In this document: positions 1-64,000 of the stretch, one piece after another
Position numbering within the stretch: the first letter of the stretch is position 1
Layout: the number at the start of each line of letters is the position of its first letter
Source of the DNA: Tolypothrix bouteillei VB521301
Lineage (GTDB): Bacteria; Cyanobacteriota; Cyanobacteriia; Cyanobacteriales; Nostocaceae
Assembly: GCF_000760695.4 (NCBI RefSeq)
Contig: NZ_JHEG04000001.1
Location: forward strand, 1,458,717-1,522,716
Length of the DNA: 64,000 bases
Direction: 5' to 3'
The notes under the pieces: model-generated
Told to the model about the DNA's origin: nothing
Seen by the model: the letters and a program-made list of their open reading frames with translations, nothing else
Database searches by the model: none
Made by a program: the position numbers and the translations under genes

Positions 1-50
1 TGCTGTGAGTTAATTGGAAATTGTTGCAGTTAGCAATCACCATCTAAAAA

Positions 51-839
51 CTAATGTTGAATAGTTAAACCACCATCTAAAACTAATGAATGTCCAATAA
101 CAAAATTAGCTGAATCTGAACATAACCATAATACTGCTTGAGCAATTTCTTCCGGTGTACCCAATCGTTTTATAGGATATTGATTGCCATAATTCGTGAT
201 GGTTTCCTCACTTAAAGCTGACCTTACCATGGGAGTTACGATAGTTCCCGGGCAAACAGCATTAATTCTAATACCATCCTTAGCATATTGTACAGCTAAA
301 GATTTAGTCAGCCCTAAAACAGCGTGTTTGCTAGTACAATAAAAATGATGATTGTGTTGTGGTTTATTTTCCGCTCCATTAGTTAAATTAGCAGCAATTA
401 AGCCTCTAATAGAAGCATTATTCACAATGGCACCACCTCCATTTTGCAGCATTGCCGGAATTTGATATTTCATACATAACCAAACTCCTTTCAAATTAGT
501 ATTAATAATTTGATTCCAATTTTCTTCTGAATCATCTATATTGACTTTTAAAATTCCAGGAGTTCCAGCATTATTAAATGCATAATCTAAACGACCAAAA
601 GTTTTAACTGTTTGGCTTATTAAATTTTCAACTTCTGTTTCTTGAGTAATATCTGTAGGGATAAAAATACTTGAACTACCTGCTTTTTCAATTAAACTAA
701 CAGTCTCTTCACCTTCAGTAATTCTCCTACCAGCGATCGCTACTTTTGCCCCACACGAGGCAAAAGCTAATGCTGTAGCTTTGCCAATACCAGAATTACC
801 TCCTGTAATTAGAACAACTTTGTCAGTAAATTGCTTCAT
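51..839 (-). CDS. SDR family NAD(P)-dependent oxidoreductase
   Basis: Classical short-chain dehydrogenase/reductase of 262 residues. The cofactor-binding TGGNSGIG lies at about residues 12-19, the NNAG motif near residue 90, the catalytic Ser in NNASIRG near residue 142 and the YCTSK (Tyr/Lys) motif near residue 168. The C-terminus ends with LVLDGG, as is usual for the family. Asn/Gly-rich cofactor motifs do not fix NAD versus NADP, and the substrate cannot be told. The gene stands alone; the next gene on this strand is about 1 kb away. Just past the stop codon (about 39-57) the 3' end of the gene is partly repeated (CACCATCTAAAAACTAATG), which looks like a small slippage duplication. Family assignment is sure, function is not. 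Confidence 0.9.
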   Translation of the reverse strand: MKQFTDKVVLITGGNSGIGKATALAFASCGAKVAIAGRRITEGEETVSLIEKAGSSSIFIPTDITQETEVENLISQTVKTFGRLDYAFNNAGTPGILKVNIDDSEENWNQIINTNLKGVWLCMKYQIPAMLQNGGGAIVNNASIRGLIAANLTNGAENKPQHNHHFYCTSKHAVLGLTKSLAVQYAKDGIRINAVCPGTIVTPMVRSALSEETITNYGNQYPIKRLGTPEEIAQAVLWLCSDSANFVIGHSLVLDGGLTIQH

Positions 840-962
840 AATTAAATAGTTTTACCCTTATTTAGAATTTAGTTAAAGTCAGAACCTTTGACTTCCGTGT
901 TAAAGAAACTTTTGTACTAGTACAGGTCGGCATAAATAAGCAGACCATTAGATGTCATAAGA

Positions 963-1169
963 ATGATTTTGCTCGCAACACTATTTATTGTGACGTGTTA
1001 TGTCGGTTTAACTGTTGCAGTTGCTCCCGCTCGCTATCGCTTAAGTTTAATATTTTTGAAGTTAATCTTGCCACAGCCTAATTCCTCAATCACCACACTC
1101 AAACTGCTTTTTACCTTGCTCCTAATTTTCTCACAATATGGTCTATTTATTTCCGCCGCACTGTACTAG
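963..1169 (+). CDS. Possible small membrane protein, cut by a repeat element
   Basis: An open frame of 68 codons encodes a hydrophobic peptide with one segment at residues 1-22 and another at about 45-67. No family is recognised and no clear Shine-Dalgarno precedes the ATG. The stop codon TAG lies inside the ACTAGT terminus of the inverted-repeat element that starts at 1165, so the frame may be the 5' remnant of a longer gene interrupted by that element. It could also be a chance frame. Confidence 0.25.
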   Translation: MILLATLFIVTCYVGLTVAVAPARYRLSLIFLKLILPQPNSSITTLKLLFTLLLIFSQYGLFISAALY

Positions 1170-1321
1170 TAGTCTGTCACATCAACTTTCCCAGGTAGAG
1201 AAATTTTTAAATTCTTCTTCTTTTTCTCTGACTTCGTGCTCCTCGCGTCTATGCGCTGGCACGCACGCTTCGCTATCGTGTTTTTTTTCACTCGTCAATT
1301 TTAAGTTGACAGACTACTAGT
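1165..1321. repeat. MITE-like inverted-repeat element A
   Basis: A 157-bp segment is bounded by imperfect terminal inverted repeats: ACTAGTAGTCTGTCA plus ATCAACTT on the left, AAGTTGACAGACTACTAGT on the right. The interior has no coding capacity and contains a CTCGCGTCTATGCGC-type stretch found in dispersed cyanobacterial repeats. The right end shares ACTAGT with the next element. I infer a non-autonomous mobile or REP-like element. Confidence 0.6.
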
Positions 1322-1449
1322 GGTTCACCACATAAGTTTTAATGGGTAAAACGATGTTCAAGCTCATCCTCTTTTTCTCTTCCTCTGCGCCCTCTGCGCC
1401 TCTGCGGTTTTTCAATCAACCCTCAAATTCAATGTGGTGAACCACTAGG
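1316..1449. repeat. MITE-like inverted-repeat element B
   Basis: A 134-bp segment is bounded by ACTAGTGGTTCACCACA on the left and TGTGGTGAACCACTAG on the right, a nearly perfect inverted repeat. The interior holds the CTCTGCGCCCTCTGCGCCTCTGCGG motif family in short form. It overlaps element A by the shared ACTAGT. The arrangement suggests two related elements inserted next to or into one another's CTAG target. Confidence 0.6.
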
Positions 1450-1485
1450 TTAATAATGATTGCCTGGGTTAATTATTAACACGTT

Positions 1486-1631
1486 ATAGCGCGAATCATC
1501 ACCAGCGACATCCAAGATGTAATGCGAACCGATGTTACTCGTCATGATAATGATAGAGTTCTTAAAGTCCACCGTATGACCTTGAGCATCCGTCACGCGA
1601 CCATCATCAAGAATTTGCAGGAAGATGTTAA
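1486..1631 (-). pseudogene. 146-bp relic of a clpB gene
   Basis: This stretch aligns without gaps to 3127-3272 inside the intact clpB gene. I count 6 mismatches in 146 bases, about 96 percent identity. It corresponds to part of the second AAA+ domain, around [17 protein letters not shown] through [10 protein letters not shown]. In the clpB reading frame all six differences fall on third codon positions and five are silent; the sixth changes Gln to His. Neither flank aligns with clpB by eye. The pattern points to a fragment of a ClpB gene that diverged while still under selection, not to a decaying recent copy of the neighbour. It encodes no functional product. Confidence 0.8.
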
Positions 1632-1759
1632 GTTTAGAATATGTGCTTCGCTAACCAATATATTTGTGTCAGTTCATCTGGTTTGTATTGATAATCGCAC
1701 TGCGATTTATACTATAAACGGCTAACAACTGTTCTTTCTCGGAATGGTTTGATGCATTT

Positions 1760-1787
1760 GTAGGGGCGCAATGCCATGCGCCCCTAC
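1760..1787. repeat. Dispersed GTAGGGGCGC hairpin
   Basis: GTAGGGGCGC and GCGCCCCTAC form a perfect 10-base stem around an 8-base loop. This palindrome type is common in intergenic DNA of filamentous cyanobacteria. It lies about 140 bases beyond the 3' end of the Uma2-like gene on the minus strand. No T-run follows on either strand, so it is called a repeat and not a terminator. Confidence 0.6.
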
Positions 1788-1928
1788 GAGTTTTTGACAA
1801 CTTTTGGAAAGTTAGATTCTAAACCGTTTTTGGTATAATAATTATCGCTGGCGAAGAAACTCAAGCAGTAATTAATAACGAAGGGGAGGTTGATTATCGC
1901 GATTAGCGAAATTTCGTGTCTCTACACA

Positions 1929-2576
1929 TTAATTAAACTTTGCTAGTAACCAACGAGTAATAGCTCCATCATCTTCAGTTAGAGAACGCACAAGAGCTTC
2001 TTCAACCAAGGCAATTTCCAATCCTGGCAGTACTTGAGATTCACGAATGGGGGTAGTTTGTGTTGCTGACAATGAATTTGCAATTACCTTGCCTGCACTG
2101 ACATCAACTACCCAATACTCTTGAACTCCCAGGCGTTGGTAAAGTTTTTGTTTACGCTCAGTATCGTCTTCTAGAGACGAAGCGGCAATTTCTACAACTA
2201 GCGTGGGTGGAGTTAACTCATTGAGATTTACTGGAGCATTATTTCGGGGAGGAAGTTGCAAATTTGTGCCAATATAAAAAGCAATATCAGGCTGAGATTC
2301 ACGAACTCTAGCTTTTCTAAAGCTAGTATTCGTTAGTCCTACAACGGGAATATTCTTGATCGTTGCATATAAAATGATAACTGTTGAAACAATAGTGTTA
2401 TCTCGACCATATGCAGGACCTAATGGTGACATCTCAATCCTCATGTAACCGTCATCATAGTAAAATCTAGCACGTGCTAAGGTTGGGTCATCTGCAAAGG
2501 TCAGAAAATCTTCCCAGGCTGCCTCTACCCAGGTATCTGTAGGAACAGTATCTATTACTGGTGCTTGATTAAGCAT
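1929..2576 (-). CDS. Uma2 family endonuclease-like protein (DUF820)
   Basis: A 215-residue protein of the Uma2/DUF820 family, a PD-(D/E)XK-fold group greatly expanded in cyanobacteria. Visible marks are PDIAFYI (Asp near residue 97), PPTLVVEIAASS (Glu near 129) and the basic helix ERKQKLYQRLGVQEYWVVD. The length is normal for the family. The biological role of these proteins is not established and nuclease activity is inferred from the fold. It is transcribed in the same direction as clpB but 154 bases downstream of it, behind a strong hairpin, so it is probably a separate unit. Confidence 0.88.
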   Translation of the reverse strand: MLNQAPVIDTVPTDTWVEAAWEDFLTFADDPTLARARFYYDDGYMRIEMSPLGPAYGRDNTIVSTVIILYATIKNIPVVGLTNTSFRKARVRESQPDIAFYIGTNLQLPPRNNAPVNLNELTPPTLVVEIAASSLEDDTERKQKLYQRLGVQEYWVVDVSAGKVIANSLSATQTTPIRESQVLPGLEIALVEEALVRSLTEDDGAITRWLLAKFN

Positions 2577-2658
2577 AATTGGGGAACTTACATAGTGTGT
2601 TTGCTATTAAACTTAGTTTAACAATGCTTCATCATGACGATTACGAAACTCCAATCAG

Positions 2659-2702
2659 GAGGCGGAGCCTCTAAAAAAGCATTCCCAGGCGGAGCCTGGG
2701 AA
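2659..2702 (-). terminator. Repeat-derived terminator after clpB
   Basis: On the minus strand TTCCCAGGC-TCC-GCCTGGGAA forms a 9-bp perfect stem and is followed directly by TGCTTTTTTAG. A second small hairpin, GAGGC-TCC-GCCTC, comes next. The hairpin plus T6 run, 29 bases past the clpB stop, fits a Rho-independent terminator. The hairpin sequence also belongs to a dispersed cyanobacterial repeat family; a relative lies upstream of clpB near 5577-5650. Confidence 0.65.
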
Positions 2703-2730
2703 CGAGATGAGAAGTTGAACTGGAGTTGGA

Positions 2731-5349
2731 TTAAGCTGTAAACACCTCTGTGGGTAAGCGTTTGAAGGCAAGACGCTCATTCTCAATGTCTACAAAGATG
2801 GTATCGCCATCATTAAACTCGCCACGCAAGATAGCTTTGGCAATTTGAGTTTCTAACTCCCGTTGAATGGCTCGCTTCAGGGGTCTTGCTCCAAACACTG
2901 GGTCATACCCTACATCAGCTAAAAAGTCAAGAGCCGCTTCCGACAGCCTGAGAGACATCTTGCGATCGCTCAATCGATGACGCAATCTCTCTACTTGCAA
3001 CTGCACGATGCGACGCAGTTCTTCCTTACGCAATCCATGGAAGAAGATAATTTCATCAAGGCGGTTGAGGAACTCAGGACGGAAGCTATTTCGCATTGCT
3101 TCCATAACTCGATGGCGCATTTCATCATAGCGCGAATCATCACCAGCGACATCCAAGATGTACTGCGAACCGATATTACTCGTCATGATAATGATAGAGT
3201 TTTTAAAGTCTACCGTATGACCTTGAGCATCAGTCACGCGACCGTCATCAAGAATTTGCAGGAAGATGTTAAAAACATCAGGATGAGCTTTTTCGATTTC
3301 GTCAAACAAAATCACTGCATAAGGACGACGGCGAATGGCTTCGGTGAGTTGTCCTCCTTCTTCATAACCCACGTATCCTGGAGGCGCACCGATCAGGCGA
3401 GAAACAGCGTGTTTCTCCATGTACTCGGACATATCAATCCTGACTAGCGCTTCTTCAGTATCAAACAAGTAAGCCGCAAGTGCTTTTGCGAGTTCGGTTT
3501 TACCAACACCTGTAGGACCGAGGAAAATAAAGCTAGCAATGGGACGATTGGGATCTGCAAGCCCAGCACGAGAACGCTGAATCGCGTCTGCAACTGCTGT
3601 CACTGCTTCTTCTTGTCCGACAACTCGATTGTGCAGTTCATCTTCTAAGTGCAAAAGCTTTTCTTTTTCAGATTCCACCAACTTACTGATCGGAATTCCC
3701 GTCCATTTAGAAATCACTTCTGCAATGTCAGCTTCGGTGACTTCTTCTCGCAACAGAGATTTTCCACTGCGTTGTGCGTGAGCCAGTTCGGTTTCTGCTG
3801 CTTCCAAATCGCGATGCAAACTGGTAAGTTTGCCATACTTTAACTCAGCAGCGCGGTTGAGATCGTAATTGCGTTCTGCTTGTTGAATCTCTAAGTTAAC
3901 GCGGTCAATCTCTTCTTTAACAGACTGAATTTTTGCAATGACATCTTTCTCAGATTGCCATTGCGTCTTCAACTCTCTTTGTTCTTCTTTGAAGTCCGCA
4001 AGTTCTTTTTCCAATCTATCCAAACGTTCTCTGGAAGCTGCATCACTTTCTTTTTGCAGTGATAGCTTTTCCATTTCTAATTGCAGAATTTTGCGGTCGA
4101 TTTCGTCAAGTTCTTCAGGTTTGGAGGTAATCTCCATCTTCAGTCTGGCGGCTGCTTCGTCTACCAAGTCAATAGCTTTGTCTGGTAAGAAGCGATCGCT
4201 AATATAACGACTGGACAAAGTTGCTGCTGCGACTAAAGAACTATCGGAAATTTTCACCCCGTGGTGAACTTCATACCGTTCTTTCAAACCGCGCAAAATA
4301 GAAATTGTATCTTCCACGCTGGGCTGATCTACATACACCTGTTGGAAGCGTCTTTCCAAAGCAGCGTCTTTTTCTATATATTTACGGTATTCGTCCAAAG
4401 TTGTTGCGCCAATACAGCGCAGTTCACCCCGCGCCAACATTGGCTTTAATAAGTTCCCAGCATCCATTGCGCCTTGGGTTGCACCAGCGCCGACAACCGT
4501 GTGAATTTCATCAATAAATAGAACTATATTGCCGTTCGATTCGGTAACTTCTTTTAAGACTGCTTTTAAACGTTCTTCAAATTCACCTCGGAATTTTGCT
4601 CCCGCAATCAAAGCACCCATGTCTAGAGCAATGAGTTTGCGGTCTTTTAAGGATTGGGGAACATCACCCGCTATGATACGCTGTGCCAATCCTTCAGCGA
4701 TCGCTGTTTTACCAACACCTGGTTCCCCAATCAAAACAGGATTATTTTTGGTACGACGTGATAAGATTTGGATGGTACGGCGAATTTCATCATCCCGTCC
4801 GATCACAGGGTCAAGTTTGCCTTGACGGGCTGCTTCTGTAAGATCGCGCCCGTATTTTTCCAGGGATTGATATTTCCCTTCTGGATTTTGGTCGGTCACT
4901 TTCTGATTCCCACGAATTTGTTTAACAATATTTTTAACTTTTCCTTCATCCAGTCCAAATTCTTGGAATAACCCTTTACCAAAGCGGTCATCTTTAGCAT
5001 AAGCCAGCAACAGGTGCTCGATTGAGATAAAGTCGTCTTGAAACTCTTTCCGATACCCGTCTGCTCGGTCAAGAAGCGTATCCAAGCTGCGTCCCAAGTA
5101 AACAGAACTGCTGCTACCAGAGACTCTCGGTTGGCGTTGAATGAATTGTTCGGTGCGATCGCGCAATTTTTGCGAATTAACACCAGCTTTTGTGAAAACA
5201 CCGTTGGCGAGCCCTTCCTGGTCTAACAGTGCTTTCATCAGGTGCTCGCTTTCTATCTGCTGTTGTTGATACTGTTTGGCAATATCTGGAGTATGCGCGA
5301 TTGCTTCCCAAGCTTTTTCTGTAAATTGGTTTGGATTAGTTGGTTGCAT
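2731..5349 (-). CDS. clpB: ATP-dependent chaperone ClpB
   Basis: Hexameric AAA+ disaggregase that resolubilises aggregated proteins together with DnaK/DnaJ. From the chosen start it has 872 residues, the usual ClpB length. The N-terminal Clp repeat domain spans about 1-145. Walker A1 GEPGVGKT is at 208-215 with FIDEIH near 278-283, the coiled-coil middle domain is at about 405-525, and Walker A2 GPTGVGKT is at 611-618 with LFDEIEKAH further on. The middle domain separates it from ClpA/ClpC. An open frame extends 30 codons upstream, but the ATG at 5349 ([16 protein letters not shown]) matches the family N-terminus and has GGAAA upstream. I saw no CIRCE-type inverted repeat upstream. A 146-bp relic of a related gene lies at 1486-1631. 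Confidence 0.97.
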
Positions 5350-5576
5350 AGGCTTTTTCCAGGAAAGAACTACTCTAGGCTTGGATTTAAATTTGCTAAG
5401 AGCGCAGATAGAACAAAAATATAGTTTGTTCTTATGCAATCATTGTAGAAAGAGGCGGGTTAATTGCTAGGTCGGACTTCACGTCCTCCTTTAGTCGTAT
5501 TACCCCCCATAAATTAGCGAACTAGTAGTCCACCACACCAACGCCTGCTGGGTAAGTGAACACACTACCCACTCTC

Positions 5577-5624
5577 GTTCCTAGGTTCTACCTAGGAACG
5601 CAGTCGGCGAGGCTCAGCCTCGCG
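5577..5624. repeat. Dispersed hairpin cluster upstream of clpB
   Basis: Within the 458-base gap between alkB and clpB, CGTTCCTAGGT-TCT-ACCTAGGAACG (5577-5601) is a perfect palindrome, followed by GCGAGGC-TCA-GCCTCGC (5608-5624) and a GGAGGCGGAACCTCC-like motif near 5633. They resemble the repeat that terminates clpB. Near 5521-5540 there is also ACTAGTAGTCCACCACACC, resembling one end of the 1165/1316 elements without a partner. I see no gene in this gap. Confidence 0.6.
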
Positions 5625-5807
5625 CTCAACTGGAGGCGGAACCTCCTGTAAGGCATTCCCTGGCTGAGCCACCGGATCGAGGTGTGCGAAGTTTTGACAG
5701 CCTGTCAAAGCTTTTGCGACAGGCCACTAGGAATTCACTCAATTTTTCAAGATGTGGAGGGTCAATCCTAGAGAAGAGATTGACAAATTCGGTCGATTGT
5801 GAATTGC

Positions 5808-6410
5808 TTAATCCACATGAAAACCCCGGAGAGTGACAGATATTCTTCTACCTTGATACTTTTTGGACAAAGTTACTTCATGCGTCCAAGTTTTGTTTGT
5901 TTCATAAGGTATGACAAACACGGTACCATGTGTTGTCATAAAGTCTCTATAACCATTTCCTTTCCACGGACGCAATCGAAATATACGTTCTTCTCCAAAT
6001 GAAATAGTAACAATAGGTACGCTCTCAATCATGTTGAGAGTGCTATCCCGATGCTTTCCTATGTAATGATAAAGTTTGCCATCGTACCAATTTATGACTA
6101 TACCATTGAGGCGATTATCAATGTTATTTTTGCTCCATTCAAAAATTGAGTCGATGAGTGATGGAATTGGTAATGCTTGATGAGTGACTCCTGTATAATG
6201 ATAATCGGCTCCGTAAACCTGTTGCCAGCGCGGCATTTTTACCAAACGTCCGTGTATTTTTATATCCTTGAAATCCTGGGGATGTATATCCCACAAACTA
6301 TCAAATTGCCAGCGATTTAAATCAACATCATCTGGTAAACGAGCCGTATAAAATTTATGGCTTTCATCTAAGTCATGACACGTGAAAATATTTTTGTTTA
6401 ACGTATTCAT
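5808..6410 (-). CDS. AlkB-like 2OG-Fe(II) oxygenase
   Basis: A 200-residue Fe(II)/2-oxoglutarate dioxygenase of the AlkB type, which removes alkyl lesions from nucleic acid bases oxidatively. The iron ligands are visible as HRD (His120, Asp122) and His177 in WTHEV, and the 2-oxoglutarate-binding arginines lie in RRISVTLR (188-195). PRWQQVYG at about 60-67 fits the substrate-lid region of ALKBH2/3-like members. The gene is the last of three minus-strand genes (kinase, DOMON-like, alkB-like) with gaps of 9 and 24 bases, so they may be co-transcribed. Substrate (DNA or RNA) is not determined. Confidence 0.87.
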   Translation of the reverse strand: MNTLNKNIFTCHDLDESHKFYTARLPDDVDLNRWQFDSLWDIHPQDFKDIKIHGRLVKMPRWQQVYGADYHYTGVTHQALPIPSLIDSIFEWSKNNIDNRLNGIVINWYDGKLYHYIGKHRDSTLNMIESVPIVTISFGEERIFRLRPWKGNGYRDFMTTHGTVFVIPYETNKTWTHEVTLSKKYQGRRISVTLRGFHVD

Positions 6411-6434
6411 TCACGTCCTTATCCATTCTTAAAG

Positions 6435-6974
6435 CTAAAATTCAATTGTGAAACTATCCCGACGGTGAAAGTCCGGTTCATCGCCTGTATGCTTCAACGC
6501 CCAATATGTAACAGAACCATCTTTATGTTTCATAACAGTAGAAATACCAACTTTCAGAGCTAAATCTGTTGAGATAATACAATCTAAATCTACATTTAGG
6601 ACAAGCGCCAAACCATCTGATAGATACTGAACGCTAAATGGTAATGCTGTAAAGGCATTTTCCTCCTGCATTCCGTGACGGTAAGCATCAAAGCGATACA
6701 CATTCCAATCCCCAGAAGGAGAGATATTAAATTCCCAATAGCGATCGCTATTCTCAATTCCAAGGAAGAACTCAAAACAGGTGTTTTGCCAGAGTTCGTG
6801 CTTGCGTTTTGGTTCGTCTGATGGGTCTGCTATCTCGATTGCTGTTAAATCACCAAGAAGTGCATATTGAATAGTAAACTCATTCTCATAGCGGGCAACA
6901 TTGCCTTTGATTTTCAGTTCGCTTAGCGATTCACTGTAAGAGAAAGGTTGTAGGAAAAATGTTTGCTCTTGCAT
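6435..6974 (-). CDS. DOMON-like domain protein
   Basis: A 179-residue protein without signal peptide or membrane segment. It has the look of the cyanobacterial DOMON-like family: a beta-rich sequence with KRKHELWQNTCFEFFLG near residues 55-72, WEFNISPSGDWNVYRFD near 80-96, and a C-terminal WALKHTGDEPDFHRRDSF. DOMON folds bind haem or sugars in other proteins, but the ligand here is unknown. It starts 9 bases after the stop of the upstream histidine kinase and is followed after 24 bases by the AlkB-like gene, suggesting one transcript. Confidence 0.75.
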   Translation of the reverse strand: MQEQTFFLQPFSYSESLSELKIKGNVARYENEFTIQYALLGDLTAIEIADPSDEPKRKHELWQNTCFEFFLGIENSDRYWEFNISPSGDWNVYRFDAYRHGMQEENAFTALPFSVQYLSDGLALVLNVDLDCIISTDLALKVGISTVMKHKDGSVTYWALKHTGDEPDFHRRDSFTIEF

Positions 6975-6983
6975 CTAAAAACC

Positions 6984-9900
6984 TCAAAAGACACTAGAAG
7001 CCCCTTGGAACTCAATCCAAAATCGACTTCCTTGACCAACAGCGGACTCTACACCGACCTGACCTCCAAGACGTTCTGCTCCTTTTCGCACAATGGCTAA
7101 TCCAATTCCAGTTCCTGGGTAAGTTTCAGTGTTGTGCAGCCGCTCAAAAACACCAAAAATTTGCTCTTGATAATTTGGCTCAATACCAATTCCGTTGTCT
7201 TCAATCCAAAGACGGATCTGTTGCGGGGATGGAGGGAGAACCGTACCTGTTTTTCTCGTTTCTTTCAGCTCTATTGTTTCTGTCCAAACTCGAATGTGCG
7301 GTTGAACACCAGGAGCAACAAATTTAATTGCATTAGACAAGAGATTGACAATAATTTGTACCAAAATTGGATAATGCCCGATAACACTGGGTAGGTTTTC
7401 AGCGATGGTTATTTGAGCCTGACGCTCGCTTAAATCTGTTGCTAATTGTGCTCGAGCATCTGCTATAACTTGAGTCAATAGAACAGGAGCCAGCTTAATC
7501 TGCTCGCGACTGAGGCGGCTGTATGCTAGCAGATCGCAAACTAACTCGTTCATGATATAAGTGCCATTAAAAATGCGTTGAATATATTCTTGAGCCGTTT
7601 CATCTAAGCGATCGCCATAATCTTCAGATAGAGCTTGGGCAAACCCTTGAATTCCTCGTAACGGTGCTCGCAGGTCATGCGCCACCGTGTAAGAAAAGGC
7701 TTCCAAGTCCTTATTGGCTTCCTGAAGTTGAGCTGTGCGTTCTTCAACCCGTTGTTCTAAAGTGATATTAAGTTGTTGAAGCTCAACTTCTGCCACTTTA
7801 CGGTTTGTGATGTCGGAACGAACAGCAATGTATTGATACGGTTTACCAGAGACATCGAGAAACGGCACGATTGTGGTAGCAACCCAGTAGAAAGTACCAT
7901 CCTTGGCACGATTTTTAATTTCTCCCTGCCATACCTGTCCGCGAGAAATGGTTGCCCACAAATGCTGAAAGAATTCTTTAGGGTGATAGCCGGAGTTAAC
8001 AATCCGATGATTTTGTCCGATCAATTCTTCTCTGGAGTACTTTGAAAGCTCGCAGAATTTGTCGTTGACATAGGTAATGGTACCTTGAGTATCAGTGATA
8101 GCCACGATTGAGGAGCGATCGAGAGCAAACTTAAAGTCTGCCAAATCTTTGAGCGTTTGCTGTAATGCCACCTCAGCCTGCTTGCGCTCGGTAATATTCC
8201 AAAACGCGCCGATACTTCCTCTCACTTGTCCGCTTTCATCAAAAAGTGGAGCAGCGTATTCTAACAGTGTTACGGTTGTGCCATCATTCCAAACCACATC
8301 AACTTCTAAATCTCGAACTTCAACTCCATCAGTGGCTGCACGTTGTAAGGGCAGTTCCTCTGGCGGAATTTCCCGGTTATTATAATAGACCTTAAAGGTT
8401 TTTGGTCGCTCGTCTTCTGGCGCACTTAAAGAAGCATTTGCAGTTGAAGCCATGGATAACATTCGAGCAAATGCTGAATTGATCCGAATTGTTTGACATT
8501 GGGGGTCTTCAGCAATGCCAACACCGATGGGAATGACTTCTAATAGCGTTTGAGACTCTGCTAGCTGTCGCTGGAGTTCTTGATTCAAATTCAGAATTTT
8601 TTGCTCCGCTTGCTTCCGTTCCGTGACATCGATCGCCGTAACGATCGCCAACTTTCTGCCATCAGGCAATATGTGAAGCGGAGCCGTATAGAAATCCCAA
8701 ATGCGAGTCGCCCCCGTCCGGGTGATAACGGCATATTCTCCCATCGCTGTCCGTTGGGTGAGGGGATACTGGTTCACAATAGCAGATCTCGCTTCGTCTT
8801 GGCGATCGCCGTAAGCTCTTTTTACCCAAGCTTCCAGCGTGGGAATGTCTTCAAGATGATAGCCTGTAATTTCCGTCCAGACATGATTGATCTGCAATAC
8901 CTCTCCATCTTCGGCATGGAGCATAATTGGTAAGGGAGCATTCAGCAAAGCAGACTGGAATCGTTCCTCGCTCTGGCGTAAGGCTTGTGTGGCTAGTGTT
9001 TGCTCAACAATCGGCCAGAGACGAGAAACCGTATGTTGGAGCAGTGCCACTTCATGGGGATACCACTCTCGAACTGTCCTGGTATTAATGGCAAGAACTG
9101 ACACCCAACGCCCTCGATCGATGCAGGGAACGCCGACAAAGGCACGAATGTCTCGCTGGGCATAATTATGCGAGAAAGGGGCGGTGTAGGGATGGGTGGC
9201 TACATCTGAAACAACAGCGGGTTGACCGGCATGGTAGCGGTCTACCAGATCTGGTAGCAGGAATTCTGACAAGCGATAAGCTCCAACAACGCTTGGAATG
9301 TCCTCTTGTCGCCGCCAGTCTTGCTTGACGAGCGATACATCCTCTTGCAAATTCACTTCGTGCCACACGCAGCGATCGACGTTGAGATACTTGCCCAAAC
9401 TGCTTACCGCTTCCCACACCATCGCATCTGCATCAGAAAGTTGCCGCAACCGCAAATCAAGTTCGTTCAGGAATTGCTCGTTAAGTTCGGCTAATTTGCG
9501 CTCAGTTACATCTCGTGCGGTAGCATAACGTATGTTATGCTCGGGGGATATAACTGCTGTCCAGGATAGCCACTTGTACGATCCATCCTTACAGCAATAA
9601 CGGTTTTCAAAGATAGCTACAGGATTTCCCGCCTCAAATCGTTCAGATGCTATGCGAGTTGCCTCAACATCCTCAGGATGAACAAAGCTGAGAAAAGGTT
9701 GCGCCATCAGTTCTGTTTGGGTATAGCCCAGCACTCTCTCCCATGCAGGGTTAAGTTGCCTGAAGTAACCATCTAGGTTGGTGAGGGCAATCATGTCGTT
9801 GGACACCGTAAAGAAGCAATTGCGTTCTTCTTCTGATCGTTTGCTTTCTGTAATGTCAAAAACGATGCCGCTACAACATACCGCTTGTCCGCCTTTGTTG

Positions 9901-10433
9901 TAAAAAAAACGTCCATAGGTCTTAAGCCATCTCAATTGCCCATTATCTGCACGAATAATGCGATACTCAAGATTGAAAAGTTCATGCTCCCGTCTGGCGT
10001 GTTCCTCAATTTGCTTGACTCGCTCTACATCTTCTAGATAAATTCGGCTGCGCCACATCTCAATGGTTGCTTCTCCACCAGCAACAAACTCATACCCGAG
10101 TAATTTAAAATGTTGCGCTGACCACACCCCTTTTCCCGTTGACAAATCCATATTCCAAGCAGCCATCCCTGCTCCTTCAATGGCAATGCTTAAATATTCA
10201 TTGATTGCTGGGTGTTCTCTGTTGAGTCCGCTTAGCCATAAAGCGTTACCAACAAAAGCAAAACAAAACGCTGTCAGCATCAGCAAACTCTTCAGAATGC
10301 TGATGTCCAAAGTCCAGCCAATTAGGACAAGGCAACCAACACTGGCAACAAACGCTGCTGTCATTTTAGCTCCCTTCTTAGAGAAGGGAAAATAGTAACG
10401 CAAAATCAATAGTTTCAGCCTACTACCTATCAT
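6984..10433 (-). CDS. Multi-PAS/GAF sensor histidine kinase
   Basis: A membrane-anchored sensor kinase of 1149 residues. Two hydrophobic segments lie at about 25-68. They are followed by PAS domains at roughly 76-197 and 206-313, a GAF-like domain at 318-475, and further PAS domains at 488-607, 625-752 and 765-877. A coiled linker leads to the HisKA domain with phospho-acceptor His919 (TVAHDLRAPLR). The ATPase domain shows NLLSNAIKF (N box, near 1030), DNGIGI and GTGIGLAI. No receiver domain is attached and no cognate regulator is adjacent. A start at Met24 is possible. The HisKA type resembles cyanobacterial kinases related to phytochromes, but no chromophore cysteine context is seen. The signal sensed is unknown. 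Confidence 0.92.
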   Translation of the reverse strand: MIGSRLKLLILRYYFPFSKKGAKMTAAFVASVGCLVLIGWTLDISILKSLLMLTAFCFAFVGNALWLSGLNREHPAINEYLSIAIEGAGMAAWNMDLSTGKGVWSAQHFKLLGYEFVAGGEATIEMWRSRIYLEDVERVKQIEEHARREHELFNLEYRIIRADNGQLRWLKTYGRFFYNKGGQAVCCSGIVFDITESKRSEEERNCFFTVSNDMIALTNLDGYFRQLNPAWERVLGYTQTELMAQPFLSFVHPEDVEATRIASERFEAGNPVAIFENRYCCKDGSYKWLSWTAVISPEHNIRYATARDVTERKLAELNEQFLNELDLRLRQLSDADAMVWEAVSSLGKYLNVDRCVWHEVNLQEDVSLVKQDWRRQEDIPSVVGAYRLSEFLLPDLVDRYHAGQPAVVSDVATHPYTAPFSHNYAQRDIRAFVGVPCIDRGRWVSVLAINTRTVREWYPHEVALLQHTVSRLWPIVEQTLATQALRQSEERFQSALLNAPLPIMLHAEDGEVLQINHVWTEITGYHLEDIPTLEAWVKRAYGDRQDEARSAIVNQYPLTQRTAMGEYAVITRTGATRIWDFYTAPLHILPDGRKLAIVTAIDVTERKQAEQKILNLNQELQRQLAESQTLLEVIPIGVGIAEDPQCQTIRINSAFARMLSMASTANASLSAPEDERPKTFKVYYNNREIPPEELPLQRAATDGVEVRDLEVDVVWNDGTTVTLLEYAAPLFDESGQVRGSIGAFWNITERKQAEVALQQTLKDLADFKFALDRSSIVAITDTQGTITYVNDKFCELSKYSREELIGQNHRIVNSGYHPKEFFQHLWATISRGQVWQGEIKNRAKDGTFYWVATTIVPFLDVSGKPYQYIAVRSDITNRKVAEVELQQLNITLEQRVEERTAQLQEANKDLEAFSYTVAHDLRAPLRGIQGFAQALSEDYGDRLDETAQEYIQRIFNGTYIMNELVCDLLAYSRLSREQIKLAPVLLTQVIADARAQLATDLSERQAQITIAENLPSVIGHYPILVQIIVNLLSNAIKFVAPGVQPHIRVWTETIELKETRKTGTVLPPSPQQIRLWIEDNGIGIEPNYQEQIFGVFERLHNTETYPGTGIGLAIVRKGAERLGGQVGVESAVGQGSRFWIEFQGASSVF

Positions 10434-10505
10434 TAATCTAGTGACTTTCCCATAAGCAGGTAAAAATTTAGTTATTTACCTCGATCCTAGCTCTGTTTTT
10501 TCAGC

Positions 10506-11618
10506 TTATTTCACATCCTTAATAATGTTGCGAATAGTTGTTTCTTGAGCTTCAATACTCTCAGTCAGTTTGAATTGGACAAGTGCTCTTGTTAAGTTGT
10601 GTTCTGGATGCTTGACTTTAAAGTAGATATTTCCTGCTAAATAGTCAGCAAAAAACCTTAACCCTAATTCAAAGGAAATGAGACGAATTGCGTCGTACAT
10701 ATAGACGTAATCCTTCTCAAGGAGAAACGCTTTAGCTACAGAGAGATATCCCTGGAGAATTCCCTGACATAAATCTGTATCAAAATAAACCCTTTCCCAT
10801 TCCTCGGTTTCTTCTCCAGATGGATTGCACCCAGAGCGCAAACAGTCCCCAATGTCATAATGTACGAGACCGGGTTTAACGGTATCCAAGTCGATCGTGC
10901 TGGCAGCTAGCTGTGTTTTTGTATCAAATAACACGTTATTGATTTTGGGATCGCCATGCATGAGACGCATTGGTAACTCACCCGTTGCTTTAGCCTTTTC
11001 TAAGACTTCTGCCCAAAGCTGGCGATCGCTAACGAACTGCAAGCAATATTGAACTTCAGGTGATTTCTGGGTATGAGTTGTTGCCAAAACTCGATGGTAA
11101 TGTTGCAGATAAAGGGGGGTAATGTGAAACCCTTCTAGGGTATCAGCTAGTTTTTCAGGGGGTAAGTCGCTGATGAGGTTGTGAAACATACCCAAGGCAT
11201 AGCCGATTTCTTTGGCTTGTTCCAAATTTTGCATGGTATCAAAAGACTGCGTACCTTCAATAAAGGTAATAGCCCGCCAGAATGACCCGTTGGCTTCCCT
11301 CCAGTAATCCCGTGCATCTTTTGTTACCAGTAATCGAGGCACTTCCCAACGACGATTGAGGGGGTTGCGTTGCAAGCGATCGCGAACGTGCTCTGTAAAA
11401 GTACGCATATTCTGCACGATCAGTTCTGGTTGACGGAACACCTGCGTGTTGATCCTTTGCAAGACAAAGTGCTTTTCCTCTGGAGAATCAAGAGTTACTA
11501 GAAACGTATCATTAATATTGCCACTGCCAAGCACTTGAATACCCATCACCTTACCTTTCAAGGCGAATTGGTCAGCAATGGCAGTTAAATTATTATCTGT
11601 GTCTCGTTTTTCTATCAT
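10506..11618 (-). CDS. APH/NahK-like phosphotransferase
   Basis: A 370-residue kinase of the aminoglycoside phosphotransferase fold. The sequence shows GSGNINDTFLV (nucleotide loop, about 31-41), FVLQRIN near 51-57, the catalytic HGDPKINN (His221-Asn228) and the metal-binding IDLDTVKPG (242-250). GNINDTF together with VLQRIN resembles N-acetylhexosamine 1-kinase (NahK) and its bacterial relatives, so a sugar or amino-sugar kinase is more likely than a resistance enzyme. It follows dhaL by 49 bases on the same strand and is probably part of the dhaK-dhaL transcript. That context suggests phosphorylation of a small carbohydrate, but this is inference. Confidence 0.8.
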   Translation of the reverse strand: MIEKRDTDNNLTAIADQFALKGKVMGIQVLGSGNINDTFLVTLDSPEEKHFVLQRINTQVFRQPELIVQNMRTFTEHVRDRLQRNPLNRRWEVPRLLVTKDARDYWREANGSFWRAITFIEGTQSFDTMQNLEQAKEIGYALGMFHNLISDLPPEKLADTLEGFHITPLYLQHYHRVLATTHTQKSPEVQYCLQFVSDRQLWAEVLEKAKATGELPMRLMHGDPKINNVLFDTKTQLAASTIDLDTVKPGLVHYDIGDCLRSGCNPSGEETEEWERVYFDTDLCQGILQGYLSVAKAFLLEKDYVYMYDAIRLISFELGLRFFADYLAGNIYFKVKHPEHNLTRALVQFKLTESIEAQETTIRNIIKDVK

Positions 11619-11667
11619 AGTGGGGTGGAATTTCTGCTCTGCACTGTTATAGCTGTTAGCATCTACT

Positions 11668-12306
11668 TCATGTACCGGAACTTTGCAGTACTTCTAACAA
11701 ACTCTTTAACATTAAGTAAGATGAAGTCGCTCCTGGATCTTGATGTCCGATACTCCGCTCTCCTAAATAACTCGCCCGTCCCTTTTTAGCCTGCATGGGA
11801 GTTGTGTCCTGCATTCCCCGTTTACCTGCAGCGACAGCTTCCTCCATTGCTTGGATAGAATTCTTACCCTCACCTATAGCTTGTTGAAAAGCTGCGACAG
11901 ATGGAGAGAGTACATCCACCATCGTTTTGTCTCCGAGTTGCGCCTTACCTCTTTGAACAACACCATCTAAACCCGCTTGTAAAATTGCCAGCAGATCCCT
12001 ATCGCTAAGTTCCTCTTTGCCAGCAACAGCTGTACTTGCTCTTAAAAAGAGAGTGCCATATAGAGGTCCGCTTGCACCACCAACCGACGAAATGAGGGTC
12101 ATGCTAACGGTTTTCAAAAGACTGCCAATATCCTTATCTGCTACAGTTGGTAACTGAGCGATCGCGGATTTAAATCCGCGATCCATATTAATACCGTGGT
12201 CCGCATCACCAATTGCTGCATCTAATTCTGTCAAATAATCCTTATTCTTCTCCAGTTCCTCAGTAAAGCGCTGCAACCATTCTAAAATTTGCTGTTTTGT
12301 AACCAT
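11668..12306 (-). CDS. dhaL: Dihydroxyacetone kinase, DhaL subunit
   Basis: ADP/ATP-binding subunit of a two-component dihydroxyacetone kinase, 212 residues. The metal-ligand aspartates are visible as Asp29, Asp34 and Asp36 in ELDAAIGDADHG. GGASGPLYGTLFLRA (about 75-89) and SIGHQDPGATS near the C-terminus complete the nucleotide site. GDADHG resembles PTS-dependent DhaL more than the GDGDCG of single-chain ATP-dependent kinases. It starts 3 bases after the dhaK stop, so the two are almost certainly translated together. No DhaM phosphoryl donor lies in the window, so how it is recharged is open. Confidence 0.93.
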   Translation of the reverse strand: MVTKQQILEWLQRFTEELEKNKDYLTELDAAIGDADHGINMDRGFKSAIAQLPTVADKDIGSLLKTVSMTLISSVGGASGPLYGTLFLRASTAVAGKEELSDRDLLAILQAGLDGVVQRGKAQLGDKTMVDVLSPSVAAFQQAIGEGKNSIQAMEEAVAAGKRGMQDTTPMQAKKGRASYLGERSIGHQDPGATSSYLMLKSLLEVLQSSGT

Positions 12307-12309
12307 AGC

Positions 12310-13383
12310 TCAAACTCCCCACTGCAAACTTGGTGTTTTTACAGGTGCATCCCACAAGCGAATCATTTCATCATTGACTTTTAATAAACTTATAGAGCAA
12401 CCTTGCATCTCTAAAGAAGTTATATAAGATCCAATCAGGTTGCGTACAATATGCAATCCCTTCTTTTTGCAGATTTCCGCAAGTTTGCGATAAACAAGAT
12501 ACAGTTCGCTGAGGGGAGTCCCACCCATACCATTGACAAAAGCTAGAACGCGATCCCCATGCTGAAAAACGGGGTCGATGAGTTCTACATCTGCCCATTC
12601 ACCTTTCTCTTCATCCCATTCCCGCACTGTACGGCTGTAAGGCGTATCCTCAATAATAGAGATAGCGAGCATTTCTGTTATCTCATCTACGGATGCAAAA
12701 GCTCTGCGCTCTCTTCCCGGTTCGCCGTGGATACCAATACCCATTTCTATTTCGCGATCGCCCAGTTCAAAAGTGGGTGTCCCTTTAGCAGGAACGGTGC
12801 AAGAACTGAGTGCGATCCCCATACTACGACCATTTAAATTGACTTGGCGACACAAATCGACAACTTGTTGCAAATCGTATCCTTGTTGTGCCGCTGCACC
12901 ACCAATTTTTTCTGCCAATACAGTTGTCCCTACACCTCGGCGTCCCTGTGTGTATAAGCTATCTTTAACTGCTACATCATCATCTATAAGAATATTTAGC
13001 ACTCGGATACCCTCACTCCGGGCTAACTCCGTTGCCATTTCAAAGTTCATGACATCTCCACTGTAGTTCTTCACGATGTAAAGGATACCCGCTCCTCCAT
13101 CGACTTTCTTAGCTGCTGCTAGCATTTGGTCGGGGGTAGGAGAAGTAAAAACCTCTCCAGGACAAGCAGCATCTAACATTCCCATACCTACAAACCCTGC
13201 GTGCATCGGTTCGTGACCGCTACCTCCACCAGAAATAATGGCGACTTTCCCCGGTATGGGTGCATCTACTCTGTAGACAAAAGTAGGGTCACACTCAACT
13301 TTGATGAGATCGGGATAGGCGATCGCCATTCCTTCTAAACTTTCACGGACAAAATCTTCAGGTTTATTAATAAGTTTTTTCAC
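12310..13383 (-). CDS. dhaK: Dihydroxyacetone kinase, DhaK subunit
   Basis: Substrate-binding subunit of 357 residues that binds dihydroxyacetone covalently through a histidine. The key residues are visible: SGGGSGHEP with His57, NYSGDVMNF with Asp110, and GIGIHGEPG with His219 as the hemiaminal-forming residue. First gene of dhaK-dhaL-kinase. The pair would make dihydroxyacetone phosphate, feeding the aldolase/triose pool; related DhaK/DhaL pairs in other bacteria act on erythrulose or similar ketoses, so the substrate is not certain. The promoter should lie in 13384-13810, where I cannot fix it. Confidence 0.93.
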
Positions 13384-14076
13384 GGTTTAGCTATTCTTTA
13401 TTTAGAGGTTGCTACAACCCAGAATAGATCGTTCTTGCTCTTTGGTTAATTGTGAGAACTTTATGAAATTCTGTAACAGTCAGGGATTTTCATTAAGAAA
13501 TGTTGCTGATAATTAATCCCTTTGTTACCTTATCCCTATGTAGTTGGGTCTGATAAATACTCGTATTTAGCAGAGGTGTTATTCATGGTCATTGTCTTAT
13601 GGAACGGGCGGAGTCGCTCGTTCATTCCCGAGAGAGCGGGCGAGGACACCCACTTTACGGATAGTTAGGGTGAGTGAGATTGTGCAAGTTAAAAATTCCT
13701 AGCTCAATCCTGACATATTGCCTCTCCAACTCAAATTTCGATACTGTCTAACTGGATAAGTATCTAAAGTCTTAAGAATGCGTTAAGACTCGCAAGATTT
13801 CTCCTAAGTGTCTTGCTGTTAGCGGTTTTGTACAACAACTTACAGCGCTTCGCACCTCAATGGAGTACACCCAGACCAACCCGAACCTTAGCAAGGGGAG
13901 GGCACTTAATGCGGGCGAGTGGGGTCTTTCCGTACTTCATCAAATGGAAATTTGCTGTATATCCAGATTGCAAGTATTGTCTATCTCTCTCTACAACAAG
14001 TGCATTGTTTGAGAAATTTTTAATTTGCAAAGCAAGCACTAACGAGAGTGAGATTTTAACTTTGTAGGTTTTAACT
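13384..14076. other. Divergent intergenic region with palindromes
   Basis: A 693-base gap between divergent dhaK and the SDR gene. It holds a repeat-like patch near 13602-13660 with stems GAACG/CGTTC (13602-13623) and CCCG/CGGG (13627-13640), a GC-rich GGGCGAGGACACCC tract, and a perfect GTCTTAA-N7-TTAAGAC hairpin at 13769-13789. A GC-rich tract at 13859-13940 is flanked by AGACC and GGTCT. Open frames here are short and unconvincing. Promoters for both flanking genes must lie here but no clear boxes stand out. Confidence 0.5.
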
Positions 14077-14889
14077 ATGAATATTCAAGGGAAAACAGTT
14101 CTGATTACTGGAGCCTCACGAGGTATTGGGCGAGCGATCGCTATTGAATTTGCAAAGCAAGGAGTCAAATGCCTGCTTGTGGTTGCTAGAGATGCGACTC
14201 GATTGGCTGAAGTGGCTTCTGAAATAGAAATGCTTGGTGTAAAAGCACACACCATGGCTTTAGATTTATCTCAAGTTGTGGAAGTGAATATTGCGATCGC
14301 TCAAGCTTGGCGGAATTACGGTCCTATTGACGTACTTGTCAATTGTGCTGGAGTCGCTCATCAAACCCCTTTCCTCAACTCTCAATTGTCTAAAGTGCAA
14401 GCAGAAATATCTGTGAATCTTATTGGGATGTATACTATGACTCGTCTGGTAGCGCGACGCATGGCAGTACAGCGTTCGGGAACTATTGTTAATGTTTCTA
14501 GTTTGATGGGTAAAGTTGCTGCACCAACAATGGCAACCTATTCTGCTACAAAATTTGCGATTCTAGGCTTCACGCAGGCTTTGCGAGGTGAGCTAGCACC
14601 ATACAATATTCGGGTTGCTGCTTTATTGCCGTCTTTAACCGACACTGATATGGTGAGGGATTTAGAGTGGTTTCGCTGGGTGATACCTATGACTCCCCAA
14701 CAGGTGGCTCAAGCACTTGTTAGAGGTCTGCAAAGAGATTCACCTGAAATCTTGGTAGGCTGGCAAAGTCATATTGCTGTATTGTGCGATCGTCTCGCCC
14801 CTTGGTTGTTAGAAAAGGTTTTACAAATGGCATCTCCCCTGTCGCAAGCAAAACAAGTGCGCCATCAAACATGGAGGAACGCTAGGTAA
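14077..14889 (+). CDS. SDR family oxidoreductase
   Basis: Short-chain dehydrogenase of 270 residues. It shows TGASRGIG (11-18), NCAG near 89-92, the catalytic Ser in NVSSLMG near 141 and YSATK near 154-158. Arg and Ala in the cofactor motif favour NADPH but do not prove it. The C-terminal part (LAPWLLEKVLQMAS) lacks the LxxDGG end of the FabG group and instead resembles the membrane-associated DltE/YqjQ-like SDRs that act on lipids or ketones. Substrate unknown. It is divergent from dhaK and followed by the HicA-like gene. Confidence 0.88.
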   Translation: MNIQGKTVLITGASRGIGRAIAIEFAKQGVKCLLVVARDATRLAEVASEIEMLGVKAHTMALDLSQVVEVNIAIAQAWRNYGPIDVLVNCAGVAHQTPFLNSQLSKVQAEISVNLIGMYTMTRLVARRMAVQRSGTIVNVSSLMGKVAAPTMATYSATKFAILGFTQALRGELAPYNIRVAALLPSLTDTDMVRDLEWFRWVIPMTPQQVAQALVRGLQRDSPEILVGWQSHIAVLCDRLAPWLLEKVLQMASPLSQAKQVRHQTWRNAR

Positions 14890-14943
14890 GCCTGCTATCT
14901 TCTTACCTAAGGGCTCCCGGCACTTTATCGTTCAAGTTGAATA

Positions 14944-14961
14944 TCGGACAATTTTGTCCGA
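14944..14961. promoter_or_regulatory. Perfect palindrome before HicA-like gene
   Basis: TCGGACAATTTTGTCCGA has 8-base arms (TCGGACAA/TTGTCCGA) around TT and lies 10 bases upstream of the ATG at 14972. Toxin-antitoxin operons are often autoregulated through such operators, which makes an operator reading attractive. A transcription-end hairpin for the SDR gene is the alternative, but no T-run follows. Confidence 0.4.
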
Positions 14962-14971
14962 TACTGTCATT

Positions 14972-15202
14972 ATGAAAGGGAGTGAGTTCATCAAAAAGGT
15001 GAAAAAGTTAGCTAGAGAGCGTGGTATCAAAGCATACGTTGAGAAAAAACGTGGTAAGGGAAGCCATGTAACACTTTACTTTGGTGAGAATTTCACTATT
15101 GTGCAAGGAGGCTCACACCTACCCAAATGGTTCAGTATGGGTAGTTTACTGAATCAAAACTTGAATCTCTTCACCAGCAGCAACAAGTGTTTGTCCCACT
15201 AG
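14972..15202 (+). CDS. HicA-like toxin, C-terminus altered
   Basis: The first 47 residues after the ATG (MKGSEFIKKVKKLARERG, then GKGSHVTLYFGENFTIVQ) match the HicA mRNA-interferase family with its GSH catalytic histidine. After VQ the usual HicA end (a leucine-rich Lys/Gly-Thr-Leu segment) is replaced by GGSHLPKWFSMGSLLNQNL, and the frame runs 57 bases into the 3' end of the convergent moeA. No HicB antitoxin follows. A TTG start six codons upstream (14954) lies inside the palindrome at 14944-14961. I infer a truncated or inactivated solitary toxin gene. Confidence 0.65.
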   Translation: MKGSEFIKKVKKLARERGIKAYVEKKRGKGSHVTLYFGENFTIVQGGSHLPKWFSMGSLLNQNLNLFTSSNKCLSH

Positions 15203-16390
15203 CAAAACAGCTAGACTATTTGTCTGAGCTAAATTAATCAGATTCCCAGAATTTTGGACGCCGCTTGCTGGATAAAAGGAGTAAATTCCATCCCTCAAAC
15301 GCATTTGACCCCAAACGTAAGTTTCACGTTTGCCATCGGAACGTAATTCTTGAGATGCACGCGCTTTAATAAACTTTGGTTCCCAACCTTCAGCTAACCC
15401 GGAAAGCTTTTTGATAGCGGGTTGCACAAATCGCCAAAACGTCACTAAGACGGCGGCTGGATTCCCCGGTAACCCAAAGTATAGGGGAGATGAGGAGAGG
15501 GGGGAAGAGGGCGGGAAAGTGGCGACAGTCAGGGGTTTACCGGGTTTCATGGCAACAGAACGAACGTGTATTTTTCCCCCTAAAGACTCTAGTATTTGTT
15601 CCACATAGTCGTGGTCTCCTACTGAGACACCTCCAGAAGAGATAATGATATCGGCTTGAGTCAGAGCGCGGGCGATCGCTTCCTCAAGGGCTGCTGGATC
15701 GTCTCTGACAATGCCTAACATAATTGGTTGAGCGCCCGTCTGTTGAACTAAGGCTGCTATAGTGTATTGATTTGAATCTACAATCTGACCCGCTTGCAAT
15801 GGTGTTTCGGGTGTTACAAGTTCATCTCCCGTAGACAGAATTGCTACACGAATACGTCGGAAAACATTTAGTTTCGTACATTGAACAGCAGCCAATACAG
15901 CTAGTTCTTGAGCATTTAACACAATCCCTACAGGTAGTAATTGCGATCCAGCTTTATAATAGGATGCTTGCTGCCTAACAAATTCTTTCGGTTTTGGGGT
16001 TGTTAGAATAAAAACTTGGTTTTCTTCGCGGCGAGTTCGTTCCTGCATCACAACTGTATCCGCCCCATCAGGCATAACAGCACCAGTCAAAATTCGTGCG
16101 GCTTTCCCCGATTGAATGATAGACTTGGGCTGAACCCCGGCAGGAATTTCTTCAATAATCTCTAAAACAACTGGTTTTTCCTCGCTACAATCCCGCACAT
16201 CTTCGTATCTGACTGCATAGCCATCCATGGCTGAGTTATCCCAATGAGGGAAATCTAGGTGACTCGTGACTGGAGATGCCAGAATGCGACCATTTGCCGC
16301 TAATAAATCTGTAACTTCTGTATGTCTTCGGCTATCTAAAGGTTGTACCAACTGTAGAATAGTAGCTTCTGCATCACTTACTGAAAGCAT
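15146..16390 (-). CDS. moeA: Molybdopterin molybdenumtransferase MoeA
   Basis: MoeA inserts molybdate into adenylylated molybdopterin in the last step of molybdenum cofactor synthesis. The 414-residue sequence shows DNSAMDGYAV (about 49-58), GAVMPDGADTVVMQE, STGDEL, SGGVSVGDHDYV and GLPGNPAAVLVTF, all characteristic. The stretch TFPPSSPLSSSPLYF just before GLPGNPAA is encoded by a purine/pyrimidine-skewed tract (15480-15530) that looks like an in-frame low-complexity insertion. A CTACCCA/TGGGTAG hairpin (15119-15144) lies immediately past the stop but has no T-run. The upstream gap of 129 bases is shared with the divergent kinase. Confidence 0.95.
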   Translation of the reverse strand: MLSVSDAEATILQLVQPLDSRRHTEVTDLLAANGRILASPVTSHLDFPHWDNSAMDGYAVRYEDVRDCSEEKPVVLEIIEEIPAGVQPKSIIQSGKAARILTGAVMPDGADTVVMQERTRREENQVFILTTPKPKEFVRQQASYYKAGSQLLPVGIVLNAQELAVLAAVQCTKLNVFRRIRVAILSTGDELVTPETPLQAGQIVDSNQYTIAALVQQTGAQPIMLGIVRDDPAALEEAIARALTQADIIISSGGVSVGDHDYVEQILESLGGKIHVRSVAMKPGKPLTVATFPPSSPLSSSPLYFGLPGNPAAVLVTFWRFVQPAIKKLSGLAEGWEPKFIKARASQELRSDGKRETYVWGQMRLRDGIYSFYPASGVQNSGNLINLAQTNSLAVLLVGQTLVAAGEEIQVLIQ

Positions 16391-16519
16391 GGGATCGCCT
16401 CTGATTCTGTAACTTCGATTTTAATTGAGAAGGCAACAGGATTCATTGAGAGGTTGTCAAGATAAACTGGTAACCGATTCGCAGGTTATAAAGTTTTAGC
16501 TTATATGTGGTAATTCAAG

Positions 16520-18754
16520 ATGGAAGGAGTGTCTGAAAGAATTTTTACAGGTGGGTTCACCTTGGTATTGCAACTCTTGAGCGGAGTCAGTTACTCCTCT
16601 AATGTTGCGATTATTGAAGACTTGCTGGTTTTGGGTCTTCTGTTTGGATTATTTTTTCTACTGAGGGGGCAAATTCGCACCTGGCAAGCCGTGTTAGAGG
16701 AACGGAAACTAGTAGAGTTAGAGAGCCGAAAACTCGCCCAAATGTTGGATTGTGCCAATGATACAATTATGGTTCGCAGCTTGGACGAACGAATCACTTA
16801 TTGGAACCAAGGAGCGGAACGACTGTATGGGTGGAAAAAACAAGAAGTTTTGGGAAAGTACGTTCATATACTTTTAAAGACCGTTTTCCCCAATCCACTT
16901 GAGGAAATTAGAAAGGAGTTTTGGCAAAAAGGGTATTGGGAAGGTAATGTAACACACACACAACGAGATGGCAAGCAAATAACAGTAGCCAGTCGCTGGA
17001 CATTACAAAGAAATGAAAACTATCAACCCGTAGCTATTCTTGAAATTAATAACAATATTAGCGATCGCAAGCTAGCTGAAGAAGCGCTACAAAAGGCTAT
17101 GCTTGAATTAGAAGGACAAGTGGAAGAACGTACAAAAGAGTTAACGCAGACTCTAGAGCAACTGCAACGAGAAATTTTAGATCGCCAACGCGGGTTAGAA
17201 ACACTTCATCAAAGCGAACAGCGCTACCGTTCCCTCGTCACCGCCACTGCTCAAATGACTTGGATTGCTAATTCTGAAGGTGATGCCATTACCACAAATT
17301 CAGGTTGGCAGCAAGTTACAGGGCAAACTCCAGAAGAGGTAAAGGGACAAGGATGGTTGAACGCCATTCATAGTGATGACAAAGCACAATTGCAACAAAT
17401 TTGGATGAATGCTGTAGCAAGTAAAAGTTTGTATGTTGCTGAATTTCGATTGCGAACAAAAAATGGCAATTATCGAGATTATATAACACGGGGAATTCCT
17501 GTTTTGAACTCCGATGGCAGCGTTCGAGAGTGGATAGGTGCTTGTACGGATATTACCGAACGCAAAAAGGCAGAAAAAACACTCCGAGGTAGCGAGGAAC
17601 TTTACCGCACTCTGGCGAGCAATTTTCCCAATGGTGCGGTTTTGTTGTTTGACCGAGATTTACGCTTTACCTTAGTTGAAGGTGCTGATTTACTGGAAAT
17701 TGGTTTGAGTAAAGAGCTATTAGAAGGTCAGACTCTTTGGGAAGTCTTTCCACCAGAAACTTCTGCTGGGCTCGCACCATTTTACCAAGCAGCTCTAGCG
17801 GGCGAGACAAATGTTTCAGAAGTTGATTATCGCGATCGCGTTTATAAGTTATACACCCTTCCCGTCAAAAACGACATGGGGGAAGTCGTGGCTGGAATGG
17901 CGATGACACAAAACATTACACAGCAAAAGCAGGTAGAGCAAGACCTGAAAAACGCTAAAGAAGAGTTAGAAATTCGGGTTCAAGAACGGACAAAAGAACT
18001 GACTGCGGAAATAGCCGAACGCAAAGAAGCCGAAAACAAATTAGAACAAACCATGGAACATTTAAAACGTTCCAATCAGGAACTAGAGAGATTTGCCTTT
18101 GTTGCTGCACACGATCTCCAAGAACCATTACGTGCAATTACTGGTTATACCCAACTTTTAGCACAAGAATACCAAGACTATCTCAACTCGTCTATTCAAG
18201 AATATATGGGTTATATTGTGGAAGGATCGACAAGAATGCAGCATTTGGTTCGCGATTTGCTGGTTTACTACCGCGTTGGATCGGTTACTAGATCCTTCGC
18301 CCCTAGTGACTGCAATGCTATACTGCGGCAAGTGGTCAGACACATACAACCTTCTATTACTGAAAGTCAAGCGATCGTCATTTATGAAAATTTACCAACT
18401 GTGACTGCCGAACCAACTTTACTCATTCAATTATTTCAAAATCTAATTGACAATGCTATTAAATTTCGGGGCACGGAAACACCACAAGTTCGCGTAACAG
18501 CAGAATTCACAAAAAATAACGAATGGTTATTTTGTGTAAGTGATAATGGAATTGGGATAAAACAAAGGTATTTAGAGCGAATTTTTGAAATTTTCAAACG
18601 ACTCCATACTCAAAAAAAGTTTCCCGGTACCGGTATTGGTTTAGCTATTTGTAAAAAAATAATAGAACATCATGGAGGAAACATTTGGGTAGAATCTGAG
18701 ATGGGAGTGGGAACAAAGTTTTACTTTACGATTCCTCTATCAGACCCACAGTAA
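16520..18754 (+). CDS. PAS sensor histidine kinase
   Basis: A 744-residue kinase with one hydrophobic segment near 30-48. PAS domains lie at about 70-185, 230-348 and 357-468. Coiled linkers at 185-225 and 470-515 separate them. HisKA has His531 in VAAHDLQEPLR, and the ATPase domain has NLIDNAIKF, DNGIGI and GTGIGLAI. The DLQEPLR form of the H box is typical of phytochrome-related cyanobacterial and bacteriophytochrome kinases, which usually pair with small Rcp1-type receivers. Such a receiver is the next gene, 44 bases on, followed by a receiver-kinase. I infer a three-gene phosphorelay. Signal unknown. Confidence 0.92.
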   Translation: MEGVSERIFTGGFTLVLQLLSGVSYSSNVAIIEDLLVLGLLFGLFFLLRGQIRTWQAVLEERKLVELESRKLAQMLDCANDTIMVRSLDERITYWNQGAERLYGWKKQEVLGKYVHILLKTVFPNPLEEIRKEFWQKGYWEGNVTHTQRDGKQITVASRWTLQRNENYQPVAILEINNNISDRKLAEEALQKAMLELEGQVEERTKELTQTLEQLQREILDRQRGLETLHQSEQRYRSLVTATAQMTWIANSEGDAITTNSGWQQVTGQTPEEVKGQGWLNAIHSDDKAQLQQIWMNAVASKSLYVAEFRLRTKNGNYRDYITRGIPVLNSDGSVREWIGACTDITERKKAEKTLRGSEELYRTLASNFPNGAVLLFDRDLRFTLVEGADLLEIGLSKELLEGQTLWEVFPPETSAGLAPFYQAALAGETNVSEVDYRDRVYKLYTLPVKNDMGEVVAGMAMTQNITQQKQVEQDLKNAKEELEIRVQERTKELTAEIAERKEAENKLEQTMEHLKRSNQELERFAFVAAHDLQEPLRAITGYTQLLAQEYQDYLNSSIQEYMGYIVEGSTRMQHLVRDLLVYYRVGSVTRSFAPSDCNAILRQVVRHIQPSITESQAIVIYENLPTVTAEPTLLIQLFQNLIDNAIKFRGTETPQVRVTAEFTKNNEWLFCVSDNGIGIKQRYLERIFEIFKRLHTQKKFPGTGIGLAICKKIIEHHGGNIWVESEMGVGTKFYFTIPLSDPQ

Positions 18755-18798
18755 TTTGAAAATATGAATCGTTAATATTTATAAATAATTAAGTACTT

Positions 18799-19245
18799 AT
18801 GAGTGACAACCAAAACTTGCGACCCGTTGAGATTTTGCTCGTAGAGGACTCATATAGTGATGCCAATCTCACTATCAAAAGCTTGGGTAAAGCTAGTATC
18901 GCCAATAACTTACATTGGGTAGAAGATGGTGAAGCAGCAATTGAGTTCTTGCGACATCAAGGTGAGTATATCACAGCTACACGTCCAGATCTGATTTTAC
19001 TCGACCTTAATCTTCCGGGATTGGATGGGCGGGAAGTCCTCGCAGAAATCAAAGCCGATCCCGATCTCAAACGTATCCCTGTTGTGGTTTTGACAACGAG
19101 TGCAGATGAACAAGATGTACTTAAATCTTATGACTTAAACGCCAACTGCTATATTACTAAACCTGTTGACATTCACCAGTTCCTACAAATCGTGCATTTG
19201 ATCAATGATTTTTGGCTAGCAGCAGTTAAGTTACCACCTAAATAA
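18799..19245 (+). CDS. Rcp1-type response regulator
   Basis: A stand-alone receiver domain of 148 residues. [12 protein letters not shown] gives the acidic pocket, Asp69 in [13 protein letters not shown] is the phospho-acceptor, TTSA near residue 95 the switch Thr, and Lys in YITKPVD the conserved lysine. There is no output domain. The SDA motif after the acidic pair and the overall length are those of Rcp1, the partner of cyanobacterial phytochrome Cph1. It sits between the PAS kinase (44 bases upstream) and a receiver-PAS-kinase (10 bases downstream), so it likely shuttles phosphate between them. Confidence 0.93.
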
Positions 19246-19255
19246 GCTTATTCTT

Positions 19256-20839
19256 ATGAACAACACTTCAATTAGCATTCTCCTAGTAGAAGATAGCCCC
19301 AGCGATGCCAAACTTTTGCAGCAAACCCTATCACGTTTGGGCGGTGAAAAATGGCAGGTAAGCCACTTTGAACGATTGGTTGATGCCATTGATGCTTGTA
19401 GTGACAATGGCTTTGATATAGCTTTGTTAGACCTCTCGCTCCCTGATTCTGAGGGTTTGAATACTGTTGCCGAATTTCATGCAGCGGAGCCAAATATTCC
19501 GATTGTGGTGCTGACTGGTTTTGATGATGAAGAAATTGCCTTACAAGCTGTGGCAAAAAGAGCGCAGGATTACCTCGTTAAGGGACAAATTACTCCCCAA
19601 CTTTTAGGGCGTGCTATCCGTTATGCTATTGAGCGGGGACAAGTTCTCAAAAAAATGGAGGAAAGCGAGCGTCGCTTTCGAGGGATTTTTGAACAAACAT
19701 TCCAGCTCATGGGATTGCTTTCTCCTGAAGGTATTGTCTTGGAAATTAACAAAACAACTCTTGACATCTGTGGTGTTGAGACGGACGCTTGTGTGGGGAA
19801 GCCTTTTTGGGAACTTCCTCGGTGGAATTACTGTGAAACAAGCGAGTGGTTAAAAACTGCAGTTGCTAAAGCAGCCAGTGGAGAGTTTGTTCGTGAAGAA
19901 CAGCAAGTTTGCGGACAAGACGATACGGAAATATGGATAGACTTCTCCCTCAAACCGTTGAAAGACAACACGGGAAAAGTTGTCTTGTTGATTGTTGAAG
20001 GTCGCGATATTAGCGATCGCAAACGTGCTGAAGCAGAAATTAGGAACGCTTGGGAAGTAGAACGGGATCTTAACGATCTAAAATCTAAATTTGTGTCAAT
20101 GGTTTCTCATGAATTTCGCAATCCCATGACTGTGATTCGGACTGCAGTCGAAATTTTAGAAACCTATAACAAGGAATTGAGCGAGCAGCAAAAAGGGAAA
20201 TACTTTGGGCAAATTCAAAGTGCTCTTCGCCAAATGTTGCAACTCTTAGACGAAGTTTTGTTACTTGGCAGAAGTGATGCCGGAAAATTAGAGTATCAAC
20301 CTAGCGCACTAGATTTAGATAGTTTCTGTAACGAACTTGTGCAAACTTTACAACAGAGTGCGGGAGAAAATTACCAGATTAATTTTAGCATACAAGGAGA
20401 ACAGACTTCAGTAGAAATGGACGAAAATTTACTGCGTCATATTCTAACGAATTTACTGTCCAACGCTATTAAATATTCTCCTAAAGGAGGAGCTATTCAA
20501 TTTGACTTGGCTTATCAAGACGATCGGGTTAATTTCCGAATCCAAGATTCAGGAATTGGGATTCCATTAAAAGACCAACAACGATTGTTTGAAACTTTCC
20601 ATCGAGCTAGTAATGTTGGTCGAATTCAAGGGACGGGATTGGGACTTTCAATTGTGAAAAAATGTGTGGAGTTACATCAAGGTTTGATTCAGCTAGAAAG
20701 CGACGTAGGAGTTGGAACAACGTTTACAGTCACGTTACCGTTAAAACCTAACAACCCTAAGTCTGGGGAATTGACTGACGAGCCCTGGGACTCTCAAAAA
20801 TCAGCTTTAAATCCCGATTACTATAGAGATGAAAGCTAA
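19256..20839 (+). CDS. Receiver-PAS-histidine kinase
   Basis: A soluble 527-residue protein with an N-terminal receiver (Asp59 in ALLDLSLPDSEG), a PAS domain at about 138-258, HisKA with His285 (MVSHEFRNPMTV) and an ATPase domain with NLLSNAIKY, DSGIGI and GTGLGLSIV. An input receiver on a kinase suggests it is switched by an upstream phosphodonor, plausibly the kinase and Rcp1-like protein just upstream. The downstream output is not in the window. It begins 10 bases after the receiver gene, so the three genes form one operon. Confidence 0.92.
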   Translation: MNNTSISILLVEDSPSDAKLLQQTLSRLGGEKWQVSHFERLVDAIDACSDNGFDIALLDLSLPDSEGLNTVAEFHAAEPNIPIVVLTGFDDEEIALQAVAKRAQDYLVKGQITPQLLGRAIRYAIERGQVLKKMEESERRFRGIFEQTFQLMGLLSPEGIVLEINKTTLDICGVETDACVGKPFWELPRWNYCETSEWLKTAVAKAASGEFVREEQQVCGQDDTEIWIDFSLKPLKDNTGKVVLLIVEGRDISDRKRAEAEIRNAWEVERDLNDLKSKFVSMVSHEFRNPMTVIRTAVEILETYNKELSEQQKGKYFGQIQSALRQMLQLLDEVLLLGRSDAGKLEYQPSALDLDSFCNELVQTLQQSAGENYQINFSIQGEQTSVEMDENLLRHILTNLLSNAIKYSPKGGAIQFDLAYQDDRVNFRIQDSGIGIPLKDQQRLFETFHRASNVGRIQGTGLGLSIVKKCVELHQGLIQLESDVGVGTTFTVTLPLKPNNPKSGELTDEPWDSQKSALNPDYYRDES

Positions 20840-20857
20840 ACCCACACACCTAAATGT

Positions 20858-21403
20858 ATGTCTATCGAGCGAGTTCCCCCCAAGCACTTTCCCAAAGTTG
20901 AGTTTGGACGGCGAGGTATGGCGTTGGGCGTTGATTTTCTCATTGTCTGGGTAGTCAGCTCTTTGTTGGGTGGTTCTCAACTCGGCGTTCACATTGTTCA
21001 AATATTTGTCTTTATTGTAGGTTGGGCAATTGTACGCGTTGTCGTACCTTACAACAATCAAGGACAAAGTTTGGGGCGCTATGCTTTTGACATTAAGGTG
21101 CTAGAAGTGGAAAGCACTCGCGTTCCCGATTTACAAACATTTTTGCGGCGAGAAGGAATCGTCTGTTTGAGTGCGCTGTTGGTTTCTATTACTCTCAGTA
21201 ACATCATACGCAATCCCACTGCTATACTTCTATTGATTCCCTTAGCTATTGATTGCGGTGCGGCTTTCTCCGACACGCAGTTTCGCCAAACTTTGCATGA
21301 CCGTTTTGCCAAGACTATGGTGATTTCCTCGCGTCGCGGCTATTCGCTTGATATAAAAGTTAAGCAAATAGTTGATAAAGTGCGACGTAATATGAGACAA
21401 TAG
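20858..21403 (+). CDS. RDD family membrane protein
   Basis: A 181-residue integral membrane protein. [15 protein letters not shown] near 22-36 carries the Arg and Asp that name the RDD family, followed by membrane segments at about 28-48, 52-68 and 104-130. [12 protein letters not shown] at about 144-155 is the usual RDD C-terminal motif. Function of RDD proteins is not settled; some are linked to ion homeostasis. It starts 18 bases after the receiver-kinase and is followed by rpmG after 44 bases. Confidence 0.85.
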
Positions 21404-21447
21404 ATATTTGTGTTAATTCTCAACAAGCTGTATTTTTTGATAGGCTT

Positions 21448-21642
21448 ATGGCTAAGAGTAAAGGTGCCCGTATAGTAGTGACACTAGAATGTACTGAGTG
21501 TCGTACAAATCCAGAAAAGCGCACTTCTGGGGTATCGCGTTATACAAGTACCAAGAACCGTCGCAATACAACTAACAGGCTAGAACTGAAAAAGTTCTGC
21601 ACTCACTGTAACAAACACACTGTTCATAAGGAAATTAAGTAG
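21448..21642 (+). CDS. rpmG: 50S ribosomal protein L33
   Basis: A 64-residue basic protein. [15 protein letters not shown] near the start, [11 protein letters not shown] in the middle and [16 protein letters not shown] at the end are characteristic of bL33. The two CxxC pairs mark the zinc-binding form. It is followed after 2 bases by rpsR, the usual cyanobacterial and plastid arrangement. Confidence 0.97.
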
Positions 21643-21644
21643 AG

Positions 21645-21860
21645 ATGAGCTATTACCGTCGTCGTTTATCTCCAATCAAGCCAGGAGAACCCATTGATTA
21701 CAAAGATGTAGATTTGTTGCGTAAGTTTATCACCGAACGAGGCAAGATACTCCCCCGTCGGATTACAGGGCTTACAGCACAGCAACAGCGAGAGTTAACA
21801 CTAGCGATCAAACGCTCCCGGATTTTGGCTCTGTTACCGTTTATTAACGCTGAAGGCTAA
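21645..21860 (+). CDS. rpsR: 30S ribosomal protein S18
   Basis: A 71-residue basic protein. [21 protein letters not shown] and [19 protein letters not shown] are the signature of bS18. It is two bases downstream of rpmG and surely co-translated with it. The N-terminus is short and begins [16 protein letters not shown], as in cyanobacteria. Confidence 0.97.
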
Positions 21861-21934
21861 ATTGGAAAGGCGTGAATTTTGGATGCGTGGATGAGTGGAT
21901 TATCCCAAAACGCCAAAAATACTAATGTTGTGTT

Positions 21935-22050
21935 GGAATTTGATACCATAAGTATTCAATCCAAAATCTAAAGTGGAATTTGATATTATAGGTATTCAAT
22001 CCAAAATCTAAAACTTAGAATAGGATTTGATACCAGTAGGTATCCAATCC
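21935..22050. repeat. Three tandem copies of a ~40-bp repeat
   Basis: GGAATTTGATACCATAAGTA is followed by TTCAATCCAAAATCTAAAGT, then a second variant copy begins near 21975 and a partial third near 22023. Units differ by a few bases and by the length of the spacer. A CCAAAATCTAAAATCTAAAA tract follows at about 22101-22120. The array fills most of the gap between rpsR and the ribonuclease gene. It looks like non-coding slippage-prone repeat DNA. Confidence 0.65.
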
Positions 22051-22134
22051 AGAAATCACGTCACTTGCGGAACTCGGGGGAATCTCCGTAACGCAGTGGC
22101 TCCAAAATCTAAAATCTAAAATATTGCGAGGCTT

Positions 22135-24180
22135 GTGGAGAAGGGGACGCTGGTTGAATTTAGAGTAGGTAGCGATCGTCGTTTGGGTGTAGTAGACCGT
22201 CCAGACGGGAAAGCTCGTTGGTTTGTAGTGGATGAACGTGGTCAATCCCACAGTCTCGCACCTCGGCAAATTACCTATACAGTAAGCGGACAAACCTACA
22301 AGCCTTCGCAAATTCCTGAATTTTTGGCAGAAATTAAGCCTTATTTAGATCCATCAAGCCTGGAAGTCGCATGGGAACTCCTCGCAGAAACAGGGGAAAC
22401 AGCCACTCCAGCAGAAATGGCGAATTTATTATTCTCAGAATCAGAAGCGCATCATCGTTACGCTGCTTACTACCTGTTATCAGATGACAAGATCTACTTC
22501 AAGCAAAAAGGGGATGCTTACGAGCCGCGAACATCTTCGGCTGTGGCAGACCGCAAACACCAACTTGAAGTAGAAGCGCTCAAAGCTAAGGGACAGCAAG
22601 AGTTTTTGACGCGAGTAGAAGAGGCACTCAAAGGAGAAGCAGTGGAGTGGCAGCGCCACGACCGCCACAGGTTAGAAGCCCTAGAAAAGTATGCCTCGCT
22701 CCTCGCAGATATTGTTCGTGTGGGTTTAAGTTATGACAGTCTTGCTCGCGCTTATCCACCACCCCAACCAGTCCAAGAAACAATGAACTTACTGGGACGC
22801 CCCGCAACCCCCCAAGGAGCTTTTCAGCTCCTGATCGACTTGGGTTGGTGGAGTGAGCACGAGAACTTATTTCTACGGCGTTCGTCGATACCCATACAAT
22901 TCCCTAGCAAGGTAATAGAAGTGGCGCAACAGCGATTAGACTCACATCTACCAGATCGAGATATTAATCGTCTGGATCTCACGCACTTGAAGGTATATAC
23001 GATTGATGACGAAAGTACCACTGAGATAGATGATGGTGTGAGTTGGGAATCACTTCATGATGGCAGGGAAAGACTGTGGGTACACATTGCCGACCCAACA
23101 CGCTGGCTGTTACCAGAAGATGATTTGGATTTAGAAGCTAGAAAGCGAGGTAGCACCGTATATTTACCCACAGGCATGATACCCATGTTCCCAGAAGTCT
23201 TGGCAACAGGACCTATGAGTTTGGTGCAAGGGAAAATTTGTTGCGCCCTAAGCTTTGGAATTGTTTTAAATGAAGCAGGAGCTGTAGAAGAATACAGCAT
23301 TCATCCAAGTCTGATTAAACCAACTTATCGCCTCACCTATGAAGACGTAGATGAAATGCTACATTTGGGTGTAGAGGCAGAACCAGAAATCGCTGCGATC
23401 GCTCAATGGGCAAGTCGGCGTAAAGCTTGGCGGTATGCCCAAGGAGCTATCAGCATTAATATGCCAGAGGCAATGATTAAAGTTAAGGGAGAAGATATCA
23501 GCATAGATATCTTAGAAGATTCCCAATCCCGGCAATTAGTTGCTGAAATGATGATTCTTGCCGGCGAAGTTGCTGCTAAGTACGGTCAAAAACATAACAT
23601 ACCTTTACCCTTTCGCGGTCAACCGCAGCCAGAGTTACCACCAGAGCAAGAACTCGTACAACTTCCCGCCGGGTTTGTGCGTGCTTGTGCCATGCGTCGC
23701 TGTATGCCCAAGAGTGAAATGAGCATTACCCCTGTACGCCATGCGGGTTTGGGTTTAGATACATACACTCAGGCGACTTCTCCCATTCGCCGTTACAGTG
23801 ACTTGCTCACCCACTTCCAACTGAAAGCACATCTGCGAGGTGATGTGCTCCCGTTCTCAGCAGAACAACTTAAAGAAGTTATGCTGTCCGTATCTACCAT
23901 CACCCAAGAAGTGACAATGGTCGAGCGGCAAACAAACAGATACTGGGCTTTAGAATATCTGCGCCGCAATACAGATAAAGTTTGGGAAACAGTCGTTTTA
24001 ATGTGGCTGAGGGAAGACAGTGGTTTGGCACTCATTCTGTTAGAAGAATTGGGCTTGCAGTTACCAATGATTTTCAAACGTTCTGTGAAATTAGGCGAAC
24101 AAATCTTAGTCAAAGCCGCTCATTCCGATCCCCATAAAGATGTGATTCAGTTCCAAGAAATTATTTATCAGGAAGCGTAG
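22135..24180 (+). CDS. RNase II/R family 3'-5' exoribonuclease
   Basis: A 681-residue hydrolytic exoribonuclease. The RNB catalytic block is seen as DDESTTEIDDG with Asp291, Asp292, Asp299 and Asp300. HIADPTRWL, GMIPMFPEVL and YTQATSPIRRYSDLL follow as in RNase II/R. An N-terminal beta domain is at about 1-60. It is shorter than E. coli RNase R (about 813 residues) and lacks its long basic tail, matching the cyanobacterial/plastid RNase II-like form. The start is a GTG at 22135 (MEKGTLVEFRVG). Location after rpmG-rpsR fits a role in rRNA or mRNA turnover. Confidence 0.93.
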   Translation: MEKGTLVEFRVGSDRRLGVVDRPDGKARWFVVDERGQSHSLAPRQITYTVSGQTYKPSQIPEFLAEIKPYLDPSSLEVAWELLAETGETATPAEMANLLFSESEAHHRYAAYYLLSDDKIYFKQKGDAYEPRTSSAVADRKHQLEVEALKAKGQQEFLTRVEEALKGEAVEWQRHDRHRLEALEKYASLLADIVRVGLSYDSLARAYPPPQPVQETMNLLGRPATPQGAFQLLIDLGWWSEHENLFLRRSSIPIQFPSKVIEVAQQRLDSHLPDRDINRLDLTHLKVYTIDDESTTEIDDGVSWESLHDGRERLWVHIADPTRWLLPEDDLDLEARKRGSTVYLPTGMIPMFPEVLATGPMSLVQGKICCALSFGIVLNEAGAVEEYSIHPSLIKPTYRLTYEDVDEMLHLGVEAEPEIAAIAQWASRRKAWRYAQGAISINMPEAMIKVKGEDISIDILEDSQSRQLVAEMMILAGEVAAKYGQKHNIPLPFRGQPQPELPPEQELVQLPAGFVRACAMRRCMPKSEMSITPVRHAGLGLDTYTQATSPIRRYSDLLTHFQLKAHLRGDVLPFSAEQLKEVMLSVSTITQEVTMVERQTNRYWALEYLRRNTDKVWETVVLMWLREDSGLALILLEELGLQLPMIFKRSVKLGEQILVKAAHSDPHKDVIQFQEIIYQEA

Positions 24181-24182
24181 TA

Positions 24183-24381
24183 ATGCAACCAACGTTAGAG
24201 CAGTTACAAGAATGTTATAGAATATGTAGCGCTCTAACTAATATGTATTTACACGCTTCAGTTAGTAAGGATAGACAGGCGTTCTGAAGAAGTTTATATA
24301 CTGGCAGGTAAAGAACTAGATCTGAGCAGAAACAAAGGAAAACTACTCTTTACTACTGTTAATGAAAATTCAAATACTTAG
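24183..24381 (+). pseudogene. Frameshifted small cyanobacterial gene
   Basis: An ATG two bases after the ribonuclease stop opens a 34-codon frame that begins MQPTLEQLQECYRICSAL and ends at TGA (24285-24287). In the +1 frame the protein reads on immediately as EEVYILAGKELDLS, running to a stop at 24379-24381 inside the next gene. VYILAG followed by an acidic/hydrophobic stretch resembles the end of small conserved cyanobacterial proteins I know only loosely. Joined, the two parts would give about 65 residues. The simplest reading is a single-base indel that broke the gene. Confidence 0.4.
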
Positions 24382-25105
24382 CGATTTACATATCGAATTT
24401 CAACCTTTTTATATTCCCGATGTAGATGCTGATGTGGTTGTCCTTGCAGGAGATATTCATTTAAGAGAAAAAGGAGTGAGTTGGGCAATAGAGAGCATTC
24501 CCAATAAACCAGTTATATATGTATTAGGTAATCATGAATATTATGGTTCAGCGTATCCAAAATTGATTGATAAACTAAAAGATTTTGCATCACAAACAAA
24601 CGTTCATATTTTAGAAAATGATATTTTTACTTTTGGAGATGTTACATTCTTAGGTTGTACTTTGTGGACTAATTTTGAGTTATTCGGCGATCCACGTGTA
24701 GCTGGTTATGAAGCAACTCAAAAGATGACAGATTATCAAAAAATCAGATTAAGCCCTCAATATTCAAAACTCAAGTCTATAGATACAGCAAGGATTTGTA
24801 AAAATTCTGTTAATTGGTTAAAAAGTAGTTTGTGTAATTTATCTGGAAAAATTGTCATTGTTACACATCATGCTCCCAGCAAACAATCTGTTCCTTCAAA
24901 AGACAGAGAGGATATTTTAAGCGCTGCATATGCTTCAAATCTTGATAATTTAGCCTCTGAATCTAATGCTGTGTTATGGATTCACGGTCATATTCACAAC
25001 CAATTACATTACACAATCGGTTCAACTCGCGTTATTTGTAATCCACGTGGTTATCCAGATGAACCAAATATTTTTTTTAATCCACAATTGTTGATAGAAA
25101 TTTAA
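24362..25105 (+). CDS. Calcineurin-like metallophosphoesterase
   Basis: A 247-residue metallophosphoesterase. The five motif blocks are visible: ILSDLH (Asp8, His10), AGDIH (Asp31), GNHEYY (Asn57, His58), VTHHAP and WIHGHIH. These ligands hold two metal ions. There is no signal peptide. The gene is AT-rich compared with its neighbours and sits between a broken small gene and a 593-base gap, which suggests an accessory gene. The substrate, whether nucleotide, phosphoprotein or other diester, cannot be told. Confidence 0.9.
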   Translation: MKIQILSDLHIEFQPFYIPDVDADVVVLAGDIHLREKGVSWAIESIPNKPVIYVLGNHEYYGSAYPKLIDKLKDFASQTNVHILENDIFTFGDVTFLGCTLWTNFELFGDPRVAGYEATQKMTDYQKIRLSPQYSKLKSIDTARICKNSVNWLKSSLCNLSGKIVIVTHHAPSKQSVPSKDREDILSAAYASNLDNLASESNAVLWIHGHIHNQLHYTIGSTRVICNPRGYPDEPNIFFNPQLLIEI

Positions 25106-25698
25106 GACATAACACAATAAAAATTTGCTCTCCGGAGGGACAAGTTCTCAGTCACAAGGCACGGGTTACCCTAGTATTCGCAATAAATTTGTCATCATTA
25201 TTCAGCTTTTTATATGTGGAATTATTGACATTGACTCCGATGAAAAGTTTTAAGTAGTGTAGGTAGTTGCTCTACCACACCAAAGCTTGATTGTGGCGGG
25301 CTAAAGCTCACCTACGTATCTATCACGAATCCAATAGGATTCCTTTACTCTTTTATTTGTTAAGTTCGGTAAAAATATTGTAATTATTACTCCTTATATG
25401 CAAAGAATATTAAGATATGTAAATAATAAAATTTCTGCAAATTTGGTAAGTTCCTCTTAAATTAGACTAAGCACTTCTCTATAAGGATAGATTTTGATAT
25501 TCTACTGTTCAAGTCAAACAAAACTTCAACTAGCAGCTATCATGTACTATCCTGCATCAAGAATGCATAAAAGCGGTCATTGCAAATGGATAATTGGGCA
25601 TCAACTGTGAGTTCTTCTCCCTTGTCTCCGTTGTGGTCGTCTCTAACTCCTAACCCCTCACCCTTTCTCACACACATCTACTATTTCGTTCTAAATCT
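25106..25698. other. Intergenic region, 593 bases, no gene seen
   Basis: AT-rich in its middle part. It contains a repeat-like block at about 25257-25316 bounded by GTAGGT and ACCTAC, with an inner GTGTAGGTAG/CTACCACAC near-palindrome. A perfect GAATCC-AATA-GGATTC hairpin is at 25327-25342. The last 80 bases before the next gene are a pyrimidine-rich CTCCCTTGTCTCC-type tract, common near cyanobacterial repeats. No open frame is convincing. Confidence 0.5.
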
Positions 25699-26514
25699 AT
25701 GAAGTCTTATTTAGCCGCCGCTATTCAAATGACCAGCGTGCCTAACTTAGAAAAAAACTTGGCACAAGCTGAAGAATTAATCGATTTAGCCGTGCGCCAA
25801 GGTGCTGAATTAATTGGATTGCCAGAAAATTTTCCTTTTATGGGAGAGGAAAGTGAAAAAATGGCTCAAGCCTCGGCGATCGCTCGTGGCTCGGAAACAT
25901 TTCTCAAAACGATGGCGCAACGCTATCAAGTGACTCTATTAGGTGGCGGCTTTCCAGTTCCAGTAGATGATGGTAAAAAAGTTTACAACACTGCCCTACT
26001 CATCGCTCCCAACGGTCAAGAACTTGCTCGCTACCACAAAGTCCATTTATTTGATGTTAACGTTCCTGATGGCAATACTTATCGAGAATCCAGTACAGTC
26101 ATGGCAGGTGAGCAACTTCCTCCAGTTTACTATTCACAGGAACTGGGTAACATTGGGCTTTCTGTTTGCTATGATGTCCGCTTTCCCGAACTTTACCGAC
26201 ACATAGCTTATAAAAATGGGGATGTTTTGTTTGTACCTGCTGCTTTTACAGCCTTTACAGGCAAAGATCATTGGCAAGTTCTTTTACAAGCCCGTGCTAT
26301 TGAAAACACCTGCTATGTTATCGCTCCAGCACAAACAGGGCTTAACTATGCTCGCCGTCAAACCCACGGACACGCTATGATTATCGATCCTTGGGGAGTT
26401 ATTTTAGCGGATGCTGGGGAAAAACCAGGAGTGGCGATCGCCGAAATTAATCCTTCGCGAATTGAACAAGTGCGCCGTCAAATGCCCAGCCTGCAGCACC
26501 GCATTTTTGTTTAA
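25699..26514 (+). CDS. Nit1/Nit2-type carbon-nitrogen hydrolase
   Basis: A 271-residue nitrilase-superfamily amidase. The catalytic triad is visible as Glu43 (GLPENFPF), Lys114 (RYHKVHLFD) and Cys157 (SVCYDVRFPELYR). The HLFDV context and DVRFPELYR resemble Nit1/NIT2 and bacterial YbeM, which hydrolyse deaminated glutathione or omega-amides of 2-oxo acids. A metabolite-repair role is therefore likely, but exact substrate is inference. The gene stands alone and is followed by a strong hairpin between it and the convergent toxin-antitoxin genes. Confidence 0.92.
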   Translation: MKSYLAAAIQMTSVPNLEKNLAQAEELIDLAVRQGAELIGLPENFPFMGEESEKMAQASAIARGSETFLKTMAQRYQVTLLGGGFPVPVDDGKKVYNTALLIAPNGQELARYHKVHLFDVNVPDGNTYRESSTVMAGEQLPPVYYSQELGNIGLSVCYDVRFPELYRHIAYKNGDVLFVPAAFTAFTGKDHWQVLLQARAIENTCYVIAPAQTGLNYARRQTHGHAMIIDPWGVILADAGEKPGVAIAEINPSRIEQVRRQMPSLQHRIFV

Positions 26515-26547
26515 TCTATTAATTTTTAGGTTTGCTAAATCCCTGCT

Positions 26548-26579
26548 AGATCTCCGCTTCTTTAAGAAGTCGGAGATCT
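26548..26579. terminator. Bidirectional hairpin between convergent genes
   Basis: AGATCTCCG and CGGAGATCT form a 9-bp stem whose inner part (CTTCTT/AAGAAG) continues the pairing. It lies 34 bases after the nitrilase-family gene and about 50 bases after the convergent antitoxin gene. Short A/T tracts flank it but no long T-run, so termination is likely but not certain. The sequence type recurs in cyanobacterial genomes. Confidence 0.5.
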
Positions 26580-26630
26580 AAACCAACTTCACCCCATTCC
26601 CAGGCGTGTCTTTACTCTGTAAATACAAAA

Positions 26631-26945
26631 CTAACTAGCTGCAGCAACATCACTACCTATATCATTTTCGTTTAATCCTAACTTCTTATATAGTTCGTTA
26701 ACATTTTGAGGCTCAATTGTTCCCGCTTTTGCACGTTTTAGAGCAGTCAGCAAACGACTAGAATTAGCAGGTGAACGAAGTAAGTACAAAGTTTCTAATA
26801 AACTGTTAAATTCTGCTTCAGAAATTAAGACAACATTTTTACCCTCAGGTTGGCTAATAACTACGGCTTCACCTGTTTCTAAAATTTGACTGAAAAGATT
26901 TTCTATGTTTCCATTAAATTCTTGCCATGAAACTTTAGCTAACAT
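26631..26945 (-). CDS. Phd/YefM family antitoxin
   Basis: A 104-residue antitoxin. The N-terminal half (VSWQEFNGNIENLFSQI, then GEAVVISQPEGKNVVLISEAEFNSLLETLYLL) is the Phd/YefM DNA-binding fold. The C-terminal half is longer than in typical YefM and acidic at its end, as expected for the toxin-wrapping part. It follows the YoeB-like toxin gene by 45 to 46 bases on the same strand, which is the reverse of the usual antitoxin-first order. Confidence 0.87.
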   Translation of the reverse strand: MLAKVSWQEFNGNIENLFSQILETGEAVVISQPEGKNVVLISEAEFNSLLETLYLLRSPANSSRLLTALKRAKAGTIEPQNVNELYKKLGLNENDIGSDVAAAS

Positions 26946-26990
26946 AAATATTTAACTCCAAAGCTCTTGATCTTATCTTTTTAAGTATTT

Positions 26991-27278
26991 TTATTCGTAG
27001 TGATACCGAGCTTTGAGAAAATTAATTCGATCTTCACTCACTAAGTACACAAGTCGATGTTCTTGATTGATACGACGCGACCAACACCCCATATACTCAT
27101 ATTTTAGCGGCTCGGGCTTACCGATACCTTCAAATGGTTGTCGTAAAACTTCCTTGACTATTTTGGGTATACGAAGCGCCATTTTTCGGTCTTTATCAAC
27201 CCAATACTCTAAGTCTTCTAAAAATTCTGGCTGAAACACAGCTATGCGATCGCGTTTAATCTCATCGTCAGCATTCAT
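26991..27278 (-). CDS. Txe/YoeB family toxin
   Basis: A ribosome-dependent mRNA endonuclease of the RelE fold. AVFQPEFLEDLEYWV, FEGIGKPEPLKYEY, CWSRRINQEHRLVY and the terminal ARYHYE include the conserved Glu, Arg and His-Tyr pair of YoeB. From the ATG at 27278 (MNADDEIKRD) the protein has 95 residues, about ten more than canonical YoeB. An upstream ATG at 27302 adds 8 more. All catalytic marks are present, so it is likely active and held in check by the downstream Phd/YefM protein. Confidence 0.9.
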   Translation of the reverse strand: MNADDEIKRDRIAVFQPEFLEDLEYWVDKDRKMALRIPKIVKEVLRQPFEGIGKPEPLKYEYMGCWSRRINQEHRLVYLVSEDRINFLKARYHYE

Positions 27279-27703
27279 GCGGTGTTCATAGATTAAGTAC
27301 ACAGTAAGAGTATCTGAATTATCCTACAATCCTATCTTATAGAACGCCTTTGGTTGTGCAAGCAACTGCTAACAACGCTAAGGGGGCGATCGCATTTAAA
27401 AATTAACGCCAGGGAGGCAAGGTAAGGCGACCTTGGGAACATAGCGTTATCTGTAGCAGCTTAACCAACTTAACGGAAACCGAAGGAACATATTGCCTGA
27501 GACATCCAGTCAATTTAATATAGCCGTTCTCATCCTTATGAAGGTACGCGGTTATCCACGTGCGTCTGCATAAAAAAATCCCTATACTTCATCCTTTTTT
27601 GTAACACTTAAGCAAGGCTTATTTTATACTTAATCTTTTTTAAAGATTTGACGTTGTATTTTGAGAAAAAAAAGCCATAATGTGTAGGCGTTGCTGCGAT
27701 CGC

Positions 27704-27785
27704 AAAGCGTACCCTACTACCTAACCGTACTTTGTGCGGTTATCATGCGCTTTTAGAGTAGGGGAGGTGTTTCTTCAAGAAACAC
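27704..27785 (+). promoter_or_regulatory. Structured leader before deacetylase gene
   Basis: The 549-base gap upstream of the deacetylase gene holds stacked inverted repeats near its end. CCCTACT (27712) pairs with AGTAGGG (27757), enclosing AACCG/CGGTT (27723-27741). AAAGCG (27704) could instead pair with CGCTTT (27748), which excludes the outer stem. A perfect GTGTTTCTT-C-AAGAAACAC hairpin (27767-27785) follows, about 66 bases before the ATG. Mutually exclusive stems suggest a folded 5' leader, but a HIP1-centred repeat is the alternative. The rest of the gap (27303-27700) shows nothing I can name. Confidence 0.35.
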
Positions 27786-27851
27786 ATCGGTAATATAAGG
27801 GTTATCGCAGTCAAACTCCGATCGGCAAGCAAAATTGTTTTCCTTAAACTT

Positions 27852-29684
27852 ATGAAGCTAAAGACAAATACTTATATCTTGAAGCACTTATTTCTTAATC
27901 TTAGGCCGCAGAGTTTATTTTATACCCTTATTTGTGGACTGTTTGCTGTTTCCACCTTCTTTCCGGAACCAGCAGTCGCCCGCCGCCGTGTTAAAAAAGT
28001 CATTGAACCTCAAAATACGACTGAGATCGGTGAAAGTTGCAGTCAGCCCGATATAAGAATTAACAATCAATTTTCCCTTGCTGCTAGCAATTTTGCGCTT
28101 ATGTCTACTGTAGTCAGCCAACCTAAAATAGGGCTGACATCTCTCATTGAGTCTTTAGGTCCCTATGTCTTTGCCTTCCTCAATCGCAGTGATGGTATTA
28201 CCATCAACGAGCGGGCAAAACTAGCTAAAGTCCCCATCTTAATGTATCACGATATACTCCCTAAAAAAGAAGTCTTTTTTGATGTCACTCCAGAAGAATT
28301 AGAAGCGCATTTTGAGCTATTAAAAGAGAATGGTATGACCCCCATTACTCTAGACCAGTTAACAACTCACCTCCAAACAGGAGTTCCTCTCCCGGAAAAA
28401 CCCGTTCTCTTAACCTTTGATGATGGTTACGGGGGACATTACGAATACGTGTATCCTTTACTCAAAAAGTATGGCTATCCTGCTGTCTTTTCAATTTACA
28501 CTAAGGGAGTCGGCAATAACGTCGGTCGAACTCATGTCAGCTGGGAACAGCTTAAGGAAATGGCAGCCGATCCTTTGGTAACGATTGCCTCCCATAGCGT
28601 CAGCCATCCACGCGATTTAACAGCTCTACCTTCAGAAGAAATTAAAAAAGAAGTCGTAGAATCCAAAGCTATTCTTGAATCTAATTTGGGTATCCCCATT
28701 CGTTACTTTACTTATCCTGAAGGAAAATATGATGCCCAAGTTGCAAATGCGGTGCATGAAGCAGGATATCAGCTGGCACTGACAATGAGTAATACAGACG
28801 AAAAATATGCTGGTGCATCAGAGAGTTTGTTGGCAGTTTCCCGCTTTGGTCAATCTAGAATCAAAGAAGTGATAACTGAAGCTTGGGGTGGTCCCAAATT
28901 ACCAAGCTGGAAAATCGGCTTTGACTTTAGCAGCCCCATACAAAAAAATGACGTCAATATCGACAAAATTCCCCTAGTCTTGGTTTCTGGTGGTAAACCA
29001 ATCACCATTCACGCGGACAGCCGCTATCAAGTTGCAGAAATTTTAAATAAGAGTGGTACTAATGCTGTTGCTGCTATAGATGGCGGTTTCTTTTCTTTAA
29101 AATTCCTAAACTCCAATGTTATGATTGGACCCGTCTACAGCCAGAGTACAAGACAATTCGTTCCTGGCAGTGCTTGGGATATTCAAAAAATCGGCGGACG
29201 ACCTTTAGTCCTAATTAGTCCGCACTCAGTGCGTTTTATTCCCTTTGATTCAACAAAGCACAATACTTTAGAGGGGATAAAGGCTGAAATGCCGGATGTA
29301 ACTGATGCGTTTGTAGCAGCGGCGTGGTTGGTCAAAGATGGTCAGCCTCAAGAAGCAAGTACCTTTAATGGTCTGTATGGTTTTGATATACCCCGCCATA
29401 GAGCTTTTTGGGGCATTAACCAAAACAAACAACCCACAATCGGCGTTTCTCTAGAGTCTGTGGACTCTGTTTCTTTAGGAGTTGCACTTGTGAAAGCAGG
29501 GTTGCGAGATGTTGTCATGGTTGATTCCGGTCAAAGCGCTGCTTTGGTTTACCAAGGGGAATCTCTAGTACGTTACGAACCGCGTCCCGTACCTCATGCA
29601 GTTGCACTCTTACCATCATCTGCATCGACCACTCAAAATCCTTGTGTGCTCGTACAAAATAAAACAAAAAACCGGGGAACTTAA
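27852..29684 (+). CDS. Polysaccharide deacetylase / phosphodiester glycosidase fusion
   Basis: A secreted or envelope protein of 610 residues. A hydrophobic signal or anchor lies at about 20-44 (ending AVARR). The NodB deacetylase domain spans about 125-335, with LTFDDGYG (Asp190, Asp191), SHSVSHP (His248, His252) and YFTYPEGKYD. The C-terminal part (about 375-600) looks like a phosphodiester glycosidase (NAGPA/exopolysaccharide) domain: AAIDGGFFS, SLESVDSVSLGVALVKAG and DSGQSAALVY. One protein thus combines N-deacetylation and phosphodiester cleavage, presumably of a cell-wall or exopolysaccharide. The substrate is inference. It stands alone and ends in a hairpin convergent with fba. Confidence 0.85.
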   Translation: MKLKTNTYILKHLFLNLRPQSLFYTLICGLFAVSTFFPEPAVARRRVKKVIEPQNTTEIGESCSQPDIRINNQFSLAASNFALMSTVVSQPKIGLTSLIESLGPYVFAFLNRSDGITINERAKLAKVPILMYHDILPKKEVFFDVTPEELEAHFELLKENGMTPITLDQLTTHLQTGVPLPEKPVLLTFDDGYGGHYEYVYPLLKKYGYPAVFSIYTKGVGNNVGRTHVSWEQLKEMAADPLVTIASHSVSHPRDLTALPSEEIKKEVVESKAILESNLGIPIRYFTYPEGKYDAQVANAVHEAGYQLALTMSNTDEKYAGASESLLAVSRFGQSRIKEVITEAWGGPKLPSWKIGFDFSSPIQKNDVNIDKIPLVLVSGGKPITIHADSRYQVAEILNKSGTNAVAAIDGGFFSLKFLNSNVMIGPVYSQSTRQFVPGSAWDIQKIGGRPLVLISPHSVRFIPFDSTKHNTLEGIKAEMPDVTDAFVAAAWLVKDGQPQEASTFNGLYGFDIPRHRAFWGINQNKQPTIGVSLESVDSVSLGVALVKAGLRDVVMVDSGQSAALVYQGESLVRYEPRPVPHAVALLPSSASTTQNPCVLVQNKTKNRGT

Positions 29685-29697
29685 GCGCTACCCGGTT
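29655..29697 (-). terminator. Rho-independent terminator for fba
   Basis: On the minus strand AACCGGG-N14-CCCGGTT is followed by a T-rich run (TTTTTGTTTTATTTT). It lies about 80 bases beyond the fba stop. The stem overlaps the stop codon of the convergent deacetylase gene. A second perfect hairpin, AGGGACACG-N9-CGTGTCCCT at 29731-29757, lies between the two genes and may end transcription from the other side. Confidence 0.65.
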
Positions 29698-29777
29698 GAG
29701 TCTCATTAATACTAGAATCCTCAGTGACGTAGGGACACGTACTTTACTCGTGTCCCTATTTCCCTATATGTCTTTAA

Positions 29778-30857
29778 TTAGACAACAGCAGCTTTCTTTG
29801 TAATGGCGCTGAGTTCACCCTTAGCATATTTAGCAGCAAATTCGTCAAGGGAGATTTGCTTGATCTTGCTAGCGTTACCAGCAGTACCAAATTGCTGATA
29901 GCGTTCGATACAAACCTTCTGCATGTACTTAATGGAAGGCTTGAGGAAGTGACGGGGGTCAAATTCCTTAGGCTCTTTTGCTAAAGCTTCACGTACAGCG
30001 GCAGTGATAGCCAAACGGTTGTCAGTGTCAATATTTACCTTACGTACACCGCTCTTGATACCTTTTTGGATTTCTTCTACTGGTACACCATAGGTTTCAG
30101 GAATTTTACCGCCGTACTCGTTAATCAGTGCAATCAAATCTTCTGGTACGGAGGAAGAACCGTGCATAACTAAGTGGGTGTTGGGCAAGCGGCGGTGAAT
30201 TTCTTCGATACGGCTGATTGCCAAAATTTCCCCAGTTGGTTTGCGGCTGAATTTGTAAGCGCCGTGGCTGGTACCAATAGCGACTGCCAAAGCGTCTACT
30301 TGGGTTTGTTCTACAAAGTCAACTGCTTGGTCGGGGTCGGTTAACAGCTGGTCGTGGGAAAGAGTTCCTTCAAACCCGTGACCATCTTCTTTATCTCCTT
30401 GACCGGTTTCCAATGAACCCAAACAACCAAGTTCACCTTCAACACTAACACCCAATGAGTGAGCGACTTTAACTACTTCACGGGTTACACTAACGTTGTA
30501 CTCGTAGCTAGCAGGGGTCTTAGCATCAGCTTCCAGCGAGCCATCCATCATCACGCTGGTGAAGCCATTCTTGATTGCTGAGTAGCAGGTAGCCGGTTCA
30601 TTGCCGTGGTCTTGGTGCATGGCAATGGGGATGTTGGGATAAGTTTCCACTGCTGCCAAAATGAGGTGACGCAGGAAGTTCTCCCCAGCATATTTACGAG
30701 CGCCTCGGGAGGCTTGCAAAATAACAGGGCTATCTGTCTCTTGGGCAGCCTGTACAATCGCTTGTATTTGCTCCAAGTTGTTCACGTTGAAAGCAGGTAT
30801 GCCGTAACCGTTTTCTGCTGCATGGTCTAAGAGCAGTCGCAGGGGTACGAGCGCCAT
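29778..30857 (-). CDS. fba: Class II fructose-bisphosphate aldolase
   Basis: Zinc-dependent aldolase of glycolysis and the Calvin cycle, 359 residues. The [10 protein letters not shown] motif near residue 80, [41 protein letters not shown] and [11 protein letters not shown] near the C-terminal third are typical of the class IIB, CbbA-like form. The start has a strong Shine-Dalgarno, AGGAGGA, 8 bases upstream of the ATG. It is a single-gene unit ended by a Rho-independent terminator. The tRNA-Lys gene lies about 250 bases upstream on the same strand with its own terminator. Confidence 0.97.
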
Positions 30858-31067
30858 AGATAGTCCTCCTAAATGTGATTGTCAGCTAGTGGGTCAGACA
30901 AGCGTAAATTATTACGCTATTTTTAATAGTATTTTAAGCTTATAGGAAATTATAACTACTGTTGTATCTTTATGTTGAAAAACTTTAAGACTTTTCGTTA
31001 ATCGTAAACATTTCAGGTTCTTTTTGTGAAGAATCTTTAAGGTAACGAGTGCTAGATATTTACACGA

Positions 31068-31087
31068 AAACGCGCCCTAGCGCGTTT
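31068..31087 (-). terminator. Terminator of tRNA-Lys
   Basis: On the minus strand AAACGCG-CTAGGG-CGCGTTT is a perfect 7-bp stem ending in a TTTT run. It begins 17 bases past the tRNA 3' end. Short stems of this kind are usual after cyanobacterial tRNA genes. Confidence 0.65.
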
Positions 31088-31104
31088 CTACATTCTTTAT
31101 TTTA

Positions 31105-31176
31105 TGGGTCGCCCGGGATTCGAACCCGGAACTAATCGGTTAAAAGCCGAGTACTCTACCGTTGAGTTAGCGACCC
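31105..31176 (-). tRNA. tRNA-Lys (UUU)
   Basis: Read on the minus strand, the 72-base gene begins GGGTCGC and ends GCGACCC plus discriminator A, giving a 7-bp acceptor stem. The D-arm has CTCAACGGTAGAG, the anticodon loop is CTTTTAA with anticodon TTT, and the T-arm is CCGGG-TTCGAAT-CCCGG. CCA is not encoded. The first pair of the anticodon stem (C-T) is mismatched in my alignment. Confidence 0.96.
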
Positions 31177-31232
31177 TTTCTTTTTATCGACTATGTCATC
31201 ATAGCATAGTCGAGTGGAGTTTTGTAAAGAGT

Positions 31233-32069
31233 CTAGAGAAAATTTATTTTGAGACGCACGTTAGCGCTGTAGCTGGTGTTTGGTTCCAGCACAGTCAGGC
31301 TCTCACCCGTGTTTAGAGCGTTGCGAGGAGCGCTCCAAGGTTCCAGACAGTAGAAATCCTTACCTTTTACCGTCCAGAAAACTAAAGTGGAATATATTTC
31401 ATCATATTCCATCTCCAATTTTAACTTACGACTGCGATCGCTAACTGTTGCCAATTTGCCATTTAGGTGCTTGAAGGCAACATCGATAACATCGGCGTTA
31501 TAGTCAAAAGTCCCGTTAAAGGAATGAACTTCCTTTGTAATTTGGTCTTGGTATTGGTTTGAGGGGATTTCAAACTCTAATTGAGTTTTGTCAGATGTTA
31601 CAAAGTACGGATGGAACCCAATAGAAAAAGGCATCGCTTCGGAAGACAGATTTTTGTACTCCTGTCTTATCTCTAAAGTATGACCTTCGATCTTGTATGT
31701 AAATACGATCTGAAATTCAAAAGGATAATGAGCGCGTGTTTGCTCGTTACTACTCAGAGCGATCGCAAGAGTTGCTTTGTCCTGAGAAACCTCTTCCCCT
31801 ACAACCGACCAAGGTAAGTCCCGAGCAAAGCCGTGTTGTTTTAAAGTATACTCCTGCCCGTTATAAGTATATAAATTATCTGGTAAGTTTCCGCAAATGG
31901 GGAATAAAATTGGAACTCCACCTCTAACACTTAATTCAGGGTTAGCAAAGCGTTCCTCATCCAAGTATAAAATGTCTTGACCTTCTACTCGCCACCCGAT
32001 AATAATACCGCCACGTTCGGGGACAACCTCCAAGCGAGATTGATTTGTTTGTATGTATCGTTTATTCAT
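31233..32069 (-). CDS. Aldose 1-epimerase family protein
   Basis: A 278-residue galactose-mutarotase-like protein that interconverts sugar anomers. RGGVPILFPICGNLPDN near 49-65, HGFARDLPW near 80-88, IGFHPYF near 151-157 and CLEPWSAPRNALNTG near the end match the YihR/YeaD-like aldose epimerase group, including the conserved His-Glu catalytic pair. Whether it prefers free hexose or hexose 6-phosphate is not clear. It shares its strand with pdhA but a 96-base repeat array separates them, so joint transcription is doubtful. Confidence 0.85.
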   Translation of the reverse strand: MNKRYIQTNQSRLEVVPERGGIIIGWRVEGQDILYLDEERFANPELSVRGGVPILFPICGNLPDNLYTYNGQEYTLKQHGFARDLPWSVVGEEVSQDKATLAIALSSNEQTRAHYPFEFQIVFTYKIEGHTLEIRQEYKNLSSEAMPFSIGFHPYFVTSDKTQLEFEIPSNQYQDQITKEVHSFNGTFDYNADVIDVAFKHLNGKLATVSDRSRKLKLEMEYDEIYSTLVFWTVKGKDFYCLEPWSAPRNALNTGESLTVLEPNTSYSANVRLKINFL

Positions 32070-32091
32070 AGTTATGAGTTCTGAATTATCA

Positions 32092-32158
32092 GTTATGAGT
32101 TATGAGTTATGAGTTATGAAATTAATTGAGATTCATAATTCATAATTCATAATTCATA
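32092..32158. repeat. Tandem heptamer arrays
   Basis: Four copies of GTTATGA (32092-32119) are followed by four copies of ATTCATA (32131-32158). The two arrays are near reverse complements and could fold back on each other, with G-U wobbles on the plus-strand transcript. Short tandem heptamers of this kind are well known in heterocystous cyanobacteria. Confidence 0.75.
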
Positions 32159-32165
32159 ATTTTTA

Positions 32166-33200
32166 CTACTCGTCCTCAGCAAATACAAAGCGGTGTAACT
32201 CGCTTGGACTCGGTTCTGGGCTGCTTTCGGCAAATTTTACGGCTTCGTCTATAACTTGCTGTACCTTTTGGTCAATGTCTTTTAGTTCTTCGCTAGAAGC
32301 TAAGTTTTGCTCAACAAGATAAGAAGCAAACTTCTTGATAGGGTCGCGGGAGAACCAATATTCCTTTTCTTGTTTGGTTCGCATTTCATCTGGGTCGGCT
32401 AGGGAATGACCTCGGAAACGGTAGGTCAGTGCTTCAATGAGGGTAGGACCTTCCCCCGCACGCGCACGAGCTACAGCTTCCTGGGCTACTGCTCGCACGG
32501 CTAAAACATCCATTCCGTCTACTTCCACGCCAACCATATTAAATACGCTGGCTTTCTTATAAATTTCTGGTTGGGAAGTCGCCCGTTCGTGAGCCATACC
32601 GATCGCCCACTTATTATTTTCCACTACAAAAAGAATTGGTAGATTCCACAGAGCCGCCATGTTGAGAGTCTCAAAAAACTGACCGTTATTGGCAGCTCCA
32701 TCGCCGAAAAAGCAAGCAGTTACTTGGTCGGCGTTTTTATCGCCCAAGATCTCGCGACGGTATTTGCTTTGAAAAGCTGCTCCTGCTGCTACGGGAATAC
32801 CTTCTGCTACAAAAGCGTATCCACCCAAAAGACGGTGTTCGGCAGAAAACATATGCATGGAACCACCACGTCCCTTACTGCATCCTGTAGCTTTGCCAAA
32901 TAACTCCGCCAATACCTCTTTTGCGGGTACTCCCGCACTCAATGCATGAACGTGGTCTCGGTAAGTACTGCAAACAAAATCTTCTCCCGGTCGCATCGAT
33001 TTGATCACGCCAGTAGAAACTGCTTCTTGACCGTTGTATAGGTGTACAAAACCAAACATTTTGCCCCTGTAGTACATTTCGGCACACTTGTCCTCAAACA
33101 AGCGTCCCAGCACCATGTCCTCGTACAACACTAACCCTTCGTCTCTGGTTATTTGTACCGTTGCTGTATCAAATTTAGGTAATGTGCGTTCTTGGCTCAT
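32166..33200 (-). CDS. pdhA: Pyruvate dehydrogenase E1 alpha subunit
   Basis: The thiamine-diphosphate-binding alpha chain of the pyruvate dehydrogenase complex, 344 residues. [21 protein letters not shown] (TPP-binding motif), [14 protein letters not shown] and [14 protein letters not shown] (the phosphorylation-loop region of eukaryotic E1) identify it. Length and the [14 protein letters not shown] start region are as in cyanobacteria and plastids. The beta subunit and other components are not in the window, as is usual for cyanobacteria, where the pdh genes are scattered. Confidence 0.96.
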
Positions 33201-33899
33201 TATTTCTTGGTATTCCTGTCGTAAATCTTAAAGTTACTGTGTGAGCAAATTTGCCAAAATGCAGCGTAAGCTTTTAAAAAGATAGCATTTCACCAGGAGC
33301 TAGCCAAAGACCATAATTTGATGACTGGTAACTGGTAACTGCTGTTATAGCTTTTGGCTATAAATTAGCTGTCGCGATAGTCAGTTTTCTGCCTATTTAC
33401 TAACAATTTCACAAAGCCATATCATACATTGTTATTCTTCGTGAGATTGTTGCTATGAATGAATACCTGTGGTATACTTCGGTTCTCTCTATTGGAGAAA
33501 GTATAAAAAAGGGGGTTCTTTCACCATATAGTCGGAGAAAATTTCTCTAGATCGCCTGAAGGAATGATTTAGTTATAAACTCTGAAAAGAGAATAGATAT
33601 AGGCTTCTATACATTCCTACCACAACAGCACTCAATATTAGCGCTGTCAAACAAGGTGAGACTCATTCTCTGTTAGCTGTTACCAGGTTGCAGTACATTT
33701 ACAAAAAAAACGTAAAAATAATCTTAAAAAGAGAAATTCTGTCTCAAAAAAAGCAAAACATTATCATTGAAGGCGTGGGCAAAAGTGCTATAGAGCACAT
33801 TTATAGTTCTATGTTACTTGAACGGCAGAATGATAAGTTTTTACAATTCACTCATGCTGTAGGAAAATTATGTTTATCGCGCTGCAGGGGAAGTAGGCT
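33201..33899. other. Divergent promoter region, 699 bases
   Basis: The gap separates divergent pdhA and the ftn2-like gene. It is AT-rich with runs of A (33700-33760) and a GGTAACTGGTAACTG doublet near 33326-33340. No convincing open frame, RNA gene or inverted-repeat element is seen. Promoters for both genes must lie here; I cannot place them. Confidence 0.45.
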
Positions 33900-36215
33900 G
33901 TGCGAATTCCGCTAGATTACTACCGAATTTTAGGCATACCGATGGCGGCAAGTGAGGAACAGTTGCGGCAAGCATACGGCGATCGCATTATGCAGCTGCC
34001 GCGACGAGAGTATTCCCATGCAGCAATTACATCGAGAAAAAAACTCATTGAGAAAGCTTATGTTGTCCTATCAGATCCCAGAGAACGTAAAACATACGAT
34101 AAACTTTACCTAGCTCACGCTTATGGTTCTGAAAACCATCAAGATAAGGCTGTGGCTGTTGAAACTGCCCATCAAGGTAGTGGAGATGTTGAGTCGCTCA
34201 ATTTCAGCATTGAAATTACACAAGACGAGTTCGTAGGGGCGCTTCTAATTTTGCAAGAATTGGGAGAGTACGAACTCGTCCTAAAACTTGGTCGTCCCTA
34301 CCTAATTGACAGAAACGGTACGGGCAAACGACACGTTAATAGAGAAGACAGCGAAGAAAACTACACGGTTGAACTACCAGATGTAGTTCTTACTGTTGCT
34401 CTTGCTTGTTTGGAACTAGGTCGCGAGCAATGGCAGCAAGGGCACTATGAAAATGCGGCAATCTCCTTAGAAACAGGAGAGGAACTATTAGCACGCAAAG
34501 GGTTGTTTCCCAGTGGTAGGGCTGAAATTCAGTCTGACCTCAACAGATTGCGACCTTATCGCATTTTAGAACTGCTAGCACTGCCTGAAGAAAATACAAC
34601 CGAAAGATTCCAAGGATTGCAATTATTACAGAACGTTCTTGACGAGCGAGGTGGCATTGATGGCGCGGGAGATGACCAATCAGGACTAAACATTGATGAC
34701 TTTCTCAGATTTATTCAGCAACTGCGTAATTACCTGACAGTTGCCGAACAACACCAATTGTTTGAAGCGGAAAGCAAGCGTCCCTCCGCAGTTGCAACTT
34801 ATCTAGCAGTTTACGCCTCCCTAGCCAAAGGATTTGCCCAACGTCAACCCGCATTAATTCGTCAAGCAAAGCATTTACTGATACGCTTGAGCCGACGTCA
34901 AGACGTTCATTTAGAACAGTCCCTCTGTGCCATGCTTTTAGGGCAAACAGAGGAAGCCACGCGTGTCTTAGAACTCTCGCAAGAGTATGAAGCTCTAGCT
35001 TTTATTCGAGAACACTCTCATGATTCTCCAGACTTGTTACCGGGATTGTGTTTGTATGGAGAACGCTGGTTGCAAAACGACGTCTTTCCTCACTTTCGAG
35101 ATTTGGTAGACCAACCCGCTTCCTTGAAAGATTATTTTTCCGATCCGGGTGTACAAGCTTATTTAGAAAACCTACCAACAGAAGAAGAAACAACTTACGA
35201 ATCAGCAGGGACGACGTACCCACACCCATCTACTCAAGCACAAACAAATCATCGCGATCGGAACGATCGCCACAAGGGTTCTACACAAAACTCCAGGCAA
35301 TTCCCAACAACCAGAACACCCTATGTAGAACAACCAGAAACAAGACCACAGCAAAGGGAAGACAATTTACGCTGGTCGCAACCCAATTATGCCTCCCCCA
35401 TGTCTTATGGCAATGTCAGCAGACAGACACAAACCTCTATCAACTCACTGCCCAATACCCAATACTCTGTTAGAGGGACGCACCAACATGTAAACGGTAC
35501 AGCCAAAACAGATCCTCCCCCATCAAGAAGACCAATACGACAGCCCACGCATTTAGGGTATGTCTCAGAAAACACTCCTGTTCCAAATCGCCGCCGTAGA
35601 ACGCGCAATCGGCAATCGCAATTGCGCTTATTGTGGATGATATTAGCCTCAACCGCCAGTATCGTTGTGCTGTGGTTTGTCATTTCGACAACGATTGGAT
35701 TTTTTAAAAATCTGTTGTCCCCCGCACCATCGTTAAAAGGCGAGCAAGTCTCAGTAGAACTCAACCAGCCGCCAATACCCATTCCGGACTCTACCAGCAA
35801 ACCAAAACTACCCACAGGGTCTTTGACAGAAGAAAAAGCTGCAGAAATTGTTCGGACTTGGCTCGATATCAAAGCCGCAGCATTTGGCTCGGAACACGAA
35901 CTGTCTAGTTTAGAGCATATTTTAGTCAGTCCAACCCTGACAAAATGGCGGCTGTGGGGTCAACGCGAAAAAGATAAGAATCGTTATCGAAAATACGAAC
36001 ATAGCGTTAAAGTCGAATCCTTGGAAACCAATCGAACTTCCCAAAACCAAGCTGCAGTGGAAGCAGCTGTCACTGAATCCACTGAATTTTATGAAAACGG
36101 TCAAAAGAAAAAGTCAGATAAAGAAAAATTACGAGTTAGGTACGATCTCATTCGGATGGATGATGGGTGGCGTATCCGCGATATGTCAGTCCTCAACAAA
36201 ATTGGCTCAATTTAG
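33900..36215 (+). CDS. ftn2: Cell-division protein Ftn2/ZipN (ARC6-like)
   Basis: A 771-residue membrane anchor of the FtsZ ring, the cyanobacterial homologue of plastid ARC6. The N-terminal J-like domain (about 1-65: DYYRILGI, LRQAYGDRI, YVVLSDPRERKTYD) lacks the HPD of true DnaJ. A long alpha-helical middle region follows to about residue 430. A low-complexity Gln/Pro/Arg linker (435-570) leads to one membrane segment at about 576-600. The C-terminal IMS (DUF4101) domain at about 640-768 contains LTEEKAAEIVRTWLDIK and WRLWGQ. The start is a GTG at 33900. The 3' end overlaps the convergent receiver gene by 4 bases. Confidence 0.93.
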   Translation: MRIPLDYYRILGIPMAASEEQLRQAYGDRIMQLPRREYSHAAITSRKKLIEKAYVVLSDPRERKTYDKLYLAHAYGSENHQDKAVAVETAHQGSGDVESLNFSIEITQDEFVGALLILQELGEYELVLKLGRPYLIDRNGTGKRHVNREDSEENYTVELPDVVLTVALACLELGREQWQQGHYENAAISLETGEELLARKGLFPSGRAEIQSDLNRLRPYRILELLALPEENTTERFQGLQLLQNVLDERGGIDGAGDDQSGLNIDDFLRFIQQLRNYLTVAEQHQLFEAESKRPSAVATYLAVYASLAKGFAQRQPALIRQAKHLLIRLSRRQDVHLEQSLCAMLLGQTEEATRVLELSQEYEALAFIREHSHDSPDLLPGLCLYGERWLQNDVFPHFRDLVDQPASLKDYFSDPGVQAYLENLPTEEETTYESAGTTYPHPSTQAQTNHRDRNDRHKGSTQNSRQFPTTRTPYVEQPETRPQQREDNLRWSQPNYASPMSYGNVSRQTQTSINSLPNTQYSVRGTHQHVNGTAKTDPPPSRRPIRQPTHLGYVSENTPVPNRRRRTRNRQSQLRLLWMILASTASIVVLWFVISTTIGFFKNLLSPAPSLKGEQVSVELNQPPIPIPDSTSKPKLPTGSLTEEKAAEIVRTWLDIKAAAFGSEHELSSLEHILVSPTLTKWRLWGQREKDKNRYRKYEHSVKVESLETNRTSQNQAAVEAAVTESTEFYENGQKKKSDKEKLRVRYDLIRMDDGWRIRDMSVLNKIGSI

Positions 36216-36661
36216 CATTGGTCAGCGATCGCTGTTAGCGATCGGATTTGCAGCTCCATTTCCATCCATTTATGGGCTAGCAAGCGATGGACTCGCTGAC
36301 GCAGCACGTCCCAATCAAATGGTTTTGTGAGATAGCCGGTGACTCCAACTTCCATCGCTTGCTCGCGAAACTTTTTGTCTTCAAGAGCAGTAATCATTAA
36401 AATTGGGGGACAGCGATCGCCTAACAGGGTTTGTAGTTGAGAGCAACAAGTAAACCCATCCATTTCTGGCATCATAGCATCTAATAACACCATATCTGGC
36501 GGTTGTGCCTGACAGATATCCAAACATTGTTGTCCGTTGCTAGCTTCAGCAACGGAATATCCTTCTTTTTCAATAGCCTGACGCAGTACAAACCGCATGA
36601 GCTTTTCATCATCTACAACAAGAATCACAGGTGGATTGCTGTCAAAGACGGAATTTATCAT
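36212..36661 (-). CDS. Receiver-only response regulator
   Basis: A 149-residue receiver with ILVVDDEKLMR (acidic pair), Asp61 in MVLLDAMMPEMDG, a Thr in MITALED and Lys in YLTKPFDW. The C-terminal 25 residues (HKWMEMELQIRSLTAIADQC) are helical and may dimerise; there is no DNA-binding or enzymatic output. Such proteins act as phosphate shuttles or by protein contact. It is convergent with ftn2 and overlaps it by 4 bases, so read-through antisense to the division gene is possible. No kinase is adjacent. Confidence 0.9.
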   Translation of the reverse strand: MINSVFDSNPPVILVVDDEKLMRFVLRQAIEKEGYSVAEASNGQQCLDICQAQPPDMVLLDAMMPEMDGFTCCSQLQTLLGDRCPPILMITALEDKKFREQAMEVGVTGYLTKPFDWDVLRQRVHRLLAHKWMEMELQIRSLTAIADQC

Positions 36662-37330
36662 CCTGACTCCTTGGATGCTCTCACTTATAGCAAAGAAGTT
36701 CTACCCGTTGATACTCTTTTTTTTATTCCGTGACCAGCGTAAAATTACGGCGTTAGCGATCTTTAAACATTAACTGCATGCGTGGTTACCCACCCTCATC
36801 TCTCGCAAAACACTTTTAGATGGCTGTTGCAATTCCGGTCATAGAATTGTTTCACTTTACTTAAGGAAGGAACCTCTAATGGAATAAGTAATAGTACTTA
36901 TTAATGTTTGTACGATCGCAGCAAGGCTAATACCCCAAATTTTGAAACCTGGAGTTTTTAAAACTTTTTGCATAATTCAAGAGTGACAAGAATATATTTT
37001 AAGTTTTTTATCATCTTCTACCTTCTGGTAGTTTAGGTACGTATTTTTTTTTAGATATCTTAAATGAACTGCTCGCTCAAATATTGAGAATTATTGAGCT
37101 ATTAAGTCCCAAGTAAAGTTTATTTTCTTTTCGTGTGAGAATCAGCAAGCGGCTGTTAGTCTGAAAATATGTGAATTTATAGAAAAGCTCCAACAAGTGT
37201 TTTAATTTCTTAACCAAGCTTCGCGACAACCAAATAATCCTGATTGTTATAGACCAAACAGGTTATTTGTTAGGACTATCTCAAGGCTAACGATTCATTA
37301 ATTATGCTAATTCAATTCCCCAGACCGAGT
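36662..37330. other. Intergenic region, about 670 bases, no gene seen
   Basis: AT-rich DNA upstream of both the receiver gene (minus) and the small membrane gene (plus). A small CTACC-TTCT-GGTAG hairpin is at 37018-37031, followed by a weakly T-rich stretch ending in T9 near 37045. No open frame over 40 codons looks coding. Promoters are expected but not assignable by eye. Confidence 0.4.
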
Positions 37331-37651
37331 ATGAAACATTATCATCTAGAATGGATCGCAGAATGGTGCCAAGACAACGGCTGGACAGATTTATTTGAGG
37401 AACGCCGTAATAACTACTGGGCTTTTCCACCCGGAGCTGTCATGCCCGAACCGATTCCCAATCAAGTATTAAGATTGATTAAAAGTCAAAAGGGAATGAC
37501 TGTAGATGAGAAGTTTTGGTCTATATCAGCAGTCGTAGGTACGTTCGCTGCAGTTATTTCTACCTATTTGTTGAAATGTCCAATGCCTCTTGTTTTGGCA
37601 TTTGCTTTTGATGCAGTCACAGCAGCTCGACTGGAGATAGAGGAAGCGTAA
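37331..37651 (+). CDS. Conserved cyanobacterial membrane protein
   Basis: A 106-residue protein from the ATG at 37331 (MKHYHLEWIAEWCQDNGW). An upstream ATG at 37304 would add 9 residues, but the MKHYHLEW start looks like the conserved N-terminus. A polar first half rich in Trp (ERRNNYWAFPPGAVMPEPIP) is followed by a hydrophobic segment at about 65-95 that may cross the membrane once or twice. I recognise it as a family seen in cyanobacteria but know no function. It stands alone. Confidence 0.7.
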   Translation: MKHYHLEWIAEWCQDNGWTDLFEERRNNYWAFPPGAVMPEPIPNQVLRLIKSQKGMTVDEKFWSISAVVGTFAAVISTYLLKCPMPLVLAFAFDAVTAARLEIEEA

Positions 37652-37707
37652 AGAGATAGTGGTTAGTTGCCATTGGTAGGTTCTTGTACCACTAACCACA
37701 AACCAAT

Positions 37708-39450
37708 TCATCTTTTTTTGAACATTTGAGCAAACTGTTCGGCAGTGAAAGATTGAATTAAGTTTAAGTTTATAAGTGGCTGACTGATAAACTTTGCATA
37801 AGCTGCACTCAGGTAGGAACGTTGCTCTTGCTGCTGTAACAGATGGGTTTGGAAGAAAGCTAAACTTAAAGCTTTGACATAAACTTGAGCGATCGCTGGA
37901 TCGGGACCGATTAAACTTGGTGGTACGGGTAAAACTCCTTGAGAAGAATTTAATTTTTGTGAAGTGGAGAAATGTGTAGCATTCTCCATCAGCACTAGAT
38001 ACTTATTTTGAGTTTGCAGCCAAGTAAACGGGCGAATTTGTTCTGGAACTGCTGGAGTAAAAATGTCTTGGCTTCCTCCAACCAGCATGACAGGAACTTT
38101 AATTTGACTCAATCCTCTTTGCCCTAAAATAGTGCTACAGAGAGGATTGAGTGCCATCACGGCTTTAATCCGTTGGTCTTGTATGGGATAGTTAGCAGCT
38201 GGTAGTTGATAGGCCCGACATTGTAAGAAAACTGATAGATTCAGGGAACGATTTGGATTGCAATCCTTGCGAACCTGCTCAAAATCAATTGTTGCTCCTG
38301 ATAGAGCCAGACTGGTATAACCTCCCAAAGAATGACCGATGGCTCCTACTTGTTGTAAATTAAGTTGCCCTTTGAGAATCGGATCGGATGTAGATAGACG
38401 CTCGAGCTCGTCAAGCAAAAACTTCACATCTAACGGGCGATTAATCAATTCTTGTGGTTGTGGTGGACCTGCTAACCCTGCAAAATATTGCTGAAATTTC
38501 TTAGCATCACTTCCAGGATGTTCGATAACCGCAACTGCAAAACCATAGGAAGCTAGATGTTGGGCGACATAAGCAAAGGTTTCTTTATCTTCTGCGACAC
38601 CGTGAGAAATGACAATAACAGGAAACGCTGAGGCGTTTTGAGTTTTTGTTGGTGTTTGAGGAAGATATAAATCAGCCTCAAACTGGCGATCGCGACTCTT
38701 ATCATCCAAACTGATAGTTTTTTTTACCCAGTTAAAAGAACCTGGAAGGCGTAAATCCGGGAGTTTTGAGAAATCAGTATTTAATTGAGTGGCTGCTTCT
38801 GTTTGTGCAATCTCTTTAAGTGCGATAACAAGTACATCTCTTTTCTTCAAGAGTTCCGATAAGTTTTCGATAGTACTTTGGGTTTCCGTTAAATTCAGCC
38901 TGAGTGCTGGACTTGGGTAACGGCGAATCAGATTGACAAAGGTTAAGCCATCGCGATCCGCAGCTGATAATATTAGTGCAGAGCGAAGCGCATAAAAACC
39001 ATTTTGTCTCTTGTCTGTCAGTAAAAATTCTCCCAACCTTTTCAGTAAGGTTTCACCAATTGCAGAATAGGTAAATTGAGACACTAGGGTAGGTGTGACC
39101 TCAAATTTTGTCTGGAGTAAATCTCGTAATTGATTTAACTGATTTGATTTTATACGTTTAGTATAAAAAGCAAACTCGTCAGTTATTTTGCCTTCTTTAG
39201 CAAAGGCTTCCAAAGAAGTTGTCGAGATCGAAAATTCCCCAAAGGGAGGGTATGTAAATTCTATTTTCTCGGCTCCGAGTCCTGGCATTACACTTATGAA
39301 AGTCGATAAAATACCGAGTGTAAAAGTACTTAGTACTGATGGCAAAGAGATTTGCTGTTTTTTGTGGTAATGAAAAGCCACAGCCTTTTGAAGGCAAGAC
39401 TCCCCAAAGAATTGACCCAAAGAGCAATTCTTCATTTTTTTCGTCTTCAT
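37708..39450 (-). CDS. Alpha/beta hydrolase with N-terminal DUF1400
   Basis: An exported hydrolase of 580 residues. A basic N-terminus and a hydrophobic stretch (about 35-58, ending PGLGA) form a signal peptide. The DUF1400 region (about 60-200: IEFTYPPFGEFSIS, YALRSALILSAAD) precedes an alpha/beta hydrolase core with VISHGVAED (oxyanion turn), the nucleophile elbow GHSLGGYTS and a late MENATHFS histidine. This architecture is characteristic of cyanobacteria and related to platelet-activating-factor-type lipases or dienelactone hydrolases. The substrate is unknown. Met6 is an alternative start. Confidence 0.87.
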   Translation of the reverse strand: MKTKKMKNCSLGQFFGESCLQKAVAFHYHKKQQISLPSVLSTFTLGILSTFISVMPGLGAEKIEFTYPPFGEFSISTTSLEAFAKEGKITDEFAFYTKRIKSNQLNQLRDLLQTKFEVTPTLVSQFTYSAIGETLLKRLGEFLLTDKRQNGFYALRSALILSAADRDGLTFVNLIRRYPSPALRLNLTETQSTIENLSELLKKRDVLVIALKEIAQTEAATQLNTDFSKLPDLRLPGSFNWVKKTISLDDKSRDRQFEADLYLPQTPTKTQNASAFPVIVISHGVAEDKETFAYVAQHLASYGFAVAVIEHPGSDAKKFQQYFAGLAGPPQPQELINRPLDVKFLLDELERLSTSDPILKGQLNLQQVGAIGHSLGGYTSLALSGATIDFEQVRKDCNPNRSLNLSVFLQCRAYQLPAANYPIQDQRIKAVMALNPLCSTILGQRGLSQIKVPVMLVGGSQDIFTPAVPEQIRPFTWLQTQNKYLVLMENATHFSTSQKLNSSQGVLPVPPSLIGPDPAIAQVYVKALSLAFFQTHLLQQQEQRSYLSAAYAKFISQPLINLNLIQSFTAEQFAQMFKKR

Positions 39451-39829
39451 AATTCGCTGTCAAAATAATAATTTTTCTCGCTCGCGACGCAGCCTTTACG
39501 AAGTTCATTTAAAACCTCAATACAATCCTCTAGGTCATGTAGAAGTCGAAAAGCAATTGGGCATCGGTACGCGTTCCCGATTGGGTGTGAAAAACCATCC
39601 CTGCAAAAATCAGGGGGACTTTGGTATCAAAGGCATTTAACCGTTGCTTGCATATAGACAAGCCACGCTCTACAAAATAGACTCGCTATATGTTTTGAAT
39701 CGATTGATGGAGGTAGCATTCGAGTTGCCTCTACGCTCGGGGAAAACTAGTACACCAAGTCTCGCTCATTCCTTGCTTCCCCGATACTATGTTTTTGCTA
39801 TTTCTAGCACGTTCTGATAATTTTATCTG
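39451..39829. other. Intergenic region, 379 bases
   Basis: No recognised gene. On the plus strand a 50-codon open stretch (about 39491-39640) reads SLYEVHLKPQYNPLGHVEVE and continues to a TAA near 39640. It lacks a start codon and matches nothing I know, so it may be a gene relic or chance. The rest holds no hairpin or repeat of note. Confidence 0.35.
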
Positions 39830-40417
39830 CTACTGTTTGAGAAACATAAAAGGTGTCATACCGACAATGCGTTTGAAGTGGCGATTGAGATGGCTTTGGT
39901 TAGAAAAGCCACATTGAAGAGCAATATCGGCAATGGAAAACTTGCGCTGCTCCAATAACTGCTTGGCTCGCTCGACTCGTTGCTGAAGTAAATACTGGTA
40001 TGGTGAAATACCCATTGATTGCTTAAACAAACGACAAAAGTAATACTGGCTCATGCCAACGACTTCAGCAAGTTTTGAAAGCGTCACCTCTCCATCTAGA
40101 TGGGTATTAATATAGTTGAGAGCTTTCTCTAAGGCATTTCTAGATAAACCGTCACCAACGGTTGGAATTTTTGGCGGAGTCTTAGAAGAACGTCTGATTA
40201 AGTATACTGCGAGCGCAACAGTGAGTGAATTAATCTCAGGCATTTCCCAAACTGGCTCATAGCAGTGTTTAACACAACTACCATCCCATCCCAAGCTATG
40301 GTCAGAGAGCAAGAGCGAACGGGGTAAAAGGTCGGCTATGGGATCTTCCTCTGTGAAACTGACTTTTAATAATTGCTCTTGAGAGATTGTTTTCATACTT
40401 CCATTCCGTAAGTTCAT
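39830..40417 (-). CDS. AraC-family regulator, apparently internally deleted
   Basis: A 195-residue protein whose last 100 residues form two AraC-type helix-turn-helices (LSKLAEVVGMSQYYFCRLF and IADIALQCGFSNQSHLNRHF). The N-terminus (ISQEQLLKVSFTEEDPIADL, WDGSCVKHCYEPVWEMPE) is like the start of full-length cyanobacterial AraC proteins, which I recall as roughly 290-300 residues. Here WEMPE runs straight into VALAVYLIRR, the segment before the DNA-binding domain, so about 100 residues of sensor domain appear missing in frame. DNA binding may persist without ligand control. It is divergent from the kinase at 40904. Confidence 0.82.
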   Translation of the reverse strand: MNLRNGSMKTISQEQLLKVSFTEEDPIADLLPRSLLLSDHSLGWDGSCVKHCYEPVWEMPEINSLTVALAVYLIRRSSKTPPKIPTVGDGLSRNALEKALNYINTHLDGEVTLSKLAEVVGMSQYYFCRLFKQSMGISPYQYLLQQRVERAKQLLEQRKFSIADIALQCGFSNQSHLNRHFKRIVGMTPFMFLKQ

Positions 40418-40644
40418 AACGTTGAAAGTTAGACTAGCTGAGCTTTCATTGCGTGAGGAATAGCTGGTTAAATCTTAATTTTGACGACTCAGTAGACGAT
40501 CGCTTGTCGAAACAACTTTGGGGTAAGCTGCGCTCTAGAGGTGGATCTAAGTGATTTCGATCGCAATAACAGCTTACAGGGCTGCTTTGTTTCTGTCCCT
40601 AGTCATGAGAAGAAAATATTCGTAGAGTAAAGTTATTTTTTTAG

Positions 40645-40667
40645 CTCAACTTTTGTTGAGATATAAT
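40645..40667 (+). promoter_or_regulatory. Hairpin operator overlapping a TATAAT box
   Basis: CTCAAC-TTTT-GTTGAG is a perfect 6-bp palindrome followed two bases later by TATAAT (40662-40667). This sits in the 486-base gap between the divergent AraC gene and the kinase gene, about 240 bases before the kinase start. It could be a promoter with an operator. No clear -35 box accompanies it. The rest of the gap (40418-40903) shows no supported gene. Confidence 0.3.
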
Positions 40668-40903
40668 CCCTAACTTTCGTTGGGTTTTGTAAATTCTAGG
40701 GGGTGTGAGGAAGACTTTATGATGTTCCTTACAGTTGAGTCTTTCTCAGTTATATTGACGCTTCCGGTGTTTTGCAAGTTTTTTGGGTGTTACAGAAAAC
40801 AAGAAGTAAGTGCTTTCTTGAATCTAAAAAACTCGTTAATTATCTTTCCGTGTAATGATAATTGCCTTATGCTAGGGAAAATCTCTGATTCCCAAACCTT
40901 GCT

Positions 40904-43495
40904 ATGGACATGGCTGCTACTGAGTTCCCGGATCGCCTCTCTGCCCTAGAGCAAGAAAATGCTATGCTGCGACGCCTGTTGGGACAGCAAGGCTGCTCGC
41001 AGCTGCAACAGTGCGAGCAATCTTATGCGGTGCTACAAGCAGAGGTTGCAGAATACAAACGAAGGGAACAAGAACGGTACAAGCACACAGCAACTGTTCG
41101 CGAACAAGGGCAAGTTGCAGATCTGACAAGTTACGAACCAACTCAACAAGCTCTACTTCAAGCCGAACAGGTGCGATCGCAAGAACTCGAACGCATCAAC
41201 GCGGAATTGCAACAAACGCTCGATCGCCTCAGCGAATCGGAAGCCCGGTATCGTGCTTTATTTGAACTCAGCAGTGAAGGGATCTATCGTTGGGAACTAG
41301 ACCAACCTATCCCCTTAGCGTTGCCTGTGAGCGAGCAAGTCGATCGATTGTACCGTTATATGTATGTTGCCGAAGCAAATGCCGTCTTTGCAGGTATGTA
41401 TAGATTGCCCTCGACTGAAGCGGCTCTAGGTTTGCGCCTTAGCGATGTTCACATCTCAACTTCCGACAAGAATCTAGAACTGATGTGTCACTATGTTGAG
41501 AACGGGTATCGAATTCGAGCGGCTGAATCTGAGGAAGTGGATAACGAAGGAAAGAAATGTTATTTCCTCAATAACATCATTGGCATCGTTGAAAATGGTC
41601 AGTTGACGGGTGGGTGGGGAACACAACTTAACATTACCGAACTGCGAGAAACACAACAAGTCCTCCTGCGAGTTGAGCAAGATCGGGTAGCAGAGCTAGC
41701 TAAGGCAAATGAAGAATTACTGCAGCGCGAACACGAATTGCAGCACAGTTATCGCCTGCTTTCTGCAGTAGCAGAAGTTGCTAAAGATCTTCTCGAAAAC
41801 CCTCACATTGATAACGCCATTGACAACGCACTGAAGAAAATTGGCGAGACAGCAGGGATTAGTCGAGTTGGGCTAATGCAGGAAAAGCCAAGCGAGGAGA
41901 ACGGACGGATGCAGCATCGCGTTCTGGCAGAATGGACAGCACCAGGAATTCCTCGCCAGAGTGAGGACCCGCGAACGAAAATTGTTTATACTGACGAATA
42001 CGCCATCCTAGCAGATGAACTCCACAACGGTCGCTCCATCTGGCATTTAGTGACAGAATTTCCCGAACCTGCTCGGACTCATCAGTTAAACATCTCTGTT
42101 AAGTCTACAGGTGCAGTGCCGATTTTCATTGAAGGAGAATACTTTGGTTGCGTCTTCTTTGATAACTGCGTTGATTATCGCCAATGGTCAACTCACGAAA
42201 TTAACGTTTTGACCTTTGGTGCTGGAGCAATTGGAGCAGCCCTACATCGGAAACAACTGGTCGATCGCCTGGTTGAAGAACGAATTCACGGCGAACAAGA
42301 ACAGGTGGCAGAACTGGCAAAAGCCAATGATGCGCTTAAGCAAACGGTTGATGTGCTGGCAACGGAAACAGACTTCGATCTTTTTTTAGGACACGTGCTT
42401 CAAGTCATTGCCGAGCAACTTGAAGCACCGTTAACTGAATATTGGTACTGTTCCAAAACTGATGACACCGCCCGCGTTGGATTAACTTACTGGCGGGGAC
42501 AGATTCTCAAACCGGAGGAACAGCCAGGGCACATTGGTTTGTATGGCTATCCGGTTCCACCAGAGATGATGCCAGAGGAAAGCTTGCATCATCGCTGCAG
42601 CCACTTCATTACTGAAGATGTGGCAACGAGTGCTATTCATATCCAAATTGCCAATGAGTTTGGATTAGATGCTGGAGCCTGGTATAGATCTCGTGGAGTA
42701 AGCCGTTTACTTAATGTTCCGTTGATTTTGGGTGAGAAAATGATTGGAGCACTGATTGTATTTCTTCCCAGCCATCGTCATTTTACCAAGCAACAAATTG
42801 AATTGACTTATACCCTGGCACAACAGGTAACGCTGGCCATTCAACTTACCAATCTTGCAGAAGAAGCCAAACAAGTTGCAATTTTTGAAGAACGCAACCG
42901 CATGGCAAGTGAAATTCACGATACCCTGGCTCAGGTCTTCACCGGCATTTCCCTGCAACTAGAGGTAGCGAAACCCTTGATTCACCAGGAACCGCAAACC
43001 GTAGAACGGATTTTAGAGTACACCAGCCAACTGGCAGAAACCGGGCTGACAGAAGCCCGTCGCTCGGTCTGGGCGCTCTACCCTCCCGCTGCTGAGTATG
43101 CCGATCTGGCACAAATGCTCTATGAGAGTGTAGAACACATGACCCGCAATACTTCTATTGCCGTTGAGGTGAATGTTCGGGGCAACTCCTGTCCCTTACC
43201 GCCTTTTATGGGCATGAACCTGCTAAGGATTGGGCAGGAAGCCCTCACTAATGCCCTTAAACACGCTCAAGCACAGAAAATTTCAATCGATCTCGGTTAC
43301 GAACCCGACCGCATTTGGCTCACCATTTCCGATGATGGACGTGGCTTTACTCCTTTCACCTATATCGATAGCTTGAACGACGGTTTTGGACTGGTAAGTA
43401 TGTACGAACGCGGCGATCGCATCGGTGCCCAAGTGAGCTTAATAAGCCAATTGGGGCAAGGCACCCAAATTCTTGTGGAAGCACCCTTGAATTAG
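40904..43495 (+). CDS. NarL-type PAS/GAF sensor histidine kinase
   Basis: A soluble 863-residue kinase. A coiled-coil N-terminus (about 10-110) leads to a PAS-like domain (112-245). GAF-like domains follow at about 280-450 and 478-650. The HisKA_3 dimerisation domain has His672 in ERNRMASEIHDTLAQ, and the short ATPase domain shows GQEALTNALKHA, DDGRGF and GFGLVSMYER. This kinase type pairs with LuxR/NarL regulators, and one begins 29 bases after its stop. Base composition looks richer in GC than the adjoining genes. The signal is unknown; the GAF cores lack an obvious bilin-binding cysteine motif. Confidence 0.92.
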   Translation: MDMAATEFPDRLSALEQENAMLRRLLGQQGCSQLQQCEQSYAVLQAEVAEYKRREQERYKHTATVREQGQVADLTSYEPTQQALLQAEQVRSQELERINAELQQTLDRLSESEARYRALFELSSEGIYRWELDQPIPLALPVSEQVDRLYRYMYVAEANAVFAGMYRLPSTEAALGLRLSDVHISTSDKNLELMCHYVENGYRIRAAESEEVDNEGKKCYFLNNIIGIVENGQLTGGWGTQLNITELRETQQVLLRVEQDRVAELAKANEELLQREHELQHSYRLLSAVAEVAKDLLENPHIDNAIDNALKKIGETAGISRVGLMQEKPSEENGRMQHRVLAEWTAPGIPRQSEDPRTKIVYTDEYAILADELHNGRSIWHLVTEFPEPARTHQLNISVKSTGAVPIFIEGEYFGCVFFDNCVDYRQWSTHEINVLTFGAGAIGAALHRKQLVDRLVEERIHGEQEQVAELAKANDALKQTVDVLATETDFDLFLGHVLQVIAEQLEAPLTEYWYCSKTDDTARVGLTYWRGQILKPEEQPGHIGLYGYPVPPEMMPEESLHHRCSHFITEDVATSAIHIQIANEFGLDAGAWYRSRGVSRLLNVPLILGEKMIGALIVFLPSHRHFTKQQIELTYTLAQQVTLAIQLTNLAEEAKQVAIFEERNRMASEIHDTLAQVFTGISLQLEVAKPLIHQEPQTVERILEYTSQLAETGLTEARRSVWALYPPAAEYADLAQMLYESVEHMTRNTSIAVEVNVRGNSCPLPPFMGMNLLRIGQEALTNALKHAQAQKISIDLGYEPDRIWLTISDDGRGFTPFTYIDSLNDGFGLVSMYERGDRIGAQVSLISQLGQGTQILVEAPLN

Positions 43496-43524
43496 AAGCA
43501 AAGCATTACGGAAGAAGGAATTTT

Positions 43525-44262
43525 ATGACGACTCAACCGAGGGACAACAATGCTCAACCGCCAAATAAACGCCGGAGAAATCGAATTCCGTTTTCCCTAT
43601 CTGCTCGCTACCCTTCCGTCTCTCCGCCACTGACCATGAGCGACACCAACATTCGCGTCTTAATTGCCGACGACCACCCGGTTGTTCGCTTTGGTCTGGC
43701 GATGATTATTCAATACGCTACCGGGATTGAAACGGTGGCTGAAGCCAGTACGGGCACCGAAGCCGTGCAACTCTTCCGCCAACATCGACCTGATGTCGTT
43801 CTGATGGATTTGAAGATGCCGGAGATGTGCGGTGTCGATGCGATCGCTGCGATTCGTCAGGAAGATCCCGATGCCCGGCTCATTGTACTGACTACCTATG
43901 ATGGCGATGAAGACATTTATCGCGGGCTACAAGCCGGAGCGAGAGGCTACCTGCTCAAAAATGTCACTCGCCAAGAGTTAATTGAAGCAATCCAGCGAGT
44001 CCATGCCGGACAGAAATGTATTCCTGCTGAGGTCGGCGCGAGGCTATCTGAACGCATGAGCAGTCCCCAATTAACCGAACGCGAACGGCAAGTTCTTCTG
44101 CTCATGACTGATGGTAAGAACAATCAAGAAATTGCTACATATCTCAACATTAGCGAAGGTACGATTAAGTTCCATGTCAATGGTATTCTCAGAAAACTGG
44201 GTGTGAGCGATCGCACGCAAGCAGTTTTAGTCGCGCTCAAACGAGGGATTGCCAATCTCTAA
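43525..44262 (+). CDS. LuxR/NarL-family response regulator
   Basis: A two-domain regulator of 245 residues. The receiver has IADDHPVVRFGL and phospho-acceptor Asp95 (VVLMDLKMPEM). The C-terminal LuxR helix-turn-helix has LTERERQVLLLMTDGKNNQEIA and GTIKFHVNGILRKLGV. The ATG at 43525 has a good Shine-Dalgarno (AGAAGGAA); the in-frame ATG at 43636 (MSDTNIRVL) fits the usual receiver start but has no Shine-Dalgarno. The extra 37 residues would be a basic, disordered tail. It is surely the partner of the kinase 29 bases upstream. Confidence 0.93.
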   Translation: MTTQPRDNNAQPPNKRRRNRIPFSLSARYPSVSPPLTMSDTNIRVLIADDHPVVRFGLAMIIQYATGIETVAEASTGTEAVQLFRQHRPDVVLMDLKMPEMCGVDAIAAIRQEDPDARLIVLTTYDGDEDIYRGLQAGARGYLLKNVTRQELIEAIQRVHAGQKCIPAEVGARLSERMSSPQLTERERQVLLLMTDGKNNQEIATYLNISEGTIKFHVNGILRKLGVSDRTQAVLVALKRGIANL

Positions 44263-44322
44263 GAAATATTAAAAATTATGATTAACGTCTTTCAAATTAT
44301 TAAAAAAATCAGCCTAGAGAAT

Positions 44323-45240
44323 TTAGACCAAACAATGTTTAATTGTTTCCAAGACTGATTTAGAAAGGGATTCAAAATCGTAACCACCTTCCAATCCGAA
44401 CACAATCTTACGAGTTATTTCCAAGCAATAATCGGTGAATACACCATAATCTTGCGGTTGTAAATTTATACTTGCTAATGGATCGTCAGCATTGGCATCG
44501 TAACCAGCACTAACTATTAATAAATCCGGTTGAAAGTTTGATAAGAAAGGTATGACCTTTTTTTCAAATACGGGCTGGTATACCTCCATATTACTACCAG
44601 GAGGTATGGGTAAATTCAGCACATTGTGGTGAAATCCTTTTTCTGTTGCTCGTCCAGTCCCTGGGTAGCAGGGGTACTGATGCAAAGAACAATAAGCAAC
44701 TTGTGGGTGTTCTTCTACGATTGCTTGCGTTCCATTGCCATGATGGACATCCCAGTCCAGAATGGCTACACGATCGATCCCTGGTTTTTGCAACGCGTAG
44801 AATGCCGCAACAGCAGCGTTGGAAAACAAGCAGAATCCCATCCCCTCATCACTAACAGCATGATGCCCTGGCGGACGAGCCAGGACAAAAGCCGGTTTGC
44901 CAGTTTCTAGCACAATATCTACTCCATCCAACCAGGCACTAACCGCTAGTAAAGCAACATCATAACTCCGGGGGGAAACAGGGGTATCTCCATCTAAATA
45001 ACCGCCACCCGCGAGAGCAATTTCTCGAATTTTGTTGATATGGCGTTCAGTATGCGCTTGTTGCAAAAAAGACATTAGGGTTCGGGTTTCTGGTGGAGAT
45101 GGCGATCGCCATTCAATTTGTTCTGCAAAAGTAGCTTGTTTGAGGGCAGTTGTAATTGCCATTAAACGTTCTGGATTTTCTGGATGGAAAGACCCCGTTT
45201 TGTGATCTAAAAACTCGTCGGAATAGATGACTGGCAACAT
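44323..45240 (-). CDS. Histone deacetylase-family amidohydrolase
   Basis: A 305-residue zinc hydrolase of the HDAC/acetoin-utilisation (AcuC/APAH) superfamily. SFHPENPERL near 17-26, RPPGHHA (active-site His pair), LDWDVHHGNGTQ and SAGYDANADDPLAS carry the metal-binding Asp-His-Asp set. Bacterial members deacetylate small molecules such as polyamines, or acyl-lysines. Cyanobacterial genomes usually have one or more copies. Substrate is not determinable. Upstream lies repeated GGCTAATG sequence. Confidence 0.93.
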   Translation of the reverse strand: MLPVIYSDEFLDHKTGSFHPENPERLMAITTALKQATFAEQIEWRSPSPPETRTLMSFLQQAHTERHINKIREIALAGGGYLDGDTPVSPRSYDVALLAVSAWLDGVDIVLETGKPAFVLARPPGHHAVSDEGMGFCLFSNAAVAAFYALQKPGIDRVAILDWDVHHGNGTQAIVEEHPQVAYCSLHQYPCYPGTGRATEKGFHHNVLNLPIPPGSNMEVYQPVFEKKVIPFLSNFQPDLLIVSAGYDANADDPLASINLQPQDYGVFTDYCLEITRKIVFGLEGGYDFESLSKSVLETIKHCLV

Positions 45241-45287
45241 AGAGCTAATGGCTAATTGCTAATGGCTAATGGTGAGACCAGTGCTGC

Positions 45288-45403
45288 AGGCGTGTTTCCC
45301 GCGCCCTGACGACTGGTGAGTCCAGAGAAAGTAGGCGGGTTTCCCGCGCCGTAGGGGGACTGGCGAACAAGGGAGGGCGAACCCGTATAGCCCGAAGGGC
45401 TAT
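45288..45403. repeat. Direct repeats and hairpins
   Basis: AGGCGTGTTTCCCGCGCC (45288-45305) recurs with one change at 45333-45350, where it also forms GCGGG/CCCGC. A perfect ATAGCCC-GAA-GGGCTAT hairpin is at 45387-45403, about 20 bases past the end of the minus-strand 73-codon gene and possibly its terminator. These are dispersed cyanobacterial repeat types. Confidence 0.55.
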
Positions 45404-45421
45404 TAGCAAATAGTTTAGCGA

Positions 45422-45643
45422 TCATTCTTTAGTAAAACCAATCATTTCGTCGGTTGGTTCGTCAAGCATTTCCGGTACGACGGCTTGGTTATTTCTGAGT
45501 TCATCGGGTGATAGCGAAAGCAACACGTCATCCATTTTTGGAGGATGCTTGATACGATCCCGCATTTCGGGGCTTAATTGTGACTCATCAGTCTGTGGAT
45601 TTGTTTTCTCAGCTTGATTGGGAGTTGTTTCGTCGCTGTACAT
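45422..45643 (-). CDS. Small acidic hypothetical protein
   Basis: An open frame of 73 residues, hydrophilic and acidic, without membrane segment. It has a plausible Shine-Dalgarno (GGAGAAG) before the ATG. Residues SPEMRDRIKHPPKMDDVLLSLS and NNQAVVPEMLDEP look like short conserved patches, but I know no family. It is divergent from the ClC transporter gene. Confidence 0.5.
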   Translation of the reverse strand: MYSDETTPNQAEKTNPQTDESQLSPEMRDRIKHPPKMDDVLLSLSPDELRNNQAVVPEMLDEPTDEMIGFTKE

Positions 45644-45811
45644 GTATACTTACTTCTCCAACCTTGACATACCCTGAGCCTAAACCTTTGCCATAGATGC
45701 TACACACTACCTTGGGGCTTAAATTCAAATGCGTTTTTATCTCCCACACGCATTAGCATGGAAATATAAAGATTTCATAACATTTGTTTCGTTGAGAAAG
45801 GAATATCACTT

Positions 45812-47119
45812 GTGCTACCAAAGAATCGCCCTCCTTACGGACAAAATCAACGCCGGACTCTTCGTCAACTTTTTGGACTGGTAAAACGCAATCCCTTCAC
45901 AATTTCTCGTTGGGTTTTATGCTGGGCTGTGGTAGGGACTGTTTGCGGTTTATTTGCGGGGTTGTACTGGAGTGTGCTGGAACTGATGTTCCATGAACTT
46001 GAAAAATTTCAAGGTTGGAGTCTGTTGCTCGTTATGCCACTCGCTGGTTTGGCGATTGGTTTAGTCATTCATTTTCTTGGCAATCCTGGTGAAATTGCTG
46101 CGATTGTTGATAACATCCATCTTCGGAATGGGCGGTTGGATGCTCGCAAAAATCCTTCTATGATTTTGGCTTCTTTGCTCAGCATCTCAGCAGGTGGTAG
46201 TGCTGGACCGGAAGCGCCACTCGTACAGGTAACAGGTTCTTTTGGGACTTGGGTTGCTGAGCGTTTGCGACTAGAAGGTGAAGATGTGAGGTCTATGAGT
46301 TTAGCTGCCATGGCTGCAGGCTTTACTGCTTTGTTTGGCGCACCTCTTGGTGGTGCTATGTTTGCTTTGGAAATTTTGCACCACCAACATATCGTTGAGT
46401 ACTATGAAGCTTTAATGCCTGCTATTGTTTCTAGTTGTGCGAGTTATCTGGTTTTCGCTGCAATTACACGTTTGGGGATTGCTCCAACCTGGCATTTTCC
46501 GCAATATCACATAGACAGTATTGACGATTTTGCGCTAGCTATTGTCTTTGGAATTGTGGGGGTTATTGCTGGGTGGATGTTCATGGGTATTTTTCGAGCT
46601 TGCGATCGCATTTTTGCCCAAATCCCAGGACCTGTTTATTTTCGCACAACACTAGCTGGTTTGGGGCTTGGTTGTTTAGCGGCTGTCTTACCGCTGACAC
46701 GTTATTTTGGACATCATGAATTAGAAGTTGTCCTCAATCAAAGCTTTCCGGCTGTTTTCTTGTTTGTACTGGTTTTGGCAAAAATGACATCTATTAGCGT
46801 AACTGTCACGGGAGGATGGCGTGGAGGATTTATCATTCCCCTATTTTTTACGGGCGCTTGTTTGGGTAAAGCTGTAGCTGGCTTAATTCCGGGATTGAAT
46901 TCCACACTCGCCATGATTTGTACAATGGCGGCTATCAATGCCGCAGTAACGCGAACACCTATCAGTACAACCTTATTGCTGTCAAAATTAACAAATTTTA
47001 GTCCCTTCACTCCAATCTTGTTTGCCAGTTTGATTGGATTTTTTCTCGCTCCTAAAGTACCCTTGATCGAATCTCAACTCAAAAATCAATCTTCAGAAGT
47101 TCAGGTACCCGTGAATTAG
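45812..47119 (+). CDS. ClC family chloride channel/transporter
   Basis: A 435-residue membrane protein with about ten hydrophobic segments. GGSAGPEAPLVQ near residue 130 corresponds to the G(K/R)EGP selectivity motif of ClC proteins, with the gating Glu kept in PEAP. GGWRGGFIIPLFFTGACLG near 340-358 is the GxFxP motif region. There is no C-terminal CBS domain. Such proteins exchange chloride for protons or conduct chloride. The start is a GTG with AAAGGAA upstream. It stands alone ahead of gyrA. Confidence 0.9.
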   Translation: MLPKNRPPYGQNQRRTLRQLFGLVKRNPFTISRWVLCWAVVGTVCGLFAGLYWSVLELMFHELEKFQGWSLLLVMPLAGLAIGLVIHFLGNPGEIAAIVDNIHLRNGRLDARKNPSMILASLLSISAGGSAGPEAPLVQVTGSFGTWVAERLRLEGEDVRSMSLAAMAAGFTALFGAPLGGAMFALEILHHQHIVEYYEALMPAIVSSCASYLVFAAITRLGIAPTWHFPQYHIDSIDDFALAIVFGIVGVIAGWMFMGIFRACDRIFAQIPGPVYFRTTLAGLGLGCLAAVLPLTRYFGHHELEVVLNQSFPAVFLFVLVLAKMTSISVTVTGGWRGGFIIPLFFTGACLGKAVAGLIPGLNSTLAMICTMAAINAAVTRTPISTTLLLSKLTNFSPFTPILFASLIGFFLAPKVPLIESQLKNQSSEVQVPVN

Positions 47120-47272
47120 CCATTAGTTACTGCTCACTGCTTCCCCCAGCAAACAGTAAAATATGCTAGAATTGTATCAAATTATGGCAGTTATTCAGCG
47201 TTAATTCGGAATAATTTTGCTTTTTTTTCAGTATAAAGGCTAAAATCTGCGATTTTTGGAGTTTTTTAGGTT

Positions 47273-49870
47273 ATGACAACCTCTCAGGAGAGGATTATCC
47301 CGACCGATCTGGGGAACGAAATGTCCCGGTCTTATTTAGAGTACGCCATGAGCGTGATTGTAGGTCGGGCGCTGCCAGATGCCAGGGATGGTCTGAAACC
47401 TGTGCATCGTCGTATCCTCTATGCTATGCATGAATTGGGATTGACCGCAGATCGCCCTTTTCGTAAATGCGCTCGTGTAGTAGGGGAAGTATTGGGTAAA
47501 TATCACCCTCACGGTGACACAGCGGTCTATGACGCTCTAGTGCGAATGGCGCAAGATTTTTCCATGAGATCGCCCTTAATTGCAGGGCATGGAAACTTCG
47601 GTTCTATAGACAACGATCCACCTGCGGCAATGCGATACACCGAATGCCGCTTGCAAGCTTTAACGAGTGACGCTCTACTACAAGATATTGAGTCAGAAAC
47701 TGTCGATTTTGTAAATAACTTCGACGGTTCCCAGCAAGAACCAACTGTTTTGCCCGCACGGGTTCCACAGCTGCTACTTAATGGTTCTTCCGGGATTGCC
47801 GTGGGTATGGCAACCAATATTCCCCCTCATAATTTGGGTGAGTTGATTGATGGATTGGTAGCACTGATTCACAATCCAGATATTAACGATACTCAATTAA
47901 TGCAGTATATTCCCGGTCCTGATTTTCCAACAGGTGGTCAGATTTTGGGTACCGGACCAATTAAAGAAGCCTATACTATAGGGCGCGGTTCAATAACCAT
48001 GCGCGGTGTGGCACAAATTGAAACTATAGAACAAAGGGGAAGACCGGATAGAGAAGCAATAATTGTTACTGAATTGCCTTACCAAACTAACAAAGCAGCA
48101 CTGATTGAAAAAATCGCTGAGTTGGTAAATGACAAGAAAATAGAGGGAATTGCAGATATTCGAGATGAGAGCGATCGCGATGGTATGCGAATCGTGATTG
48201 AACTCAAACGGGACGCTTATCCCAGGGTTGTCCTCAACAATCTCTACAAACAAACGCCAATACAAGCCAACTTTGGGGCGAATATGCTGGCGCTTGTCAA
48301 TGGCGAGCCGCAGGTTCTCACCCTCAAGCAATTCTTGCAAGTCTTTCTAGATTTCCGTATAGAAGCCATCACCAAACGCACGCAGTATGAACTGCGGAAA
48401 GCTGAAGAACGCGACCATATTTTGCAAGGGTTATTGATTGCTCTCTCGCACTTAGATGAAATTATTAACTTAATTCGCCATGCTCCTGACGCGCCTACAG
48501 CAAAAGGAGAGTTAGTCTCAACCTACGGACTCTCTGAAGTGCAAGCCGATGCAATTTTGCAGATGCAACTGCGGCGTTTGACAGCTTTGGAAGCAGATAA
48601 AATTCGCTTGGAACACGAAGAATTACAAGCCCTCATTACCGATCTGCGCGATATTCTCGCACGTCGAGAGCGAATTTTGGAAATCATTGAGAATGAGGTG
48701 AAGCATCTCAAAGAGAAATACGCAACGCCTCGCCGTACAGTCATTTCGCCTTTAGAAGGGGAAATAGATGATCGGGACTTGATTGCCAATGAAAAGGTTG
48801 TCATTTTAGTGACAGAACAAGGCTATATCAAACGGATGCCGGTCAACACCTTTGAGGCGCAAAGCCGCGCAACTAGAGGCAAAGCCGCAGCAAAGATGAA
48901 AGAAGATGATGGGGTTGAGCATTTCCTGACTTGCTGCGACCACGATAGTGTTTTGTTCTTTAGCGAGCGAGGTGTTGTTTACTGCCTGAAAACCTATCAA
49001 ATACCCGTAAGTTCTCGTACCAGCAGGGGAACACCAATTGTCCAATTGCTACCCGTTCCTAAAGAGGAAAAAATTACCTCAATAGTTCCCGTAACGGAGT
49101 TTAGCAGCGATGAATATTTGGTCATGCTGACTAACGGTGGCTACATCAAGAAAACTGAATTGGCAGCGTTTAGTAATATTCGTGCCAATGGCTTGATTGC
49201 TATTTCTCTAGAAGAAGGGGATCAACTCCGTTGGGTGAGAAGAGCAAGAGTGGAAGATAGCGTTATCATTGGCTCGCGCCGGGGGATGGCAATTCACTTT
49301 AGATGCAATCACGAACAACTGCGTCCTTTGGGACGGGCGACTCGTGGGGTAAAAGCTATGAAACTGCGCGATAAAGATGAACTGGTGGGAATGGATATTC
49401 TTCCAGCAGCGATTCTTGCTACTTTAAATACAGACATAGAAACTGAAATCGAGGAAGTCGAAACGGAAGAACTCCTTGAGGTTGATGCAAATGAAGAATC
49501 TGTAGAAGTTGCAGGTAACGGCAGTACTGGTCCGTGGGTGTTGGTGATTACAATGGGAGGGTATGGCAAGCGCGTACCGGTTTCCCAGTTCCGCCTGCAA
49601 AAACGTGCCGGTCAGGGTATCATGGCGACTAAATTCAAAAACCGCAAAATCAAAGACCAATTGGCAACCTTACATATCGTAAACAATGATGATGCGGAGA
49701 TTATGATGGTCACCAGTCGCGGTATCATCATTCGTCAGGCGGTGAATGCGATTTCAATTCAATCGCGATCGGCAACTGGGGTACGAGTGCAGCGCCTTGA
49801 CGAAGATGACGTTATCACGGGAGTGGCAATAGTTCCCCCCGATACTGTTGATGCAACCGAAGCAGAGTAA
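47273..49870 (+). CDS. gyrA: DNA gyrase subunit A
   Basis: Breakage-reunion subunit of a type IIA topoisomerase, 865 residues. The catalytic tyrosine is Tyr122 in [10 protein letters not shown]. The tower/coiled-coil region spans about 360-480. The C-terminal beta-pinwheel carries QKRAGQG, a GyrA box variant (Q-R/K-R-G/A-G-x-G), which favours gyrase over ParC. An acidic insert (about 725-745, [18 protein letters not shown]) interrupts two pinwheel blades. The lnt gene overlaps its last 20 bases. Cyanobacteria often carry a second GyrA-like gene, so the symbol is likely but not exclusive. Confidence 0.94.
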
Positions 49871-51545
49871 GCAGACCAGACAAGGAGATATGGAGACACG
49901 GGGACGCAGGGAATTTTTGAAAGCAACTCTCCACGTTCTAAAAAACCGTGTCTTCATTTCCTTTGCCAGCGGAATTTTGATGGGGTTGACGGTTGCACCT
50001 TTTGGTGCATGGTTCTTCACATGGATTGCCCTTGCTCCCCTATGGGCAATCGTTGTTAATTCTGCACAACGAAATAACTCATCTCCCCTTCACCTCATCT
50101 CCCCCTCCCTAGCCTGGGGTATTGGTTATCACGGAATTGCCTTATCTTGGATTACCGGAATTCACCCCATGACTTGGATGGGAGTTCCTTGGTTGGCAAG
50201 TTTGGCGATCGCTTTATTTTGCTGGACGTTCATTACCTTGTGGGGAGCAGCATTAGTTGCTACTTGGGCAACTTGTTTCTCCTTGGTTTTAAATTTTCAA
50301 GTTTGGACGCACCGTAAATTCAAATCCTTTTCCCCCTCCGCTCCTCCCCCTCTCGTTCGCGTTTTGATTGGTACGGGTATCTGGTGCGGATTAGAAGCAC
50401 TTTGGAGTGCGGGACCGTTGTGGTGGACTTCTCTTTCTTACACGCAAAGCCCGCAGAATCTTGTCATTTTACATTTAGGTCAACTGTCTGGACCGAGTGC
50501 GGTGACTGCGGCTATTGTGGCAGTGAATGGTTTGCTTGCGGAAGCATGGATAAACCGTAGAGGCGCAGAGAACACAGAGAAAAGAACGCAATTTCTGACC
50601 TCTGCGCCTCTGCGCCTCAGTTATTTAGTTTCTGCGGTTGCATTATTCATTTTGCTCCATCTCATTGGTTTGAGTTTATACAGCCGTCCTTTAGTTCAGC
50701 AACCAGAAGCAGCGTTGAAAGTGGGGATTGTTCAGGGGAATGTTCCTAATGAAATCAAGCTTTTTCGAGAAGGTTTTCGTCGTGCTATTGAAGGTTACAC
50801 CACAGGTTATGTCACCCTAACAGATCGAGGTGTTGATGCCGTGCTAACTCCAGAGGGTGCTTTGCCTTTTTTCCAAAACGAGATCGTGACAAGCTCTTTA
50901 GTAGACGCGGTGCGGGAAAAAAAGAAAGTTGCTTGGATTGGAGGTTTTTATAGAGATGGGCGCAGTTATACAAACAGCTTGTTTACAGTTACGGGCAGTG
51001 GTGTGATTTTTAGCCGCTACGGCAAAGTTAAGATGGTACCGATTGGGGAGTATGTTCCTTTCGAGGAAATTTTGGGTGGTCTGATTGACCGTTTGTCACC
51101 TTTGAAGGAACACCAGGTTGCAGGGAAGCAAAATCAAGTATTTGACACCCCTTTTGGTCGTGCTATTGTCGGAATTTGCTATGAATCGGCTTTTTCCGAA
51201 CATTTCCGCCGTCAAGCTGCGGTAGGGGGAGAATTTATACTCGGACCTTCTAATGATGCTCACTACAGTGCTGCTATGCCGACGCAGCATCACGCACAGG
51301 ATATTATGCGGGCTATTGAAACTGATAGATGGGCGGTGAGGGCAACAAATACGGGATATTCAGCTTTTGTCGATCCTCACGGTAGGACATTGTGGATATC
51401 GGGACACAATACTTACGAAGTTCATGCAGAAACAGTGTATCGTCTTCAAAGTAAGACTTTATACGTGCTTTGGGGTGATTGGTTGACGCCCTTATTGTTA
51501 GGATTGGGCGGTTTGGGATGGTTTGTGGGAAATCGGTTTTCGTAA
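49851..51545 (+). CDS. lnt: Apolipoprotein N-acyltransferase
   Basis: Membrane enzyme that adds the third acyl chain to lipoproteins. About six hydrophobic segments in the first 250 residues precede a nitrilase-fold domain with Glu in TPEGALPF, Lys in [14 protein letters not shown] and Cys in [13 protein letters not shown] final membrane segment lies near the C-terminus. The ATG at 49851 overlaps gyrA; a TTG precedes it and another ATG at 49890 has AAGGAG only 2 bases away. The first 30 residues and the segment [15 protein letters not shown] appear encoded by dispersed repeat DNA inserted in frame. It is likely co-transcribed with gyrA. Confidence 0.92.
50560..50610. repeat. Dispersed repeat inside the lnt coding region
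   Basis: GAGGCGCAGAG (50560-50570) and CTCTGCGCCTC (50600-50610) form a perfect 11-bp stem around a 29-base loop. The CTCTGCGCCTCTGCG motif is the same family as the interior of the element at 1316-1449. Here it lies within the lnt frame without breaking it, in a loop between membrane segments. Confidence 0.7.
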
Positions 51546-51606
51546 TTTTTTGACACTCTCCTGCCTAAAGTTATGTCGTTTACAACACCACTGCCATAAA
51601 TCTGGG

Positions 51607-51699
51607 ATGAGTAAGAAACGGTTTTACAAGCAGCTTATTAAAAAGGCTGATGAACGCTTCGACAATCATTTGCTCCAGTTAAAGGAGGAGAACGAATGA
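51607..51699 (+). CDS. 30-codon frame coupled to HTH antitoxin gene
   Basis: ATG at 51607 opens a basic 30-residue frame (MSKKRFYKQLIKKADERFDN and a short end) whose TGA overlaps the ATG of the next gene (ATGA). The overlap implies translational coupling. AAAGGAGGAGAACG near its end is the Shine-Dalgarno for the downstream gene. It could be a small leader or the remnant of an upstream toxin gene; no family is recognised. Confidence 0.35.
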   Translation: MSKKRFYKQLIKKADERFDNHLLQLKEENE

Positions 51700-52052
51700 C
51701 AATGACTAAAGGGAAAATCTTGCAAGATATATGGGATAATTTGCCAGAAGATCGTAAGCAACGAATACAGGATCGGGCTGAAGAATTAGAAGCTGAATAT
51801 CTCTGTTTGCAGGAACTGCGAAAAGCCGCAGGACTAACGCAGGCGGAAATTGCACGAAGCTTGCGAATGCCGCAATCTAACGTGTCACGTCTGGAAAGAG
51901 AGTCTGATATGTTGCTGTCTACTTTGAGGAACTACATTGATGCTATGGGAGGCAATCTAACTATTGTAGTTGAGCTTCCGAATAAGCCACCTGTTCGTCT
52001 AAATACATTAAGTGACCTTGTAAGCCAGGACGTAGACAGTAAAATATGTTAA
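51696..52052 (+). CDS. XRE-family HTH protein, antitoxin-like
   Basis: A 118-residue protein with a helix-turn-helix at about 40-75 (LRKAAGLTQAEIARSLRMPQSNVSRLE). MLLSTLRNYIDAMGGNLTIVVELP after it is typical of HigA-like antitoxins paired with RelE/HigB toxins. An excellent Shine-Dalgarno, AAAGGAGGAG, precedes the ATG. No toxin gene of normal size lies on either side, so it is an orphan in this window. A regulator outside a toxin-antitoxin role is possible. Confidence 0.83.
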   Translation: MTMTKGKILQDIWDNLPEDRKQRIQDRAEELEAEYLCLQELRKAAGLTQAEIARSLRMPQSNVSRLERESDMLLSTLRNYIDAMGGNLTIVVELPNKPPVRLNTLSDLVSQDVDSKIC

Positions 52053-52324
52053 GAAAAAATATGCTGAGAAAAAGAAGGGTAGTCTATTAACTGCGAGTTA
52101 GTCTTACTTTATTGTCTGGAGGATATTTTTGAGATAAAGGTTCGTGATACGGGCAATTAGATTTCTGACTAAATCAGACAATTTAAGAAAATAGTTTTTT
52201 TAAAAGTAAACATTCCTGACTTTTTCATACTGTTGTTTTGTCAAGAACAACTTATTTTTGACTTATGGTATGGCTAGTACCAACAATTGTAAATTTTGTA
52301 AATGAAATTATAGGAACTAATCCG

Positions 52325-52747
52325 ATGTCAACACAACAAAATAAAGAGATTGCTCGAAAATTCTGCGACCAGACTTGGGGAAAGGGAAATTTGGCAATAG
52401 TAGACGAACTTGCCAGTCGTGACTTTAAAGTTTCTTATCCCATACTGCCTGAAGTATTAGACCGTGAGGGGTTTAAAGTGTGGGTTGCTGATACTCACAC
52501 GGGATTGCCAGATCTACAGTTTACAATTACGGATGCGATCGCTGAAGGAGAAAAGGTAGCTATTATCTGGACTGCTCGAGGCACTCATAAAGGCGAGATA
52601 AAATTTCTCAATCTTCCTCCAACATTCAAATCTGCATCATGGGGCGGGATAAGTATTTATCGCATTGTTGAAGGTAAGGTTGTTGAAGAGCAAGGACAAG
52701 AAGATGCATTGGGAGTTTTTCAACAACTTGGTTTAATTCCTACCTGA
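52325..52747 (+). CDS. SnoaL-like ester cyclase family protein
   Basis: A 140-residue NTF2-fold protein. The ATG at 52325 (MSTQQNKEIARKFCDQTWGKGN) has AGGAAC upstream and fits the family; an upstream ATG at 52265 would add 20 hydrophobic residues that family members lack. FTITDAIAEGEKVAIIWTARGTHKG and SIYRIVEGKVVEE match SnoaL-like polyketide cyclase relatives. Enzymatic function in this group varies widely and is not predictable here. It is convergent with the secretion-like cluster. Confidence 0.85.
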   Translation: MSTQQNKEIARKFCDQTWGKGNLAIVDELASRDFKVSYPILPEVLDREGFKVWVADTHTGLPDLQFTITDAIAEGEKVAIIWTARGTHKGEIKFLNLPPTFKSASWGGISIYRIVEGKVVEEQGQEDALGVFQQLGLIPT

Positions 52748-52778
52748 TAACTGCGGTTTTGTCTTTGCTTTACAAACG

Positions 52779-53393
52779 TTAGTCGTTTCGCCTTTCGACT
52801 CCCGTATTTCCATAATTTTGTCTGTTGTTTCCTCTTATGCAAGATCCTGCGCCAGCATAGGAGGGATCGGCGAAAACAGCTAAGGTATTATATTCGGGCG
52901 CACCTTCTCCGTAGTTGACTCGGAAGGTGTACAACTTTCTTTGTCCTTGCTTTTCAGTCACCACGGTCAGCAGTGTGGAGTTCGTGTTGGGAAGCCCCGG
53001 AATGTTAAGTTTTTGAATTCGTCTGAGGTGAATGACACTTGCTGCTGAGCTTTCACAATCTCCTGTTTCTGACCCTTGTTGACCAAACTGCAAGCACATA
53101 GGACCATCAAAATCTAATGTAACTTTGGACGGGTCATCTAACCAAACTTTTTTAATTGTCTCGCCAGCTTGAATAAAGCTTAAGTTCGTCCCTTGTTGAA
53201 ACCAAACTGTAATATCGGGTATTGCGCCTCCTAAACCCTGAGCTTGGCAGGAAAATATGGAACGCAAGACAGCGTTATTTGCTAAGGCACTACTTGCTAG
53301 CAATAACATTGCCACTGAGAAAAAGAAGGAAGCTAGAGGGAGGAAATAAGGATTGTTTGGGGTGTTTTCTGGAATGTTGGTCTTGTCGTTCAT
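52779..53393 (-). CDS. VirB9/TraK-like secretion protein (putative)
   Basis: An exported 204-residue protein from the ATG at 53393; a GTG at 53417 would add 8 residues. A signal peptide is seen at about 13-38 (ending SSALA). The beta-rich rest has VWFQQGTNLSFIQAGETI, KVWLDDPSKV, VIHLRRIQKLNIPGLPNT and LTVVTEKQGQRKLYTFRV. That order of strands, ending in a threonine-rich L-V-T patch and YxFxV, is like the N-terminal domain of VirB9/TraK outer-membrane components. It lacks a VirB9 C-terminal domain, as TraK-like short forms do. It is last in the cluster, 319 bases after the VirB10-like gene. Confidence 0.6.
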   Translation of the reverse strand: MNDKTNIPENTPNNPYFLPLASFFFSVAMLLLASSALANNAVLRSIFSCQAQGLGGAIPDITVWFQQGTNLSFIQAGETIKKVWLDDPSKVTLDFDGPMCLQFGQQGSETGDCESSAASVIHLRRIQKLNIPGLPNTNSTLLTVVTEKQGQRKLYTFRVNYGEGAPEYNTLAVFADPSYAGAGSCIRGNNRQNYGNTGVERRND

Positions 53394-53607
53394 AGTAGCT
53401 TTTTGATTTTCAAGCACACCCTGTAGCAGATGGACGTGGATATTTTGTTTTTACGTTAGGTGTATCAGTCGCTGAAATTTTTCGACCTTACAGCAATTTT
53501 TGAGTTTAATAAAACCAATCTTATAGGGTGTAAAGCAGCGCGTTACCCAGAGTAGTGCCTTGTCCTGGAGTTACCCCCGTTGAAGCAACTGTGGAGTATC
53601 CTCGCCC

Positions 53608-53628
53608 GCCCTTTGCTCTGGAAAGGGC
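53608..53628. repeat. Hairpin between VirB10-like and VirB9-like genes
   Basis: GCCCTTT-GCTCTGG-AAAGGGC is a perfect 7-bp stem in the 319-base gap between the two genes. No T-run follows on the minus strand, so it may be a processing or attenuation signal, or only a dispersed repeat. The gap shows no gene. Confidence 0.4.
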
Positions 53629-53712
53629 AGAGATGCCCATTCCACAAAAAATTATGTGATTTATTCACTTGAAAATTATACTCATAAAGTTTGCGTATGA
53701 ACTTGGTAGCCG

Positions 53713-55350
53713 TTAAAATTGCGTAGCTCGATCGACTCTAACTTCCATTTTTGTGCCTGCTGGTAGATACCAAATATTAGTTCTCTGTGCTCTTTGAGAC
53801 TGTGTCTGTTGAATGCGTCGGGTTAATTCCGGAACGATAGATCTCATACCACCATCAGCAACCGCAGCTGCAATATTGTCTTGGTTCTCATCCTCACAAA
53901 TATAATCGCGATCGTTGTTACTATTTATGTATTCATAACGGCACGTTCTCCTTTGACGGTTAATAATTTCTCCCGCCTTTTGAGCACCTCCAAAGGCAAA
54001 TAGCATCACATCACGCCCGATAGACGATCCTCCTTTACCGGAATACTGCGTTGCCACTGGAGGTCTACCACCCGCCCCACTAACTGTCAATGCATCTTGC
54101 GGTACACTCTTTTCTACACGCTCGCCATTTTCTTGCCAGATCACTTTATCTACATCAAGATCTACCAACCCACCTTCAGAAATAGAACTCACTTTAGTGT
54201 GTAGTTCTGCCTTTGCTGGTATAACGACAGAACCGTCTTCAGCTTTTAATGGTTCCCTAAGTTGCACCACAAATACTTGATTGTTACTATTGTTCTCACG
54301 ACCTCTATTGACCGATCCATATAGACCTTTGACTAAAGTAGCCTTGGCACTACTTCCTACCACTGTCGATTTAGATGCTTTGGTTCTCCTCTGTGCTACC
54401 AGGCTATCTGTCTCTGAAGGCGCTATTCTAACAGGAGGTCTGGGAGTGACTAGAGGTTGTGGTGCTGGTATATCATTAGGTCTGCTAGCGATTGTTGCAT
54501 TGCTGGTATTTTGATTATCGGGAGTAGATACTTGACCGTAGCTACCCAATTTCGCCAATCTTGACCATTCCTGAAGGGGATCTGATGTTGGTGGTGAAGT
54601 AAATTCTACAGATGACCCAAGTGGCGGCGGAACTGGTGGGAGTTCGGCTGGTAGAGTCGGTGTTCTGGCTGCAACTTGAGGCGCTCTAACGGGGCGATCG
54701 ACTGTTACAATTCTATCTCGATAAACAGTTCTCACTACGGGTGAGGCTGGTATCCTTTGTACTATCACCCTTGGTTTTTCTCGGGAAGAATCTCGCGATG
54801 CCAACTCTGGATTCGATCTCGCCGCAATTCGAGAGGTGTCTGGTTTTAAGGTTCTGAGTTGTTGTTGTGCTGCTTTGACGGCTGCTGCTTGTTCGGTGAG
54901 AGCAAGTTTTGATTTCAGTGCTTCATTTTCTCTTTCAAGCTGCTCTAGGCGTGATTCTGGTTTGGGTTGCGGTGGTGCTTCAGTTATTGAACTGCGATTT
55001 TGACTGCTAGGCTTATTGTTGGTACCGCTCATTAACTGTGTCAAAAACGTACCAGCGACGATAACTACAGTCAAAGTAGCAGCCCCCACCAACCCCAACT
55101 TGGCAAAGGGATTGGACGATAGGGGTTGAGTTGTTTGAAGTTCTTGTGGTTCTTGTGGTTCAGAAAGGGATGGCTGTCTTACAGGAACTTCACCCCCGTC
55201 AGAAGAAGATGGAGATTCTTCTTCCAAACCAACTAATCTTGCCATCCGTGCTTCTAGATCGGAAGAGTCTTCAGGTTGAAAATCACCCGAATTATAAGGG
55301 GTATCTTCTGAATCACTAAAAGAGTGAGAGGGAGTTTGGTATGTAGTCAT
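53713..55350 (-). CDS. VirB10/TrbI-like protein
   Basis: A 545-residue bitopic protein that in type IV secretion systems spans both membranes. It has an acidic cytoplasmic tail (1-80), one membrane segment (about 85-107), a coiled coil (about 130-165), a long Pro/Arg-rich periplasmic linker (170-330) and a C-terminal beta domain (about 335-545). The last contains VFVVQLREPLKAEDGSVVIP, the VIPAKAEL motif region of VirB10/TrbI, and PAGTKMEVRVDRATQF at the end. This is the clearest T4SS core homologue besides the ATPase. Confidence 0.82.
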   Translation of the reverse strand: MTTYQTPSHSFSDSEDTPYNSGDFQPEDSSDLEARMARLVGLEEESPSSSDGGEVPVRQPSLSEPQEPQELQTTQPLSSNPFAKLGLVGAATLTVVIVAGTFLTQLMSGTNNKPSSQNRSSITEAPPQPKPESRLEQLERENEALKSKLALTEQAAAVKAAQQQLRTLKPDTSRIAARSNPELASRDSSREKPRVIVQRIPASPVVRTVYRDRIVTVDRPVRAPQVAARTPTLPAELPPVPPPLGSSVEFTSPPTSDPLQEWSRLAKLGSYGQVSTPDNQNTSNATIASRPNDIPAPQPLVTPRPPVRIAPSETDSLVAQRRTKASKSTVVGSSAKATLVKGLYGSVNRGRENNSNNQVFVVQLREPLKAEDGSVVIPAKAELHTKVSSISEGGLVDLDVDKVIWQENGERVEKSVPQDALTVSGAGGRPPVATQYSGKGGSSIGRDVMLFAFGGAQKAGEIINRQRRTCRYEYINSNNDRDYICEDENQDNIAAAVADGGMRSIVPELTRRIQQTQSQRAQRTNIWYLPAGTKMEVRVDRATQF

Positions 55351-55378
55351 TGTATTATGTATGTAGATAAGCTTTACT

Positions 55379-56065
55379 TTAAGAGCACTTTCGATCTGTT
55401 ATCTCACATATATTGTATATTTCCAGTTTTGCTTCACCGAGGCGATGTACTGCTAAATCCAGAGGAAGTGGGACTTTGGGTAGCGATGTTATCTGTTCGT
55501 CTACTGCTTGAACTAAAATTTGTTTCCGAAAAGGAGAGGTATCTCCTAAAGGGTCAGCACTTGTAAAAACTATGTGATTGCCAATTATCTCTACCTTCCA
55601 CTTACCATCCTCACCCTCAACCTTTGTTGGTTCAGAGATTCTTTGTACCACCAACACAGATTCAGTTCCTTTATTAATATTTCCTGCTTGATTTTCTGGA
55701 ATTAATTTATTAACTTCTAGCTCGAATCTTTGCCTCGCCTGACCTGTTAGCAATTGAGAACTCAATTGCCAGACTGTTCTGGGCGGCTGTTTTTGCGACC
55801 AGGTCAGCATTAAGGTCATGGTTTCGCCCACAAAGCGTCGAATCGTCGCTGGGTTTCGCTCTAAATTCTGTTTGGGGTCTGCTGTTATGGCACTACCATC
55901 AGCAAGTTGCACCAAACTTTGAGTTGTATTTCTACGATTCAACTGCTGCAACATCGAACCATGATACATAAGTACTAGCAAAGCTAACAGATTTAGACCG
56001 AACGTTGCTACTGCTAACAGTGGTAATATGTTTGTTTTTTTGTTTTCCTGTTTAAGTAACTGCAT
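55379..56065 (-). CDS. VirB8/TraE-like protein, second copy
   Basis: A 228-residue bitopic protein: short basic cytoplasmic tail, membrane segment at about 14-36, then a periplasmic alpha/beta domain. LVQLADGSAITADPKQNLER and PATIRRFVGETMTLMLTWSQ align with the neighbouring 277-residue protein. WKVEIIGNHIVFTS is like a VirB8/TraE core strand. It ends 28 bases before the VirB10-like start. The position and topology support a VirB8-like inner-membrane scaffold. Confidence 0.62.
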   Translation of the reverse strand: MQLLKQENKKTNILPLLAVATFGLNLLALLVLMYHGSMLQQLNRRNTTQSLVQLADGSAITADPKQNLERNPATIRRFVGETMTLMLTWSQKQPPRTVWQLSSQLLTGQARQRFELEVNKLIPENQAGNINKGTESVLVVQRISEPTKVEGEDGKWKVEIIGNHIVFTSADPLGDTSPFRKQILVQAVDEQITSLPKVPLPLDLAVHRLGEAKLEIYNICEITDRKCS

Positions 56066-56114
56066 TTAGTATTCATTATTTAATTCGATGTTTTCTCAGA
56101 CTAATAAATGTCAT

Positions 56115-56948
56115 TTATCTAATAAAGCTTTCAGAATTTTCTATATTTTCTTGGCAAGAATTATTTCCTGTTGAACCTCCATATCCATCTAGCAAACACA
56201 AATTACGTATTTCAGATATTTCCATCTTTTCAGCACGGATTGCGTAAACTGCTTTTTGCAAGTTTGTCATCAAGTCGGCTTGTGGATATCCAAATGTATT
56301 AACTGCTTTCACAATCACATCTTTATTAAAAGGAACTATTACTTTTTTATCTTCTTGAAAGCGCTTCTTTTGCACGAGATCTGCAACTATACCAACTCGC
56401 CACAACCCAGGCTCTATTTTTTCAGGACGAGAAACTTGTTTGATAACTAACTGCCCTGACATGGCTTGGCTGGGGTTGTTAGAGAAGACTTCAAGTGGGG
56501 TTAGGTCTGCAATTTGTCTTAAAAAATCTTGGCGTAAATCTTCTGATAAGGCAAAACTGGCAATCCAACTGCTTGTTGCAACTTTCTTGTTGAAGCCTTG
56601 TGGCGTTTTAATAGAGATTCCTTCATCTGGTAGGGGTTTTGTCGCTTGTTCTACGGTTTGTACTGGTAGCGTTCCCGACCAGTTAAACAAGGATGCCATT
56701 GTGTTGGTCACGAATTGGCGAATGGCTTGTGGTTCTCGCTCTAAATCTTCAGCTTCAGTAATAGCGATCGCTTTACCATCAATGAGTTGTACAAAGGTAG
56801 GAGATTTTTCCAAACTGAGTTTGCGAATAGTCAATCCTTGAACGATCAGTAGAAATATCACGAATAGATGCAAACCGAAGGTGAGGAAGGCAAAGGCTCC
56901 CAAAACGCTCCCAGTTCGTTTTTGTTTTTTTTCTAGTAAACTTACCAT
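56115..56948 (-). CDS. VirB8/TraE-like protein, first copy
   Basis: A 277-residue protein with the same plan as its downstream neighbour: basic tail, membrane segment at about 16-41, periplasmic domain. FVQLIDGKAIAITEAEDLER and PQAIRQFVTNTMASLFNWSG are clearly paralogous to the 228-residue protein. It carries an insert (about 100-125) and a longer Cys/Ser/Asn-rich tail. GLWRVGIVADLV is the likely core strand. Gap to the next gene is 49 bases. Tandem duplication of a VirB8 gene is unusual. Confidence 0.6.
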   Translation of the reverse strand: MVSLLEKKQKRTGSVLGAFAFLTFGLHLFVIFLLIVQGLTIRKLSLEKSPTFVQLIDGKAIAITEAEDLEREPQAIRQFVTNTMASLFNWSGTLPVQTVEQATKPLPDEGISIKTPQGFNKKVATSSWIASFALSEDLRQDFLRQIADLTPLEVFSNNPSQAMSGQLVIKQVSRPEKIEPGLWRVGIVADLVQKKRFQEDKKVIVPFNKDVIVKAVNTFGYPQADLMTNLQKAVYAIRAEKMEISEIRNLCLLDGYGGSTGNNSCQENIENSESFIR

Positions 56949-57118
56949 CGATTCATCCCCTTTCCCAATCTTCTCCAGCCTTTGTTTTGGTAGCCTCTGT
57001 TGTTAACTTTGCCCGATCGCCTGCTATCAATACTACTTGGAGTTAGTCTTTATTATAGGTATACAATCCAACATATCGCCATACCGATTTGATGGGAGAT
57101 TTTGGGAATTGCTGTCTG

Positions 57119-57165
57119 GGCGATCGCTTCGCGCTTCGGCGCAAGCCGTACCCAGATCGCTCTCT
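57119..57165. repeat. HIP1-containing repeat between cluster genes
   Basis: In the 231-base gap between the VirB8-like and VirB6-like genes, GGCGATCGCTTCGCGCTTCGG followed by GCGCAAGCCGTACCCAGATCGC forms an imperfect palindrome of a dispersed cyanobacterial repeat. No gene is supported in the gap. Confidence 0.45.
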
Positions 57166-57179
57166 AGTATACTCACACC

Positions 57180-58229
57180 CTAAACCCTGTCCCTCACTAA
57201 CAAAGTCGTACTGCTGATAGTGTTGAAGACTGCTAGTCCGCCAACACCAGCCAAAACCAAAGATAAAATTGGTGCTAATATTCCCAAAAAAATGATAAAC
57301 CACATTAAATCTGGATCTGCACTGACATCTTCTGCAGGTCCGTTAATAATTACCGCTGCCGTTAACACAGCAATAATACTGAATGAAATTTTAGCAATTC
57401 CGGCGGATAAAAACCCTGTCAGCCAAGCAAAAATTGGTTTTCCAGATACAGGAAGCAATGAACCACCCACCGCTAGCGGTCCCAAGACTGCCAGCAGAAG
57501 CATTGTTGATTCTATCAGATTTTGGAAAGCAAATTGTAAGGAAATTAAAAAACTTTTGATACTTGTTTGTACTGTCGCACCTACGAAAGAGTTTAATGCC
57601 AGTTCCGATTCATTTCCAGGATTATCTATAACTAAATTCACTTTAGTTTCAAGTCTATTTATCCAATTTTTATCACCATATAAACTTCTATATTCCCCCC
57701 AGAGATAATCAATTTTTCTCCGAGCTTCTGTGAAACATTGAGTTTGCTGTACGCCAGTCAGTGTCTGACAGGGACGCAAGTAAGAGCCAACAATTTCTTC
57801 AGCAATGCTCAAATTGAGTGCTTGCTGGTAAGTTTGATTGCTGTCGCCTGCTTGCACGACTTGCTGATTCACATTATTGATAAAATTCCGCAACCCTAAT
57901 GTCAGATTGGATAGTATGGTTCCATTTCCAGGATTAGCTAACAGTATAACTACAATAAATGGCCAAATCAAAGCTGATATCGGTCGAGAATATTCGTTAT
58001 CTAAGACATCTCTCAGCCATTGCATCATGAATAAGAGCAAAGTTCCGACTGCAAAGAAGATACCTAAATTTGTTAGCGAACCATACAAATTATTATTCGT
58101 ATTATTTTGTAATAAATCCACCCATTGACTGTTCCAGCTATCAGCAAGACTTTGTGTAGTTGTTGTCCCCCCGTTAAGAATATCATTCACAACAATTTGT
58201 GCGAAAAAGTTTAAACTATCCAGCCACAT
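57180..58229 (-). CDS. VirB6/TrbL-like membrane protein
   Basis: A polytopic 349-residue protein with hydrophobic segments near 52-70, 84-99, 227-255, 275-296 and 308-337. Between them is a polar, probably periplasmic, loop (about 100-220) with two Cys (CQTL, QCFTEA). The SLQFAFQNLIESTMLLLAVLGPLAVGG region resembles the long central segment of VirB6/TrbL channel proteins. GWLTG-type and glycine-rich C-terminal helices fit too. Assignment rests on topology and position between VirB5-like and VirB8-like genes; sequence identity to known VirB6 is not shown. Confidence 0.62.
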   Translation of the reverse strand: MWLDSLNFFAQIVVNDILNGGTTTTQSLADSWNSQWVDLLQNNTNNNLYGSLTNLGIFFAVGTLLLFMMQWLRDVLDNEYSRPISALIWPFIVVILLANPGNGTILSNLTLGLRNFINNVNQQVVQAGDSNQTYQQALNLSIAEEIVGSYLRPCQTLTGVQQTQCFTEARRKIDYLWGEYRSLYGDKNWINRLETKVNLVIDNPGNESELALNSFVGATVQTSIKSFLISLQFAFQNLIESTMLLLAVLGPLAVGGSLLPVSGKPIFAWLTGFLSAGIAKISFSIIAVLTAAVIINGPAEDVSADPDLMWFIIFLGILAPILSLVLAGVGGLAVFNTISSTTLLVRDRV

Positions 58230-58436
58230 TTCTACTCTCCATATCTCACTCCTTACTTTTGATAACAGGCGAGACGCCTATCGTAAACAACTCCTCTGAT
58301 TCCTCTTGTCCTCTCTTTCCCAGCTAGAACCTAAGAATAATGTCTCAAGCAAGGTTCTGTCTCACATGGATCGTAGTTTTCCTCTCGTTCCCTCTACCCA
58401 GGCTCAAGCTGACAGGAGAGTATGGAGATTCATGGA

Positions 58437-59324
58437 TCATTGGTCATCAGTGACTGTTGATGAAACCTGACTTCTAACTCCTAGCAAATCAGCTTGAGAA
58501 GTTGCTCTCAAAAGTTGCGCCGCCTCTGCAGATGCATCAACTCTTCTAGCACGATTTGCTTCTTCCATCTGCTGGGAAATATTTGCCAGATTCAAATTTG
58601 AATATTGCTGAAACTGATTTCCTTGTATTGTTAGCCCCAAAGTTTCCCCAAGTATTTTGGATTGCTCGCGCTGAATGATGAGGTTTTGTAACTGTATGTT
58701 TGCTTGAGTTACATTTGCACAATTGGTAGCATTACTAGCAGCACCACCAGTAGCACCATTAGTAGCAGTGCTTACAGCTTGACAAGCAGAGGTGACAATT
58801 TGATCTAGGATGCTTTTACTTTCTTCAGCATTTTCGACAGCTTTCTCAATAGTTTCAACGGAATTTTCTGTACTTTCTAACTTTGCTTTTGACCGTTCTT
58901 GTCCGCGTTCACCCAAAATGCTGTCCACAACGCCGAGAGTCAATTGGCGGGTAATTTCATTAGCAGCTATTGTTGCTTGTACCCCTGGATTATTCTCAAA
59001 AGTGCCTGAAGTATTGTCAAATATTTGTTCTCGAAAGCGGTTTCCTGCGGCAATTGGGTTCGGTATTCTACCTTCTTGAATATAATTGGATGCCGAATAA
59101 TCGATCGCTGCTTTAATCTCTGATTCTACAACTCTTGAGGGGTTGGGAATATTATCATAATTATTGCCGGGATATGTTTCATTTCCCAAGTAAGACTGTA
59201 AATCTTTAGCATACTCTTGAAAATCCAGCCAAACTTTCCCCAAAGATGGTTGGGAGAATTGTGCCATAGCTGGTAATATTCCTATTAATGCCAAGCAAGA
59301 AGCAAAAAGGATAGTTTTTTTCAT
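58437..59324 (-). CDS. VirB5/TrbJ-like secreted protein
   Basis: A secreted, mostly alpha-helical protein of 295 residues from the ATG at 59324. MKKTILFASCLALIGILPAMA is a clean Sec signal peptide. The rest has a long helical middle (SVETIEKAVENAEESKSILD) and a C-terminal helix hairpin with QLQNLIIQREQSKILGETLG and ANISQQMEEANRARR, the pattern of VirB5/TrbJ pilus-tip proteins. Two cysteines (near 180 and 200) bracket an Ala/Thr/Asn-rich stretch. An in-frame ATG 22 codons upstream lacks a signal-peptide start and is less likely. It ends 207 bases before the VirB6-like gene. Confidence 0.6.
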   Translation of the reverse strand: MKKTILFASCLALIGILPAMAQFSQPSLGKVWLDFQEYAKDLQSYLGNETYPGNNYDNIPNPSRVVESEIKAAIDYSASNYIQEGRIPNPIAAGNRFREQIFDNTSGTFENNPGVQATIAANEITRQLTLGVVDSILGERGQERSKAKLESTENSVETIEKAVENAEESKSILDQIVTSACQAVSTATNGATGGAASNATNCANVTQANIQLQNLIIQREQSKILGETLGLTIQGNQFQQYSNLNLANISQQMEEANRARRVDASAEAAQLLRATSQADLLGVRSQVSSTVTDDQ

Positions 59325-59392
59325 AAATTTGTAGAAATAGAGGTTAAGGAAGAGAGATCTTATCGTGACCGATCTGTATTTTGCCCGCATTC

Positions 59393-62140
59393 TTAAGATC
59401 CCCTTAGTGAAGCGACTAACTGGCGTGCAAACACAGAAATTGCTTCATACTTATCACTGTAGCGCTGCATAGTTTCTGTACGTGCCGATTGTTCGTGAGG
59501 GTTATTAGCCACAACTGCCAATTGTTCAAATCCGGGATAATAACGACAGAAAGTATAAATTCCATTGTCATCTAACAACCATTGGCTGTAAACGCCCTCT
59601 TTGCGAGGGAAAAAACTTTCTGAGGCATTGCGAACAATAATTTCTCGAGGATATTTTAAAATACTCGTGAAACTATCAACAGCTACTGGTTGGATGCGAC
59701 CAATTAATCGCGTTGATAGGTTTTGCAAAATTTTAGAAGATGCTTTGGATTTGGCAATGGTATCTGGGTCTTGTGCTGATAAAATAACCCTAATACCCGC
59801 TTTGGCTCCGTTGGCACAGATTCTTCCTACCAAGCTGGCAATTTGCTCGAATTCAAAGAGAATTGGAGCTTCATCAATAAAGAATATTGAAGATGGACTG
59901 CTTAAGGCGCGTCGCAATGCTGCTGAATATGCACTTAAGGAGAGTATTGCAGCATCTTCATTATCGGAGAGGTTTCTCAGAGCAAAAACCAAAAGGGGTG
60001 CATCGGTGGGGAAGCTAGAGGGCGCGGAAATTGCTTGTCCTACTCGGCTTGAAAGCCAAAACCGCAAGCGCAGATGAATTTGATTGAGTGCATCCTCAAC
60101 TCTACCTCCTATAGAATCTAGCTGTAGGTGTTCCGGAGAGCAAAATACGAGAAAATCTTGTAAGGTAGGGGTTTTTTGCCATGCTTGGGAGCCAAAGCCC
60201 TCTTCTATAGCTTCTCGATAGCGCTGTTTGATACCTTCATCAGTAAAGAAAGCTCCTAAAGCTAAATTGAGAATGGAGCGCACTGTTTGTGTTAAAAGTT
60301 GATTTTCAGATGATGAGCCTAAAATCATGGTCATGAGAGCTGATTCTAGGAATCCTACATAATCAAGCATGCGATCGCGCTGTTCGTCTCGAGAAAGCGA
60401 TCGCAAATCTGGCTGTTCAAACAAATTATTCGATTGTTTGGAAATATCAAAATACGCCCCCTTCCTTCCCATGAATTCTGTATAGTCGGTAAAGGTAGAA
60501 GTCCCATCGGGTTTGGGATAATCCAAGGCTACTACAGGAATATTGTGCGCTAAAGCTTGAGTTAAAATACCGGATACCAATACCGATTTACCAGCGCGAG
60601 TTGTCGCAAACAGCGCCAAATTTTTATGCTGGTTAAACAAATCTAAATGAACGGGTGTTCCCCCTTCTTCTGCTATCAATTCAAAGCCTCGTTTATCGCC
60701 TGCTTTCGTTAGAGTTAAAGGCATTAATCCTTGCACTTCGCTAGTTAAATAAAGCTGGCGTCGGTTGAAAGGTTTTGCTAGCAACCCTTCCCACACTATA
60801 GGTAGTGTTTGCAGCCAAATTTTCCAAGCATATTCTGTTTCTCTCACGACTTGCGCCGGACGTTGAAAACAACTTTCTATATACTTTGTCGCCTCGTCTA
60901 ATTTTTCCAGATTTGGCCGATGGACTAGAATAGCTACAGATGTATAAATCGGTACGGCTCCTTCATACAATTGCTCTTGCGCCGCTACCGATTTCCTCAG
61001 CTTTAATTGAGCGTTGACATCAATTGTTTTGCTTTTTTCTTGCGCCGTCAGTGCTGTTATATTCGACTGCTTCAAAACCCTTTGCAAAGTTGTTTTTACT
61101 AAAGCGGGGTTAGCAGCACTCAACTGACAAAAAATTTCTGTATCAACAACTGTTTCTCTTGCAAGTAGTTCCCATAAATAGCGCAATTGAGCAGATTTAT
61201 TCTGCCACCCGCCGGGTTTTTCCAAAAATGTCATCACGCCAACGTAGTTATTGTTAACATGAACCCAACGGCGATCGGCGCATGGTATGCTAGACTCCAT
61301 CAGCAGTGTTGTACTGTGGAGATTATCTATCAGTAATTTAGTACTTGCTAAGTCCGAATAAACTTGTTCGTGCAGTCCATTTTCATCTAAGATTAGCAAC
61401 TGAGGAATATTTATGGGCTGGGTGTCATTAAATCGCCTCCAAATTTCCTGCCAAAGCTCGACAGCATTCAAAGGCTTAATATTCAATCCCATTTGATTGG
61501 AGAGAAGTTGCTCCCAGCGCCGAAACCCTTCTTTATAAGCAGTCGCGATCGTAGCTTCAGTTTGCTCGTTTCTGACATCTACAAAATCACCTTTGAATTT
61601 TAACCACCACTGTTCGCCTCTCGCTAACAGTTTTTCTATCCAATCATTCGTTGCTGTCGCACTTGGTTCAACAGTGTACGTTACATAAACCCGGAGAAAT
61701 TTTGGTTTGCGGATTCCAGCACGAGTCAGTTCTTTAATACGAGCCCGTTCCGCCATGAGCAAATATTTTATATCAGGTGTTGGAGCGCGTTTTATCAGAG
61801 AAGCCAGTTCTTGTTGTCGCTGTTTATCGGAACTAAAAGACCCCATGTGAAAGGTAATTCTTTCTTCCCCAGGGATATCTTTTAAACCAACCTCAATATT
61901 ATGGCAAATTGTCTCGATTTGATCTGTGGTTAATGTAGTATGAATACCTTGGCATTCAAAGCCAAAAACAAAGCAGAATCGATCTTTTTGAGTGCCCTTT
62001 GTCAAAATATAAGCACCAATATCTCTACCATCAAGCGCAACACGTAGCATTGTAGCTAAATGTAAGGCATCTTCAAAAGGTGTGAGTCTACTTTCTCGAC
62101 CCGCGATGCCTACGCTTTGTTTTCCTATTTTTTCTTTCAT
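59393..62140 (-). CDS. VirB4/TraC-like ATPase
   Basis: A 915-residue ATPase. The N-terminal half (1-480) is the variable VirB4-type domain. Walker A is FATTRAGKS at 511-519, and Walker B SIFFIDEAPIL (Asp756, Glu757). SAQDPDTIAKSK near 788-799 is the sensor region, and the C-terminal part ends with a helical tail. The layout is that of VirB4/TraC/TrbE, the energising ATPase of type IV secretion. A long N-terminal domain without membrane segment suggests a TraC-like, peripherally bound form. It overlaps the upstream gene by 53 bases, implying coupled translation. Confidence 0.85.
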   Translation of the reverse strand: MKEKIGKQSVGIAGRESRLTPFEDALHLATMLRVALDGRDIGAYILTKGTQKDRFCFVFGFECQGIHTTLTTDQIETICHNIEVGLKDIPGEERITFHMGSFSSDKQRQQELASLIKRAPTPDIKYLLMAERARIKELTRAGIRKPKFLRVYVTYTVEPSATATNDWIEKLLARGEQWWLKFKGDFVDVRNEQTEATIATAYKEGFRRWEQLLSNQMGLNIKPLNAVELWQEIWRRFNDTQPINIPQLLILDENGLHEQVYSDLASTKLLIDNLHSTTLLMESSIPCADRRWVHVNNNYVGVMTFLEKPGGWQNKSAQLRYLWELLARETVVDTEIFCQLSAANPALVKTTLQRVLKQSNITALTAQEKSKTIDVNAQLKLRKSVAAQEQLYEGAVPIYTSVAILVHRPNLEKLDEATKYIESCFQRPAQVVRETEYAWKIWLQTLPIVWEGLLAKPFNRRQLYLTSEVQGLMPLTLTKAGDKRGFELIAEEGGTPVHLDLFNQHKNLALFATTRAGKSVLVSGILTQALAHNIPVVALDYPKPDGTSTFTDYTEFMGRKGAYFDISKQSNNLFEQPDLRSLSRDEQRDRMLDYVGFLESALMTMILGSSSENQLLTQTVRSILNLALGAFFTDEGIKQRYREAIEEGFGSQAWQKTPTLQDFLVFCSPEHLQLDSIGGRVEDALNQIHLRLRFWLSSRVGQAISAPSSFPTDAPLLVFALRNLSDNEDAAILSLSAYSAALRRALSSPSSIFFIDEAPILFEFEQIASLVGRICANGAKAGIRVILSAQDPDTIAKSKASSKILQNLSTRLIGRIQPVAVDSFTSILKYPREIIVRNASESFFPRKEGVYSQWLLDDNGIYTFCRYYPGFEQLAVVANNPHEQSARTETMQRYSDKYEAISVFARQLVASLRGS

Positions 62141-62465
62141 AATGAGACTCTAGAAAACTTTTATAACGAGCGGTGCCTCTTGTCCAGGTCGGAACACCTA
62201 TAAACTTACTCAAAAACCGCCAACTTCTGCCCCCCGTTAATATCCACCAAGTTCCCATACCCCATCCAGCAATTAAGATGGTCCACAACCATTTTTGCCA
62301 TTCATCTCGGAATGCACCTCCAAAAAAACCGTTAACAATCATGTAGGAGAGAAGGGCAATTATCGTCCAGGGAAAGATTTGATCGGCAGGAATTGGTCCT
62401 AAGGAAGGTTGGCTTCCCAGAATTTGGTTGACAGGTCGAAATTCTTTGTCTCGGTCATCAGCCAT
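62088..62465 (-). CDS. VirB3-like small membrane protein
   Basis: A 125-residue protein with two close hydrophobic segments (about 31-50 and 57-76) and a very basic tail (YERKNRKTKRRHRGSRK). VirB3/TrbD proteins are small, have two N-terminal helices and lie directly before virB4, as here. The gene overlaps the ATPase gene by 53 bases. Sequence alone would not identify it; size, topology and place carry the call. It starts 15 bases after the VirB2-like gene. Confidence 0.55.
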   Translation of the reverse strand: MADDRDKEFRPVNQILGSQPSLGPIPADQIFPWTIIALLSYMIVNGFFGGAFRDEWQKWLWTILIAGWGMGTWWILTGGRSWRFLSKFIGVPTWTRGTARYKSFLESHYERKNRKTKRRHRGSRK

Positions 62466-62480
62466 AACGCATTCTCAAAC

Positions 62481-63038
62481 TTAGCCAATGATAAAAGATG
62501 TCAACACATCAGCAATGGTAACAGCAATAACTACCAATAGGGGTGTTCTGGCTACGACTTGCCAATCTTCATCTTTACGAACGGCATTCACAACGCCAAT
62601 AAGAGCAACAGCAATGTAAAGTAAGTAAAGCGCTCGTATAACATTAAACACCAAGCTCACTGCTGCGGCGGTTCCACTTCCTTGTGGAGACCCCTGAGTT
62701 AAATTGTTTTTGAAAAAATTTTCTGCTTTACCAAAAAATTGGGCGGCGGCGGGAACGCTGAAGTAGTCTATCCAAAAGAAGCTAAGAATTGCAGCGATCG
62801 CCAGAGTTTGTAAAAAAATTAGCCAATGTCTGGATATACGTGTCTGCTGCCCTATTTGCTGAATAACTGTTGTTGCTAAACCAATGAAAAGCAAGCAAAA
62901 CAGTAAAACCGGGCTTTTCCAACAAATAACAGTCAAGAAAACAGCACAGGTAAGCAAAAATGGCACAGATGCTAAGAAGTGAGCGCACCAACGTTTCACT
63001 CGATAAAATGATTCTTTTTCAAAATTTTTTACAGACAT
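62481..63038 (-). CDS. VirB2/TrbC-like pilin with N-terminal extension (putative)
   Basis: First gene of the cluster, 185 residues. Residues 71-99 look like a signal peptide with an AAA-Q cleavage site (FSVPAAAQFFG). The remaining about 86 residues form a small loop and two membrane helices (about 123-152 and 161-184) joined by NAVRKDEDWQ, the layout of mature VirB2/TrbC pilins. Upstream of the signal-like helix there are two further hydrophobic segments (20-40 and 43-61), which pilins normally lack. No good Shine-Dalgarno is seen. It may instead be an inner-membrane protein of other function. Confidence 0.5.
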   Translation of the reverse strand: MSVKNFEKESFYRVKRWCAHFLASVPFLLTCAVFLTVICWKSPVLLFCLLFIGLATTVIQQIGQQTRISRHWLIFLQTLAIAAILSFFWIDYFSVPAAAQFFGKAENFFKNNLTQGSPQGSGTAAAVSLVFNVIRALYLLYIAVALIGVVNAVRKDEDWQVVARTPLLVVIAVTIADVLTSFIIG

Positions 63039-63594
63039 GGACTAACTTTCCCAACCTTTTTATTAGTAACAACTTGTACGCTGCTGCGCCTTTTTGTTAG
63101 TCTACCCTTCAAGTCAAGGCAGATCTCTCATCCTGCCAAGTAGCATGGCATTTTTTTTGCTTGTATGTTATTATACATTATTAAAGATAAAATAAGAAAA
63201 CTGGTAAACAATATAACATACTATCTGAAGAATTTTTTCAGAATGGATCGCCTTGTCTATTCTAAAGCAACTATCCAATAATTTAAGATGGAAGACAGAA
63301 GCATTGGATATAGAATCAAAAAAAACGTCATAGACTAGTCTCAGATTCTATAAAATATTATTCTTTAGTTACTTGAAAAGAGAAAGACGCAGTTATTAAT
63401 AACTATATTACCTTCTCTTAACCTAAGAGGATATTTGTTAAGTCTCAATTCATACTTACTTTTGCAACTAGTAGTATCTAAGAGTTACAGACAAAATAAT
63501 TATGAAATCGGTTTTGGCAATTATTATGCAGTTCAAATAGCAATACGACACAGCAATCAAGTTGAATTCTATGCTTCCTCATATAGAATTGGCA
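63039..63594. other. Upstream region of the secretion-like cluster
   Basis: A 556-base AT-rich gap between the amidase gene and the first cluster gene, both on the minus strand. It must hold the cluster promoter, but I cannot place boxes with confidence. A small TGCCA-AGTAGCA-TGGCA hairpin is at about 63136-63151. No tRNA, integrase site or terminal repeat that would suggest a mobile element boundary is visible. Confidence 0.4.
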
Positions 63595-64000
63595 TTAGTA
63601 ACCAGATGGGTAAGAGAAAGCACCAATGACTCGATCTAACTCAGCCGCTATCGCTAACAATTCCATCTCACGCCACCGCTTCCCAACAATTTGGATTCCA
63701 ATCGGCAAATCATTCTGAGTTTGGCCGATGGGGATGACCACAGCAGGATGTCCGCTAAGATTAAATGGCATGGTGTAAGCCCCGTTAGCGACACCATAGG
63801 GATAGAGTTTGCCATCGATGTCAACAGCACTCCAAGACGGACGATGGGTAAAGGTAGGAGTTGCTGCTACTGGGCAAAGCCAGACATCCCATGGTTCCAA
63901 TGCCTCATCCATCTGGGTAGTAAAGCGATCGCGCTCGGTGAGGGCCTCAAAATATCCTTTTAGGCTGGGATTAAACAATTCTGGAAGTAAGCGGCTGAAA
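63595..64000 (-). CDS. Amidase signature family enzyme, C-terminal part
   Basis: The reading frame stays open to the window edge, so only the last about 135 residues are present. LSGHPAVVIPIGQTQNDLPIGIQIVGKRWREMELLAIAAELDRVI is typical of the C-terminal end of GatA/amidase-family proteins. The catalytic Ser-Ser-Lys part lies outside the window. It could be an amidase or a GatA-like subunit; substrate unknown. It ends 556 bases upstream of the secretion-like cluster and is transcribed in the same direction. Confidence 0.9.
   Translation of the reverse strand, partial: FSRLLPELFNPSLKGYFEALTERDRFTTQMDEALEPWDVWLCPVAATPTFTHRPSWSAVDIDGKLYPYGVANGAYTMPFNLSGHPAVVIPIGQTQNDLPIGIQIVGKRWREMELLAIAAELDRVIGAFSYPSGY

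Follow-up and report, generated by a model that had tools for sequence, protein, structure and literature searches.

The chromosome of Tolypothrix bouteillei VB521301 carries, at positions 52779-63038 of the window (the whole stretch of 64,000 nucleotides that was analysed), a nine-gene minus-strand operon which, as judged from sequence profiles and the folds of predicted models, is a type IV secretion system (T4SS), and which, by sequence comparison, is a member of a conserved chromosomal clade with a duplicated VirB8, akin to the MPF_C plasmids. The operon does not appear to be mobile, and we lean, with some confidence, towards regarding it as a domesticated T4SS that has been adopted by the host and acts on periplasmic or surface substrates without a coupling protein. 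The genes run in the order B2, B3, B4, B5, B6, B8a, B8b, B10, B9 and, together with the upstream region and the chromosomal neighbours, are laid out as follows.

63039..63595, minus strand: operon upstream region, containing, some 390 bases ahead of B2, a weak TTAA array that resembles a Pho box
62481..63038, minus strand: B2, VirB2/TrbC-like pilin precursor (from position and AQF conservation)
62088..62465, minus strand: B3, VirB3-like small membrane protein (from position and topology)
59393..62140, minus strand: B4, VirB4/TraC ATPase (from Walker motifs)
58437..59390, minus strand: B5, secreted VirB5-like protein (from position; signal peptide in the sequence)
57180..58229, minus strand: B6, polytopic VirB6/TrbL-like membrane protein (from topology and position)
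56115..56948, minus strand: B8a, VirB8 (from the fold of the predicted model)
55379..56065, minus strand: B8b, second VirB8 (from hhalign comparison with B8a)
53713..55350, minus strand: B10, TrbI/VirB10 (from PF03743)
52779..53417, minus strand: B9, short VirB9/TraK-like protein with the N-terminal domain only (from the fold of the predicted model)
47273..51545, plus strand: gyrA and lnt, convergent chromosomal neighbours (from Pfam)

On what evidence does the identity of each component rest? The initial annotation had read these genes as nine virB2-B10-like open reading frames on the minus strand, and this reading is confirmed by sequence profiles for VirB4 and VirB10 and by the folds of predicted models for B8a and B9, the two proteins covered by structure modelling and fold comparison; B2, B3, B5 and B6 are named from their position in the operon, B3 and B6 also from their topology. 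The VirB4-type ATPase with Walker motifs that had been recognised from the start has both motifs intact (Walker A, ATTRAGKS; Walker B, FFIDEA), with no variation in the key residues among 20 aligned sequences; PF03135, the VirB4 model of Pfam, has no match in the whole genome because the VirB4 family involved here is too divergent. The proposed VirB10/TrbI-like protein likewise stands, given that PF03743 matches 27 of the 28 members of the B10 family, although the Tolypothrix B10 itself scores under the curated cut-off. Fold comparison became necessary because six family alignments, used as profiles against PDB sequences, had retrieved nothing relevant. The AlphaFold2 model of B8a (mean pLDDT 80.6) finds VirB8-family structures on top, followed, within about one Z unit, by NTF2-like folds, and B8b aligns with B8a in hhalign with a probability of 100 and an E value of 2.9e-51. 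Thus, of the structural matches on which the initial annotation had staked its interpretation, those for VirB8 (by fold) and VirB10 (by TrbI profiles) were found, whereas B6, a conserved family across the relatives, yielded no telling match to Pfam or to PDB sequences.

The remaining small components can be described in similar terms. B2 has a long leader, an AxA|QFF cleavage-like site and then a part of about 75 amino acids with two hydrophobic segments; its Pfam scan gave no telling match, and the AQF site is invariant in all 28 aligned rows, the plasmid forms among them. B3, the gene of which overlaps that of VirB4 by 53 bases, is present in each of 80 related loci (the best 80 of 143), and the start of B5 is probably near 59324. 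A VirB7-like small lipoprotein was sought in the gaps of ten loci, and none was found.

The synteny comparison that the initial annotation had proposed reveals close orthologues, with the gene order kept, in most genomes of the family. In a set of 60 genomes with a complete match list, VirB4 orthologues with 74-96% identity are present in 25 of 35 same-family relatives (two in one genome, G022) and in none of the 24 genomes from other families; more broadly, 192 of 217 family genomes contain some VirB4, with identity from 100 down to 79% among the matches listed. The loci with named records are the best 80 of 143 and accordingly lean to close relatives (two of them, L077 and L078, share one genome); they come from Rhizonema, Nostoc, Calothrix, Westiellopsis, Mastigocoleus and others, which leads us to infer that this family, f1, is the heterocyst-forming group. 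Among these best 80, all nine genes are complete and ordered in 69 loci, and of the other 11, ten miss genes only where a contig ends within 1 kb, the last one (L058, Nostoc sp. T09) having an internal deletion that leaves it without B6, B8a and B9. Between the Tolypothrix genome and a same-genus relative, the one pair compared, dN/dS ranges from 0.014 (B3) to 0.248 (B10).

The flanking genes vary with lineage, with lnt and/or gyrA downstream of the operon here and in some other genera; in G005, G009, G017 and G018, some 10 kb separate gyrA from VirB4. The gyrA/lnt neighbourhood is probably the ancestral flank. The GC content of the locus is 40-45% compared to 45-49% in the left flank. The single tRNA gene in the window lies about 21 kb from the operon and, in keeping with the original statement that the window holds no integrase, none was detected among the ten flanking genes scanned. 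A small HTH_37 protein is encoded near the operon, at window positions 51696-52052, and we take it to be, possibly, an orphan antitoxin.

By sequence comparison, the closest relatives of the operon are the MPF_C conjugation systems of cyanobacterial plasmids, an assignment based on the homology of VirB4 and the partner genes and on the same gene order as in cyanobacterial conjugative plasmids. A tblastn search with VirB4 retrieved 114 plasmid records, 89 of these in ten cyanobacterial genera, with 18 further genera represented; among the 40 matches listed, the plasmid VirB4s are 51.8-60.8% identical to the query, the exception being that of Gloeothece verrucosa PCC 7822, with 76%. In ten plasmid-type loci compared (VirB4 53-61% identical to that of the operon), a single VirB8 stretch was found in each, one of these loci (L155) being cut by a contig end at that place. 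The MPF_C plasmids share with the Tolypothrix operon the order B2-B3-B4-B5-B6-B8-B10-B9, but three annotated plasmid loci have one VirB8, which in the operon is doubled, and a C-terminal extension of B9, which the Tolypothrix protein lacks; furthermore, one to two genes after B9, these three loci encode a coupling protein that is missing from the operon. Apart from virB4 and virD4, we take alr7204-alr7212 of pCC7120alpha to be the machine genes of that plasmid. In pCC7120alpha, the reference MPF_C plasmid, the available portion of the published description gives virB4 as alr7206 and virD4 as alr7213 (PMC8600333). In the three annotated plasmid loci that were compared (two from Trichormus variabilis and one from Nostoc sp. 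TCL26-01), all three coupling proteins are matched by PF10412, PF12696 and PF02534, and in one of the three a PF03432 relaxase adjoins the coupling protein. The plasmid operon of Gloeothece PCC 7822 is preceded by a gene (L001:2645-5668) for a 1007-amino-acid DMFA2_C/DUF4082/Big_1 protein, a possible surface partner, with no match in the related loci (the best 80 of 143).

The VirB4 tree contains a branch, with an SH-aLRT support of 100, that splits 27 chromosomal from 10 plasmid-type rows, albeit with a warning from the program that long branches meet. The Gloeothece plasmid VirB4 falls within the chromosomal clade (support 81), which means that this system has also been plasmid-borne. The distances for VirB4 and gyrA are correlated (r=0.49, n=24 genomes; a value reached by 1 of 9999 permutations), and more so when the five genomes of one sub-clade are left out (r=0.70, n=19; 0 of 9999 permutations as high). 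The two trees have 4 of 21 splits in common, and in six cases a split of one tree contradicts a split of the other, both being supported at 90 or above; four of these cases involve members of the sub-clade (G006, G012, G013, G020, G022), which is in strong conflict with gyrA, so that inheritance has not been purely vertical. In those sub-clade loci for which both flanks were retrieved (L147, L150-L153), and in L149 from a genome outside the sub-clade (G030), B9 was not detectable, and hence this gene is not always present. These comparisons point to descent that is vertical in part, along with some transfer; as a species tree, gyrA on its own is weak.

Beyond the family, a search of the 388 genomes of the order gave full-length matches to B8b, with 39-53% identity, in six genomes, namely five from family f8 and a single one from f33; weak VirB8 matches are much more widespread. 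Two VirB8s are encoded in five of these six loci. Three of the f8 loci (L211, L213 and L214, the latter being the Gloeothece plasmid again) possess B2, B3, B4, B5, B6, both VirB8s and B10, but with the order shuffled; L212, cut by contig ends, holds five of these eight genes, and L210 holds seven, a single VirB8 having been detected there. The five f8 stretches showed no detectable B9, and the f33 locus, L215, has nine of the nine genes, in order. None of the six stretches contains a match to a coupling protein. That the gene set is kept although shuffled argues for a function.

Is the operon then a conjugation machine with its mobilisation genes elsewhere? The initial annotation had noted that no relaxase or VirD4 is encoded nearby, and this absence extends to the whole genome: across its 9.95 Mb, neither PF02534 nor a plasmid coupling protein used as query found a coupling protein, and the MOBV (PF01076) and PF03432 relaxase models had zero matches. 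The negative result for the coupling protein is meaningful because PF02534 does detect three of three cyanobacterial plasmid coupling proteins, with 77-82 bits. Two matches to PF10412, just above the cut-off (21 bits), were rejected as coupling proteins, these being a KaiC-family protein and a HAD/ATPase protein in which only the P-loop is matched. The genome encodes one VirB4 of the operon's family. In the 26 family genomes with an operon-type VirB4, the Tolypothrix genome included, coupling proteins are found in 15 of the 15 genomes that encode an additional VirB4 of a more distant kind, as opposed to 0 of 11 without, and MOBV relaxases in 12 of 15 as opposed to 0 of 11. Contig 1 (6.28 Mb) of one genome, G010, carries two of the more distant VirB4 copies with internal stops (1910306-1912996 and 2086430-2089117), which probably are decaying elements, in contrast to the intact locus. 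Taken together, the data support the original notion of a reduced trans-envelope machine without mobilisation genes.

What could such a machine do? The initial annotation had listed movement of DNA, movement of protein and envelope functions, and this list narrows to a role facing the periplasm or the surface, since there is no VirD4 to load DNA or protein from the cytoplasm. In the scenario of a domesticated T4SS, VirB4, the sole T4SS ATPase recognised in the operon, would assemble the channel and probably also a VirB2 pilus, and the machine would handle cargo that has already reached the periplasm or the surface, by a two-step route resembling that of Ptl or ComB. The Ptl system of Bordetella pertussis, which has VirB11 and adjacent substrate genes, resembles the Tolypothrix operon in having no VirD4. 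The VirD4-free T4SSs covered by the accessible part of a recent review are Ptl, which exports a Sec-delivered protein, and ComB of Helicobacter pylori, which imports DNA (PMC12857230). The same source describes the Ptl substrate as periplasmic, as would be the cargo of the operon, and Ptl as lacking VirB5 and VirB1; ComB is listed there with homologues of VirB2-B4 and VirB6-B10, no VirD4, as in the operon, and no VirB5, whereas the Tolypothrix operon has a VirB5-like gene and a doubled VirB8 (PMC12857230).

By analogy with these systems, we rate export or surface display of proteins delivered by Sec or Tat slightly above DNA uptake, on three grounds: PhoX phosphatases, which are of the Tat type, and PstS are recurrent neighbours of the operon; the operon keeps a VirB5-like gene, which Ptl and ComB lack; and competence in cyanobacteria is served by type IV pili. 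Several observations count against domestication for such a role: B9 is without the C-terminal domain of VirB9 and no VirB7-like lipoprotein was found, leaving the outer-membrane pore unaccounted for; the sub-clade conflicts with gyrA, there is a Gloeothece plasmid copy, and L210 has a single VirB8; and ComB needs a distant VirB11, as the available text of one study reports for H. pylori (PMC13395361).

Among the alternatives, a ComB-like uptake system, in which a VirB2 pilus or pseudopilus would bind DNA and VirB4-driven retraction would bring it to the periplasm, for phosphorus scavenging or transformation, would agree with the missing VirD4, with VirB4 as the only ATPase recognised in the operon and with the recurrence of PhoX and PstS as neighbours, including PhoX upstream of B2 in L213; we nevertheless consider it unlikely, given that type IV pili already fill the competence role, that ComB has no counterpart of the VirB5-like gene and that the nine-gene block holds no nuclease or ComE gene. 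Similarly low is the probability that we give to an organelle dedicated solely to adhesion, that is, to filament aggregation, motility or cell-cell contact, with no cargo: the pilin-like precursor with its invariant AQF, the VirB5-like gene and the absence of VirD4 are what such an organelle would be expected to show, but the channel parts, namely the VirB6-like protein, the VirB8s and VirB10, are kept as well. That the operon is a helper machine, the channel of which would be used by plasmids equipped with a relaxase and a coupling protein of their own, we regard as improbable; more distant VirB4s and coupling proteins do co-occur in 15 of the 26 genomes, but the plasmid-type loci examined supply their own machine genes, and the other 11 genomes, that of Tolypothrix among them, keep the operon although no coupling protein was found in them. 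Finally, the idea that the operon is what is left of an integrated conjugative element in decay, for which the ancestry shared with plasmid systems, the lower GC content, the deleted copy in L058 and the plasmid-borne Gloeothece member could be invoked, is very hard to reconcile with the 69 complete, ordered loci among the best 80 of 143, dN/dS well under 1, an lnt-gyrA neighbourhood common to other genera, and a window with no tRNA within 21 kb and no integrase among the ten flanking genes scanned.

Returning to the proposed domesticated T4SS, a hint of its role comes from the neighbouring genes. Of 91 loci, 67 of which have at least 7 kb of sequence upstream of VirB4, 23 encode PhoX or PstS on the upstream side of the operon and one does so downstream. 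With one locus taken per genus and 3.4 to 8 kb upstream covered, there are such neighbours in 14 of 43 genera (13 PhoX, 1 PstS), which are related, so that the cases are not independent, and two of which contribute fragments (one in g71, and one in g12 without an ORF of 80 amino acids). The family genomes have 2.7 PhoX matches each (60 in 22 genomes), and the chance expectation, by a hand estimate for 8 kb in about 7 Mb that ignores the relatedness of the genera, is 0.1 of the 43. The PhoX proteins near the operon form three groups at 45% identity, which implies either repeated origins of the linkage or the sorting of an ancestral cluster. In Tolypothrix, some 6.6 kb, with other genes, separate B2 from the PhoX gene upstream of it; in the f8 relative L213, a PhoX gene is likewise upstream of B2. 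The 11-base TTAA array reaches p<=0.05 in 26 of 89 loci compared to 10.8% of 279 control upstream regions, a count that is inflated by related sequences and is based on approximate shuffles, the number of which was not the same in all tests; with one locus per genus, the threshold is reached in 10 of 43, and the array of the Tolypothrix genome itself is not significant (p=0.075; p=0.09 in the per-genus test). Such Pho-box-like patterns are thus suggestive only in the Nostoc-type lineages.

The PhoX and PstS neighbours thus hint at a link, of a correlative kind, between the operon and phosphate nutrition. Pushed further, they would yield a speculative scenario, which we hold to be possible but doubtful, in which a T4SS that is nearly part of the core genome of heterocyst formers has been re-purposed for phosphorus nutrition: as a pilus or channel that works without VirD4 and is induced along with the phosphate regulon, it would export or display phosphatases of the PhoX type, or import DNA to be used for its phosphorus. 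If true, such a phosphorus-nutrition T4SS would represent domestication for nutrient acquisition in a free-living phototroph, for which we know of no earlier case.

What is already known is that there are MOB-less T4SSs in cyanobacteria; what is apparently new is the conserved, VirB8-duplicated chromosomal system. In the parts available to us, Guglielmini et al. 2011 name cyanobacteria among the environmental bacteria with MOB-less T4SSs, with no description of a locus, its conservation, a VirB8 duplication or a function in cyanobacteria (PMC3158045). A 2016 survey, as far as its accessible text goes, derives protein-secretion T4SSs from MPF_I and MPF_T only (PMC4793230), and the string 'cyanobacteri' is absent from the available main text of a 2025 T4SS review (PMC12857230). 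Our literature search, which covered titles and abstracts, turned up no description of the conserved operon, a mention in papers on T4SS classes being possible. A conserved, chromosomal, mobilisation-free relative of MPF_C amounts to a natural experiment in the conversion of a mating apparatus into a cell organelle, the more so as conjugative cousins persist in some of the same genomes and gene knock-outs are possible in the group.

Some lineage-specific features may be added. Upstream of the operon, Nostoc-type loci (e.g. L060:891-2300) encode an MltA/3D-domain lytic transglycosylase (21 loci) and CemA (19 loci), and in Iningainema tapete (L010) B9 is present in two tandem copies, at 18187-18990 and 20243-21073.
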